Positions 1 through 64,000 of a stretch of 64,000 nt of DNA are shown here, piece after piece. The notes under the pieces were generated by a model that searched no databases, was not told the origin of the DNA, and saw only the letters and a program-made list of their open reading frames with translations. Numbering within the stretch: the stretch's first letter is position 1; each line of letters starts with the position of its first letter. The position numbers were made by a program, and so were the translations under genes. The stretch is from Juglans regia (Eukaryota; Streptophyta; Magnoliopsida; Fagales; Juglandaceae). The DNA lies in assembly GCF_001411555.2 (NCBI RefSeq), contig NC_049909.1:19330623-19394622 (forward strand), read 5' to 3'.

Positions 1-1500
1 CAGGTTGGGGGCCTGATCTGCACTGATATGAGGGACGGCAGTATCCTTTCTTTCCTTTGGATCTATAATATTACATTTTATGGTCTTCATGGCTATAGAA
101 ATTATCGTGGAACGCTGAGAAGTTGATTGTCCTTCCCTTGTAGCACACGTGTTCCTATACAACATCACTAATTGTAGTACTTCAAACGTTGTACAATGTA
201 AAGTTAACAGATCAGAAGACATGCTGCAAAAGTGAAATGTTCCAAAAATCTTGTTTCGTTTTGTGAATGTTGAAGATTCGGATTGAGATTTTATTATTAT
301 TATTTTGACCATCTATGGGGAACGTCTACTTTGTTGACCTTTGTTAAAGACTGAAGTTTACAGTGATGAGTTGAAATGACATGCTGGCATGACAGATGGA
401 GAGTACAGCTAGAGTTGGTTGTCTTTGCTGGCAGTAGAGGTGGCACGCGATTAATTGCAAGTAATTTAGTGAAAAACTCTGCCCAGCCTCTGTTTTCTGG
501 GTAGCACACCACACTCGTGGCAAATCCGATTTCTTTTCCACGTCAAGGTTCATTGATTTCTCTCCCCCTACTCACACTTCTCCCATTTTCGCCCTCTCCA
601 TCACCTCGAAAATGAGCAACCCAGCCATTTCTCAGCAATGAAGCTCCTTAGCCAGGTTGACGCCCCTCACCCCAGCCGCAGTTCCCTCTCCCTCAATCCA
701 GATCTGCCTCCAAGCGTCGCGGGCCAAGCTAAATCTGCTGCATGGACACCAAGTCACCAACCCAAATCGTATAGTAACACCATTTTTTCGAAAAGGTTGA
801 TTTTTGGTAGATTTCTTGTATTTTTTTTGCATGTATACTGTTTATTGCGACTGGTTGCGTTGTTTTATCTGGTTGATTTTTTTGTGATTTCTAGTATACA
901 ACTGATTTGCAAAAAAAATTACACGAGGCCAAAAAAATTCCGCACGTCCCAATCCAATAGGAGCTGGCTGAATCCCATCCAAATTCAATTTACCTACACA
1001 TTTTTCTCCCCCGCTAATTTGCTTTCGTTGGTAGTTGCCAAATTTTGAATTTTTCAGTATTTTCTCTCTTAAGAAGTGAAGAAGAACACGCCGCAAGGGG
1101 GTTGAACCTTTAGGACCAAGGACCAAAACGCACGTTTACTTTCTTTATTTTTATTTTTTAGAAAGCCTCGTAGGTTGGAGTGCGGAGGTTGTGTGAACAA
1201 TGGACAGCTGTGTAGTAAAACTCTAATTTAGCAGTTAATATCACTTATTTTGTGAGATCTATTTGAATACAACCCAATGTAATTTGTACAATTCAATTAA
1301 TTCTTCTTTAGAATTCAAGGAAACTTTTTATTATCAAGTTGTTACGTAAAACATACTTAATAAATTATTTACATGATATAATTTGATTAGAAAAATAAAT
1401 TTTAAATTTTAAATTTTACAAATCAAATCCTACACATCAACAATAAAATAACTCTTAAAATTGAAAATCCGATTAATTTACACTTGCTCTCCCTTCTCTC
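1..1500. other. Non-coding flank, no supported gene
   Basis: Mostly AT-rich sequence with one GC-richer patch at about 550-760. The open frames here are short, overlap on both strands and show no recognisable domain. I see no exon-intron structure and no terminal repeats. The patch at 550-760 could be a promoter or 5' leader fragment of a lost gene, but nothing supports that directly. Confidence 0.5.
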
Positions 1501-1509
1501 TAAAACTTT

Positions 1510-2311
1510 CTCCACATATCCAACTAGAGGGGTTTGAGAGCTTTGGCCCCCTTCCCCTCCCTCCCTCCTCTTCTGCGTTGTGTTTTGTTTTGTGTATTTT
1601 CAGGCGAAATAAGAGAGAATTACAGATCTAGGTCTTCTCGTCGCCCACAGGCTAGCAAGCGCCCCGCCATGGTGTTGCCAAGTCGTCGATTTTCAAGACC
1701 ACCGAGAGCGGCACCAAACGGAGCGGTGAGTAGCCCGCATGCGCGAGTTGAAGTTTCAGCATCGTTCGGCGCATGACTTTCACGCACCACTGGGGAGCCA
1801 TCTGCCAACGCCAAGCGCGGCGTTTCTGGAGTCTGTGAGTTCGGGATCTCCAAGATCAACTGTCGATTCTTTTCCTAGAGTGACGCGTGTATTGCATGTG
1901 TCACAACAGCCTTTGTGCACTGCTTTCCGTTTTTGTGCTGTGTTTTTTCTTTGTAATTTCTTTTGTGTAATGTTGTTTCTAGAAAAATAAAAATCCAAAA
2001 AAAGTAGTGTCTTCGGACTTTGGTTCGAATGGAGTAGTGGTCCCCCCCTCCACGTTGACGGGGTTTGGTGAACCCTATCCTGCTTAGTCAGATTAGGAGG
2101 CTTTGTAACCTCTGTCGTGAATATATGTGGTATTTCTCTAAAACTTAAGTCTTTAGAGATTTACTATCTGGACTAGACCATATCAGTCATAAAAGTATAC
2201 TGGGAAGATATTAACGATTGTAATTAGTTTATTTTTCAAGTCAACTTTATAAGTCCTCTCTTAATGAAGGGTCATGATCCGTTTTATAAAAAAAAAAAAA
2301 AAAAAAAAAAA
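1510..2311 (+). repeat. Poly(A)-tailed retroelement remnant (LINE- or SINE-like)
   Basis: A GC-rich leader starts at about 1525 and contains a pyrimidine-rich stretch. A short open segment follows (about 1669-1776), then a T-rich 3' region and a run of more than 20 A at about 2288-2311. This order is what an internally deleted, non-autonomous LINE-type insertion would give. No RT domain is visible and no target duplication could be paired. It abuts the left edge of repeat unit U1, so it may be older flank. Family assignment is inference. Confidence 0.35.
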
Positions 2312-2335
2312 TCTACCATGTTGTTCTTTTTATTG

Positions 2336-4338
2336 TCTCTTTTTTAAAATTCTTTTATCAAGTTTCCATGACTGCCCTGTTTTCTTGATATTCTCTTTTA
2401 GAACTCTCAATCACATGATCAGTCTTTGCTATGTCATTTCCAGTTCCAATTCTCAAGAGTTCATTTATCTTGTTTATACGATTTCTTTATTCTCAATCAT
2501 ATGCAAAAGTAATAACTTTATTTGCTGCTACAAGCTGGTGTAAATACTAATGCTCGGAGATCCAGATAGTTTCATATGAATTTTGTGTTGGGTTTCTAGG
2601 ACTTTCACATTGGGCTTGGTCAAATATTTATTTTTTCTATATTCTATTAGAATAATTATATTTTATTTTTTTATTATTTTTAACTCATTTCCATTTACAT
2701 TTTAATAACTACTCAGATATTTGTCTCTCCTTATCTTTTTAACTATTAATCTCTAATAAATCTCTCAAAAAAAGGTAATATTTTCAAAATTTATCATTTT
2801 TTAATGATAATATTTTTTTCAAAAATCATATTTTTCCAAATTCTAAAATTTTATAAAAGATCGGATTATCATAAATGACAAACGGAAGGCATGGGAGGGT
2901 GGATATATACAAGCTAAGAGAGAATGAGAAATGCGGGAGGGCAATCTCCAGATCAAATAAACAAATATTTTTTTAAAAAAGGTTTTTGGGGATTTACGGT
3001 ATGGAAAATGATTTACCCACAACACATTGAACAATATATTGTACAACAATGTGTTAAATAAGTGATATATTTGTAAAATCATCTTACAAAGTAAGATGAT
3101 TTTACAAATATATCACTTATTTAACACATTGTTGTACAATGTGTTGTACAAAATATTGTATCTTACGGTATATCCCACAAGGATGGTACTAGTAGCTGGC
3201 GCAGTTTTTTTGGTGTACCGTTAGTATAAATTTATTTTTTATTTTATTTATTTTCTGATAAATAGTTTTTTAATATCTTTAATTATTAAGAAATAAATTA
3301 AAAAATATACAACTTTACTAATAATTATTTTCTTAATCACTAAATAAAAATAATTAAAAAATTAAAATATTCAAACGGTAATATTGAGGGGGCTAAGTAG
3401 CATTTTCAATCCCATAAATGGTGAGTTACTGCAGCAACACCAAAATATATGTGAATAGTAGTGAAATAATTTAAGTTAAGATGTTTTATTAAATTTTGAA
3501 AAAGACAAAATAAAAAATTTAAAAAATTATAAATTTAAAAAATTATTTGAATATAATTTTTTACTATAATTTTTGTTTTAAAATTTAAAAAAGTTATATT
3601 ATTTCTTGTGTTTTGCTTAGGAGTTTGAAAAAATTGTGATGATTAGATAATAATTAGATGAAAAATATAAAAAATTTGAAATGGAAAATGTTTTATTTTT
3701 GACTTATAATGGCAAATAAAATATTTGAAAATATTAAATAATATCTAAAAGTAATTTGATTATAGTTGTTTACGTGGGCCCTTATCTCCCAAAATTAAAC
3801 AATTTTGACTATTATAACGATTAACTTTGATAAGCGGCCAGATGCGAGTGCTCTAACAGACATGATGAACTCTTCCAAAAATGTTAGAATTTGAACACTG
3901 TCGCGTCAAACCCGACGAATAAATCCTAATCTTTGAAGGTGATATATTATATAATATATCTATCTATATAATCTGATAGTTATTAATTACGTCCGTTTTT
4001 AAAGTTATTATCGATCGGTATAGAACTATAAAAAATATATTTTTCTAAAAGCGGTGAAAGATCACATGGATAATTTCTCTCAAATAATTGATAAGAAGTT
4101 GCTACATTTTTCTATATATAATATATATATTTATATATATCCTTCTAGCTTTAAATTAATCTAATAATTTTATATTTTATCAGTACATGTCCATATCTGA
4201 TGAACTAATTGGGAAAAATAAGATAGGACGTACAAAATCTTGGTACGTTTTAGATAATAACAAAACAAAAAGTCCTAAGACTCTTATCCAAGAAGCAAAA
4301 TTTGTATAGCCTATATATATATATATATACTTAATTAT
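2336..4338. repeat. Tandem unit U, copy 1 (truncated)
   Basis: This aligns by eye with 10949-12870 and 23065-24960: the same opening segment, the same AT-rich middle, and the same run of motifs around 3830-4300. It stops where a CACTA end begins, so the part of U that carries the BTB-RNase H gene in the other copies is missing. Compared with U2 and U3 it lacks a short CT-rich stretch near 2620 and has an extra 160-bp foldback element at 3003-3162. It holds no gene. Confidence 0.85.
3003..3162. mobile_element. Foldback MITE, Mutator-like (9-bp TSD)
   Basis: A 160-bp insertion present only in U1. The 9-bp duplication ttacggtat flanks it at 2994-3002 and 3163-3171, while U2 and U3 have a single copy of that 9-mer at the matching empty site. 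The core is a near-perfect hairpin: arms of about 47 bp that meet around a 5-bp loop near 3083-3095, with weaker pairing further out. A 9-bp duplication is typical of Mutator-like elements. It encodes nothing. Confidence 0.78.
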
Positions 4339-4560
4339 CACTACAAGAAAATAGGTCTATTGCGGCGATTTTTGATCTGCTGGGATTAATGTCGCCGCAA
4401 TAAGTCTTTATTCACGGCGATTTCATGATCGACGCGGCTTCCAACCGGTGCGTATTATTGCCGCTTTTTTGCTGCGATTTTAATAATATTTGCGGCGAAA
4501 ATTTTCGCCGCAAATATTATTTTTGATTTTGCAGCGACTTTAGTGATAGTTGTGGCGATG
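4339..4560. mobile_element. CACTA (EnSpm) transposon terminal fragment
   Basis: It begins with CACTACAAGAAAATAG, the usual plant CACTA terminus, and carries several subterminal GCGGCGA / TCGCCGC motifs in both orientations. These are the kind of repeats to which CACTA transposases bind. Only one end is present; I found no matching terminus further right. On the left it replaces unit U at the point matching 12870, and on the right it joins Copia RNase H sequence matching 16789. It is therefore a scar or filler at a deletion of about 3.9 kb. Confidence 0.72.
4482..4521. repeat. Perfect 40-bp palindrome
   Basis: Two 20-bp arms with no spacer, centred between 4501 and 4502 (aaaa|tttt), each containing GCGGCG or its complement CGCCGC. 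It lies inside the CACTA end and consists of two head-to-head subterminal motifs. Perfect palindromes of this size can extrude as cruciforms and are breakage-prone. Confidence 0.95.
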
Positions 4561-7500
4561 TCTAAATGCTTGAGGAACCTCCCTAACCAAACAGCTTCTT
4601 GAACTGCTGCAGAACAAGTTATGTATTCTGCCTCCATAGCGGATAAAGCTATACAAGGTTGTTTCTTACTGCTCCAACCAATGGCGCCTTTGTTGAGCAG
4701 AAAGACATTCCCAATGGTTGATTTGTGCTGATCTAGATCGCTGCTCCAATCAGCATCACTGTAACCTCTTAGCTGCAAATCTGAACTCTGATAGCACAAC
4801 ACATAGTCCATAGTTTCCTTGAGATATCGCATAATCCTCTTAACTGTTTTTCAGTGAGCTAGTCCGGGATTAGATTGGAATCTAGTCACTAAGCCAACTG
4901 TATAGTATATGTCTGGCCGAGTACACATCATTGCATATATTAGACTATCCACAACATTAGCATAAGGGACACAGGTCGTCTTTTCCTTTTCTCTTTGAGT
5001 CTTAGGACACAACTCTTTGGACAAATTCTCGCTTCTTGCAACATGGGTGTCAATGGATTTACATCCATTCATTAGGAAGCGCTTGAAAACTTTCTTTATG
5101 TAAGTTTGTTGAGACAAATACAAAAGTCTCTTTGAGCGATCTCTGTAGATCTTAACTCCCAAAATGTATTCTGCCTCACTCATATCATTAATCACAAAAT
5201 TGAAGGATAACCATTATTTTGTGGCGACTATCAACCCTTTATCATTTCCAACTAATAGTATGTTGTCAACATACAAAAACAACATAATGAAACTCTTCTT
5301 GAACCTTTTGACATAGACACAATGGTCCTATGTGATCATCGTAAACCCATTTGAGAGAATGGCTTGATGGAATCTGAGGTACCATTGTCTAGATGATTGC
5401 TTTAGGTCATATATAAATCGTTTGAGCTTGCACACTTTGCGCTCTTGACCTTTGACCACAAAACCCATTGGTTGATCCATATAGATCTCCTCATCTAGTT
5501 CTCCATTGAGAAATATTGTCTTAATGTCCATCTGATAGAGTTCCAAATCCATGTTTGCTACTATAGCTAAAATTAGGCGAATTAAGGCAAACCTCACCAC
5601 TGGTGAAAATATTTCCTCATAGTCTATACCCTCCTGTTGGGTATATCCTTTCGCCACCAAGCGAGATTTGTACTTATCTATTGATCCATCCAACTTGCAT
5701 TTGACCTTAAGAACCCATTTGTTCCCAATAGTCTTATGTCTTGTCGGTAGATCAACCAGATCCCAAACCTGGTTAGCCTTCATAGACTAAATCTCATCAT
5801 TAAGAACTTTCATCCACTTATCTTTAGTAAAATATGAGAGAGCCTCATGAATTGTCCTATGCTCATCATCATCATGCAGAGCAACCATAAAAGTTTTCCC
5901 TTCAATCTCAAAACAATGACGGATAATACTTTCACGTGTGCTTCTACGCGGCTGAGGTTGTTGTAATTGATTGACAAGTAGTGCGCTCCCACTCGGATTC
6001 AAATCCTTTTTATAATTTGTAGGAGCTTGAAGAATTTATTAATCATTCTCAACTAAATTCCTTGAAGCACTTTCTTCTTGTTCCACAATCTCATGAAGTT
6101 CTAAACTCTTATCAACATCATCTCTACTTGAAAACTCATGTTTAATGAAATCCACATCTCGTGACTCAATCTCAATCAAACTTCCATCAGATTGTTCACC
6201 TATTAACACATACCCTTTAGAGTATTCTGAGTACCTTATAAAGGTACACTTCTTCCCTTTAGGGCCTAACTTCTCATACTTATTAGAAATATCGTGAACA
6301 AAACCCGTTGAACCCCACTGCCGCAAGTTACTCAAATTGGATTTCTCGCCGGTCCATAGTTCATATGGGACGGAAGTTACTGATTTGGAGTGTACTCGTT
6401 TAAGAATGTAGGCAACAGTAAAAAATGCATCCCCAAAAAAGAAATTGGTAGGTTTGCTTGTGTCATCATTGACCTAACCATCTTAAGCAGAGTTTGATTT
6501 CTCATTTCTGCCATGTCATTTTGTTGTGGCGTAATCGGTATCGTCAACTGTCTTTTGATTCATTTTTCATCATAGAATCTTTTAAATTGCTCAGAGAGAT
6601 ATTCTCGTCCTCAGTCAGTTCTTAGAGTTTTTAAACTCTTGTCTAACTGATTCTCAACCATTCTTAGATATCGCCTAAAACATTCCAATGCTTTAGACTT
6701 ATGGGAGATTAAGTAAACATGACCGTAACGTAAAAAATCATCTATAAATGTGATGAAGTAGACACCTTCGTGTCTTGCCCTCACACTCATTGGACCACAT
6801 ATGTTTAAGTGGACTAATTGCAATGGAAACGATGCCCCAGTGGCTTTTCCAAACGGTTTTCTCTTAGTTTTTCCCATTAGACAATGTTCACATATGGGCA
6901 AGATGACATTAGCGAGATTTCCTATACGACATTCTCTAACTAACCGAGCCATTCTATCTTACCTTATATGGTCAAGTCTAGCATATCATTTATATGAATC
7001 CAAATTATCAGATGTAGAAAGAAAAACAATAGACTCATTCATATTTAAATAATCCAAATTCAATATCATAAAACCATATTGAAGAAAAGTTTTACCATAA
7101 AACACATAGCCCAAATAAAAGGAAACATAATTGTTTTCAAATACAGTTCGAAAACCAAGTATTGATATAGTGACTACAGAAAATAAGTTTCGTCGGATCT
7201 TGGGAGCATATAGCCTATTGTGGAGGAAAATAGTGCGACCACCCCGCAAGTCCAACTTGTATATACTAAATCCCAGTACCTTCACGCTAGCTCCATTCCC
7301 CACGTTGATATCACGACTCTCAGCTACTATCTGACGGTACTCCACAAATCTGACTCTGTCTCGTGCTATGTGTTCGGTCGCTCCTGAATCAACAGTCCAC
7401 ACATGATAGGTATGAGCAACCATCACATGACTAGTTACAAAAACAATACGAGAAAAGTCAAAGTGTACCTTCTTTGGCTTAGTGCAATCACGAGCGAAGT

Positions 7501-8083
7501 GGCCATTCTTTCCACAGTTAAAGCACTCTAATTTTGACTTATTCTTCTCGAGCTTGCCCTTATTGCTGCTGAGAAGTTCCTGACATATTTTTAATTTGTC
7601 TAGCAGTTATCCCATTCTTGGACTTCTTGCGCCTAGGCCTTGATGCCTTGCGTGAACCAGAATCAGCCACATAGGCCTTATGATTGGGCTTAGCAGCTTC
7701 TAGGCACTCAGCCTACATTTCCAAGTAACGCGAGACATCATCATAGTCTTTAATATTCTCGTTATGCGTCATGTTCTGGCTCATATTCTCTCAAGAATTT
7801 GACAGTGATGAACTTGTTGTTCATCAGTCATGTTGTTTTCTACCAACTTAAGTTCGCGGATCATGGTCGACATAACCCTAAGATGTTGCTTCATAGTGTG
7901 GTCAGAGCGCATCTTATAAGAGTTAAACCTCATAGTTAATCCACGCAACCTAGTGGCTGAAGTTCTACCAAACTTCAACTTCAAAGCCTCCCACATGCTT
8001 TGGGTAGGGTTATAGATCTCGGTAGGCGTGGCCTGGGCTTGATTCAGACCTGAGGGCGGAGGTAGTGAGCCCTCTGCTCCCAA
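4561..8083 (-). mobile_element. Copia gag-pol, TE1 copy (decayed, 3' truncated)
   Basis: On the minus strand, from high to low coordinate: gag UBN2-type segment (7781-8083), zinc-knuckle region (about 7460-7560), protease with VDSGATEHI (6986-7426), integrase pieces (6611-6952, 6039-6335), RT pieces (5787-6002, 5328-5783, 4851-5195) and the start of RNase H (4561-4832). Frames are broken by stops and shifts. The RNase H end and the 3' terminal region are missing and replaced by a CACTA end. It is collinear with the TE2 copy at 16789-20306, to which it is closely similar. Confidence 0.9.
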
Positions 8084-10948
8084 AGAGGATCAAGGACCGA
8101 CAATCACCAGCTGCCAAGAAAAATTGGGAAGAGATTCCCAAGTCTCGTCACACGACCCGGGCCGCACTAGAGTTGAAACAATGGATTCCTCGTCATCGCT
8201 CAGATTGATGACCAGGGGAGCAACCTCCGTCATGATCCGAACCGAGGCAGGGGAAGCTTTGGGAACCGGATCCTCATCATTATCGCCCCTAACACTCCAC
8301 CCTTCTTTGTCTTGAAGGGGAGACCCGCCAGGCCCCTCCTCAGGGCTTCCAGTTTCGAAGGGACCAGGCTCTGTCTCCCACAATCCCGGTTCGCGCATGG
8401 AGTCACAATCGTCACAGCCTCATCCTGGGAAACATTTGTCTTGGCAGGAATTTCAGAGGGGCTTGGTACAGGGGCCAGCTCGTTGCCCCCAGAACTGAAG
8501 GCCGGCGAAGTGCTCCTCACCCCCTCACAAGGCCTGGATCCTGGGAAGGCATCGTCTCCCTCGTCTCCACTTCCCTCGGAGACTGGATTTTTGAAAGGAG
8601 GTAGCTCGGCCGTTCGTAGCCTGGTCGACGAGTTGTCTCGAGCAGACACAGCAACAGTCTCCTCCTGGAGAGTGTCCTCGAAGAAGGAGAAGGTTGTAAA
8701 TGAGTTCGGCTTGTGGGGAGAAGGATGCGCCAAAGAGGCAAAAAAGGCTGCCTGAAGGTAGCAAGCCTCCAAGTCTTCTTCAAAGTGAGGCAGCGGGCTT
8801 TGAGAGGGCTCCGCGACGAGGGAGCTGGTGGAGGCAGAAGGACCGTCGGCAGAAACTGGGCCCCTCGGGAAGGAGGTGGTCCCCCATGACGAGGGGGCCG
8901 GAGCATCCACTTGGGTATATCCCTGCTGCTGAGACGAGCGGGTGAGCACTCCCGACCCTCCAACTCGGCTCGCGGGTGGAGTAGAACCCCTAGCAACGTT
9001 GCTTGGTGGCGGAGAGTAGTGCCGCACCCGAGGCCGCTTGGCCTGACCACAGGAAGGGCGTGCGGCTCTCTTCCGGCGAGGGGGGCAGACGTATGGAGGG
9101 GGGACACTGCCCAAAAAATTCCTTCCGACAGCGTACAAGCGATTGGGGGACGACAAGTAGCCGTGGATGTTTTCGTCGGAGAGAACGACATCAGTATTCG
9201 ATTCTCTGGGATGAGCCCTCACCTAGGCCGTAACCAATTCGTATCGGGCCTCCTCCCGTCTGTTGAGGGTAAGCTCTAAGCTCTCGGTTGACGGAGGGTA
9301 CCCCCAACTTGCCTGGACGGGGAACTCTTGGTGAGGGGCCTCCCCTTCATGGTACTCCCAGCCCGAGCCGGACACGAAAAAGAACTTGCGCGACCACTCT
9401 TTGATACTCGAGTGACGCTGCTCGAGCGAAGCTATCTTGCGAGTAGAAGATAGGACTTGGAAGTTGACAATGTTGCCCGGGCGGTAGACGAGCCGATACG
9501 TATAGAAGAATTCCCTTGGCATCAAGTTGGGATATTCTTCGGAGGTCTTGCTTAGCACCATCTTGTAGATAATGCAACTGGAGATCAAAAGGCGCCACGC
9601 ATTGGGGTGCAGCTATGCCGGGGCCAACCCGAGGAAGTTCAAGACTTCTCGCACAGGGCAGTAAAACGGGAGGCGAAGGCCGTTGGCGAACATCAACTGG
9701 AACAAAGCAACCCTCATCGTAGTGCTGTCGGAACCCATTAGGTGTTCACACAGTGGCATCTCCAAAACCACGGAGGAGGGAATTCTGTACTTAGAGCGAA
9801 ACGTCCTAAGGTCAGCACCAGTAACGAAGGATACCCAACGCCTCCCCCTAAAGAGCGGAGTAGCGACGTCCATGGAAGCCATCGAGTGTGCGAGGAGAAG
9901 GCTGTTGAACGAAAGGAAGTGAAGAAGGAGAGAGTGGCTGGGAAACTAAGAGCGAAGGGAGAAGATGAAGCAATAGGCGGGAAGGCAAAGGTAGAAGGAA
10001 TGAAGACAGGGGGGATGAACGACTTAAATAGCGAAGAAACAGGTAGGAGGAAGCTCGGGAAGCGAAGCGACAGCAGGGTCAGTGACGTCCGATAGTGCCA
10101 TGCGGCGCAGATGGCCGTCGGAGGGGTGAAACAATACAAGACACGCACCAGAAAGGTGTCAGGATAGTTAGAGGTGCAGTCCGCACGTCTCATCAAGCCT
10201 CGAGAAGCAGGACGGTTACAGGGGCAAAGAGATGCATTTACTAACCCTCGGGAACGGGGAGCTGCCTACGCTTCTCATCAGCCCTTGGGAAGCCGAATCG
10301 GCAGACACTGAGCTGTCTCCAAGAAGCAGTAGGAGAAGACCCGAAGCGACGGGGATCAAAGGAGCCGACCAGAATGAGGAAGGCTAGAATTCCCACCATG
10401 TGTCCGTAGTAGAAATTCGCGGAGTACTGTAAGGGAAGGCCCACTCCCATAGGGCCCATGTCTAAGAAAGCCAAGGCCCATTTCCGAAGGGCCCAAGCCA
10501 AGGAAGGCTGAACCACAAAGCTCAGGCCCAAGTAGGGAAGCCAAGGACTTGGGGCGAGAGGGTCAAGAAGTCAAGTAAGCGCGAAACCGGTCTATCCGGG
10601 CCTATCAATTCAGGGTCCGGGAGGATAGGGGTCTGCCAAATCAAGTTACCAGGCCAGGTGGGCAACACATCATCATGCCCCCGACCCCAGAGTCCCAAAT
10701 CCCAGGCACGAGCCAACCCATATCGATGTCAGGAAATTCGGCGCACAGTGGAACGTCCCACGAGCCAAGGACGACTGGCCCGCAATCTTACATCTCCTGG
10801 CGTGACAGAGAAATGGTGGCCGCGCAGACGTAGGACAACAAACACGGTGCAATCCCTCGTTAGGCCATAGACTAGCCCCCACTAAGGTGACCGAGAATGG
10901 GTGGTGGCAAGCCTGACATCTGACACGCCACGATCTCTCTCGCATAGA
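8084..10948 (-). mobile_element. Gypsy-type 5' region with gag-like ORF, TE1 copy
   Basis: A GC-rich block directly 5' (in minus-strand sense) of the Copia gag. It contains a leader of about 1 kb (9900-10948) and a gag-like coding region (8230-9882). The same block lies in the same place in TE2 (20311-23064), so the Gypsy/Copia join predates the tandem duplication. TE1 has an extra in-frame segment of about 114 bp around 8473-8585 that TE2 lacks. No Gypsy RT or integrase follows. Confidence 0.75.
8230..9882 (-). pseudogene. PF04195-like gag-type ORF, TE1 (interrupted)
   Basis: The frame starts MASMDVATP at 9882. It shows the pattern of the plant 'putative gypsy type transposon' domain: RIPSSVVLEMP, then NGLRLPFYCPVREVLNFLGL. 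A TAG (CAG in TE2) ends the first piece near 9613. The frame continues from 9588 to a TAG at about 9221-9223, which both copies share, and runs on in frame to about 8230 through a Pro/Ser-rich region. The family is known from non-autonomous plant Gypsy elements; its biochemical role is unclear. It is not functional here as one protein. Confidence 0.6.
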
Positions 10949-13022
10949 ACTCTTTTTGAAAGTTCTTTTATCAAGTTTCCATGACTGCCTTATTTTCTTG
11001 ATATTCTCTTTTAGAACTCTCAATCACGTGATCAGTCTTTGCTACGTCATTCCCAGTTCCAATTCTCAAGAGTTCATTTATCTTATTTATACGATTTCTT
11101 TATTCTCAATCATACGCAAAAGTAATAACTTTATTTGCTGCTCCAAACTGGTGTAAATACTAATGCTCGGAGATCCTGCTAGTTTAATATGAATTTTGTG
11201 TTGGGTTTCTAGGACTTTCACATTGGGCTTGGTCAAATTTTTGCCAAATCTTATTCAAAAATTCTCTCTCTCCTCTTCTTCTTCTTCTTCTATTAATATT
11301 TATTTTTTCTTTATTCTATTAAAATAATTATTTTTTATTTTTTATAATTTTTAACTCATTTCCTTTTACATTTAATTAACTACTCAGATATTTTTCTCTC
11401 TTTATGTTTTTAACTATTAATCTCTAATAAATCTCTCAAAAACGGTAATGTTTTCAAAATTTATCATTTTTTAATCATAATATTTTTTTCAAAAATCATC
11501 TTAATTTTCCAAATTCTAAAATTTTATAAAAGATCGGATTATCATAAATGACAAACGCAAAGGCATGAGAGAGTGGATATATACAAGCTAAGAGAGAATG
11601 AGAAATGCGGGAGGGCAATCTCCAGATCAAATAAACAAATAGTTTTTTTTTTTTTTTTAAATTTTTGGGAATTTACGGTATATATCATAAGGATGGTACT
11701 AGCAGCTTGCGCAGTTTCTATGGCATACCGTCAGTATAAATTTATTTTTTATTTTATTTATTTTCTGTTAAATATTTTTTTAACAATTTTAATTATTAAA
11801 AAAAAATTAAAAAATATATAACTTTATTAATAATCAATTCCTTAATCACTAAATAGAAATAATTAAAAAAATTAAAATATTCAAACGGTAATATTGAGGG
11901 CCGCTAAGTAGCATTTTCAATTCCATATATAAATGGTGAGTTACTGCAGCAATACCAAAATATATGTAAATAATAGTAAAATAATTTAAGTTAGGATGTT
12001 TTATTGAATTTTGAAAAAGACAAGATAAAAAATTAAAAAAATATCATAAATTTAAAAAATTATTTAAATATAATTTTTGTTTTAAAATTTAAAGAAGTTG
12101 TATTATTTTTTATGTTTTGTCTAGAAGTTTGAAAAAATTATGATGATTAGATAATAAGTAGATAAAAAAATCAAAAATTTGAAATGAAAAATATTTTATG
12201 TTTGACTTATGTTGGTAAATAAAATATTTGAAAATATTAAATAATATCTAAAAGTAATTTGAGAATACTTGTGGACGTGGGCCCTTATCTCCCAAAATTA
12301 GACAATTTTGACTATTAGTCAAGCTATAACGATTAACTTTGATAAGCGGCCGGATGCGAGTGCTCTAACAGACATGATGAACTCTTCCAAAAATGTTAAA
12401 ATTTGAACACTGTCGCGTCAAACCCGACGTATAAATCCTAATCTTTGAAGGTGATATATATTATATATATATATATATATATCTATCCATCTATATAATC
12501 TGATAGTTATTAATTACGTCCGTTTTTAAAGTTATTATCGATCGGTATAGAACTTTAAAAAATATATTTTTCTAAAAGCGGTGAAAGATCACATGGATAA
12601 TTTCTCTCAAATAATTGATAAGAAGTTGCTACATTTTTCTATATATAATATATATATTTATATATATCCTTCTAGCTTTAAATTAATCTAATAATTTTAT
12701 ATTTTATGATCAGTACATGTCCATATCTGATGAACTAATTGGGAAAAATAAGATAGGACGTACAAAATCTTGGTACGTTTTAGATAATAACAAAACAAAA
12801 AGTCCTAAGACTCTTATCCAAGAAGCAAAATTTGTATAGCCTATACATATATATATATACACTTAATTATCATGAAACTTATAATTCCAACGAATTAAAG
12901 GTACAGAGTTCTGATCTCTTTCGCTAGCTCCCTCGTCACTGTGACATCAAAAGGTACAGATCTAGCTAGTTCTCTCTTTCGCTAGCTCCCTCGTTACGTA
13001 CGTACGATATCTGCGTCATCAA

Positions 13023-13253
13023 ATGCTTGATAATATGCTCAAAACTTTCGTAGTCTACTGCAAACAATTGCTAATTGGCTCTTTCAACAAGGTTGTGCCA
13101 TGGAGGCTTCTAATCACGCAGAAAGCTTTCATATTCGGAAGATCATGGACTCCTACTTCTCGTCCAATGGGAGCAACACCGGATTCGATTTCGAGTCCGA
13201 CTCGGACTTCCCATTTTCCGTCAACAACAGCATCTTCTCCGATCGAGTTCTGA
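13023..13253 (+). promoter_or_regulatory. Possible upstream ORF overlapping the chimera start
   Basis: An ATG 77 nt upstream of the main ATG opens a 76-codon frame that overlaps the chimera start in another frame. The same frame is present in copy B (25125-25355). If the transcript includes it, it would be expected to lower translation of the main frame. No TSS is known, so it may lie outside the mRNA. A CTAGCTCCCTCGT segment is repeated just upstream (about 12924-12996). Confidence 0.3.
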
Positions 13254-14774
13254 GGCTTGAGATAATTCCCGATTCGCCCGAGACATACTCGGAAGGCGAA
13301 GGTTGCACGGTCGACACTGCCGAGAAGGTGGAGAACAAGACTGGTACGTACGTAAGAGTTTATCTCACTGCCATGCAATGATACATACTTTTTTTATGTA
13401 TTTCATCGTACGTACGTATATATTATACTATACATATGTATATATATTATATATTTATGTCTATATGGTTCATCGTGTTTATATATATATATATTTTTTT
13501 GATTATGTATAGCATGAATAAATTATATTTATTTTACTGCAGATTCATCTTGGAGCATGGATTGCTCAACTCTTCTTAGCATCAAAATCATACACATAAG
13601 TTCTCCAGTTTTAGCGGCAAAGAGTAAATTTTTTCGTAAGGTGAGGCGCGACGGTTCTAATTCATGTTGTTTAGGGATACGAAATTGATATACGTGTGCC
13701 CAACTTTTAACATAATAATATTTTAAACGAGTGATATTTTTGTAAAATAATTTATAAAATATTAATATCATTTTATAAAAATACCTTCATTTTAAAAAAT
13801 AATAATCTTGAGATATCCATTAATTAATGGATATCCATTAATTAAACTTTTTTCTCTTGACATTAGTAGATATAAAAAAATCTATTCATCATTCTATTTT
13901 TCATCATCTTCTCCTAATCTCACGGTCTATTTTTATTGACTCGTTGGTTTCCTACGCCTTTTGCAGCTGTTTTCAAATGGCATGATCAAAGAGTCAAACC
14001 AGCGCCATGTAACTCTACGGATGCATGCATCTGGTAATGATCACACAGTACTCTTTCTTTTTCTTTTTCGTTCCAGTGCTTGTTCAAGATAGCTCGGCTT
14101 TTTGCATGTGTTTGTGTAGGCGGTAGCTTCTCTTGATCTTGACATAATACATACTAATAATTACCGTTTCTTATTATCTCACTGGAGCAGAAGCAGCAGT
14201 ACTCGTCGAGATTCTTCATTTTCTGAATAGTAGCATCTTGGAGCCCAAACACAAGAGACCTCTTTTGGTTCGATGGATTCCTCCCTCTTTTGGCAAGTTT
14301 AAGTTAAATGTGGACGGGGCATCCAAGGGTAATCCTGGTTTAGCTGGCTGTGGAGGGGTTCTTAGATCCCATTGTGGCTTCATGTTTGCCTTTTCACGCT
14401 GCTTGGAAGTTGGAACCAGCATCTATGCAGAACTGTCTGCCTTAAAGTATGGCTTGATGACTTGCTATCAACTGAATATAACTCATGAAGTGGTGGTAGA
14501 GACGGATTCGATGTTGGCAGTAAACTGGCTTAAGAATGACACACGGCCTCCTCAGCAATATTCTGATCTCTGGGAAGATATCTTGCAACTTCACAATCAC
14601 TTGTCTTGTGAGGTCATCCACGTATATCGGGAGGGGAATCATCTGGCTGATGGACTTGCAAATTATGGAGCAGCAGGAAATGATGCATCATTCTCTTACC
14701 TGTCTCAACTTCCCAAACATTTATTGGCAACTTTTGCACTTGATAGAGCTGGAGTTCCATGCCTTCGACAATAG
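13100..14774 (+). CDS. Chimeric BTB (LRB/POB1 front half)-RNase H gene, copy A
   Basis: Four exons: 13100-13343, 13543-13640, 13967-14033, 14191-14774. All introns are GT-AG, with phases 1, 0 and 1. They join to 330 codons plus TAG with no internal stop. Residues 1-153 match the POB1/LRB gene at 31354: the FSDRVLRLEIIPD block, then MDCSTLL..HISSPVLAAKS..F, LFSNGM and RHVTL of the BTB fold. LRB exon 2 (acidic linker) and most of the 5' part of LRB exon 3 are absent. At 14240/14241 the LRB-like sequence stops inside an exon, and a LINE-type RNase H (RVT_3) follows in frame. Its acidic residues D178, E217, D242 and D290 are present in the motifs LNVDGASKGNPG, YAELSAL, VETDS and HLADGLAN. BACK and C-terminal LRB domains are missing. 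An AATAAA is near 14865. Function is unknown; a protein that binds BTB partners and carries nuclease activity is inference. Confidence 0.78.
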
Positions 14775-15047
14775 TACTTTGTGATCTTTGTTCATGATGT
14801 ATATACATTGGATGTATAACTTGATGTAAGGATGGTTTTCCTCAACCAAAAATGAGGGTACTTCAATAAAAATGAAGTAGTTCTATAATTTTTTATTTTT
14901 ACTTTTAAAAATGAACTACACTTATAATTTGTCAAGAATGACGGCGCTGATCTAGTTGTGATGTGAGAAATGTATCATCCATTAATGATCTCTCTCCACC
15001 TTCAGACTATATTATATATGACATTGAGCTAGCCGATCGAAATGGGT

Positions 15048-16400
15048 TGTGTAAGAAAGCACAGTGGAAAAATACTTCAAGCTCAGCTTATAAAATTGCT
15101 CCACAAATTCTTCCAGATTGACAAATCTCCAACGTTTCCTTTTAGTGGTGAAGTGTACTACATAATATAAAATTATAGTAACACTTACAAATCCACAACT
15201 TAAATATCTTATCAAGAGAAAACAAAAGAGAGAGAGAGAGCTTTTTCTGTATTTCAAATGGTTCAAAAAACCAATTGGGGAGGACTATATATAGTCCACC
15301 TACACACGGCTGGCCTTCAAGGCCAACCATTGCAACGGTATGTAACGTATGTCATTAAGCCATCCGTTACAAGTCAAGTAACGTATGGCTTAATGCCATA
15401 CGTTACTACAACCTGAAGGGAGGGGTTCAGCCCACGTGGGGCGCCCCTCCTACCCTCCTGCTAACATCTCTCACTCGCACACATTGGGCATGACCCCAGG
15501 TCTATATCTCTATAATGTTCTCAATCTTGTTCATACAAATAAATAGGACGTGCGACCACCAAGCACATTTATAGAAAGGTAGGAGTACATACACCAAATC
15601 TCTCCCAGAGAAGACCAGCATAGTAACATCCCTAAAGTGTCCGGTCATGTCCTAGACTCATTCGATCGCATCAAGATCAAGCATTTTCGAACCCTCTTGA
15701 GTTAAAAAAAAAAATTCAAAACAATGTTTGACTACTTCCAAATAATTTCAATGTGTTCACAACCTTAGCGTCATAGTTTGACATCAGCAAACACAATTGA
15801 AGATACGATATCGAAGAATCTTTCCTTTGCACTCATATCACTCAATTTTGGTTGAACTGCTTTCCCAGCAATGCGTCTTTAGCCCGTATCAATCATGGTC
15901 ATAGACAACATGCCAAAGTAGCGGACATCATAACCTCTATTTCGTGACATAGTCAAAAGTAAATGACATTTTAAAAAAATGAGACTCACATAGTGAGAAA
16001 GAGGGGAACCTTTTACTCACTTACTCATATGGTCATATAAGTACATGTAGTATAAAACACATGCTACGGTGGATTTCTCTTTTTCAAAGAGCATATGTCT
16101 ATATCAACACCGTACAGATCTTAGTCTAGCCGCTCCTTAAGCGTCTAACCAGAATTCTTCTATTTGCACGCCTCAATGGCGTCAAAGAGGAACTCGCATC
16201 TAGCTAACTACAGGCTACATGGATGGTGGGAAAATCCATGCATAGTCCTATCAATGAACCTCATCTTAGCCCCCACTAAGGCAACATAACTTTGTGTCAA
16301 CCAATTTATACATTTGGACAAGTACCTAGGGACACAATGTCTCATCTCTACTTGCTACTTAAGCGCTAGAGACGATCGCTTGTGTGAGTGAGCCGATCTA
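15048..16400 (-). mobile_element. Copia 3' terminal region / LTR, TE2
   Basis: It begins (plus sense) with TGTGTAAGAAAGC exactly where unit U stops. Read on the minus strand it therefore ends ...TTACACA, as an LTR should. It lies just downstream of the Copia RNase H and holds no coding sequence. The internal boundary could not be fixed: I see no second LTR in the composite to compare with, because the Copia 5' end is replaced by Gypsy-type sequence. The length of up to 1.35 kb is approximate. Confidence 0.6.
15342..15406. repeat. Twin 29-nt hairpins in the LTR
   Basis: Two adjacent 29-nt inverted repeats at 15342-15370 and 15378-15406. The second has perfect 12-bp arms (gtaacgtatggc / gccatacgttac) round a 5-nt loop. 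The first has the same GTAACGTATG..CGTTAC plan with a few mismatches. They share sequence, so one arose from the other. They may be protein- or RNA-level signals of the element. Confidence 0.85.
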
Positions 16401-16526
16401 AGCCTGTTGACATATCTTTTGTGTGTATTAGAAAAAAAATACGATAAAGACAAGAACTGAATCATATTGTATTAATATCCCAAAGGAAATGTTACATCTT
16501 AATGTCATTTGAAACATAAATTACAT

Positions 16527-17060
16527 TTACAGTTTACGCAGTCCTAAATTCCTAACATGAGCTTCAAAGACATCTCTTACAATAGGCTTCATTAAGGGAT
16601 CAACAACCATGCAACTCGTAGAAAGGTGTTTCAGAACCACTCCCTTTTGCGCTACCATGTTTTTGATGTTGTGATATCTGATATCTATGTGTTTGGTTCT
16701 TCTATGATACTTTGAGTCCTTAGCATATGCGAGAGCTGTCATGCAATCGCAGAATATCATCTCCGGATCTGAAGTATCCGTGCCAATATCTAAATGCTTG
16801 AGGAACCTCTGTAACCAAACAGCTTCTTGAACTGCTGCAGAACAAGTTATGTATTCTGCTCCCATGGCGGATAAAGCTATACAGGATTGTTTCTTAGTAC
16901 TCCATGCAATGGCGCCTTTGTTGAGTAGAAAGACATTCTCAATGGTTGATTTGCGCTCTTCTAGATCACTGCTCCAATCAACATCACTGTAACCTCTTAG
17001 CTGCAAATCTGAACTCTGATAGCACAACACATAGTCCACAGTTTCCTTGAGATATCGCAT
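16527..17060 (-). pseudogene. Copia RNase H domain, TE2
   Basis: The minus-strand frame contains the Copia RNase H landmarks: GYSDVDWSSD, ALSAMGAEYI, DCMTALAYAKD and HRRTKHIDIRYH. This is the C-terminal part of Copia Pol. It is separated from the RT frame (17249-18223) by a degraded stretch with a stop and a short deletion near 17165 relative to TE1, so no continuous Pol can be made. This RNase H is unrelated in sequence to the one fused to the BTB gene in U2 and U3. Confidence 0.88.
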
Positions 17061-17248
17061 AATCCTCTTACCTGTTTTTCAGTGAGCTAGTCCAGGATTA
17101 GATTGGAATCTACTCACTAAGCCAACTGTATAGTATATGTCTAGCCGAGTACACATCATTGCAGAGTATCCACAACATTAGCATAAGGGACACAAGTCGT
17201 CTTTTCCTTTTCTCTTTGAGTCTTAGGACACAACTCTTTGGACAAATT

Positions 17249-18223
17249 CTAGCTTCTTGCAACATGGGTGTCAATGGATTTACATCCATTCATTAGGAAG
17301 CGCTCGAAAACTTTCTTTATGTAAGTTTGTTGGGACAAATACAAAAGTCTCTTTGAGCGATCTCTGTAGATCTTAACTCCCAAAATGTATTCTACCTCAC
17401 CCATATCATTAATCTCAAAATTGAAGGATAACCATTCTTTTGTGGCGACTATCAACCCTTTATCATTTCCAGCTAATAGTATGTTGTCAACATACACTGA
17501 CAACATAATGAAACTCTTCTTGAACCTTTTGACATAGACACAATGGTCCTCTGTGATCATCGTAAACCCATTCGAGAGAATGGCTCGATGGAATCTGAGG
17601 TACCATTGTCTAGATGATTGCTTTAGGTCATATATAAATCGTTTGAGCTTGCACACTTTGCACTCTTGACCTTTGACCACAAAACCCGTTGGTTGATCCA
17701 TATAGATCTCCTCATCTAGTTCTCCATTGAGAAATATTGTCTTAATGTCCATATGATAAATTTTCAAATCCATGTTTGCTACTATAGCTAAAATTAGGCG
17801 AATTAAGGCAAACGTCACCACTGGTGAAAATATTTCCTCATAGTCTATACCCTCCTGTTGGATATATCCTTTCACCACTAAGCGAGCTTTGTACATATCT
17901 ATTGATCCATCCAACTTGCGTTTGACCTTAAGAACCCATTTGTTCCCAATAGTCTTACGCATTGTCGGTAGATCAACCAGATCCCAAACCTGGTTAGCCT
18001 TCATAGACTCAATCTCATCATTAAGAGCTTTCATCCACTTATCTTTATTAAAATATGAGAGAGCCTCATGAATTGTCCTATGCTCGTCATCATCATGCAG
18101 AGCTACCATAAAAGTTTCCCCTTCAATCTCAAAACAATGACGGAGAGTACTTTCATGTGTGCTTCTACGCAGCTGAGGTTGTTGTAATTGATTGACAAGT
18201 AGTGTGCTCCCACTTGGATTCAA
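17249..18223 (-). pseudogene. Copia reverse transcriptase, TE2
   Basis: A 324-codon frame with the Copia RT landmarks: WVLKVKRKLDGSIDMYKARLV, QQEGIDYEEIFSPVV, MDIKTIFLNGELDEEIYM, LKQSSRQWYLRFH and the active-site strand. The strand reads YVDN rather than YVDD (in SVYVDNILLAGND), so a catalytic Asp is lost. The N-terminal part holds the linker between integrase and RT. It is more intact than in TE1, but the altered active site and broken neighbours make it non-functional. Confidence 0.88.
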
Positions 18224-18256
18224 ATCCTTTTTATAATTTGTAAGAGTTTGAAGAAT

Positions 18257-19173
18257 TTATTCATTATTCTCAACTAAATTCCTTGAAGCACTTTCTTCTT
18301 GTTCCACAATCTCATGAAGTTCTAAACTCCTATCAACCTCATCTCTACTTGGAAACTCATTTTCAATAAAATCCACATCTCGTGACTCAATCTCGGTCAA
18401 ACTTCCATCAGATTGTTCACCTATCAACACATACCCTTTAGAGTGTTCTGAGTACCTTATAAAGGTACACTTCTTCCCTTTAGGGCCTAACTTCTCATAC
18501 TTATTAGAAATATCGTGAACAAAACCCATTGAACCTCATGGTCGCAAGTTACTCAAATTGAATTTCTTGTCGGTCCATAGTTTATATGGGACGGAAGTTA
18601 CTAATTTGGAGGGTACTCGTTTAAGAATGTAGGCAGTAGTAAAAAATGCATCCCCCAAAAAGAAATTGGTAGGTTTGCTTGTGTCATCATTGACCTAACC
18701 ATCTTAAGCAGAGTTCGATTTCTCATTTCCGCCATGCCATTTTGCTGTGGCGTAATCGACATCGTCAACTGTCTTTTGATTCATTTTTCATCACAGAATC
18801 TTTTAAATTGCTCAGGGAGATATTCTCGTCCTCAGTCAGTTCTTAGAGTTTTTAAACTCTTGTCTAACTGATTCTCAACCATTCTTAGAAATCGCCTAAA
18901 ACATTTCAGTGCTTTAGACTTATGGGAGATTAAGTAAACATGACCGTAATGTAAAAAATCATCTATAAATGTGATGAAGTAGACACCTCCGTATCTTGCC
19001 CTCACACTCATTGGATCATAGATGTCTAAGTGGACTAATTGCAGTGGAAACGATGCCTTAGTGGCTTTTCCAAACGGTTTTCTCTTAATTTTTTCCATTA
19101 GACAATATTCACATGTGGGCAAGATGACATTAGCAAGATTTCCTGTAGGACCTTCTCTAGCTAACCGAGCCAT
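18257..19173 (-). pseudogene. Copia integrase region, TE2 (fragmented)
   Basis: Two open pieces, 18832-19173 and 18257-18529, are joined by a degraded stretch. The first has the CEYCLM part of the HHCC zinc site, the core motifs VHLDIYDPM and TFIDDFLHYGHVYL, and ends at LKTLRTD. The second matches the Copia integrase C-terminal region (GPKGKKCTFIRYSEHSKGYV). Stops between them break the DDE domain. Confidence 0.8.
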
Positions 19174-19206
19174 TCTATCTTACTTTATATGGTCAAGTCT
19201 AGCATG

Positions 19207-19893
19207 TCATTTATATGAATCCAAATTGTCAGATGTAGAAAGAAAAACAACAGACTCATTCATATTTGAATAATCCAAATTCAATACCATAAAACCATAT
19301 TGAAGAAAAGTTTTACCATAAAACACATGGCCCAAATAAAAGGAAACATAATTATTTTCAAATACAGTTCGAAAACCAAGTCTTGATAGAGTGACTACAC
19401 AAAATAAGTTTCGTCGGATCTTGGGAGCATATAGCCTATTGTGGATGAAAATAGTGCGACCACCCCGCAAGTCCAACTTGTACATACTAAGTCTCAGTAC
19501 CTCTACGCTAGCTCCATTCTTCACCATGATATCACGACTCTCAGCTACTATCCGACAATACTCCACAAATCTGACTCTATCTCGTGCTATGTGTTCGGTC
19601 GCTCCTGAATCAACAGTCCACACATGATAGGTATGAGCAACCATCACATGACTAGTTACAAAAATAATGCGAGAAAAGTCAAAGTGTACCTTCTTCGACT
19701 TAGTGCAATTACGAGCGAAGTGGCCATTCTTTCCACAGTTGAAGCACTCTAATTTTGACTTATTCTTCTCGAGCTTGCCCCTATTGCTGCTCTGAGAAGT
19801 TCCTGACACATTTTTAAATTGTCTAGCAATTATCACATTCTTGGACTTCTTGCGCCTCGGCCTCAATGCCTTGCATGACCCAGAATCAACCAC
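19207..19893 (-). pseudogene. Copia zinc knuckle and protease, TE2
   Basis: A 228-codon frame with a CCHC knuckle (CFNCGKNGHFARNC), then the aspartic protease motif VDSGATEHIARD, then the GAG-pre-integrase region (GGRTIFIHNRLYAPKIRRNL). It is the best preserved part of the Copia half. The equivalent TE1 frame (6986-7426) is shorter because a frameshift cuts off the knuckle. Confidence 0.85.
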
Positions 19894-20003
19894 ATAGACC
19901 GTATGATTGGGCTTAGCAGCCTTTAGGCACTCAGCCTACATTTCCAAGTAACGCGAGACATCATCAAAGTGTTTAATATTCTCGTTATGCGTCATGTTCT
20001 GGC

Positions 20004-20306
20004 TCATATTCTCTCAAGAATTCGACAGTGATGGACTTGTTGTTCATTAATCATGTTGTTTTCTGCCGACTTAAGTTCGCGGATCATGGTTGACATAACC
20101 CTAAGATACTGCTTCATAGTGTGGTCAGAGCGCATCTTATAAGAGTCAAACCTCATGGTTAATCCACGCAACCTAGTGGCTGAAGTTCTACCAAACTTCA
20201 ACTTCAAAGCCTCCCACATGCTTTGGGTAGTGTCATAGATCTCGGTAGCCGTGGCCTGGGCTTGATCCAGACCTGAGGGCGGAGGTAGTGAGCCCTCTGC
20301 TACCAA
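20004..20306 (-). pseudogene. Copia gag (UBN2-type) fragment, TE2
   Basis: A frame of 100 codons with the UBN2 gag pattern SMWEALKLKFGRTSATRLRGL and a coiled-coil-like ...MKQYLRVMSTMIRELKSAENN. The normal gag N-terminus, 5' leader and 5' LTR are absent. Immediately upstream (above 20310) the sequence turns into the Gypsy-type block. The same truncation occurs in TE1 at 8083. Confidence 0.8.
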
Positions 20307-20310
20307 AGAG

Positions 20311-23064
20311 GATCAGGGACCGACAGTCACCAGCTGCCAAGAAAAATTTGGAGGAGATTCCTAAGTCTCGTCGCACGACCCGCCATTAGAGTCGAAACAA
20401 TGGATTCCTCGTCATCGCTCAGATCGATGACCGGGGGAGCAACCTCTGGCATGATCCGAACCAAGGCAGGGGAAGCTTCGGGAACCAGATCCTCGTCATT
20501 GTCGCCCCCAACACTCCACCCTTCTCTGTCTTGAAGGGGAGATCCATCAGGCCCTTCCTCAGGGCTTCCAGTTTCGAAGGGACTAGGCTCTGTCTCCCGC
20601 AATCCCGGTTCGTGCATGGAGTCACCATCGTCACCAGCCTCGTCCCAGGAAACATTTGTCTTGGGATGAATTTCAAAGGGGCTTGGTACAGGATTTTTGA
20701 AAGGAGGTAGCTCGGCCGTTCGTAGCCTGGTCGACGAGTCGTCTCGAGCAGACGCAACAACAGTCTCCTCCTGGAGAGTGTCCTCGAAGAAGGAGAAGGT
20801 TGTAAACGAGTTCGGCTTGTGGGGAAAGGGATGCGCCAGGGAGGCAAAGAAGGCTGCCTGAAGGTCGCAAGCCTCCAAGTCTTCTTCAAAGTGAGGCAGC
20901 AGGCTTTAAGAGGGCTCCGCCACGAGGGAGCTGGTGGAGGCGGAAGGATCGTCGGCAGAAACTGGGCCCCTCGGGAAGGAGGTGGTCCCCCATGACGAGG
21001 GGACTGGAGCATCCGCTTGGGTATATCCCTGCCGCTGAGACGAGCGGGCGAGCGCTCCAGACCCTCTAACCCGACTCGCGGGTGGAGTAGAACCCCTAGC
21101 AACGTTGCTTGGTGGAGGAGAGTTGTGCCGCACCCGTGGCCGCTTGGCCTGACCACAGGAAGGGCGTGCAGCTCTCTTCCGGCGAGGGGGGCAGACGTAT
21201 AGAGGGGGGACACTGCCCAAAAAATTCCTTCCGACAGCATACAAGCGATCGGGGGACGACAAGTAGTAGTGGATGTTTTCGTCGGAGAGAACGACATCTG
21301 TATTCGATTCTCTGGGATGAGCCCTCACCTAGGCCGTAACCAATTCGTACCGGGCCTCCTCCCGTCTGTTGAGGGTAAGCTCTAAGCTCTCGGCTGACGG
21401 AGGGTACCCCCAACTTGCCTGGACGGGGAACTCTTGGTGAGGGGCCTCCCCTTCAGGGTACTCCCAGCCCGAGCCGGACACGAAAAAGAACTTGCGCGAC
21501 CACTCTTTGATACTCTAGTGACGCTGCTCGAGCGAAGCTATCTTGCGAGTAGAAGATCGGGCTTGGAAGCTGACAATGTTGCCCGAGCGGTAGACGAGCC
21601 GATACGCATAGAAGAATTCCCTTGGCGTCAAGTTGGGATATTCTTCGGAGGTCTTGCTTAGCACCATCTTGTAGATAATGCAACTGGAGATCAAGAGGCG
21701 CCACGCATTGGGGTGCAGCTGTGTCGGGGCCAACCCGAGGATGTTCAAGACTTCTCGCACAGGGCAGTGGAACGGGAGGCGAAGGCCGTTGGTGAACATC
21801 AACTGGAACAAAGCAACCCTCATCGCAGTGCCGTCGGAACCCACTAGATGTTCACACAGTGGCATCTCCAAAACCACGGAGGAGGGAATTCTATACTTAG
21901 AGCGAAACGTCCTAAGGTCAGCACCAGTCTGACCAGTAACGGAGGATACCCAACGCCTGCCCCCAAAGAGCGGAGTAGCGATGTCCATGGAAGCCATCGA
22001 GTGTGCGAGGAGAAGGCTGTTGAATGAAAGGAAGTGAAGAATGAGAGAGTGGCTGGGAAATTGACAGCAAAGGGAGAAGACGAAGCAACAGGTGGGAAGG
22101 CAAAGGTAGAAGGAAGGAAGACAGGGGGGATGAACGACTTAAATAGCGAAGAAACAGGTAGGTGGAAGCTCGGGAAGCAAAACGACACCAGGGTCAGTGA
22201 CGTCTGATAGCGCCACGCGGCGCAGATGGCCGTCGGAGGGGTGAAACAGTACAAGACACGCACAAGAAAGGTGTCAGGGCAGTCAGAGGTGCAGTCTGCA
22301 CGTCTCATCAAGCCTCGAGAAGCTGGACGGTTACAGGGGCAAAGAGACGCATTTACTAACCCTCAGGAACGAGGAGCTGCCCGCGCTTCTCATAAGCCCT
22401 AGGGAAGTCGAATCGACAGACACTGAGCCGTCTCCAAGAAGCAGTAGGAGAAGACCCGAAGCGACGGGGATCAAAGGAACCGACCAGAATGAGGAAGGCT
22501 GGAATTCCCACCACGTGTCTGTAGTAGAAATTCGTGAGGTACTGTGAGGGAAGGCCCACTCCCGTAGGGCCCATGTCTAAGAAAGCCAAGGCCCATTTTC
22601 AAAGGGCCAAAGCCTAGGAAGGCTGAACCACAAAGCTCGGGCCCAAGTAGGGAAGCCAAGGACTTGGGGCGAGAGGGTCAAGAAGTCAAGTAAGCAAGGG
22701 ACCGGTCTATCCGAGCCTGTCAATTCAGGGTCTGGGAGGATCGGGGTCAGCCAAATCAAGTTACCAGGCCAGGTGGGCAACACATCATCATGCCCCCGAC
22801 CCCAGAGTCCCAAATCCCAGGCACGAGCCAACCCATATCGATGTCAAGAAATTCGACGCATAGTGGAGCGTCTCATGAGCCAAGGACGACTGGCCCGCAA
22901 TCTTACATCTCCTAGCATAACAGAGAAATGGTGGCCGTGCAGACGTAGGACAACAAACACGATGCAATCCCTCGTTAGGCCATAGACTAGCCCCCACTAA
23001 GGCGACAGAGAATGGGTGGTGGCAAGCCTGACATCTGACACGCCACGATCTCCCTCGCATAGAA
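20311..23064 (-). mobile_element. Gypsy-type 5' region with gag-like ORF, TE2 copy
   Basis: The TE2 counterpart of 8084-10948. Reading from 23064 on the minus strand: a GC-rich leader of about 1 kb, a PF04195-like gag frame from 21997, then a Pro/Ser-rich frame to about 20327. It lacks a segment of about 114 bp that TE1 has, with no frame change. The edge with unit U3 lies near 23064 (catagaactctttttt). No Gypsy polymerase is present, so it is a fragment, fused at about 20310 to Copia gag. Confidence 0.75.
21515..21997 (-). pseudogene. PF04195-like gag-type ORF, TE2
   Basis: A 160-codon frame beginning MASMDIATPLFGG. It carries RIPSSVVLEMPLCEH, NGLRLPFHCPVREVLNILGL and PNAWRLLISSCIIYKMV, the pattern of the plant 'putative gypsy type transposon' domain. 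It stops at a TAG near 21515 where TE1 has TCG, while TE1 has a TAG further upstream where TE2 has CAG. Each copy therefore preserves the part the other lost. Downstream frames (20906-21328, 20327-20878) continue the Pro/Ser-rich tail in pieces. Confidence 0.65.
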
Positions 23065-24548
23065 CTCTTTTTTGAAAGTTCTTTTATCAAGTTTCCATGA
23101 CTTCCCTGTTTTCTTGATATTCTCTTTTAGAACTCTCAATCACTTGATCAGTCTTTGCTACGTCATTCCCAGTTCCAATTCTCAAGAGTTGATTTATCTT
23201 ATTTATACGATTTCTTTATTCTCAATCATACGCAAAAGTAATAACTTTATTTGCTGCTCCAAGCTGGTGTAAATGCTAATGCTCGGAGATCCTGCTAGTT
23301 TAATATGAATTTTGTGTTGGGTTTCTAGGACTTTCACATTGGGCTTGGTCAAATTTTTGCCAAATCTTATTCAAAAATTCTCTCTATCTTCTTCTTCTTC
23401 TTCTATTAATATTTATTTTTTTCTTTATTCTATTACAATAATTATTTTTTATTTTTTATTATTTTTAACTCATTTCCTTTTACATTTCATTAACTACTCA
23501 GATATTTTTCTCTCTTTATGTTTTTAACTATTAATCTCTAATAAATCTCTCAAAACCGGTAATGTTTTCAAAATTTATCATTTTTTAATGATAATATTTT
23601 TTTCAAAAATCATCTTAATTTTCCAAATTCTAAAATTTTATAAAAGATCGGATTATCATAAATGACAAACGGAAGGCATGAGAGAGTGGATATATACAAG
23701 CTAAGAGAGAATGAGAAATGCGGGAGGGCAATCTCCAGATCAAATAAACAAATAGTTTTTTTTTTTTTAAATTTTTGGGAATTTACGGTATATATCATAA
23801 GGATGGTACTAGCAGCTTGCGCAGTTTCTATGGCATACCGTCAGTATAAATTTATTTTTTATTTTATTTATTTTCTGTTAAATATTTTTTTAACATTTTT
23901 AATTATTAAGAAAAAATTAAAAAATATATAACTTTATTAATAATCACTATCTTAATCATTAAGTAAAAATAATTAAAAAAATTTAAATATTTAAACAGTA
24001 ACATTGAGGGGCCGCTAAGTAGCATTTTCAATCCCATAAATGGTGAGTTACTGCAGCAACACCAAAATATATGTAAATAATAGTAAAATAATTTAAATTA
24101 AGATGTTTTATTAAATTTTGGAAAAGACAAGAAAAAAAATTTAAAAAAAATTATAAAGTTAAAAAATTATTTGAATATAATTATTTGTTTTAAAATTTAA
24201 AAAAATTGTATTATTTTTTATGTTTTGTACAGAAGTTTAAAAAAATTATGATGATTAAATAATAATTAGATAAAAAAATCAAAAATTTGAAATGAAAAAT
24301 ATTTTATGTTTGACTTATGTTGGTAAATAAAATATTTGAAAATATTAAATAATATATAAAAGTAATTTGACGTGGGCCCTTATCTCTCAAAAGTAGACAA
24401 TTTTGACTATTAGTCAAGCTATAACGATTAACTTTGATAAGCGGCCGGATGCAAGTGCTCTAACAGACATGATGAACTCTTCCAAAAATGTTAAAATTTG
24501 AACACTGTCGCGTCAAACCCGACGTATAAATCCTAATCTTTGAAGGTG

Positions 24549-24587
<39 letters not shown>

Positions 24588-27137
24588 ATCCATCTATATA
24601 ATCTGATAGTTATTAATTACGTCCGTTTTTAAAGTTATTATCGATCGGTATAGAACTATAAAAAATATATTTTTCTAAAAGCGGTGAAAGATCACATGGA
24701 TAATTTCTCTCAAATAATTGATAAGAAGTTGCTACATTTTTCTATATATAATATATATATTTATATATATCCTTCTAGCTTTAAATTAATCTAATAATTT
24801 TATATTTTATCAGTACATGTCCATATCTGATGAACTAATTGGGAAAAATAAGATAGGACGTACAAAATCTTGGTACGTTTTAGATAATAACAAAACAAAA
24901 AGTCCTAACATTTATCCAAGAAGCAAAATTTGTATAGCCTATACATATATATATATACACTTAATTATCATGAAACTTAATTATAATTCCAACGAATTAA
25001 AGGTACAGAGTTCTGATCTCTTTCGCTAGCTCCCTCGTCACTGTGACATCAAAAGGTACAGATCTAGCTAGTTCTCTCTTTCGCTAGCTCCCTCGTTACG
25101 TACGTACGATATCTGCGTCATCAAATGCTTGATAATATGCTCAAAACTTTCGTAGTCTACTGCAAACAATTGCTAATTGGCTCTTTCAGCAAGGTTGTGC
25201 CATGGAGGCTTCTAATCACGCAGAAAGCTTTCAAATTCGGAAGATCATGGACTCCTACTTCTCGTCCAATGGGAGCAACACCGGATTCGATTTCGAGTCC
25301 GACTCGGACTTCCCATTTTCCGTCAACAACAGCATCTTCTCCGATCGAGTTCTGAGGCTTGAGATAATTCCAGATTCGCCCGAGACATACTCGGAAGGCG
25401 AAGGTTGCACGGTCGACACTGCCGAGAAGGTGGAGAACGAGACTGGTACGTACGTAAGAGTTTATCTCACTGCCATGCAATGATACATACTTTTTTTATG
25501 TATTTCATCGTACGTACGTATATATTATACTATACATATGTATATATATATTATATATTTATGTCTATATGGTTCATCGTGTTTATATATATATATATTT
25601 TTTGATTATGTATATCATGAATATATTATATTTATTTTACTGCAGATTCATCTTGGAGCATGGATTGCTCAACTCTTCTTAGCATCAAAATCATACACAT
25701 TAGTTCTCCAGTTTTAGCGGCAAAGAGTAAATTTTTTCGTAAGGTGAGGCGCGACGGTTCTAATTCATGTTGTTTAGGGATACGAAATTGATATATGTGT
25801 GCCCAACTTTTAACATAATAATATTTTAAACGAGTGATATTTTTGTAAAATAATTTATAAAATATTAATATCATTTTATAAAAATATCTTCATTTTAAAA
25901 AATAATAATCTTGACATATCCATTAATTTGACTTTTTTTATCTTGACATTAGTAAATATAAAAAATCTATTCATCATTCTATTTTTCATCATCTTCTCCT
26001 AATCTCACGGTCTATTTTTATTGACTCGTTGGTTTCCTACGCCTTTTGCAGCTGTTTTCAAATGGCATGATCAAAGAGTCAAACCAGCGCCATGTAACTC
26101 TACGGATGCATGCATCTGGTAATGATCACACAGTACTTTTTCTTTTTCCTTTTCGTTCCCGTGCTTGTTCAAGATAGCTAGGCTTTTTGCATGTGTTTGT
26201 GTAGGCCGTAGCTTCTCTTGATCTTGACATAATACATACTAATATATAATTACCGTTTCTTATTATCTCACTGGAGCAGAAGCAGCAGTACTCATCGAGA
26301 TTCTTCATTTTCTGAATAGTAGCATCTTGGAGCCCAAACACAAGAGACCTCTTTTGGTTCGATGGATTCCACCCTCTTTTGGCAAGTTTAAGTTAAATGT
26401 GGACGGGGCATCCAAGGGTAATCCTGGTTTAGCTGGCTGTGGAGGGGTTCTTAGATCCCATTGTGGCTTCATGTTTGCCTTTTCACGCTGCTTGGAAGTT
26501 GGAACCAGCATCTATGCAGAATTGTCTGCCTTAAAGTATGGCTTAATGACTTGCTTTCAACTGAATATTACTCATGAAGTGGTGGTAGAGACGGATTCGA
26601 TGTTGGCAGTAAACTGGCTTAAGAATGACACACGGCCTCCTCAGCAATATTCTGATCTCTGGGAAGATATCTTGCAACTTCACAATCAATTGTCTTGTGA
26701 GGTCATCCACGTATATCGGGAGGGGAATCATCTGGCTGATGGACTTGCAAATTATGGAGCAGCAGGAAATGATGCATCATTCTCTTACCTGTCTCAACTT
26801 CCCAAACATTTATTGGCAACTTTTGCACTTGATAGAGCTGGAGTTCCATGCCTTCGACAATAGTACTTTGTGATCTTTGTTCATGATGTATATACATTGG
26901 ATGTATAACTTGATGTAAGGATGGTTTTCCTCAACCAAAAATGAGGGTACTTCAATAAAAATGAAGTAGTTCTATAATTTTTTATTTTTATTTTTAAAAA
27001 TGAGCTACACTTATAATTTGTCAAGAATGACGGCGCTGATCTAGTTGTGATATGAGAAATGTATCATCCATTAATGATCTCTCTCCACCTTCAGACTATA
27101 TTATATATGACATTGAGCTAGCCGATCGAAATGGGTT
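23065..27137. repeat. Tandem unit U, copy 3 (complete)
   Basis: The third copy of the unit, collinear with U2 (offset near 12.1 kb). It has the same AT-rich left part, a longer TA microsatellite near 24550-24585, and the second BTB-RNase H gene. At 27137 it runs into unique sequence instead of the Copia terminal region, so it is the right edge of the array. Confidence 0.9.
25202..26863 (+). CDS. Chimeric BTB (LRB/POB1 front half)-RNase H gene, copy B
   Basis: Same four-exon plan as copy A: 25202-25445, 25646-25743, 26052-26118, 26280-26863. Exon lengths are identical (244, 98, 67, 584 nt), and the join gives 330 codons plus TAG without a stop. By eye the coding parts differ from copy A at about eleven sites. 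Five change an amino acid (H/Q, K/E, V/I, Y/F, H/Q) and about six are silent. The RNase H acidic residues D178, E217, D242 and D290 are all kept. Introns keep GT-AG despite indels (26 bp or so shorter in intron 2). The 3' end again resembles a LINE tail with AATAAA near 26955. Retention of the frame in both copies suggests a working or very young gene. Transcription is not shown. Confidence 0.78.
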
Positions 27138-29363
27138 CAGACCTAATATTACTCAGTAGTACTCGAGGATACGCGAAGAAAGATCCTGCACTGCATGCCT
27201 CTATCGGTTTCCTCGTCGTTTTCAACATATAAGCTAGATCAGAAAGCTAAAGCAAGTTTAATCTGCGTTAATGTATGACTTTGAGTTTGATCCTGACATT
27301 AATTAAGATTAATAAAGCAAGTTTTTTAGTCTGCGATGACGTAGCTAAAAAAGGCTAAAACGGTCGCCTCATCAATGTTTGCAGTGCTCATATATATACA
27401 TATTGGCTCTTTAATTTTTTCAAGGCTGAGGCGGTACCATACCGTTAAACGAGGCAAATGCGTCTGTCCTCTTAGGCTATATTGGAGGCCAATGCAACTA
27501 TATGCGTCTGTCCTCTTGGCATTGGTTTCTTTATATATATACGTAAAATTACATTTTTTATATATCATGAAAAACTCACTTATTAGATTATACATTTTTT
27601 AACCAAATAATAAAAAAATATTAGATTAATCAAAATCGTTGGTGGAGAGCGAGATCAAGGTGAAAGAAATATTTTGAGAGAAGGTTTGTTTCAGAGAAAG
27701 AGGAATGAGAGAGAAAAATTAGTTAAATAAGATTTGGAGAGTGATGATCAATAGTGCATCTTTAAATTTGAAGAAATACTATTCATAGTTATTGTAAATT
27801 TTTAGATATGTATAATTTAATGTAGTCTAATTTAAGATCATATTATGTAAATATATAGATGCATAATGCATATATAATCCAATGCTAAGCTATATTCGAT
27901 CCACTGCTTCGGCCTTATCTTTTGGCTATACACTTGAATATTGGACTTGCCATTTTTCCCGTTGACCATGCCTTTGCAGTAAGAAATGATCGTATACTTT
28001 CAAGGAACTTGACAAAATAGATCCTTCATTGGACTGATATTTAGGTTTTATATATGCATGATAAAAAACCTTATTTTTGGAAATATATATTTTGAATCCA
28101 TGTATGAGCTTGCATAGTTTTGAAAAATCGATCAGTGTCTGATTAGAACGAATCCAAGTTAGGATCGAGCACTCTCAATGGATTAGCCAAATTTAAATGA
28201 TACTTTTAGCTAATGTGAGATGAATTTGACTTTGATTATTCTAATCTCCATATTGGAATAGCTATTTGTTCATTATATAATAATAAAATAATATGAGATG
28301 AATTTGACTTTAACTATTCCATTCACATCAAATTCATACATTGGATTATTCATTTATTCATTATATAGTAATAAAATAATATTACTTTAAAAATATTAAT
28401 TTTTTTAATTAATAATTTTTTTTATTTTATCATATTTTATCATTCTACCTATTATTATATGTGAATTAGTATTAATCATATTATAATTAAATTAATGTTG
28501 TTTCATATGAAGTAGATAAGAAAGAGAAAAGAGAAATAATTGATAAAATATGTATTTAGTCTATCTACAGTAACTTTCAAATTTGAAAATATTTTGAAAG
28601 TCATTGTAGCTAAAGTCCAATTATTTGGAATTTAGCTGATCCATTGTGATTATATTTTGTTATCTAATAGTTAAATACTCAATAGATCTAATTTTTAGCT
28701 AATCCATTGAGGATGCTCTTATTAAAGACGTTGAAGCCCCTAGAAACTCCAAAACACTATTTAATTAACCTTTTATAATTTTTTTTTATAAATAGATTTT
28801 ATAAAGTTATTTTCTGCAAAAAAAAATAAAAAATTGTAATTTCACCCGCCAAATTAGTAAAGTACTTTCTGATTCTGTCCCCATAATTAAATGACCTAAT
28901 TTGAAAGGTTATCTTCCTAGATCATCTCTTAATTAGACATGTAATCACAGTACTCTCATAATTTATTTTTTTATTATGCTTACTGCAGGTCTAATTAATA
29001 TTGTCTTAATGACCATCATTGTAATTAAGTGCATGACTAGTCTTAATTAATTGCATGTGTTTTTATTTATCAGCTACGTTAATTTCTTCACTAATAAAAA
29101 TTTCAACCGACTGATCTTAATATGCCATATACAGGATTTAGTTATAAGATGAAGGCAACTCGCTGTACTTCAGAACTGTCACTCCTCTTAACTATGAAAA
29201 ATCTTATCCATCATCCTTTAATATCCACCGGCCTCATGTATGTGACAATATTCAATAATTGAATGATAAATAATAAATGGTTTTTCAATCAATTATTGCA
29301 CATTAATTAGATAATGGTGAAATTATGATGACAAAAAAATGGGGTACGTATAACATTTCTCTA
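27138..29363. other. AT-rich intergenic spacer
   Basis: No coding frame with a recognisable domain. There are weak short repeats: a TATTGGAATAGC..CATTATATAATAATAAAATAATA segment recurs at about 28250-28300 and 28330-28385. Another short repeat, TGCGTCTGTCCTCTT, occurs twice at about 27460-27515. Nothing else stands out. Confidence 0.5.
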
Positions 29364-29567
29364 AGGGCTGGTTTGAATTCAAATATGAAATAAGATGGTT
29401 TTAGATGAAAAATAAAATTTAAAAAAAAAATATTAATCTTTAATAATATTATTATTTTGAAATTTAAAAAATTAAATTATTTATTATATTTTATGTAAAA
29501 ATTTGAAAAAATTAAACTGATGAGACGATCTGAGATGAAATATTTTTTGAATCCAAACGGAACCTAA
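29364..29567. mobile_element. TIR MITE, AT-rich family copy 1
   Basis: The ends are imperfect inverted repeats: AGGGCTGGTTTGAATTCAAA on the left and the complement of TTTGAATCCAAACGGAACCT on the right. A possible 4-bp duplication ctaa flanks it. The interior is AT-rich with a TTTGAAAAAATTAAACTGATGAGA motif that recurs in other copies here (30950-31135, 50814-51057, and inside unit U). It has no coding capacity. Superfamily is unresolved. Confidence 0.55.
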
Positions 29568-29879
29568 ATATATATATCCCTCCCATTTTGCTTTTGTTTT
29601 GCTTTTAAGGAAAATCAAAATCTTTTAAAAATGTAAAACATCGAAAATTTTTTATTTTAATATCTAACATTTTCTTCGACCTAAATTTTTAGTTGATCAA
29701 GGATTGCCTCACGACTTTTTCTAATTTCCGCTTCTCATTCTATCCAACACGGCATTATTCACCTTTTGTTTATTATTTTAAATTTAAATAAGTATTTTCA
29801 GAAAATAGCATTGAAGTGTTTTCTTGAAATAAATTATTAATGAGTTCCTCTTTAGAACAGTCCGACTAGTTTTGGGCAT

Positions 29880-30670
29880 TTAACAGCCCTTAATAAAAGG
29901 ACAACACGTCAGCAAGTTTATACCAAAGAACATAAAACCAAATCACCCGATAATTTCACATTTCACTGTCTTTGTTTCATCCTCCGTCGACCATTCATCA
30001 AATCAACTGAAAGAAGTTAGATTTTCACACAAAGCAACTCAAATCACAGACCCAAACATGCATCAAATAATCATAAAATCAATTTAAATCACCATTTGTT
30101 TTGAACAAAAAACCAGAGCAGAGCCATTCAAGAACAACCAGAGCATCACCACTTCTCTCTCTCTGTCTCTCTCTCACCAGAGCATCACAACCAGAGCCAT
30201 TCAAAAACAACCAGAGCCACTCAAATCACTCACGGCATTTGGTAGGCATGTGTTAGAGGTCAAGAAAAGTTGCGTTACATGTATTTATCTTTTGTTCAAG
30301 AATTTCCCTTTCTGTTAGATCCAACCACTAGTTGAAAGGGGGAAGGGTATGAGGGGTAGATTTTGCCTGGAAGGGGGGGCTGGTGGGATGGGTTCGCCTC
30401 GGGGGTATTCCGTGGGTGAGGGGTTCCGAGAGAGGGTGGGGGGAGGGCTCGACGCCGGTGCGAGGTAATGGAGGGAGGGCTTGATTCCAGTGCGAGGTGG
30501 TTGCGAGAGAGGGGGAGGTGGAGAAGCATTTCGCCCGGTGAGAGGAAGAAGATCTTTGGTGGGATCAATTTTATTAGTCTGTGGTGCGGTTACAACGTTG
30601 ATAAATGAGACTCATACGTGGCACTCTTTTATTCAATAGTTGTTATTTGAAGAAGAATAAATGGAACGGT
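29880..30670. repeat. Possible degenerate TIR element with G-rich core
   Basis: AATAAAAGGACAACACGTCA near 29893 and, inverted, AATAAAAGAGTGCCACGTAT near 30615-30634 look like diverged terminal repeats about 740 bp apart. The interior holds repeated ACCAGAGCCATTCAAAAACA units (30115-30225) and a G-rich segment (30335-30545). No target duplication was found. A 90-codon minus-strand frame across the G-rich part has no known domain and is probably chance. Confidence 0.25.
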
Positions 30671-30949
30671 TCAAAGATTTTCTCATTATTAATTGGGGGC
30701 TGCTATTATAAGGTGCCCCTACTTGGCCAAATGTCACTTTTTTATTTTTTGAAAAAAAAATTAAATATTTTTAAAATAAAAAAATACCTCAATATGTTAA
30801 TAATTATTTCTTTAATTATTAAATAAAAAAATTAAAAAAATAAATACATGAACATGGACAAAATCATGATATATAGTATTATTTTCCTTATTTATTTCAA
30901 TTTTTAATATGTTAAAATTATATATATATCTTTTTTTCAAAGATGCTTA

Positions 30950-31135
30950 AAGTATGATTTGTTTTCACAAACTATTTTATCTTATTTAATTATTATAATT
31001 TTTTTAAACTCTCAAATAAAATATAATAAATAATTTAAAATTTTTAAATTTTAAAATAAAAATAATTTTATTAATATTTTATTAATTTTTAATTTTTATC
31101 TTATCTCATCTATATAATTCTAAATTCATGACAAC
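30950..31135. mobile_element. TIR MITE, AT-rich family copy 2 (inverted)
   Basis: Reads as the reverse complement of the 29364 element: the TCTCATC, AAATTTTTAAATTTTA and TTTAAACTCTCAAATAAAATATAATAAATAA blocks appear in mirrored order. The ends are more diverged, so the limits are approximate. It lies about 200 bp upstream of the POB1/LRB start codon. Confidence 0.45.
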
Positions 31136-31353
31136 TGAATCACTGATAAAATAGTTACCATGTCAATTAATATAAAAAGTTTTTATATCTTAAATTTTAA
31201 TAATTTTGAAACAAAAATGGCAAATTTTCTTTTTCTTCTTACGAACGTCCAAAGGATAAGGGAAATTTGAAAGTCTGTTATATTCCTTTCACGCATCAAG
31301 GATAGTTTCTTTAATTCGGTACTTACAGATCGAAAGCTTTCTAGGGTTCGGGT

Positions 31354-34300
31354 ATGAGGGACTCGAATACGGACCTATTTGATCCCTGCTCGACCACGGA
31401 GTCGGACTTCCCTCCGAATGGGCTTGCCACTGGGTCCGGGTCAGACTCGGACTTCGCTTTCGCCTTCAACGACAGGAATTTCTCCGATCGGGTCCTGAGG
31501 ATTGAGATAATCCCTGATTTTCCCGAGATAAAATCGGACGGCGAGGGTTGCATCAGCGTCGCTGATTGGGCCCGCAATAGGAAGAGACGGAGGGAGGAGA
31601 TTAAGAATGAGACTAGTAAGAGAGTTTCTTTTATCTTTCTGCAATGTCTTTCCTTTTCGTGTTATTGGTTATTAATTTGATCGTTCGTGCAATTGGGGTC
31701 TATTTGGCTACCTAGAAAATAAAGGATTTAGAAGGAAACTTTTGTTATTTTCCTTTTTCTGTTGTTTTGGGTTTGAATCATTGATGGAAATAGGTACTCA
31801 TAATACACCCACCTCTTCATACAACCTCTTGGTACCTGACCTGAAATTTGGGGGTTTTGTGTGGTGGAAATGTTAGGATTTTAGATGAATTTTCAATTTT
31901 TGTTTGAGGCCTTTAGGGGTGATAGAAGAAAGATTAGGTTTGATAGTTTGATGGTGATAGTTCCACAAGAGACTTCTATTTTATTGTGGTTGGATCACTT
32001 TACTGCCCCGACTATAGTGGCAACTGCATAATATACCATGTATGGAAGTTATTCAACCCTTCCTCCTGTAGTTTTCAATTCCAAAAAGCCAACTATGCTC
32101 AATGAGTTTTGTACCCTTCTCATTGGGTGAAACTCATTTTGGTGTCAGGACAATAGTCTTAGAGGTAATTTTGGTCTAGCTCTCTTGGCCTGTGTCCGTA
32201 TCGAACTCTGATCCTTTCTTTTGAGTGAATCCATTGTGCAAATTATATATCTGCTGTAAACCATGAACCGTGTGCTAGAAATCATGTCTAATGGGATTTT
32301 AACTTTAATATGGATGAATTAATTCACATATAGCAGTCCTGTGTACTTGGGCTACACCTATTTTTTAGTATCAACCAAATTTGTTTTCCTATTAAAAAAA
32401 ATTAATTTCATGTGTATTAGAATTTTTGTGGGCGATGATTGAACATGTATTCATTTATCCCTTAATACCATTTCTTTCAATATTGCAACTTCTAATACTT
32501 CTTGCCCTTACCTTGGCTTATCTTTGTATCATCTTTTCAACTGCCGCACTGATAATGCAGGTTTAGACTCCTGGGAATATCAACAACTATACTTATTTGA
32601 AATATATTTTCTATTTTGACTTTAGTGTTGGATATCCTTGTGCAACACGAGGCGCAGATTCTAAATTGTAATGTGCCAGAAACAGTGGATGGTTTGGGCT
32701 ATGGAAATCAAGATGAGGAAGCTGTGGCAATGATTGAGGAAGTACCTTTAGGTGTTGATATTAATTTGAATCAACATGGTACGTCTTTTATTCCCTTTTA
32801 TTATGATTTGCTTTATTTAAATTCATGAAGGACTCCTATTGTGGTTATATGGAGAATTGATTATGACTATCGTGCAAATTACAAATCTGTGTTCTTTCTG
32901 TGTTTTTTTATTTATCTAGAAATGTTCTTTTCACCCTTACATAAGGAGAATATGAAGCATTGCTTTGTCTATTACTTGTTATCTGCCTCATGGTTTTTTA
33001 TAGGGTTTCTGAGAATTTTGTTATTTTGTGTGTGTGTGTGTGTGTTTTTTTTTTAATTTTCGTAGTGTTTATTTTATGGGCTATAAAGATGTTAGAAAAG
33101 TAGTTTGGACCTAGAATTAAGTAGTGGCATGGCCAAGCCATCTCATAATTGGAATAGTAAAAAAGAACTAATAATTTTATTGAAAAGGAATACTTTTTGG
33201 CTGATTTGGCAACCCTAGCTTTTAGAGATGCAACCTTTAGTTTAAGACACCTTTTCCCAAAAACATGCTGCCAGCTTTTATTTAGAAGGGGAGTTGTTTA
33301 GAAGTCCGTCATAAAGTAAAATAAAATCCTGTTAGGAGTAGGATTTTTATTCTTCCGCCAACCCTGTTTTTTAGCCACAGACCCTAGAATTTAGGCCTCC
33401 TTTTTTTTTAGAACTTGCTGTCAGATTTTCCTAGAGATTTTAGGAGCTTTTCTGTATTTTCTATTATGAAACCAAGTCCTATAAGGAGTTCATACCTTTT
33501 TTTTTTAGTCAACTTTGATGTAGATCAAGAAAACCCCACATTTTCTTATAAATTGGAGCCTAACCCCTATTATTTCATGTAATACCTCGTATTGTGTTTA
33601 GAAAGATGGTGAATGAGATCCCACATTACTTGGAAGGGAGACGTTCAAGCCCTTTATAACGATTCCAATGGGCTCAAATTGTAACATTGACTGGTCGGAG
33701 TATAGGCCCATATATGGCTTGGGCCTTTCTTGGTTCTTACAATCCTATCCTTAACGAGAAGGGGGTGTTGCAGCTACTTACATGCTTAGCATGTAAATTT
33801 ACATATATGCATGTATATGATGGTAGTATATAATTTTATTGATAGTAATTGATAGTCATATGGAAATGAGTGTTTGGACCACAGACTTCGGGAGGGAGGA
33901 TCAGGTGTTGTTTGCAAGCTTGACATGGAGAAGGCGTACGATCATGTGAACTGGGAATTTCCCTTATACTTGCTTGAGAGGTGTGGTTTTGGGGTTAGAT
34001 GGAATTCATGGATGCGTCATTGTATTTCCACGGCCCAATTCTCAGTTCTAGTCAACGGCACACCTGCTGGTTTTTTTGATAGTTCACGGGGTTTGCGGCA
34101 GGGAGATCCTCTATCCCCACTTTTATTTGTTATAGTTATGGAGGCGCTAAGTAAGATGATGCAGGCTGTTGTTGGAGGAGGGTTTTTAGCTGGTTTTTAG
34201 GTGGGCAATGGCTCTGGTGGCCCTATTATCATTTCACATCTTCTTTTTGCAGATGATACTTTAGTCTTCTGCGAAGCGATAATAGCCAAATTCAAACACT

Positions 34301-37300
34301 ACGAGCATTGCTACTTTGCTTCGAAACAGTGTCAGGGCTCAAGGTGAATCTAGGTAAGTCTGAAATGGCTCCTGTGGTTGTGATTGCTAATATCCTCAGT
34401 TTAGCAAGCCTACTGGAATGTAAAGTGTCTTCTTTTCCAATGAAATATATGGGCCTTCCGTTGGGAGCAACGTTTAAGAATAGAGCTATGTAGGATGGGG
34501 TGGTGGAGAAGATAGAGAAAATGTTGGCTGGATGGAAACGGGTATATTTATCAAAAGGGGGTCGCCTCACTCTTATTAAGAATACACTCACTAACCTCCC
34601 CACATATTTTCTATCTCCCACATATTTTCTATCTTTGTTTTCTATGCCTGCAGGGGTGGTAAATAGGATGGAGAAATTATTTAGGGCATTCTTATGGGGA
34701 GGCATGAGGGAGGAGAAAAAATTTCATTTGGTTAGATGGAAAACAGTTTGTGTCTCAGTTGTGAATGGAGGATTGGGAGTGTGTAACTTGAGGACTTTTA
34801 ATAAAGCTTTATTGGGAAAATGGCTTTGGAGATATCACTTGGAGGAGGGAGCATTGTGGAAGGAAACTGTTGATGCTAGATATGGCGTCGCTAGGGGAGG
34901 GTGGTGTTCCAATGAAGTAAGAGGGGGATATGGTGTGGGTTTATGGAAGTTTATAAGGAAGGGGTGGCCATGCTTTGTAAATCAAATCTGTTTTGTAATT
35001 GGTGAGGGCGATCGAATAAGTTTTTGGCGGGACATGTGGTGTGGAGATCAAACTTTGGAAAGGGCTTTTCCGGCTCTATATCGTATTGCAGTTAATAAGG
35101 AGGCGTCAGTAGCGGAAGTGCGACTATTTTCTCATGGCTCGTATCAGTGGAACATTCTCTTTAGTAGGGATTTATATGACCGAGAATTATCTATTGTTGC
35201 AGATTTTTTCAGTTTACTATATTCTACAAGGATCCCTATAGCACAACGTGATCGTTTGAAATGGAGATCTAACAATCACAAGTTATGCACAGTGAAGGCG
35301 TATTATAACATCTTGACATCTCAAGATAATACTCCATTTCCTTGGAAGAATATTTAGAGGTCTCGTGTGCCTTCTAGAGTAGCCTTTTTTGTTTGGAGTG
35401 CCGCCCTTGAGAAGATATTGACCACGGATAACTTGAGAAAGAAAGGATGTGTAGTCATGGAGTGGTGCTACATGTGTAGAAAGAATTGAGAATCGGTGGA
35501 CCATCTCTTACTACATTGTGAGGTAGCAAGGGCGTTGTGGGATGGGATCTTTCAAAGGGTTGATTTAGCTTGGGTTATGCCTATGAGGGTGGTGGACCTG
35601 TTGGGTTGTTGGAGGAAGATGCAAGGTTGTCATCAAGTGGCAATGGTATGGAAGATGATTCCGTCATGGATCATGTGGTGTATTTGGACGGAAAGGAATG
35701 CACGCTGCTTTGAAGATAAGGAACGCACGCTGGCCGAGTTGAAGAAATATTTGTTCCACACATTATTGTTTTGGCTTTCCGCCATTGTATTGCAGGGGGG
35801 CAATGTTCATGATTTTTTGTCTTTAATTTATCGCACGTAGAATGTATTTAGGTGTTCTTCCGTATACTTCCTATGTACATGGGCTATGCTTATTTCATTC
35901 ATATATATAATATTGATCTTTTACTTATCAAAAAAAAAAAAAATTGATAGTCATATGGTTTTCACTCGGTTAGATTCTTTGTAGATGATGAAGCTGGACC
36001 TAGTAATGATTCATCATTGAGCATGGACTGCTCGACAGTGTTGAGAGTCAAAACATTACACATAAGCTCTCCAATTTTAGCCGCAAAGAGTCCATATTTT
36101 TATAAGGTGAGGGCTCTTTATCTGGTTATGCTGCCTTTGTTCTCTTTTGTTCCTTGGATATTTTCGTTCATTTATTGATTGCATGCCTCTGTAGTTGTTT
36201 TCAAATGGCATGAGAGAGTCAGAGCAGCGACATGTAACTCTACAGATACATGCATCTGGTAATTACCAGCCTTCATTAGCTTTTATTGTCCACTTATTCT
36301 TATTTTGGTCTATTCTCATATTAAATTATGAACTTTCAATCTCCTTTGAAAATGGTCTGGGTTTCAAAGTCGCATTTTGTTGTTCCTGTTTTTGGTTTTA
36401 GCATTATCACTATAAACCAGTCCCACTTCTTATCCCTTTTTGTGCACATGTGTGCATCTATGCTTTTCTGTTTACAAGACAACTATTAATTAATTACTGT
36501 TTCTTTCCTATTATGTCACTGGAGCAGAAGAAGCAGCCCTCATGGACCTTCTTAATTTTATGTACAGTAATACGTTGTCAACAACTACATCTGCTGCTTT
36601 GTTGGATGTGCTGACGGCTGCTGATAAATATGAGGTTGTGTCATGTATGAGATATTGTAGCAGGTTATTGGGGAACTTGCCAATGACTCGCGAATCAGCA
36701 TTGCTATATTTAGATCTTCCTTCTAGTGTTTTAATGGCTGATGCAGTCCAGCCATTGACTGATGCAGCAAAACGGTTTCTTGCTGCGCACTATAAAGACA
36801 TAACTAAGTGAGTCTTTCTTCTGTGCTTTCTTCTTTCTTGCTTTGCTTAATTTGTGGAGCTCCTCTTTGGTTTTCATGTTCATATGGTAGAATTTTGTTT
36901 GAGCCTATTATTATTTGGACATGTGATATTTTCTTTTCCTCTCTTTACTGATTTTGTCAAGAATTAGAATAGTTGATCGATCTTGTGAACCGCCTGCCTT
37001 TTTTGTAGACTACAAATATAATATTCCAATTTCAGTTATAGTGACACGAGGGCCACAGATATTAGAAAGCAATTAATGGTTTGCATCATTTTCCAGGTCT
37101 CATGATGAGGTGTTGAACTTGCCCCTAGCCGGTGTTGAGGCTGTATTGTCCAGTGATGATCTCCAGGTGCCTTCAGAGGATATTGTTTACGACTTTGTGC
37201 TGAAATGGGCTCGTAAAAACTACCCAAAACTTGAGGAACGAAGAGAGATCCTTGGCTCACAACTTGGTTGCCTTGTCCGTTTTCCATACATGACCTGCCG

Positions 37301-37910
37301 AAAGCTAAGGAAGGTTTTAACCTGCAATGACTTTGATCCTGAACTGGTATCAAAGGTCGTGCGCGAGGCTCTCTTTTTCAAGGCTGAGGCACCATACCGG
37401 CAGCGTTTTCTTGCTGCAGAGGAGGCCAGTGCCAGCTGTAGGCGATACGTGGAGCGGGCATACAAATATCGCCCTGTCAAGGTGGTCGAATTTGAACTAC
37501 CTCGTCAGCAGTGTATTGTTTACCTGGACCTGAAGCGGGAGGAGTGTGCACATCTGTTTCCGGCTGGTCGGCTTTACTCACAGGCTTTTCACCTCGGTGG
37601 GCAGGGGTTTTTCTTGTCAGCCCACTGCCACATTGACCAACAAAGCTCATTGCACTGCTTTGGGCTATTCTTGGGGATGCAAGAGAAGGGACCAGTCAGT
37701 TTTGCCGTTGACTATGATTTTTCAGCGAGGTGTAAGCCATCCGAGGAGTATGCGAGCAAGTACAAAGGAAATTATACTTTCACTGGAGGGAAGGCTGTTG
37801 GATATCGCAATCTGTTTGGAATAGCATGGACTGCATTCATGGCTGATGACAGCCTCTATTTCATCAACGGTATCCTCCATCTAAGGGCTGAGCTCACAAT
37901 CAGGCAATGA
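31354..37910 (+). CDS. BTB/POZ-BACK protein of the LRB/POB1 family
   Basis: Six exons: 31354-31615, 32626-32778, 35985-36106, 36195-36258, 36528-36807, 37097-37910. All introns are GT-AG, and the join gives 564 codons plus TGA. The product matches plant POB1 (LIGHT-RESPONSE BTB), substrate adaptors of nuclear CUL3 ubiquitin ligases that act with phytochrome B and PIF3. Landmarks: N-terminal NTDLFDP and [25 protein letters not shown] (basic, NLS-like, about residue 70), acidic linker, BTB at about 150-250 ([24 protein letters not shown]), BACK at about 290-400 ([23 protein letters not shown]), C-terminal [16 protein letters not shown] and [13 protein letters not shown]. Length is near the family norm of about 560. 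Intron 2 is 3.2 kb because a LINE sits in it. The splice junctions are intact, so the gene is probably functional. Confidence 0.93.
33864..35942 (+). mobile_element. 5'-truncated LINE (L1-type) in intron 2 of POB1/LRB
   Basis: It ends in an A run (35930-35942) and is flanked by the 16-bp duplication attgatagtcatatgg at 33848-33863 and 35943-35958. It encodes the C-terminal part of a [34 protein letters not shown] and [10 protein letters not shown] zf-RVT region follows ([19 protein letters not shown], then [17 protein letters not shown]). At least a TAG at 34198, a frameshift near 34290, a TAG at 34491 and later stops kill the frame. An eight-residue direct repeat ([11 protein letters not shown]) is near 34610. 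It is on the sense strand of the host gene and has no RNase H domain. Confidence 0.93.
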
Positions 37911-40451
37911 GTCCTATTCAGGTCTCATTTTGTGGAGCTTTGGGGCGCTCTCTCTCTCTGGGCCCGCCTCGTGACATTATGTATAAAGAAGCTGTGTAAT
38001 AGTAGCATTATTGATTCTGCCACAGTTGAGGTATAAGCATAAAAATGGGTTCTCTCCTCTAACTCACCTCTCGCGAAGGGGAACCAATGTTTGTTCTCAA
38101 ATGGTATTGAACGAATGTGCCCCCCTATTCTACTGTTTGCAAAGTTACCCAAGTCTTGTTTGGGCTATTTTTATCGAACTAACTACTACCTTTGTAAGTA
38201 ATGATTGTCCAAGCTTTCCAAAGCTGTCAACGATGAAAATTTAACAGTGTTTAGTACGTTGCAAGTAGCTACGAGAAAGTTAGTTCTCTTTGCAATGGCT
38301 TGTCTGGATGTGTTCACTTAAGAATTCCAATTGTGCCACTGTTACTGTGCATGTAATTTCCTTTTTCACTCTGTATTCTGATCTCTGTAAATATTCTTTA
38401 ACCAGTTTCCAAACTTGGTATTTGTTGATTTTTGCCTTTTTCTAACATAAAATGACTAGCGCAAGGCTGTCCCAGCTGTTTGGGCATGACCATCCTAATT
38501 TGGGCAGGTGCTTGCCTGACTTTTATGTTTTCTTAGAAGGAAACTTTCATCTAAGGGAAGTGTTTTTGTACAAAAAAAATTAATAAATATTTAACCAAAA
38601 TAGAGGCTTTATTTTGTTGTATATGGTTATCTTCTAACAAAATGGATTTGGATGCTGCCGTGCTAGATATGTAGTCAGCCTTTTCTTCTTTAAAAAATGC
38701 TATCTGCACTAGAAATAAAAAAAATTTAAAATGGGTCTCAAGATAATTCTATTTTTGGTTTTATTATTCAGATAACATCCTTTTAATGCTGAATAGATGT
38801 TAGATTGGCATGGAAAAGAAAAGGAAATTGGAGATGAAATGAAAAATGCAAATATATTTCTTGAACAAGAGAAGATTGATATTGATAGACAATTACAGCG
38901 TTTCTAATGAAACAAAGTGGATGAGCTGGTTTGTTTTTGCTTCAACCACTTCAGATTATGAGTTTACTTTTTTGAAATTTTGTTGTGACTGTAATATTTC
39001 TCCTCTACATGTATATGAAGACGCATATAACCTTATTCAACATGTTGAGTTTCTAGTAAGTGTTATGGATGGAAAATATATATATATATATATATATATA
39101 TTACTCTGAATTTAAAGTCAAACTGTTCTTAATGGGATGGGGTGCATAACTTGACATCCTTTGATGTGGAGTGTCAGCCACTACTTCATCTGGCTTTCAT
39201 TTTTTTATTTTTATTTTCTAATCTTATATCAGGGTGCAATTATACAAGATCCTTTCACCTGCATAAGGGTATGCCTAAGCCTGTACCTTATTATAATTTA
39301 GTAACAGTTCCATCAAAGAAACAAATGTTTCGGTAAAGTCTATTTATTGATATAACATGTTATTGATGAAAAATCTACCATATTAACTTGTATATTTACA
39401 CGAGTATTTGTACTTGCAAGTTGGAGTGGAAGATACATCATTCACATTATTAACGTGCCACAATTTGATTTATAAGATTCAAAATTTTAAATTCTTTTTG
39501 CAATTAAGATCATGCTCGAATGTCCTCTACAGTGACTCGCAAATACAATTTTTTTTTTCTAGCAAAACTAGTCATCAATGGAGCATACAAACCCAACCAT
39601 AGTATGTTTATCTGGGGCTGTGTTGTCAATGTGTAACCATGTCATTATACTGTTTAAAGATCCATTCTCAAATTGGGGAGAAAGAAATTGTAATTTTTGC
39701 TCACAACCAGATCTGTTGTTCCCTTTGGGAGGAACATGATCATGCGTATTCATGAAATATTTTCAAGAGCATCTTTTTCCCCTCCTTATAATGATCTGTT
39801 AAATCCTTGGGAAAGAGAGACACAATCACTTCATATCACGGCCAATCTAATTAACTACTAAAGCAAACTATAGTGCGAATAATTCATCCAATTATTAAAA
39901 TCTTGATTCTGATTTGACATCAAAGAAGAGAAACAAAAGAGAAAAAAAAGCACAAAAGAGGAAGAGCAAAAGAAAGAAAAGAAGAGTACTATATTCGAGA
40001 TACTTCTCCCGACCAAAGTACAAGTTTGATATATATTAAGTACAGTCTTAGACAATGGTAATTTGATATATATTGTGAATCTCTCCTTTATGAAACCCAT
40101 AATTGATTCTTTATTTATTTAAATTTGAGTATTGTTTTTCATTTTTCTAGTGAAAAAAAAAAACGTTATAGTCGTAAAAAAATTTTATAAAATAAATAAT
40201 AATTTATTTTATTATATAAAAGTAATTAATAATAAGAATTTTGCTATATATAAGTAAGTTTGCGTATCAATTTACGTATTAATTTTGTTATCTTCATATT
40301 CTAAATTCAAATTAGTACTATTTTTAATAAAATTTACTTTCTGACCAATCATATTGAATGGATGTACGTATTAATGGGCATAATCGTTTACAATTAGTGC
40401 ACATAATCGCATATTCTAAACTAAAAATTCGGTAATGAATAATTGGGTTTG

Positions 40452-40486
<35 letters not shown>

Positions 40487-40860
40487 CTCAACTCCGGCAT
40501 GAGGAATTGGAATGATGTACGATACCAAAATTAATTCATCAGCCAATGAAATGTAATTGGCATTAAGGGCATCCCAACAAATGGTAACTAATTTCATGGA
40601 TAATAATATTTTTAGTCATATCATAAAAGGCAGATTAATTGCTTCGAATAGCATCTGTATTCTGTATATCAATAAGCATATTACTTCTTCCTCAAGGATA
40701 AACAGATTACGAATCTATTTTTGAAAGGAAAAGAACAAAAAATATTACTTATTCAAGAAGTATAACATATTAACTCGATTTTTTTTTCTTTTTATGATAC
40801 AATATTTGCAATAACTCATTCTTATAAGTGATAAAGAAATATGGTACATGAGATCTCATA
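37911..40860. other. POB1/LRB 3' flank and AT-rich spacer
   Basis: The first 400 bp or so is the likely 3' UTR of POB1/LRB, with CT-rich and T-rich stretches. The exact poly(A) site cannot be seen. The rest is spacer with TA microsatellites at about 39078-39102 and 40460-40486. No coding frame with recognisable domains was found on either strand. Confidence 0.5.
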
Positions 40861-41040
40861 AGAAAATTATATATACCACACTACCATCTCACTTTCATCT
40901 CACTATTTAAGATGTGTCATATTTATTACAATTAAACGATTCTTTATTAGATGATTATTTATCATCTAATGATAATAAATGTGCCACAATTTATATAGTG
41001 AGATGAAAGTGAGACGATAATTTGATATATAGAATTACTT
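40860..41040. mobile_element. Foldback MITE
   Basis: Perfect 19-bp inverted repeats CTCACTTTCATCTCACTAT (40888-40906) and its complement (40995-41013). Weaker pairing extends inward (GTGTCATATTTATTA against TAATAAATGTGCCAC). The centre holds a second small inverted repeat (AGATGATTATTTATCATCT). It is non-coding and about 130-180 bp long. Target duplication is not clear. Confidence 0.65.
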
Positions 41041-41535
41041 GATCCCATATTATTTGGGAGTGAGAAATTTTTGTTATTTATAATATTCCAATAGAGTTCC
41101 ATTATTTATATTATTGATTAGTTCCAAATGGAGTATATGCTATATAACTTGGGTCATCCATTAAAGTATCATTGCTCTTTAATTTTTTTTATTAAATTTA
41201 TATATATATATATATATATTACACACATATATTCTGATATCTAGATGATAATGTATATATATATATATATATATATATATTTCTTTAAAAAATCTATATA
41301 TTTTTTATATATTGATATTGTCATTATTGAGCAAACCTAGCTATTTAGATTTTTAGGATAGGCTTTATCTAGCACTGCTAATAAGTAATATCCTTCCTTC
41401 CATACATGACTACTCCAGCTAGCTAGATCAAAATGAATAATTGCACAAAGTTTAAGAATTGTTGATCCGATTATTAAAAATCAATTCAACTCAATTATTT
41501 CAGCCATTAGTAGCAAACCGATATTCTTTAAAAAA

Positions 41536-41673
41536 TACTATAAAAAAATTATTTATTTACGATCAGTTATTTCTAATAAAATGACTATTTTTAATTAAAA
41601 TGAATCTGTTTTCATTATAAATAATCTTTTTTGTTGTAAAAAATAGTCACAAATATCTATTTTTCTTATAATG
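41536..41673. mobile_element. 138-bp CACTA-like MITE, copy 1
   Basis: The right end is CATTATAAGAAAAATAG when complemented, and the left end is a degraded form (TACTATAAAAAAATTAT). A 3-bp duplication aaa flanks it. The interior matches the element at 51550 (motifs GTGA/TCAC around AAAATGAATCTGTTTT), and the length is also 138 bp. Non-coding. Confidence 0.6.
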
Positions 41674-42029
41674 AAATTGGAAGAGCTTGGAAATTATTTT
41701 TAGGAATACAATCTGACTAATTAAATTAATTTTGTATACTGCGAAATGCCAATGGATTGAAAATTTGAAAGACGAAAGAAACTGGAAATCAAGACAAGAA
41801 ACACATGGTACATACCCCATGTGTAATAAGTGCAGAAAAGTGAATCAGGGGATCTAAAAAGGATGGAAGGGACATAACATTGGTCAGTTCTGTCCTGATC
41901 TTTAATAGGCCAAGAATAACCTTAACAAAATGCAGCTATGATAAAAAAAAATACTTTATTTTTTTCCCGCAAATTAGGGGCAGTTTTTTCTTTTGGAGTA
42001 ACCATGAGGGTCCACACTCGTTATGGCAT

Positions 42030-42215
42030 GTTTGGTTTAAGCTATAACTATTAACTCTGAGTGAAATAGCTCATCACTCAACCTCACCAAGGTGCCAGCA
42101 TGCAAATGCTTCCATGACTTTCGATCACAAGTTTTATTAAGGCAAACCGTTTCGAACCTATGACTTCGAGCAAGGGAGGGAAGAATGCTCTCTTACCAAT
42201 TGGGCTACCACCTTA
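42030..42215 (-). repeat. tRNA-derived SINE
   Basis: Read on the minus strand it begins GGTGGTAGCCCAATTGGTAAG (plus 42191-42211), a good Pol III A box. A B box GGTTCGAAACG follows at 42148-42158, with tRNA-like spacing. A non-tRNA body follows (CACCTTGGTGAGGTTGAGTGATGAGC). No cloverleaf acceptor stem is evident, so it is a SINE and not a tRNA gene. The 3' end is not defined. Confidence 0.55.
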
Positions 42216-44848
42216 CCTTAGTAGTAATGATCAAAATACTTACTTTGGAATAAATGATAGTTACAGTTATAGAGTATTGTGTAAGTGCCGTATATTTTTT
42301 ATTTTTTTTAAATGACTAAATATGAAATCTATATGAAAAAATTAAATTTTTAATGGTAGACTTCATTATTTTTTTAAAAAAGTGCAAGGCGCTTGCACAA
42401 TCCATAATTGTGTTTAGCATTGCCCATAAATGAATATATAAACTTAAAACTCTTTACTATTCTTTTGTAAGTTTATAGCAAATAAAAGATCATTTTATAA
42501 AATTAAAATTTATTTGTAATAAAATAACATATATACTAGTATTGTATTGATTAATTATGAAAGATAAATGCTTTAATTATAAAAAGATCACACAACATAT
42601 AAATTTATAAACTCACGTGAGTTAATATGATATGTTAGATTATAAAACTATTTTTGTAAGAGCTGTCATGAAATAGATTACAAGAGAGTTGTAAGAATTT
42701 CATGCAAAGATAAGTAGAAGAAATCTTTGGATGATCTTAATTATAAAAATATATATATATATATTTGAAATAAGAGCCAGTACAAATTAATCAAGTATTC
42801 AGAATTTTCTTGGAATATTTTTTTTTTCATTAATGTCTTAAAATAAAGGATTGATTAATAGGTAAGGTTAAGAAACTTTATTAAACAGAAAAGGGACTTG
42901 TTTGATAACATTTTTAATTAGGAATTATTAGGCTACAACTAAAGATTTATTTATTTATTTTTCTTCCTTGACTGGCTAAGCTACCTGGAACTACTTTCCT
43001 TTCTGAGGGAAGGACATACCGTAGGAGCCGCTGGCAAATATGTCTTCAACAACCTCATTGAAACTTTTTCGAGCTACGTACTGAGAAAGTAAAAGAACAA
43101 AATGATGGACACTACTGAATTTGAAATCCATGACAAGATAATATGATGAGTTTTTTTTTTGTGGAAAGATATAATCCAAACACAGAGTAAAATAATTCTC
43201 AGAATCGATGGAGCTTCAATAATTTAATAAGACAAGTTTTTTTGTTTTCGAGTAAAATTAGACATATGAATGAAAAGACATTTCACTAGCTTATTCATAG
43301 ATTGAACGAAAAATAATGTTATTTGCTCATTCAAAATTTACTGATAATATACTCTTGACGTGTCATTATTATATATGTGATGTCATTTGATTTATTAAAA
43401 AAATATAAAATATAAATATAAAATGGTAGAGAATTTAAAATTTTATTTTTCAGTTTTTTAATTTTTAGTAAATTACTTAATATTAAATGATTAGATGACA
43501 TAAATACATGTAGTACTATGGAATGAGACCGGAATTAAATGGCCAGGGATCAATATATTAAGAAAAACAGCTGAAAATATAATACAAAATAATAAATACA
43601 TCAAAGAAAAACTTATTTCAGATCAGAGCACTCCAATAGCTTTTGTATTATACAAAAACTGTAAATAATTTGAAGAATTATTTCAAAAAGAAGCTCCATC
43701 CGATTATGTAAAATAAATTGTAAATTACATTTAGTTATAGTATTTTGCTACATGTAGTGGGTATTGTTCATCTTATAAATTTTTTTTATTATTGATATTT
43801 CATAATTTATTCATTCATTTTTATTTATTTTGATTTTTATCGTATAAGCAAATTCTTTTTATTGTTCATCGTTTAAAACAAATATATTTTATTTTTTTCT
43901 AAAAAATATCTTGGAATTATTTTTAAACCAAATTTTCATATTTGATTTTATTTTTAATTTTTATTTGGCTTATATATTTTTGTTTTATGTATATAGGACT
44001 GAATTATTTTATATTGTATATAAATATAAATTGTAAATATAAAAAAATATATGAATATTGTAAATTGATTGATAGAAATGAAATATTTAAAAAGAATAAA
44101 AAGAATATTTAAATGATATAAAAAATAAATAAATAAGATGATAAATAATATATTGTAAAAATTATTATATAAAATAAAAAAAATTAAATTTTAATAATAT
44201 ATTTTAAAAAATAAGATAAAGAATCTATTAAGAGTGGTTTTAAAGGGATAGATGGATGGAATGACAGATGAGAGAAAAGTGGTGATTGGACAAATGGAAA
44301 TGAAACGGTAATAAGAGAATGGTGAAGGGACGGAGGTACCCATTTTTTCTCATTGAGTTCATAGGCAGCCTTTTGCATTGATAAGACTCTGATTTCAGCA
44401 AGTGATTGAGAATCTGATGAGATAAAATATACAAACTTTCTCAATGCCTATCATACTCCTATTGGCTCTTTCGTGGGTTCCCCCCCTATCCCTCTGTCTG
44501 TTTCCTAGCGCCACCCTCCCTAATTATTTAACTTTTGAGTGTAAGCTTTCTGCGACATATTAATATCATTTGAAAAGACTAATTTCTGAGATGAATTAAT
44601 GAAAATTAATTAGAATAAATATAGATATATAGTCCCCTCCGAGTACTCCTAAGTATAAACAACCACAACATATGTTATATTAAATCCTTACTTAAATTAG
44701 GGAAGCTTTTGGGTTGAAACATGTCCCGCTAAAGGTCTCAAGAGTTTTGATTCTATAGAATCATTTCTTGAGTCTGCCAAGTTATCATAGAAGTAATAGA
44801 TCTAAAAATTGAAATCTCAAGATGGTAGTGGGGATGTGCGCGTGAGAG
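42216..44848. other. AT-rich intergenic spacer
   Basis: Long A/T-rich stretches, a short TA run near 42748-42763, and small unrelated open frames on both strands. No domain, terminal repeat or RNA gene was recognised. Confidence 0.5.
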
Positions 44849-44853
44849 AGAGA

Positions 44854-45402
44854 TGTGTGAAACGAAGACGCCAGAAGTAAAATAAAATAAGAAATCAATT
44901 GTGCAATATAAAGATTTATATGATTTTTCAATGTGTTTATGTCTATAAAATTATAGAAAAATTAATTATCTACTCAAAATATCCATACTATTCATAATAA
45001 ACATATATATAATATTACATGACGAAAGTCCTAATTTTTCAATTATTGAGTTATTTGCTCGAGCATACTCGTCATCTGATATTCACTCGAGTGATATGTG
45101 GAGCGAGTGTCGAATAAATTTTTTGCCTAAGTTTCTCTTGAGCATCCTGTCACGTAAGCGTCAAGCGAACTTTCTATCTGCATTTCTCGAATCCCAAATT
45201 GGGTAAAAAAAAAAATGGCTTCACCTTCGGACACCTACAAGGTTTGACCATGTTCGCTTCGACTTGAGCCTATTGATTCAAGCATGCACTTCATGGCCAA
45301 GCCTCATTGAAATTCTACCAAAAATACCATAATGAATCATTATCAAGTTGGATGATCAAATTAAACCGTAACAAAAATAAATCAGACTCTACAAATCCAA
45401 CA
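44854..45402 (-). mobile_element. Solo LTR
   Basis: A 549-bp block whose plus strand starts TGTGTGAAACG and ends ATCCAACA. On the minus strand it therefore reads TGTTGGATTTGTAGAG...TTTCACACA, with TG..CA ends. The 5-bp duplication agaga flanks it (44849-44853 and 45403-45407). No internal element sequence is present on either side, so it is a solo LTR left by LTR-LTR recombination. The flanks are GA-rich, which weakens the duplication as evidence. Confidence 0.6.
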
Positions 45403-45407
45403 AGAGA

Positions 45408-47440
45408 GAGAATTAAAATAAAAAACTTCCTAATTATAAGCTAAGTAGCAGAAGAAGAAAGAAATGATAGAAAGGGAGAACAAATAAGTCTCTCTAATTT
45501 CTCTCACTAAAAATCCATTTCATGAAGGAAACCTTCATCATTAATAATTTGGAGTCCTAGCTCACGAAATTAAAAAAAATGATACACATTACTTTTTATA
45601 ATAGTTTACACAATCATATTTTAAGATGAGAGATATTGTTATAAAATATCTTATAAAAATAACATTACTTTATAAAAATATCATCATTTTAAAATATTAT
45701 ATATTATCAAATATATTGTAAAATTAAAAAAATATTACGTGGATATCATTGTAAAAAAAGAAAAAAAAAACTTGTTGGGCAGTTGTTAAGGGGATATATA
45801 TATTATATATCCTATTTTACATTTTTTTTAATCCCTAGGCGTTTTTTTCACTGGACAATGTCCCTAACTCTAAGCAATTTGCTCCAATTACCAACTGCAT
45901 ATAATTGTCACAAACAAGCTTATAATTCAATATTTGATTCCCGATTGCATTGTCGTATATGTCTGCATATATAGATGTATTTTGTTATTCATTATCTTTA
46001 CACATTACACATTATTTTTATTTTTATTTATATTAATTGATGTTTTTTACTCATTATCTATGTACTATATATTTAGTATAAAAAAAATAAAAAATTATAT
46101 ATAATATGTGGTGTAAAAATAATGAGTAGACTTTTCATTGATGTACAGTTGGTTTTTACTTCGACAGGACAAGTGCTGAACGGGGCGGGGTATGCTCTAG
46201 CTATAGCACAAATTGCAGGACAGTCTTTGACTGGTTTCAGTGCATGCATATAAATGTGACCAAGAAATATTGCTTATAAAAAAAAGGTGACAAGATAATG
46301 TGACTAAGAACTTAACACGTGTTCTGATATATATTATCTTAATCACAAAAGATTTCCTTCTCTAAAAAAACAAAGACAATGAATTGTTCCAAGTTGCTGG
46401 ACAATCTTGAAAACATATAAAATCGCAAAGCCACAAAAAGGCTACTGGCTAGACGTTGTCAAAGAAGGTCTGTGCCTATCCACCATGTTATATCGTTTTC
46501 TGTCCCTTCCACCGTATACGTAGTGTTTCTCAGCACAAACAGAAACCCTAGGAATAGGTTTTCACAGGGATCTCTAGGGTTTCATTCAGCCATTTTTTAA
46601 TGTTGTAAAGAGAATAATAAAAAACTAGAATTTATATAAAAAATATTAATTTTTTAATAATAAACTTTATATTTTTTTTAAATGATTATGTAATGTTTAT
46701 AAAATGTTCACCAACTTCATGTAAAATTATTCGTTTGTTAAATATCATTAGTTATCAGCAGTTTCGTTCCAAACTTCAACTTTCTTTGTTAGTCAACAAA
46801 CGTACAGCATCTCTTGAAGCTTAGCTCTATATATTAGGATGCAAAGGTGTTTTTTGCATGAAAACTTTTCTGTATAAAATAAATTTATATGCTTGTAAAA
46901 GCATTTTCCAATCCTACTATACAGCTAATAATATCCCCAATTTACCACTAAACACGGAGGAAAGTGAACGGGGCTACCCTACTTAGGACTTAAAAAAAAA
47001 AAAGATACAAATGCCCTTTAAAATTTCACGAAAGAATAGTAGTGTTCCTTGAAATCCTCTTTACCGATCAGGTCTCTTATTGAGTAAATGGCTACCCAGC
47101 TGAGTGCATATATATATATATATATAAATATATATATCTGCCAATGATCAAGATCATTAAATTAGCAGCATATCAATGACTAGTTAGCAAAACACAAAGA
47201 CTTAATTATAGCATTCTTATGCTTATAATAAGCTAAACAAAAATTAGGGCATATGCAAAGGAATTGATGGGCTCTGCATATTGCAAGCGATTGGTAGGAG
47301 TACTGTAGTGTTGTATGTGCACGACAAATGTGAAAGCAAAGAAGAATATGAATAACTTCCTTTTATCTTTGTTTTTTCCATAATATTTTAAAACACTAAT
47401 TGTCTGATCAAAGCCTCTATTTTTTTTTTTTTTTTGCACT
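45408..47440. other. Spacer upstream of MIR319
   Basis: AT-rich sequence with a TA microsatellite at about 47109-47138. No coding frame was recognised. The last few hundred bases are presumably the MIR319 promoter; only the TATA box is clear. Confidence 0.45.
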
Positions 47441-47447
47441 TTTAGCT

Positions 47448-47457
47448 TATATATAAG
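47448..47457 (+). promoter_or_regulatory. TATA box of pri-MIR319
   Basis: TATATATAAG follows a T run and lies about 330 bp upstream of the MIR319 hairpin. It is followed by a C-rich initiator-like stretch (CCACCCTCCCC). A start of transcription near 47480-47490 is inferred from normal TATA spacing. Confidence 0.55.
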
Positions 47458-47784
47458 CCACCCTCCCCTCATGATGAATCCATAAGCCACTGGTTTTGTT
47501 CGGCGGGTGAGAGCAGAAGCTCTCGGCCTCCACCCTCCACGAACCTTCCGAGATCCTGTTCTTCTTTTGAGCAGTCGCTTTCTTCACTTCACCTCTATTT
47601 GCGCGCTCTGTGTCTGTGTGTGTGGATTTTCTAGCTATGTGTTGGCTAGGTTAGGATATCATGGGACATGGGCAATCTTCACTTGTTTACGAGAAAACAG
47701 TGTGATCTGTGCATCGGTTTTGCATACATGTGAAGATCAGTTCATTTCCGTTTACTCTTGTTGCTTTCTTCTCAATGGTTGATG

Positions 47785-47957
47785 GTGAAGGGAGCCCTCT
47801 TCAGTCCACTCATGGGTGGCTGCAGGATTCAATTAGCTGCCGACTCATTCATCCACATGCTGTGTTAAAAGGAGATACCCAGTAAATGAGTGAATGAACC
47901 GGGAGATAAATTGGATCTAAAGCTTCCTGTACTTGGACTGAAGGGAGCTCCCTTTCT
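47785..47957 (+). ncRNA. MIR319 microRNA precursor
   Basis: The 3' arm carries the canonical 21-nt miR319 at 47933-47953 (begins TTGGACTGAAGG, ends GAGCTCCCT). The 5' arm at 47789-47809 (AGGGAGCCCTCTTCAGTCCA...) pairs with it with two or three mismatches or wobbles. The arms are about 120 nt apart. A paired upper stem (ATTCAATT with AATTGGAT, and CTCATTCAT with GTGAATGA) matches the long MIR319/MIR159 foldback known to be processed from loop to base. miR319 directs cleavage of mRNAs of TCP-class leaf and petal growth regulators. Which locus number it is cannot be told from sequence alone. Confidence 0.92.
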
Positions 47958-48110
47958 TGTTATGTTACTTAAATCTCTTCTCTTGATCTAAACTCTTTCT
48001 TTGTTAGTGCTCATTTTATTTCTTAATAATTAAGTCCATGTTTGAATAAAGTGGTTTGCTTGAATTGCTAAAGATAAATATCGTTCACCGATTACTTTTC
48101 CTCTTTCCAG

Positions 48111-48139
48111 ACGCCAAGCACGCTTCTGGTGATGCAGAG
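48111..48139 (+). other. Possible downstream exon of pri-MIR319
   Basis: A 29-nt segment bounded by a consensus acceptor (CTTTTCCTCTTTCCAG) and donor (GAG|GTAAGTT), about 150 nt after the hairpin. Plant MIRNA primary transcripts are often spliced downstream of the hairpin. No transcript evidence is available here. Confidence 0.35.
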
Positions 48140-50813
48140 GTAAGTTACTTAATTATTACTACCTGTTTGACTTGATGTTGAACTTGTTAATTTTAAATTT
48201 GTTAAGTCCTCTAAGATTATCGTTAATTAAGTTTTAGTGGTATTTATCTATGTGGTGAACCAGAAATCTTTACCTTGGAAAGTCGGTAAGAGTAGGCATG
48301 TAGAGAAAGCCTTCTCGCTTTTGTGCATCAACAGATGCCTTGTCTTTTCCATGTCTGTTCGTTTCCTTTAAAAATTGGCTCAACTAGGGTTAAGGTATGC
48401 AAGCTTTAATTAATATATATTAAAAACATCCTCGAAACTCGTTCAATGATGGATGAACTAACCTGCTTTTCACTCGTGTTGACAGTAAAGATTTAGGGTT
48501 TTGTCAAGCGTACATTCAAGCCTGTGTCACCCAAGAGGCGCCTGAGCATGAGATTAGATGCTCGCAATATACGACAATAGCGTCTTGGGTCTTGCTCTAT
48601 TACTGCAACAAGTTCCCAGACATGTCTCCCGGAGGATGCAATTACCGGAATGTCCTCATGTGGTTTCATGTTAGCAGGGAGTGTACTGCTCTCTTTCTTA
48701 TTTTTTTTGTCCATGTTTTCGGTTTGATTGTACCGATAAGTAGGTGGCCTGAATGGAGGATTCTGACGTCGACTTCTCTCCTGAGCTTTACGATTCATGA
48801 ATGTAAGGTTTCTTTGGTACTGTGGCATGAATTGTGGGCCTCAGTTTTTCCATTTGTATGAAAGACGGGTGAAGGATCATTTTCTTGGGCGGACCATACA
48901 AGACGGGTGGTAAGATGGAATTTTCTTTACTTATGAGTTTAGGAAAGGGGTAAACTCTTGAGTTTATGAAGAGGGCCTTATACATTTTTGTATATATGAC
49001 TGGGATCCTGTTCAGATGCAAGAACTTGAGAAAACGTAGGTGGGAATGACTACTCTCTCTCTCTCTCGTGCGAGCTAGCCAAAGGGCAAAGAGGTTTTGA
49101 CCTTCTTTCTTTCATGGAGTGAGCCGAAAAACAAGCACCAACCAACCCCATTGTAGGGCAAAGCTTGTGTAGTACTTTTTAGTTTATTCGAGCTTCACTC
49201 GTAATAATTTTCTTCCCTTCTTTTTATTTTTTCCTTCATGTATCTTTGAGCCTTTGATCTAGGCAAGGGACTAAGTTATGATTCAAATTTATGTGCTCGA
49301 GCTACACAGAAATTATTTGGCAGACGATTTTGTTATAAAGTTGTAAATAAGTTTCTCGATTTTTATTGAAAACTTGTGTTAGCTAGAATGATAAATAAAA
49401 ACAGTTAAAAAGGAAACACAAAACGAACCACGATAAAGCCGACTCTGCCCAAGTATAATCGACTCTTGAGCTTCAGTATCCAGCAACAAGCTAGCTTCTC
49501 TAAATCGATTAACTTCGCAAATGAGAATGTCAGAAAGTGACTCAGTTTTTATCGATGTTTTTAGTATTCTAAGTTATCGTGTCGAAAATAGTGTCCCCAG
49601 ACAAATAATAATTAGTAGGCATGGTGGGATTAATAGACATGGCCTTCTAAGGTGTTAGACATGAATTGCCGCCTTCTACAACCATGCCATTACTACATCG
49701 ATGAAACCCTAGAATATGATCACTTTCGCATGGGAGGAAAAGAGACGAAGTATTTTTATCATGTGGGTTATTACCATCTAAATTTACCAAAAAGTTTGTA
49801 TTCTTCTCAATTCACTGTTCTTGGCCTCATGTGCTAGATCACCTGCCGTTCTTCTTTCTTCTTTTTTCCAAACGAATCTCTGAAGCGAAAAAAATCCCCA
49901 CCTTCAGATGTTACTAGCTAGGAATGCTCCTTAATTTTTTACCTCTCTAAGCTCACAAACGCTATTCTAATTTTGGATACGAGTTTTTTTTCCAGATGAT
50001 CTGTTTCCCACTTTTTTCGAAATCCAACGGCTCTTTTACTCTTGGTATGATTTGATCGTTGCACCATCTTTAACAAACACAAGTGCTATTGTGTTTTTGT
50101 CATTATTGTTTTATAAGAGCTAGCCTTGATGAAATGGTGAATTCTCAACGTGTGTCAGTACACGAGTGGTGATTCAATATATTTTGGTTCTCAAAGCTGG
50201 GATTTGACATGATCTTTAAGGAGTTGTGCAGATTGTTATTAAAATCTCCCCTTGTTGTAAAGTTTCATATCTCCTTTATTCTCTGGGGCCTGGATGTTCC
50301 GACCCATTTGGAAAAGGTTTAGTGTGAATAAATTGGAGTATCTTCTTAATAGAAATGCATGTCTTGTCCAGCATCATCTTTACATATCAAACAAAATTGG
50401 GTAGTTGGAGATCGAGGAAATGGGTGGACGATTGTTGTTAATCATGATTGTAGATTCAGCTTAAAAACTATATTTTACTCCCAGTGCGTTCCTATTTCCA
50501 CCTGAAAAATCTGTGGCAGCTGATAATCTACTGGACTTAACTAGGGTTTGTTGCTAATAAAGAAGTACAAATTAGGACAGACACTGCAATATCCTAGAAA
50601 AGGGCAACATCATGCATGCATGCACTGCAATTAATGATGATCAGTCATGTCTTCTTTGGTATAAAACAAAAACCACAAATAATTACTGGTTTGATAACCT
50701 ACAAATTATATAAGAAAATGAGCAACATCCATAAATATGTGCATCTATGTTAAAATAGGGGTGCTGTACTCGTAAATAAATTACAAATTAACGTAATTTT
50801 ATATCATTTGTTT
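48140..50813. other. Spacer with one minus-strand frame of unknown origin
   Basis: A minus-strand frame at 48493-48828 (111 codons) is Arg/Asn-rich and contains WELVAVIEQDPRRYCRIL. I do not recognise it. It has no partner exons and may be a gene fragment. The rest shows only short frames, CT repeats (49051-49065) and AT-rich sequence. Confidence 0.35.
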
Positions 50814-51057
50814 AAGGTCCATTTGAATTCAGGGATAACATAAAATAATTTTAGATAAAAGATAAAAATTAAAAAAAAAATATTATTAGAATATTATTTT
50901 TTAATATTATTATTATTTTAAGATTTGAAAATGTTGAATTGAGATTTAAAAAAGTTGAATTATTTATTATATTTTATATGAGAATTTGACAAAGTTATAA
51001 TGATGAGAATTTGACAAAATTGTAATGATGAGATGAAATATTTTTTGAATCCAAAAT
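50814..51057. mobile_element. TIR MITE, AT-rich family copy 3
   Basis: Left end AAGGTCCATTTGAATTCAG, right end TTTTTTGAATCCAAAATAAG. The order of AT-rich blocks is as in 29364-29567. The GAGAATTTGACAAA(G/A)TTATAATGATG segment is duplicated in tandem inside it (about 50981-51028). Non-coding. Confidence 0.5.
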
Positions 51058-51549
51058 AAGTAATTCATTTTATGATAAAAATAATTTTATAATCTAATGT
51101 ACAATATTAAATTACATTATTTAATAAAATTATTATTGTATAATCAATTTGTTGTTAAAATAGATTCATTTCTTCCCCCTTAATGATTAATGCTTCAAAT
51201 AGACGAAAGAAATACTGTTGCTTCTGCATCTCTATCATCTGTAGCAAACTGATCTCATGGTTTTCTTCTGTATAAGTAGTAGTACTTGACTCGAGAGGAA
51301 TTAAACAGGTTTGGTAAAAGCAAACACGTGAGAGACGCGTACAAAAGCAACATATTTTTAATTCCGAAATAACATTTACCAAGATCTTATGATCTTCAAG
51401 ATACAGATTGCTTTGGGCCAAAAATAAAAATTCAAAGATATGATCATTGCTTGTGGGTTATAGCTAAAGGAATCGTATCTTTATATTATTGTATTCTATA
51501 TATATTAACTCTTCTTTTACTTCCAAAAGCTCGTGTTTTCTTAAGTATT

Positions 51550-51687
51550 CACTACAAGAAAAATAGATTTTTATGACTATTTAATTACGATAAAAAGATT
51601 ATTTGTGATCAAAACAGATTTATTTTAACTGTAAATAATCATTGCGCTAGAATTAACTGGTCACAAATAAACAGTTTTCTTATAATG
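51550..51687. mobile_element. 138-bp CACTA-like MITE, copy 2
   Basis: Ends CACTACAAGAAAAATAG and, inverted, CATTATAAGAAAACTG. A 3-bp duplication att flanks it (51547-51549 and 51688-51690). It contains CACTA-style ends but no coding sequence. Same length and interior motifs as 41536-41673. Confidence 0.75.
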
Positions 51688-52524
51688 ATTATACGTGATG
51701 ACGGTAATAAGAGAATGTGAAACTTATCGGAGTTTCTTCTAAGATATTCGTTTCTGGTTGCACGTCGTACAAAAAGGAAAAAATTTGTTAGAAGGTACGT
51801 ACTAGAATCAATTGCCACATAATCGTATTGAATTATTTCGATTATTGAATTATTTTATTCTCAAATCAGTATATAGATCAATATATCATTTACATTTTTA
51901 TTTAAATAATAAAATTTAATTTGTATGATTCAAACTCTAAAATTTATTTTCTTAATTAAATTATATCATATAAGTACTTTACTAAATATATTCTATACAC
52001 CAACTTGAAAATAAAATCTTTCTATCACATTACTGGCCAAGATCATCAATACGTAATATATGATAATATTAAATTATAAATAATTTAATGATAATAATCA
52101 TGAGCAAGTTTTCATGATTTAAAAAAAAAAAAAAAAACAAATATAGAACTGCAATCTACACATTTTTCATCCCTATTTCATGACACTTGGCAGTCATGCA
52201 AAAAGTTGTTATACAAAAGATTGCACTTGACCCTTAAATTGGGGAAATTCCCATGTTTGAATGGCTCGGGAAAGGTCCTACACTCGTCATATAATCTGAA
52301 ACTTGCAAGATAAGGCACGTACAGTACTGTGTCTTCAATCTGTTTTATAACCTAATGCTTTACTCAAAATAGGTGCGTGTCTCCATGCAGCAGGCCAGCA
52401 TGATTGCTAATTTGCTACAATGATAAAGGTCGCCTAAAATCTGCTTAATTTACCCTATATTAAGGGAAGGAAATTTATAAGTGCCCTCATCCAACTTTAG
52501 AGATTTAAATATGATAATATTACC

Positions 52525-52556
<32 letters not shown>

Positions 52557-53352
52557 TTTGATGGCATATATGTATGTGTATGTGATTTTCGACTCACCAT
52601 TATATCGAGATTGATTATCATTTTATTAAGCACCGTCTTTGACAATGTACCTTACTTCTTTGCTCCATCTCCTCTAAAGACCCGCTTGCTAATATTTTTA
52701 TTAAATCTCATCTATCCGGTCTATTTTGTGATATTGCTTCCAAACTCAAATTGGTTAATTCCCTTGATGGAGGATGTTGATTTTATATTACTTTAATTAG
52801 AATACTTCCTTATTTCAATTGGTCTCATAAATAAGCACTTTCACTATACATAATATCAAAAATAACAGAATTATCCTTCACATTCCATTTTCACTTATTT
52901 TTATCATTCCCCTTTTTCTAAAACTTCCGGGAAAACCCTTCTCCTTAACATATATCTGAGCGTTTTCCAAGAAACTTCATTTAAGGATAGAATGATTGAA
53001 TAAACAGATGTATTTACAGGGATGACTTGTGATTATCGCAAAATCAATTATAACCATTTTCACAAAATGCAAAAATATATATTTCCACAAAAGTTTTGTC
53101 AAAAATCTCAATGAATGCTGTGCCATTTTTTTTTTTTTTTTTTAGGCAGAGATTGACTGTTGTTGGCAAATGTGGGTCCTTGCCAAACTATTTAAACCCT
53201 CTATCCAATGCAGTATTGTTCCCTAAAGTGCGAGGAGTAACAAGAAAGAAAATCTGAAGCTGCTGGGAAAATTGGTTCAATGTCTTCGGCTAAAGTTGGG
53301 GGTTCCTGCCAAACTATTTCCAAGTTCAGTACTTTGCGCCGCATCAGAAAGC

Positions 53353-53404
<52 letters not shown>

Positions 53405-53461
53405 ATGATTCATGCAGGTTATTATAAGTACCAAAATATGCTGTATAGAATAAGCTAAAGA
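51688..53461. other. AT-rich spacer with microsatellites
   Basis: Contains A runs at about 52120-52136 and 52525-52548, a T run near 53128-53144, and a 44-bp TA microsatellite at 53358-53401. A few short frames have no known domain. Confidence 0.5.
53358..53401. repeat. (TA)n microsatellite
   Basis: An uninterrupted dinucleotide run of 44 bp. It is the longest simple repeat in the window apart from the TA run in U3 near 24550. Confidence 0.95.
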
Positions 53462-53925
53462 AAAATTTTACTCATAATCTCTATACTATACACCACACAT
53501 AATTTTTTATCTTTTAACTTTTTCTCATAGGAAGTATGTGGTATGAATAAATCTTCTTATCAGTTACTATTCACTACCCCCACACCCCACACCTTATGTG
53601 GCAAACTGGATTGTGAACCGATTCTTGCCCCAACCCCTCAATCTCGATCCCGCTCAAAAGAAGCTAGCACGATGAGAGAGCTTGAGAAGAGAGAGGTTGA
53701 AGAGACAGAGCTTGAGGAGAGAGAGAGAGAGAGGTTGAAGGTAATGAGTCTTGACATATAAAAAAAATTGTCAGGTGTAGGGTGTGAGAGTGAATAATGA
53801 CTGATGTATAGCAAAACTCATGAGATATAGAGATGATGAGTAGAATAACTCAATTAGTTTGGTAGAAATAAAATAAAAAAAATATGATGTATAGTGTATG
53901 AGATGATGAGTATCAAAGCTCATTG
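53462..53925. mobile_element. Two nested TIR MITEs
   Basis: The outer inverted repeats are at about 53464-53512 (TACTCATAATCTCTATACTA...) and 53868-53925 (complement TACTCATCATCTCATACACT...). Inside lies a second TIR element at 53548-53816. Its ends, CTTATCAGTTACTATTCACT and, inverted, CATCAGTCATTATTCACT, match the element at 57359-57487. The inner copy carries a GA-rich insertion of about 140 bp that the 57-kb copy lacks. A short frame across it is not a gene. Confidence 0.55.
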
Positions 53926-55627
53926 ATATTATTCTTTACAGGACAATGATACTTAACAATACCCTATTTCACAACCATAGACTCATAGTCAATTATCAAC
54001 AAAAAATACCATTTTTTTTAATTTTTAATTTTTTGTATTATTTTTTAAATAACACTACTCATTTGCTTTACATACTTGAAAATAAAATAATTACATTAAT
54101 ATTTGATCAGTAAAATATTTAAGATCACGAGTAAATATTTAGGTTAGTAAAATAATAAAAATTAAAAATAAAAGGGACGCCCCATGCACAGTACTTGCGT
54201 CATTAGGTTTTTAAGACCACGAGTTTTTAGCTTATAGCTTTTAAACCTAAACTTTGGTTAGATTGAATTAAAGACTCATCTCCACTTTTCATAACTTTCT
54301 TTTTATAATGATTTAATTAAAGTCCCATTTTAATCAGATTTGTGACATGCGTTTAATTTTAATACGTATTTTGATTATATGTCATAATAAGTGTTTTGTC
54401 TTTTTTTTTTTTGGTAAAATTTTATTTATTTTCCTTCAATTCTGAGGCCAACTCATGGGGGTAGGACTTCACTAATTAGATATATATTTGTTCTTTGTTT
54501 GTATATGGGTAGTGTATAGAGTTTTCCTTCAACCATCTGAGCTACTACGAAATTTCAGGCAATTTACGTTGAATTTCAGTACCTTCATGTGAAGAGAAGA
54601 TTGTAGCCAGTGGCATTAGAGAGAATTCACTTCTCGCCATCTCCTCAAAACGTCACGCATTGATGATGTAATAAGATAAATGTTGTTCTTTATGTTTATT
54701 TTTGAGATCTTCAGTCATGCCAGCTGACGTGTCATGTTTTAAGTGACTTTTCATTAAAGTATTGACCTATGAAGCAATTTAAAATAGATATAATATTTTA
54801 TTTAATAAAAATAAATCTATAAACTGATGTAATTTGATGCGGTACGTTAGATTGTAAAGTTATTCTTATTATAAAATAGATCTAACATATTATATAAAAT
54901 CACATTAATTTATAAATTTATTTTTATAGAATCTCTTTATTCTTATAATATTTCTCTTTAAAGATGCTATATCAACGACTTAGTATGGTTGGTAAATGTA
55001 ATAAGTGGCCACATCAGAGAAGGCAGAAGCGCCATGCCTCCACACCGACCAACCCAACTATCTGTTCAACACTACAGAGATGGTTATTCTGGAATCCACT
55101 TTAAGAAATCAAATGCAGTGTCCACCAATTTTTTCCTTCTCTTATGAATTGAACGAACCTTCCTTGCTCATTTGGAATGGTGGCATGGAATTTTATATGC
55201 CAGATGCAGTTTCGTTACGTAGAACTGGACAATGAATTAAGACGGATCAAATTAATCAACTAGATTGAAAATTGAAAAATGGGTTATGCATAAACGTACG
55301 AGATGAGAATTCCATAAACAGGCAAAACAGAGCAGCCCTGCTGCCAAAAAGATCAAGAAACGAAGATTTGTTTTACTCAATCCCCCCAAAAAAGAGATCA
55401 AGAAAAGCATTCTTATGGAGATCTTGGATAATTAAAAACCCATATGCTCATGTCCAAGTCACTTTACAAACTATGTACGGCTGTAATAAATTTGGATGAA
55501 CAAAGAATCCAAAGAAAGGTGAAACACCTCTTGCCTTCACCATGGCAGCAAAAGAGTTCAAGATGCCACAATAAAGCTCTTAGCGGCTTTATTTGCTAGA
55601 ATTGGAAGAAGCCATTTCTTCAGCCCC
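53926..55627. other. Spacer downstream of the VOC gene
   Basis: AT-rich sequence up to about 54960, then more mixed sequence. The last few hundred bases are likely the 3' UTR and flank of the minus-strand VOC gene. Small plus-strand frames at 55005-55499 have no recognisable domain. Confidence 0.4.
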
Positions 55628-57024
55628 TTAAGCCGGTTCATGAAGGCCTAACATGTGGCCATCAATACATCTCATGGATGCAACCTGATCCCGAGAAAAT
55701 ACACAAGACCTTGTAAGATACTGGATAGACTTCAAATTAAGCAGAAGATGTCGATAGAGATTAAGGACATTACCTTTCCATGGATTTCATATTTGATGGG
55801 ACCATCTAATTCAGCTCCTAATGCCATCAATTTTGTCACTGTACTGTTGATGTCAGTCACTGTGAATGATAGAAGTGAAGAGTATCCGTTCTGCGCGATA
55901 TGGTCACTGTGAAAATGGATTAGCAGCTGAAATGTTCAACAGCGTCTCTTTTGAAGTTAGAATCTTGTGAAGTAGTTTTTCCCACTCCTTGTATCAACTA
56001 TAACTTAAAGAACTTGTGAAACCAGAAAAGAGGCCAAAACTATTTTGTACCTCATTGTGAATAATAAACAAAGAAAAACCAGAAGCATGACCAAAATTAT
56101 GCAGAACGTATGGATTGCAGGCTATGGACATTCAGATTGCTTTGAAAGTTGACACGTTAGTTTTGTATATAAAGTGGCAGGCGACATGGTTAAACACCAT
56201 ATTACATCACCAGAAGAGTTTTTAAAAAGATTATCATGTTAGCCAAACTGTATGAATTTCAAGTACCTAGAAGAGTTCTTGAAAATACGAGAGCCCAGGT
56301 AAAACTCATTTATAAGTTAACCGGTCAAGAAGTATACCGCCCAAACTGAATCAATTTCAAGTAGCCATTTGAATTCCCCCTCCCCTCTATTTTCCACACG
56401 CACAAGGAGGATAAACTTCATATCCATGATTAGATCAACACAAGCATTAAAGCAGCAAATTCACAAGAAGCAAAAAGTTCCTATAACAACATACCTAACG
56501 AAACATTGCAAATCAATCATGTGTCCTACGTATTGGCTACTACGTGGAGGGAATATTTTTCGATATAACGTGCAACTCTTAAAGGAAAATGTGTATACAC
56601 TGATTACAGCATGCGGGTTTAAAGCGCAGCAAACAAGTTCCATTAAAATATATGTGTTGTATTACATTCCAGATGACAAAAAGTGCAGTGATAACCATAG
56701 TACCAAAAGCAAATCGATGGATAAAACGCTCCAGCCTACCCCTTAGTCACCAAATTGAAGTAAACAGAAGTTATAATCCTGTATCTAGTCTTTTGTGGGC
56801 AATTCATCAAGCACAATCAACGCATTGGGTACAAATAAGGTAATGTGAGCATTGAATTACCTGGGGGATTGCATGAGGCCGAGTTTGAGAGGACCGGATT
56901 GGAGTTCGGCCCAACGGAGAGTGCAAACGTTGACGGTGAAGTCCAATCCCTCCGAGTAGAAACGAGCCGCTTTGGGCACGTCCTTGTGCAGCTGTAGTAA
57001 CCATCTAAACGACACCGCCGCCAT
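55628..57024 (-). CDS. Small VOC/glyoxalase I-like protein
   Basis: Three exons on the minus strand: 57024-56861, 55906-55774, 55684-55628. All introns are GT-AG (phases 2 and 0) and the join gives 117 codons plus TAA. The product opens MAAVSFRWLLQLHKDVPKAA and continues with RFYSEGLDF, RWAELQSGPLKLGLMQSP, GYSSLLSFTVTDINST, ALGAELDGPIKYEIHGK and CIDGHMLGLHEPA. This is the beta-alpha-beta-beta-beta plan of the vicinal oxygen chelate fold, as in a conserved family of small plant 'glyoxalase/lactoylglutathione lyase family' proteins. The metal site and substrate are not established for this family, so true glyoxalase I activity should not be assumed. The 5' leader has a CT repeat (about 57028-57050). 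It looks intact. Confidence 0.9.
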
Positions 57025-57358
57025 CTCCCTCTCTCTCTCTCTTTCACTCTCGCACGCACGCCGCACACAGTCACAGAGTCACAAAGGTCAACCCAATCAT
57101 CCGAATGCTCTATACCTAGTAAATGGGCTGACCACCATGGAAACGGCTTGCCGTTGTTGTGGGATATAAAGGCACGTCGTCTGCTCGATGTAGCCTCTAC
57201 ATGCAAACGACCTGCTCGAGTTATATTGGTTCGAGTTGAATGGGCTTAGCTTTTGATCCTTCAAAAATGGCGCATCAATACATTTATTTATTTATTTTTA
57301 TATCAACCAAAATCCTCTTCTTGAAAAAGATGGATTTTTCTGGTCTAAATAAAGTAAA

Positions 57359-57487
57359 AAATTCTTCTCATCAGTTACTATTCACTGTCTCACACCCCAC
57401 ACCTTATGAAAAACACATCCACATCCTATGAAAAAAAAATTGTAAGTGTAAAATGTGACAGTGAATAATGACTGATGAGTAGAATTT
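57359..57487. mobile_element. TIR MITE, second copy of the 53548 family
   Basis: Inverted ends AAATTCTTCTCATCAG and, complemented, AAATTCTACTCATCAG. They pair over about 30 bp (CAGTTACTATTCACTGTC against CAGTCATTATTCACTGTC). 129 bp, non-coding. It is uninterrupted, in contrast to the 53548-53816 copy. Confidence 0.65.
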
Positions 57488-58412
57488 ATCTATACTAGAA
57501 ATTGATCAACATACAATATTTTCCGTAATCATATTTTAAATTACATTTAATATATGATTGACAAAAAGGATTTGTTTGTTTATCATTACTTAAAATATAA
57601 TTATATACACAAAATTCCATCTTTTATAGGCATCATTAAGAACAGTCGCAACATTAGCATTTGTGATGGTAGCAGAAGGAATGCGCAATGGCCCGCCCAT
57701 CTGGATGTTAATTATCAAGTCACATGGGGGAATTCATTTGCGATTGCCACTGTGACACCTTAAGAAAGGCAACCGGACGGTACTTTCACAACTCAAAAAC
57801 TTGCTTTTTTGGGCTACAAACAATCCCAGTCTGCTTTGAGCTTCTGAGGTTTTATCTGTTGAACCTAATCATAGAAAAGCATTAAAATGCTTCTTGACCT
57901 GCTTAATAACCTTTCAGAGGAGACTTTCGTATACAACAACTAGTTATGCGTTTAGTCCCCGATCCAGAATATTAACCAACAAACCGAAAATAATTAGAAA
58001 GCATTTGCATAATTTGGAGATCGCTTCCACCAAATGCACCCACGAAAAAGACTTTCCATAATAAGTTATGCTTGTGCAAACGTGGGACAGACAGATATTG
58101 GTGATGACTACCTGGGATGAATGCATAAAGGCTGAAAGTATTTACTCAAAATTGCAATGGCTCCGAACTTATCCATGTCTGTAGTAACGTTACACATGTA
58201 TATGCATATTGAATTACAAAATAACAAAAGATAGGATGGAACCATGATCATTGAAAAAACAAAGGGAGATTCAAAATCAGAAAAAGTACTGCAGCCTATT
58301 CACAAGCTGCAAATTCCCGACCAGCAAGGCAGAACCATCCAATGCCATTGGCCTTGATAGGAAGCTTTTAGAGTCTCTTAAAACTTTAAGCCAACAACTA
58401 AATTATGGAAAC
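57488..58412. other. Spacer between the VOC gene and the disrupted gene
   Basis: A moderately mixed segment at 57630-57770 has an open frame (DGSRRNAQWPAHLDVNYQV) without recognisable domain. The part from about 58100 to 58412 is probably the 3' UTR of the minus-strand gene that ends at 58413. Nothing else is supported. Confidence 0.4.
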
Positions 58413-59186
58413 CTATGAGAAATGTTTGAAAGCTTTTAAACGAGAGCGTGGACCCTTTGACCTTGCTTCAAGAAGCTTTGCTTTCAATGTGTTGTCCTTC
58501 AAGCGTAGAGGCAATATTGAAGAAGACGTGGATGCATCATGATCTAGAGATGTGAGTTTTTCCATCCGTTGTCGTACTGGACTTGCCTGATTCCTCCATC
58601 CAGAGTTACTGCAGGAAGCCTCACCATAATTACTGTCAGGATTTAAGTTCCCACCATCTGACAATGTGAGTTGACTTCGTAAAAGGTTATCAACTGTGTA
58701 ATTTGAATTCATCACATGGATTTCATCATGTTTATTCCTATTTCGGTAACAGCTATCTTCAGTTGGCTTCCCTTCTGTATTTTTACACTCTACTGTATCC
58801 CCTACTTGTGACTTCTTATTTCCAGTACATGGCATAGCCCGATCCATCTGTTCTTCAAACTTAACTCGCAAGCTGGGTGGAGTACGACTTTTTACTCATT
58901 CATGAGAGAAGGTTTTTTTCTTCAATTCATGTAATTTCACTGCTTCATCAATATGACCATCTATAGCTTCATCTTCATGTGATTTTAAGTCATTGTTTCT
59001 AGGTTTGTTTAGCTCAAAACAATGCGAATCGCTGTCTAAAGAATCTCCTTCATCACCCATGTCCTGACGTGCACACAGAGCCTCATTCAAAGGGACAGAC
59101 TCAAGTGACTTGCGGCAATCCCTTGGAACCAGATTTTCCATACTTTTATTATTGAGGCGTTTAGATTGAAGAACGGTTTCTATTTC
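58413..59186 (-). pseudogene. C-terminal exon of an unrecognised gene, cut by a Copia insertion
   Basis: A single minus-strand frame runs from the Copia edge at 59186 (...EIETVLQSKRLNNKS) through MENLVPRDCRKSLESV (59141) to a TAG at 58413. It has one in-frame TGA at about 58896 between KKKTFSHE and VKSRTPPSLRVKFEEQMDRA. It is hydrophilic and Ser/Asp-rich, with a basic tail (LKAKLLEARSKGPRSRLKAF). About 250 codons are visible. The upstream part must lie beyond the Copia element, outside this window. I do not recognise the family; the low-complexity charged tail would suit a cytoskeletal or nuclear protein, but that is a guess. The Copia insertion and the stop indicate a dead or truncated gene, unless the stop is spliced out. 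Confidence 0.6.
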
Positions 59187-59813
59187 TGTTGTAATAAAAG
59201 TATTCTTGGAGCAAGAACACCAATAATATCAACACGTACCAAGGATGAATCAAAGAAAAATATTTGCAGTAAATGCACCAAATCTGAAAAGAATAGAGTA
59301 GAACGAAAATACTAAGAACACAAGGATTTAACGTGGTTTGATCCTTTCGGATCTACATCCATAGGGGGAACTGGCCAGAGATAATCTTATTGAAGCTTCA
59401 AATCGAAAGGCTGTACAAGTTACAAGATTCAAGTCATCAATATGACCTTAACTCTCTCAGATTACTCACTGATTTACAAGTTTCTCAAAAACCCCTTTTC
59501 TCTATCTCGAAGCCTCTCTCTCTGTAATGTATCCGCCTTTGCCTTATTCTCTCTTATCGCTACAGTATCCATCGCAAGCCTTTTATAAGGCTGGGTAATA
59601 CAAGAAGCCCTAATTCATTTGATCAAAAGACGTCTGGCCATCTAATAGCCGATGGATCCCAAAAGAGTAATGAATCAGAATTACACAAAAGGACAAAGAA
59701 GAACAAAGAATACGTGGTCACTTCTTTGACCTTTAGTTACAAGGCTTAACTAATAAAGAAACAATTACAATTTTAACATTGTAAGAAGCAAATTAATGAC
59801 ACATTGGTCATCA
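59187..59813 (-). repeat. 3' LTR of the right-hand Copia
   Basis: 627 bp. On the minus strand it runs TGATGACCAATG...CTTTTATTACAACA, with TG..CA ends. The TGTTGTAATAAAAGTATTC edge (plus) occurs again at 63872. The base run atttc outside its left edge is the candidate 5-bp target duplication; its partner lies outside the window. Confidence 0.9.
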
Positions 59814-59884
59814 ATCTCCACCTTGTCATCAATTTGATTTCAAGATTTCCCATCTCTGGCCAATTCCCACCTTTAATTCCCTGG

Positions 59885-60421
59885 TTAACCCTCCTCCATT
59901 TTGATCAAGTCTAAACAGTGCCTGATCTTTGATCTTGGCAATGGTTTGGTCATCATATCAGCTGGGTTTTCTTCAGTTGGCACTTTCACCACTTTGACAG
60001 TACCACCTGCAACCACATCTCTTACAAAATGGAGTCTAATGTCAATGTGTTTTGATCTTTCGTGAAAAACTTGATTTTTAGTGAGATGTATAGTACTTTG
60101 ATTGTCACAATAGACTGTGATATTTCCCTTGTATAAGCCCAGTTCATTTGTTATACCTTTCAGCCATAAAGCTTCCTTTATAGCCTCTGTCATGGCTATG
60201 TATTCAGCCTCAGTTGTGGACAAAGCCACAACTAATTGTAAGTTGGATTTCCAACTCACAGCACCATCAAAGGCTGTGAATACATAGCCAGTCAGAGACT
60301 TCCTGGTGTCCAAGTTTCCAGCAAAATAAGAATCTATAAATCCACAGATTTCTTGACCACTTAACACATTGCTACCAAAACTTAGCCCTAAACCTGTGGA
60401 GCCCGTCAAGTACTGAAACAC
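59885..60421 (-). pseudogene. Copia RNase H, right-hand element
   Basis: A 178-codon frame with GFIDSYFAGNLDTRKSLTGYVF, ALSTTEAEYIAMTEAIKEALWL, CDNQSTIHLTKN and HIDIRLHFVRD, the usual Copia RNase H landmarks. It ends DLIKMEEG just before the polypurine tract. A frameshift near 60425 separates it from the RT part (60434-60566 is the preceding frame). Confidence 0.88.
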
Positions 60422-61380
60422 CCACTTTAGGGCTTGCCAGTGGGGTTTCCCAAGATTTTCCCATGAACCTACTAACTAGACTGATAGCATAGGTGAGGTC
60501 TGGCCTTGAACAGACCATTGCATACATGATGCTACCTACCATACTTGCATATGGAATTTTTATCATGTATTCCCTTTCATCATCAGTTTTAGGAGACTGA
60601 TTAACAGAAAGTTTAAAATGTTGTCCAATGGGAGTACTTACAGATTGCTAAGTCCATGCTAAATCTTTTAAGTACCCTTTATAAGTATGTTTTTTGTGAT
60701 AAGTAGAGTAGTTTCTTTTTCCTATCTCTAATTATCTCCATACCTAATATTTTCTTAGCAGGTCCAAGGTCTTTCATTTCAAAAACAGATTTTAAAATTT
60801 CTTTTACAAGATTAATATGACATTTATCTTTACAAGCTATGAGCATATCATCCACATATAACAAAAGATAAATAGTAACCTCATCAGAAACTTTAAAGTA
60901 GACACAGCTATCATAATTGCATCTTTTAAACTCATTCTCAATCATATGGGTGTCAAACCTTTTATACCATTGTCTTGGAGATTGTTTTAATACATACAAA
61001 GATTTTTTCAGCAAACACACATGATTCTTATTGGATTCACTTACAAAACCTCCAGGAGGTTGCATGTAAAGTGTTTCTTCTAATTCACCATGCAAGAAAG
61101 CAGTTTTACCATCTAACTGTTCTAAAAACAAATCATGATAAGCAGTGTAAGCTAACAACAATCTAATAGAGCTGTGTTTCACTACAGGGGAGAAAATTTC
61201 ATTGAAATATATACCTTCCCTTTGTGTAAAACCATTTACCACTAACCTAACTTTGTACCTAGGTTTTTCTACCCCAATTATACCCTCATTTTTCTTGAAT
61301 ATCCATTTAGACCCTATGATTTTAACCTTATCAGGTTTTAGCACCATTTCCCAAGTCTTGTTCTTATAAAGAGATTTCAT
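60422..61380 (-). pseudogene. Copia reverse transcriptase, right-hand element (broken)
   Basis: The main frame 60679-61380 carries WIFKKNEGIIGVEKPRYKVRLV, FSPVVKHSSIRLLLAY, LDGKTAFLHGELEETLYM, LKQSPRQWYKRF and an intact YVDD (LLYVDDMLIACKD). It stops at a TAA right after SQKTYL. The frame then continues with RVLKRFSMD, shifts near 60645, and shifts again near 60425. At least one stop and two shifts make it non-functional. Confidence 0.88.
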
Positions 61381-61389
61381 TTCTTCTTG

Positions 61390-63846
61390 CTATGCACGAA
61401 GCCAATTATTAGAATCTTTACTGCCCATTGCTTCTTTGTAAGACCTTGGTTCAGGGTCTTCAATGTCTTGTGCTACAGAGAGGGCATAGGCTGCTATATC
61501 AGCCTCTTCAAATCTCAATGGAGGTCTTATAACCCTTCTTGGCCTATCTCTAACAAGGTTATAAGATTCAATGGTTTCTGTTTGGTTGCTGTCATAATCA
61601 GACTTCGAATTATCTCCAATTTGCATGTTTATATCTTGAGATAATGAGTCTGAATACTCCACCTCCATCTGGACTTTGTTTGGAACAGTGACAGATTGAG
61701 TCTCAACTGTATCTAGTTGAGATCTGGCCATTTGTGACTCATTAAAGGTCATATACCTACTTATTATACACTTTTGTTTTCCAGGTTCCTCTATCCAAAA
61801 TTTATAGCCTTTTACTCCTTCAGGATACCCAACAAAAATGCATTTTACTGCCCTAGGTTCCAGTTTGCCAGTTTTACTGTGTGCATATGCAACACAACCA
61901 AATACTCTTAGATTACTGTAATCTGAGGGTTTACCAGTCCATAATTCCTGAGGAGTCTTGCAATTAACGGCAGTATATGGACTCCTATTTATCAAATACA
62001 CAACAGTATTAACTGCCTCTGCCCAAAAGGTTTTTGGTAACTTAGCATTTGACAACATGCACCTAACCCTCTCAAGAATTGTTCTATTCATTCTTTCGGC
62101 TAGGCCATTCTGTTGGGGTGTTTCCCTCACTGTCCTATGCCTTGCAATACCCTCTTTTTGGCAATAGTTGTTAAACTCATTTGATAAGTACTCAAGTCCA
62201 TTGTCTGTCCTAAGTTTTTTAATCTTCCTCCCTACTTGATTTTCAACCAAGACTTTCCATTTCTTAAACTTGTTAAAAGTGTCACTTTTCTGTTTGAGGA
62301 TATAAACCCAAACTTTCCTAGAATAGTCATCAATAAAGGATAAGAAGTAATTCCCCCCACCATGAGAACTAACCCTTGCAGGCCCCCACAAATCAGAATG
62401 GATATAGTCCAAACTTTGTTTAGAAGTGTGTGTACTGAGTTTGAAGCTAACTCTAGTGGACTTGCCTAGTATACAATCTTCACAAAAGGGAAGGTCTCCT
62501 AGGTCTTTGTCACCAAGTAACCCCTGTTTTTGGAGTTCATTTAAACCTTTATGGCTGACATGCCCTAATCTTTTATGCCAAAGTATAATATCATTATCCA
62601 AAGATTTCTGGACAGCAGAAGCATGTCCTATAACATTCTGATCTACCAGGGTATAAAGACCATTCTTTATTTCCCCTTTCATTACTATTAAGGACCTTTT
62701 AGCAACCTTTAGTACTCCAGATTCAGATTCAAAAACACAACCAGATTTGTCAAGCATTCCAAGAGAGATTAAATTTCTCTTAAGATCAGGTATGTATTTT
62801 ACATCTTTTAGAATTCTTTCCACACCATCATGTAATTTTAATCTGATTGTACCAATTCCAAGAACTTTACAAGATTTATTATTTCCAAGCATAACATGTC
62901 CACCATCAAACACAGAAAAAGTTTCAAACCAAGATTTACAAGGGCACATATGAAAAGAACATCCTGAATCTAAAATCCATTCATTACTAGATTCAGTCTC
63001 TGAGATACAAAGTACCTCAGCACTCTCATAGCCTTGAAATGCAACAGATGCATTTCCCTCATGTTTGAATTTATCCCTCTCTTTTGTTTTCTTTTCTGGA
63101 CAATCTTTCTTGAAATGTCCCTCTTTGTGACATAGGAAACACTTCAGTTGTTTTCCTTTTGATTTTGATATACTCTTAATTCTCTTTCCTTTAAAACCAG
63201 GTTTTTCAGATCTTCCCCTAGCCACTAATCCCTCACCAGTCTGAGTTTTAGCTTCAAAATTATTCTGAAGTTCCCTTGCATGCAATATGAATTGCACCTC
63301 ATCTAAAGACAAACTCTCTCTGCCATACATAATTGTTTCTTTTAGGTCAGCATAAGAATTGTCAAGGGAACTCAATAACAATATAGTCTGATCCTCATCA
63401 TCTATTGTGATGTCTATGTTAGCAAGATCTAGGATGATCTTGTTGGACTCATCCAGATGATCTTCAATAGACAACCCCGGAGTCATTTTAAAAGTATACA
63501 ACTTTGTCTTATTATGAAGGCAATTGGCCAGGGATTTGGTCATGTAGAGAGTTTCTAACTTTAATCAAATCCCTGCAACTGAGTCTTCATTGGCTACCTC
63601 CCGTAAGACCTTATCCCCTAAGGAAAGAATAATGGCACTGTGTGCCTTTTGTAATATTTCAGGTTTAACCCTATCAGTAATGGAGGAACTTTATTTTTCC
63701 TCTGAGGACCCCTTAGACAGCATCTTGTCCCCAAGAAGTGCATCTTGGAGACCATGCTGTACTAACAGAGTTCTCATTTTAATACGCCAGAGACCAAAAT
63801 CATTTTTTCCTGTAAATTTATCCACCTCAAACTTAGTAGAACCCAT
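61390..63846 (-). pseudogene. Copia gag-protease-integrase polyprotein, right-hand element
   Basis: Starts MGSTKFEVDKFTGKNDFG at 63846. Two in-frame stops interrupt the gag N-terminus, a TAA near 63690 and a TGA near 63570. From 63543 a 717-codon frame is open: UBN2 gag, CCHC knuckle (CFLCHKEGHFKKDC), protease (WILDSGCSFHM), GAG-pre-integrase (LWHKRLGHVSHKGL), integrase core (DLWGPA, FIDDYSRKVWVY, NGLAERMNRT) and its C-terminal region. A TAG (LRA*QEEMKSL) at 61390 separates it from RT. The three stops sit in an otherwise collinear frame. Confidence 0.9.
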
Positions 63847-63849
63847 CTC

Positions 63850-63869
63850 AACCTAGGCTCTAGATACCA
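63850..63869 (-). promoter_or_regulatory. Primer binding site (tRNA-iMet type)
   Basis: On the minus strand TGGTATC, AGAGCC and AGGTT occur in order. That is the complement of the 3' end of initiator tRNA-Met with two single-base insertions. It starts 2 nt after the 5' LTR, as in most plant Copia elements. Confidence 0.7.
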
Positions 63870-63871
63870 CT

Positions 63872-64000
63872 TGTTGTAATAAAAGTATTCTTGGAGCAAG
63901 AACACCAATAATAGCAACACGTACCAAGGATGAATCAAAGAAAAATATTTGCAGTAAATGCACCAAATCTGAAAAGAATAGAGTATAATGAAAATACCAA
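63872..64000 (-). repeat. 5' LTR of the right-hand Copia (window-truncated)
   Basis: The first 129 bp (plus sense) match 59187-59315 with a few substitutions (for example aatagc/aatatc, agtataatg/agtagaacg). The rest is outside the window. Confidence 0.9.

Follow-up and report, generated by a model that had tools for sequence, protein, structure and literature searches.

The walnut (Juglans regia) genome carries what is probably a chimeric, domesticated gene, in which a duplicate of POB1 was joined to the RNase H of a LINE and whose predicted product is a small RNase H acting on RNA:DNA hybrids. The DNA analysed (the window) was a stretch of 64,000 nucleotides, positions 19,330,623 to 19,394,622 of contig NC_049909.1 (hereafter C9), and holds a tandem array with 12.1-kb spacing in which two fusion genes are intact, the second at 25202-26863. 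A third copy was found on contig C3. An initial annotation had described a gene running here in frame from POB1 into an RNase H; that this gene is real and maintained is supported by the retention of the catalytic residues and by an omega of 0.34 for the RNase H part.

Architecture and copies of the fusion gene

The four exons of copy 1 have GT-AG borders and join to 993 nt (330 aa plus stop) without an internal stop codon, in full agreement with the 330-codon frame first read across three introns (Table 1). Exon-by-exon alignment with the POB1 gene at 31354-37910 assigned the first ~153 residues to the POB1/LRB family (POB1 and LRB being one family), which likewise bore out the homology that had been claimed for exons 1-3 and the first 50 nt of exon 4; DNA identity in the matched stretches was 78-86%. 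POB1 coding exon 2 (32626-32778) is absent from the fusion gene. Outside the exons there were just two matches between copy 1 and POB1, one comprising the bases before the exon-4 acceptor and the other an AT-rich, reverse-strand match from intron 2. At the 3' end, the first ~80 bases of the copy 1 3' UTR were alignable with the C3 copy; by eye, no poly(A) run remains after this UTR and no target-site duplication was found flanking the LINE piece. Intron 2 contains a dispersed repeat of ~100 bp (13701-13806) that matches many chromosomes, in several places on both strands, a pattern that would fit a foldback element. The 268 bp 5' of the start codon (12832-13099) differ between the tandem copies by one base and a small length difference, and constraint on a promoter or 5' UTR in this region is possible.

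Table 1. Coordinates within the window of the fusion gene copies, their flanks and the adjoining POB1 gene
Feature	Position	Strand	Remarks
First unit of 12.1-kb tandem array	2337..4340	+	upstream flank alone, without a fusion gene
Upstream ORF, 76 codons	13023..13253	+	out of frame, overlaps the main start codon; in both C9 tandem copies
Fusion gene copy 1, exon 1	13100..13343	+	ATG at 13100; POB1 exon 1 homologue, without the POB1 basic run ARNRKRR in the alignment
Fusion gene copy 1, exon 2	13543..13640	+	BTB domain begins here; homologous to POB1 coding exon 3
Fusion gene copy 1, exon 3	13967..14033	+	BTB; homologous to POB1 coding exon 4
Fusion gene copy 1, exon 4	14191..14774	+	~50 nt of POB1 coding exon 5, then LINE RNase H (RVT_3) up to the stop codon
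POB1/LINE junction, copy 1 exon 4	near 14244	+
Copy 1 3' UTR	14775..14880	+	resembles a LINE 3' end (by eye, against printed LINE tails); AATAAA at 14865-14870
Fusion gene copy 2, exon 1	25202..25445	+
Fusion gene copy 2, exon 2	25646..25743	+
Fusion gene copy 2, exon 3	26052..26118	+
Fusion gene copy 2, exon 4	26280..26863	+	end of BTB plus RNase H
Intact POB1/LRB gene	31354..37910	+	family of the fusion 5' half
POB1 coding exons (about)	31354-31615, 32626-32778, 35985-36106, 36195-36258, 36528-36807, 37097-37910	+	last two borders by eye

The product of the C3 copy is identical to an annotated Juglans regia protein (P0001; F2P56_007124 / LOC109020418). This copy shares with the two C9 copies the four-exon structure, the missing POB1 exon, the junction and the splice positions, and the fusion therefore arose once, before the C3 and C9 copies split. 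The four-exon frame is open in all three. Searches of the genome by protein (150 candidates scored from 6667) and by DNA (40 from 873) found these three fusion copies and no others; the rest of the scored DNA matches were to the short intron 2 repeat, to pieces of the C3 copy and, in one case, to a short part of intron 1. No close match to the C9 copies was found among the annotated proteins of the collection searched, the best hits being P0001 (60-69%) and P0002 (72%). P0002, a 189-aa Logan entry that spans exon 4 alone and is 86% identical to the C3 copy, was the only relative found beyond the walnut assembly in protein searches that considered the best 120 of 420, the best 120 of 1098 and all 38 matches; candidates were proteins of 0.55-1.75 times the query length, a range that places long LINE proteins outside its scope.

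The C3 copy was considered as a genome-duplication partner of the C9 locus and rejected in this role. It is more likely a transposed copy, because the POB1 partner of C9 by dS lies on C2, not C3, and no gene-level synteny was seen between 110 kb around the C3 copy and 154 kb around C9 (the latter with a 622-base gap). Besides the fusion gene, the two surroundings shared short, mostly recurring matches and a few longer weak ones (e.g., 64% over 632 bp).

Provenance of the two halves

Acquisition of an archaeal-type RNase H by plant L1 elements was reportedly described by Smyshlyaev et al. in 2013. The RNase H half of copy 1 is a complete domain (RVT_3 by Pfam, residues 176-295, 69.3 bits), as the initial annotation had read it, and the residues named there (D178, E217, D242 and D290) form, along with R283, an active-site set that is invariant in all four aligned fusion sequences (C9a, C9b, C3 and P0002). 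An arginine equivalent to R283 is typical of archaeal-type RNase H by the criterion given in PMC5348765, which also reports that some plant non-LTR elements acquired such an enzyme (aRNH). The AlphaFold2 model of the exon-4 product has an RNase H fold (mean pLDDT 91.6, pTM 0.84), and a profile search against solved structures placed RNases H on top (e.g., 4e19, 3hst and 3aly; best E 3e-28), 3aly being the archaeal-type RNase H of Sulfolobus according to the same paper (PMC5348765).

Of 6667 candidate RNase H matches in the genome, 150 were scored; such matches are plentiful, and many sit in long frames of LINE type. All of the next-best five after the three fusion copies contain stops, against none of the three fusion copies. 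We refer to these five as LINE tails on the basis of their sequence and of the A-run that follows the 3' UTR in each (with 7 A only in one), rather than from an upstream reverse transcriptase. A tree of RNase H sequences (29 in all) comprised, besides the fusion copies and P0002, 11 other genomic places (the next-best five plus six picked from the rest with open frames of 716-1388 aa) and 14 database RNase H proteins picked from the search lists. The fusion copies and P0002 formed one clade (support 95), which joined the five LINE tails of the walnut genome (support 94; monophyly of the tails alone, 65). Within this 29-sequence sample there is no closer LINE. Because the clade groups with five tails that each end in an A-run after the 3' UTR, the RNase H piece most likely stems from the 3' end of a LINE that carried an RNase H of archaeal type. 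Root-to-tip distances, summed by hand from the newick file, were 0.24-0.46 for the fusion copies and P0002 vs 0.74-1.06 for the five tails. Constraint on the C3 copy may be relaxing, because three one-codon insertions in its RNase H part are without counterpart in the C9 copies or P0002, and its branch is longer than that of P0002 (0.113 vs 0.052).

Only about half of a BTB domain remains in the product: the Pfam match in copy 1 (residues 88-152, 27.3 bits) covers profile positions 12-75 of 110, and the domain is cut after ~65 residues. In the C3 product BTB falls below Pfam detection. No credible match to the POB1 tail (the rest of BTB, BACK and the C-terminal part) was found in window positions 12000-31000 or in 20 kb around the C3 copy, the best having E 0.048 and containing stops. 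The four genome matches to the BTB-BACK exon were the POB1 genes on C9, C2, C12 and C7, and the last POB1 exon matched those same genes plus one short, stop-bearing fragment on C5. A model of the full C3 protein was unusable (mean pLDDT 45); the underlying alignment included 16 POB1 proteins, but the RNase H part was represented in it by no more than two sequences. LRB1/2 are described in PMC13075204 as substrate adaptors of CUL3 ligase. It is unlikely that the fusion product is a CUL3 adaptor. The POB1 part was more likely the donor of a start codon and 5' exons, since half of its BTB and all of BACK are lost and the product of the C3 copy falls short of a BTB match.

Constraint, age and competing readings

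Codon comparison of C9 with C3 gave a dS of 0.51 overall (0.55 for the RNase H part and 0.47 for the BTB part). For the RNase H part (176 codons) the codon model returned an omega of 0.338, with an LRT of 24.4 (p 7.9e-7) vs omega 1; NG86 gave 0.317 (bootstrap 0.20-0.52). The codon models were run with our own likelihood code, and IQ-TREE gave the same RNase H value, 0.338. The BTB part had an NG86 omega of 0.84 (bootstrap 0.55-1.41), and when POB1 was included in a codon model of four sequences (113 codons), the pooled fusion lineages had an omega of 0.62 (p 0.08); split by lineage, omega was 0.30 for C9 (p 0.023, uncorrected for several tests) and 0.88 for C3. These values indicate that the RNase H part is under purifying selection since its capture and that the BTB part is weakly constrained; in the C9 lineage, some constraint on the BTB part remains. 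Between the tandem copies there were 11 coding changes (6 synonymous, 5 nonsynonymous; omega 0.235, one-sided p 0.019) and no coding indels. In their non-coding alignment, 1158 sites showed 19 changes, and there were 38 gap columns.

Frame and splice sites were assessed separately. When the C9 sequence was evolved neutrally, the 330-codon frame remained stop-free in none of 2000 runs at d 0.5 and in 3 of 2000 (0.15%) at d 0.25; the result was less striking for the BTB half alone, which stayed stop-free in 1.25% of runs at d 0.5 and 6% at d 0.25. The C9 and C3 copies differ in length by 96, 3 and 9 nt in exons 1-3, each a multiple of 3, and by 18 nt in exon 4, which is a multiple of 3 by construction (the exon is read to its stop). 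All 12 splice-site bases are kept between C9 and C3, with a chance of ~0.004 at d 0.5 and 0.06 at d 0.25.

The last exon of POB1 gave dS values of 0.40 for C9-C2 and 0.41 for C12-C7, with 1.27-1.55 for the other four pairings, and we infer that these two are probably the pairs left by the Juglandoid genome duplication. That event is placed at 66 million years, with a rate of 2.5e-9 per year, in PMC6431679. The fusion gene and the neighbouring POB1 split at a dS of 0.43-0.64, depending on region. Both this split and the one between the C9 and C3 fusion copies (0.51) are as old as those pairs or older. Because the dS errors overlap, all that is claimed is that the fusion would date from around the duplication of the walnut-family genome or earlier; the RNase H part looks to have been held intact for tens of millions of years.

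Taken together, a POB1 duplicate lacks one internal exon and all that lies beyond ~50 nt of coding exon 5, where its frame runs on into what is most likely a LINE 3' end with an RNase H of archaeal type. The fusion is now present in two tandem C9 copies and one C3 copy of like structure, and since their split the RNase H has been kept by purifying selection. Transcripts would start from a promoter derived from POB1 and be spliced along the four exons, the POB1 part presumably providing mainly the promoter, start codon, 5' exons and splice sites, and the product may cut, or at least bind, RNA:DNA hybrids such as LINE replication intermediates or R-loops. An extended version is put forward as a tentative and somewhat doubtful possibility: a domesticated RNase H, present in walnut and its relatives and captured about or before the 66-million-year duplication (as dated in PMC6431679), might be an active hybrid-cutting enzyme that possibly limits its parent LINE family or clears R-loops.

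Counted against domestication are the lack of a closely matching annotated protein for the C9 copies, the upstream ORF over the start codon, P0002 as the sole further sequence found outside this genome, the possible relaxation of the C3 copy and the less striking open frame of the BTB half. The first two are also what might be seen if the locus were an untranslated relic, a POB1 pseudogene with a LINE tail whose frame is open by chance and awaits decay, and the near-neutral BTB part of the C3 lineage (omega 0.88) would fit as well. This is unlikely, however, given the RNase H omega of 0.34 (p 8e-7), the rarity of stop-free neutral runs (0/2000 at d 0.5, 3/2000 at d 0.25), the stops in all five next-best LINE tails, and length changes that preserve the frame in all three informative exons. 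The codon-level constraint and the frame-preserving length changes are likewise not predicted if the locus works as RNA, its transcripts being processed to small RNAs for the silencing of related LINEs or of POB1; such a role, for which the sequence held in common with LINEs and POB1 and the repeat-rich tandem array might speak, is highly improbable.

Another reading takes the truncated BTB half as the working part, disturbing LRB/POB1 dimers or CUL3 complexes. The C9 region before the junction is still recognised as BTB by Pfam (27.3 bits) and the C9-lineage omega is 0.30 (p 0.023); but the last part of BTB and BACK are absent, the fusion has no counterpart of the POB1 basic run ARNRKRR, the C3 product is without a BTB match, and the test over all lineages was not significant (omega 0.62, p 0.08). 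We regard this reading as improbable. The possibility raised in the initial annotation, binding to BTB partners or interference with LRB dimers, is not supported, given the halved BTB, the loss of BACK, the missing C3 score and the omega of 0.62, and interference with LRB dimers was rejected as the main function, the pooled BTB omega being not clearly below neutral. Also highly improbable is that the RNase H selection signal stems from a mobile-LINE stage, with the C9 and C3 genes having captured their RNases H independently. RNase H matches are abundant enough to provide for this, many of them in long LINE-like frames (150/6667 scored), but the POB1 5' exons, missing exon, junction and splice positions are common to C9 and C3, and their RNases H fall in one clade (support 95) apart from the sampled LINEs.

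Relation to known genes and the surrounding sequence

The probable domesticated gene resembles the aRNH (RVT_3) of plant L1 elements in its domain, D-E-D-R-D set, predicted fold and LINE-like 3' end, and its nearest sampled relatives are LINE tails of the same genome. In contrast to an L1 LINE, it is without a reverse transcriptase, has POB1 exons directly upstream in all three copies, and consists of host exons and introns; three copies were found, and its branches are shorter than those of the related tails. With POB1/LRB it shares the N-terminus, the first half of BTB and the intron positions, and it adjoins a POB1 gene, but it differs in the missing exon, the halved BTB, the absent BACK/C-terminal part and the missing basic run. 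Transposon-derived host genes are well known, and the plant cases found in the literature searched come from transposases. MUSTANG is a domesticated plant transposon gene, and DAYSLEEPER, MUSTANG and ALP1/ALP2 derive from the transposases of DNA transposons. In all of these, as in the fusion, a transposon-derived domain is kept in a host gene, whereas the fusion combines a LINE RNase H with a fragment of a ubiquitin-ligase adaptor. Domesticated transposon genes of plants, DAYSLEEPER and ALP1/ALP2 among them, are treated in PMC3499209, PMC3435246, PMC4671723 and PMC7282668. Among the marks by which domesticated genes are recognised, the fusion shows purifying selection after capture (omega 0.34), loss of mobility and a low copy number (three found). 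A host gene was also combined with RVT_3 in the NLRs with integrated RVT_3 of seven plant species, the host partner there being an NLR; the authors of that report state that they lack evidence that transposon activity played a role (PMC4759884). The open-licence PubMed Central literature searched showed no report of a POB1/LRB-RNase H fusion, in line with the initial annotation, which knew of no described plant protein joining BTB/LRB with RVT_3.

If the gene was kept over a time comparable to that since the walnut genome duplication, the LINE RNase H would be another part of a retrotransposon to have been recruited. The case also shows how a retrotransposon domain can obtain a start codon, exons and perhaps a promoter from the damaged copy of a regulatory gene, and the decayed related LINE tails in the same genome serve as built-in controls.

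Several features of the surrounding sequence were recorded. In the last exon of POB1, omega was 0.33 for the C9-C2 pair, twice that of the C12-C7 pair (0.16), and the C9-C2 branch of POB1 therefore evolves faster. The intron after POB1 coding exon 2 contains a LINE piece on the + strand (33848-35958) with reverse-transcriptase-like frames (by eye). It is bounded by the 16-bp direct repeat ATTGATAGTCATATGG, at 33848-33863 and at 35943-35958, and an A-run precedes the second of these; no RNase H was found in this piece with the P0001 and P0002 queries. Beside the fusion genes, the tandem array (2337-27137) contains retrotransposon sequence on the - strand, with RVT_2 and gypsy-type Transposase_28 matches. 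When two units of the array were compared in 250-base steps, the retrotransposon part (8582-11081) differed by 3-8% and the gene region from 12832 on by 0-3.3%. Farther downstream, a Copia-type element with long open frames occupies 59885-63564 on the - strand, with gag, integrase and related domains identified by Pfam in 61393-63564 and reverse-transcriptase and RNase H frames seen by eye in 59885-61389.
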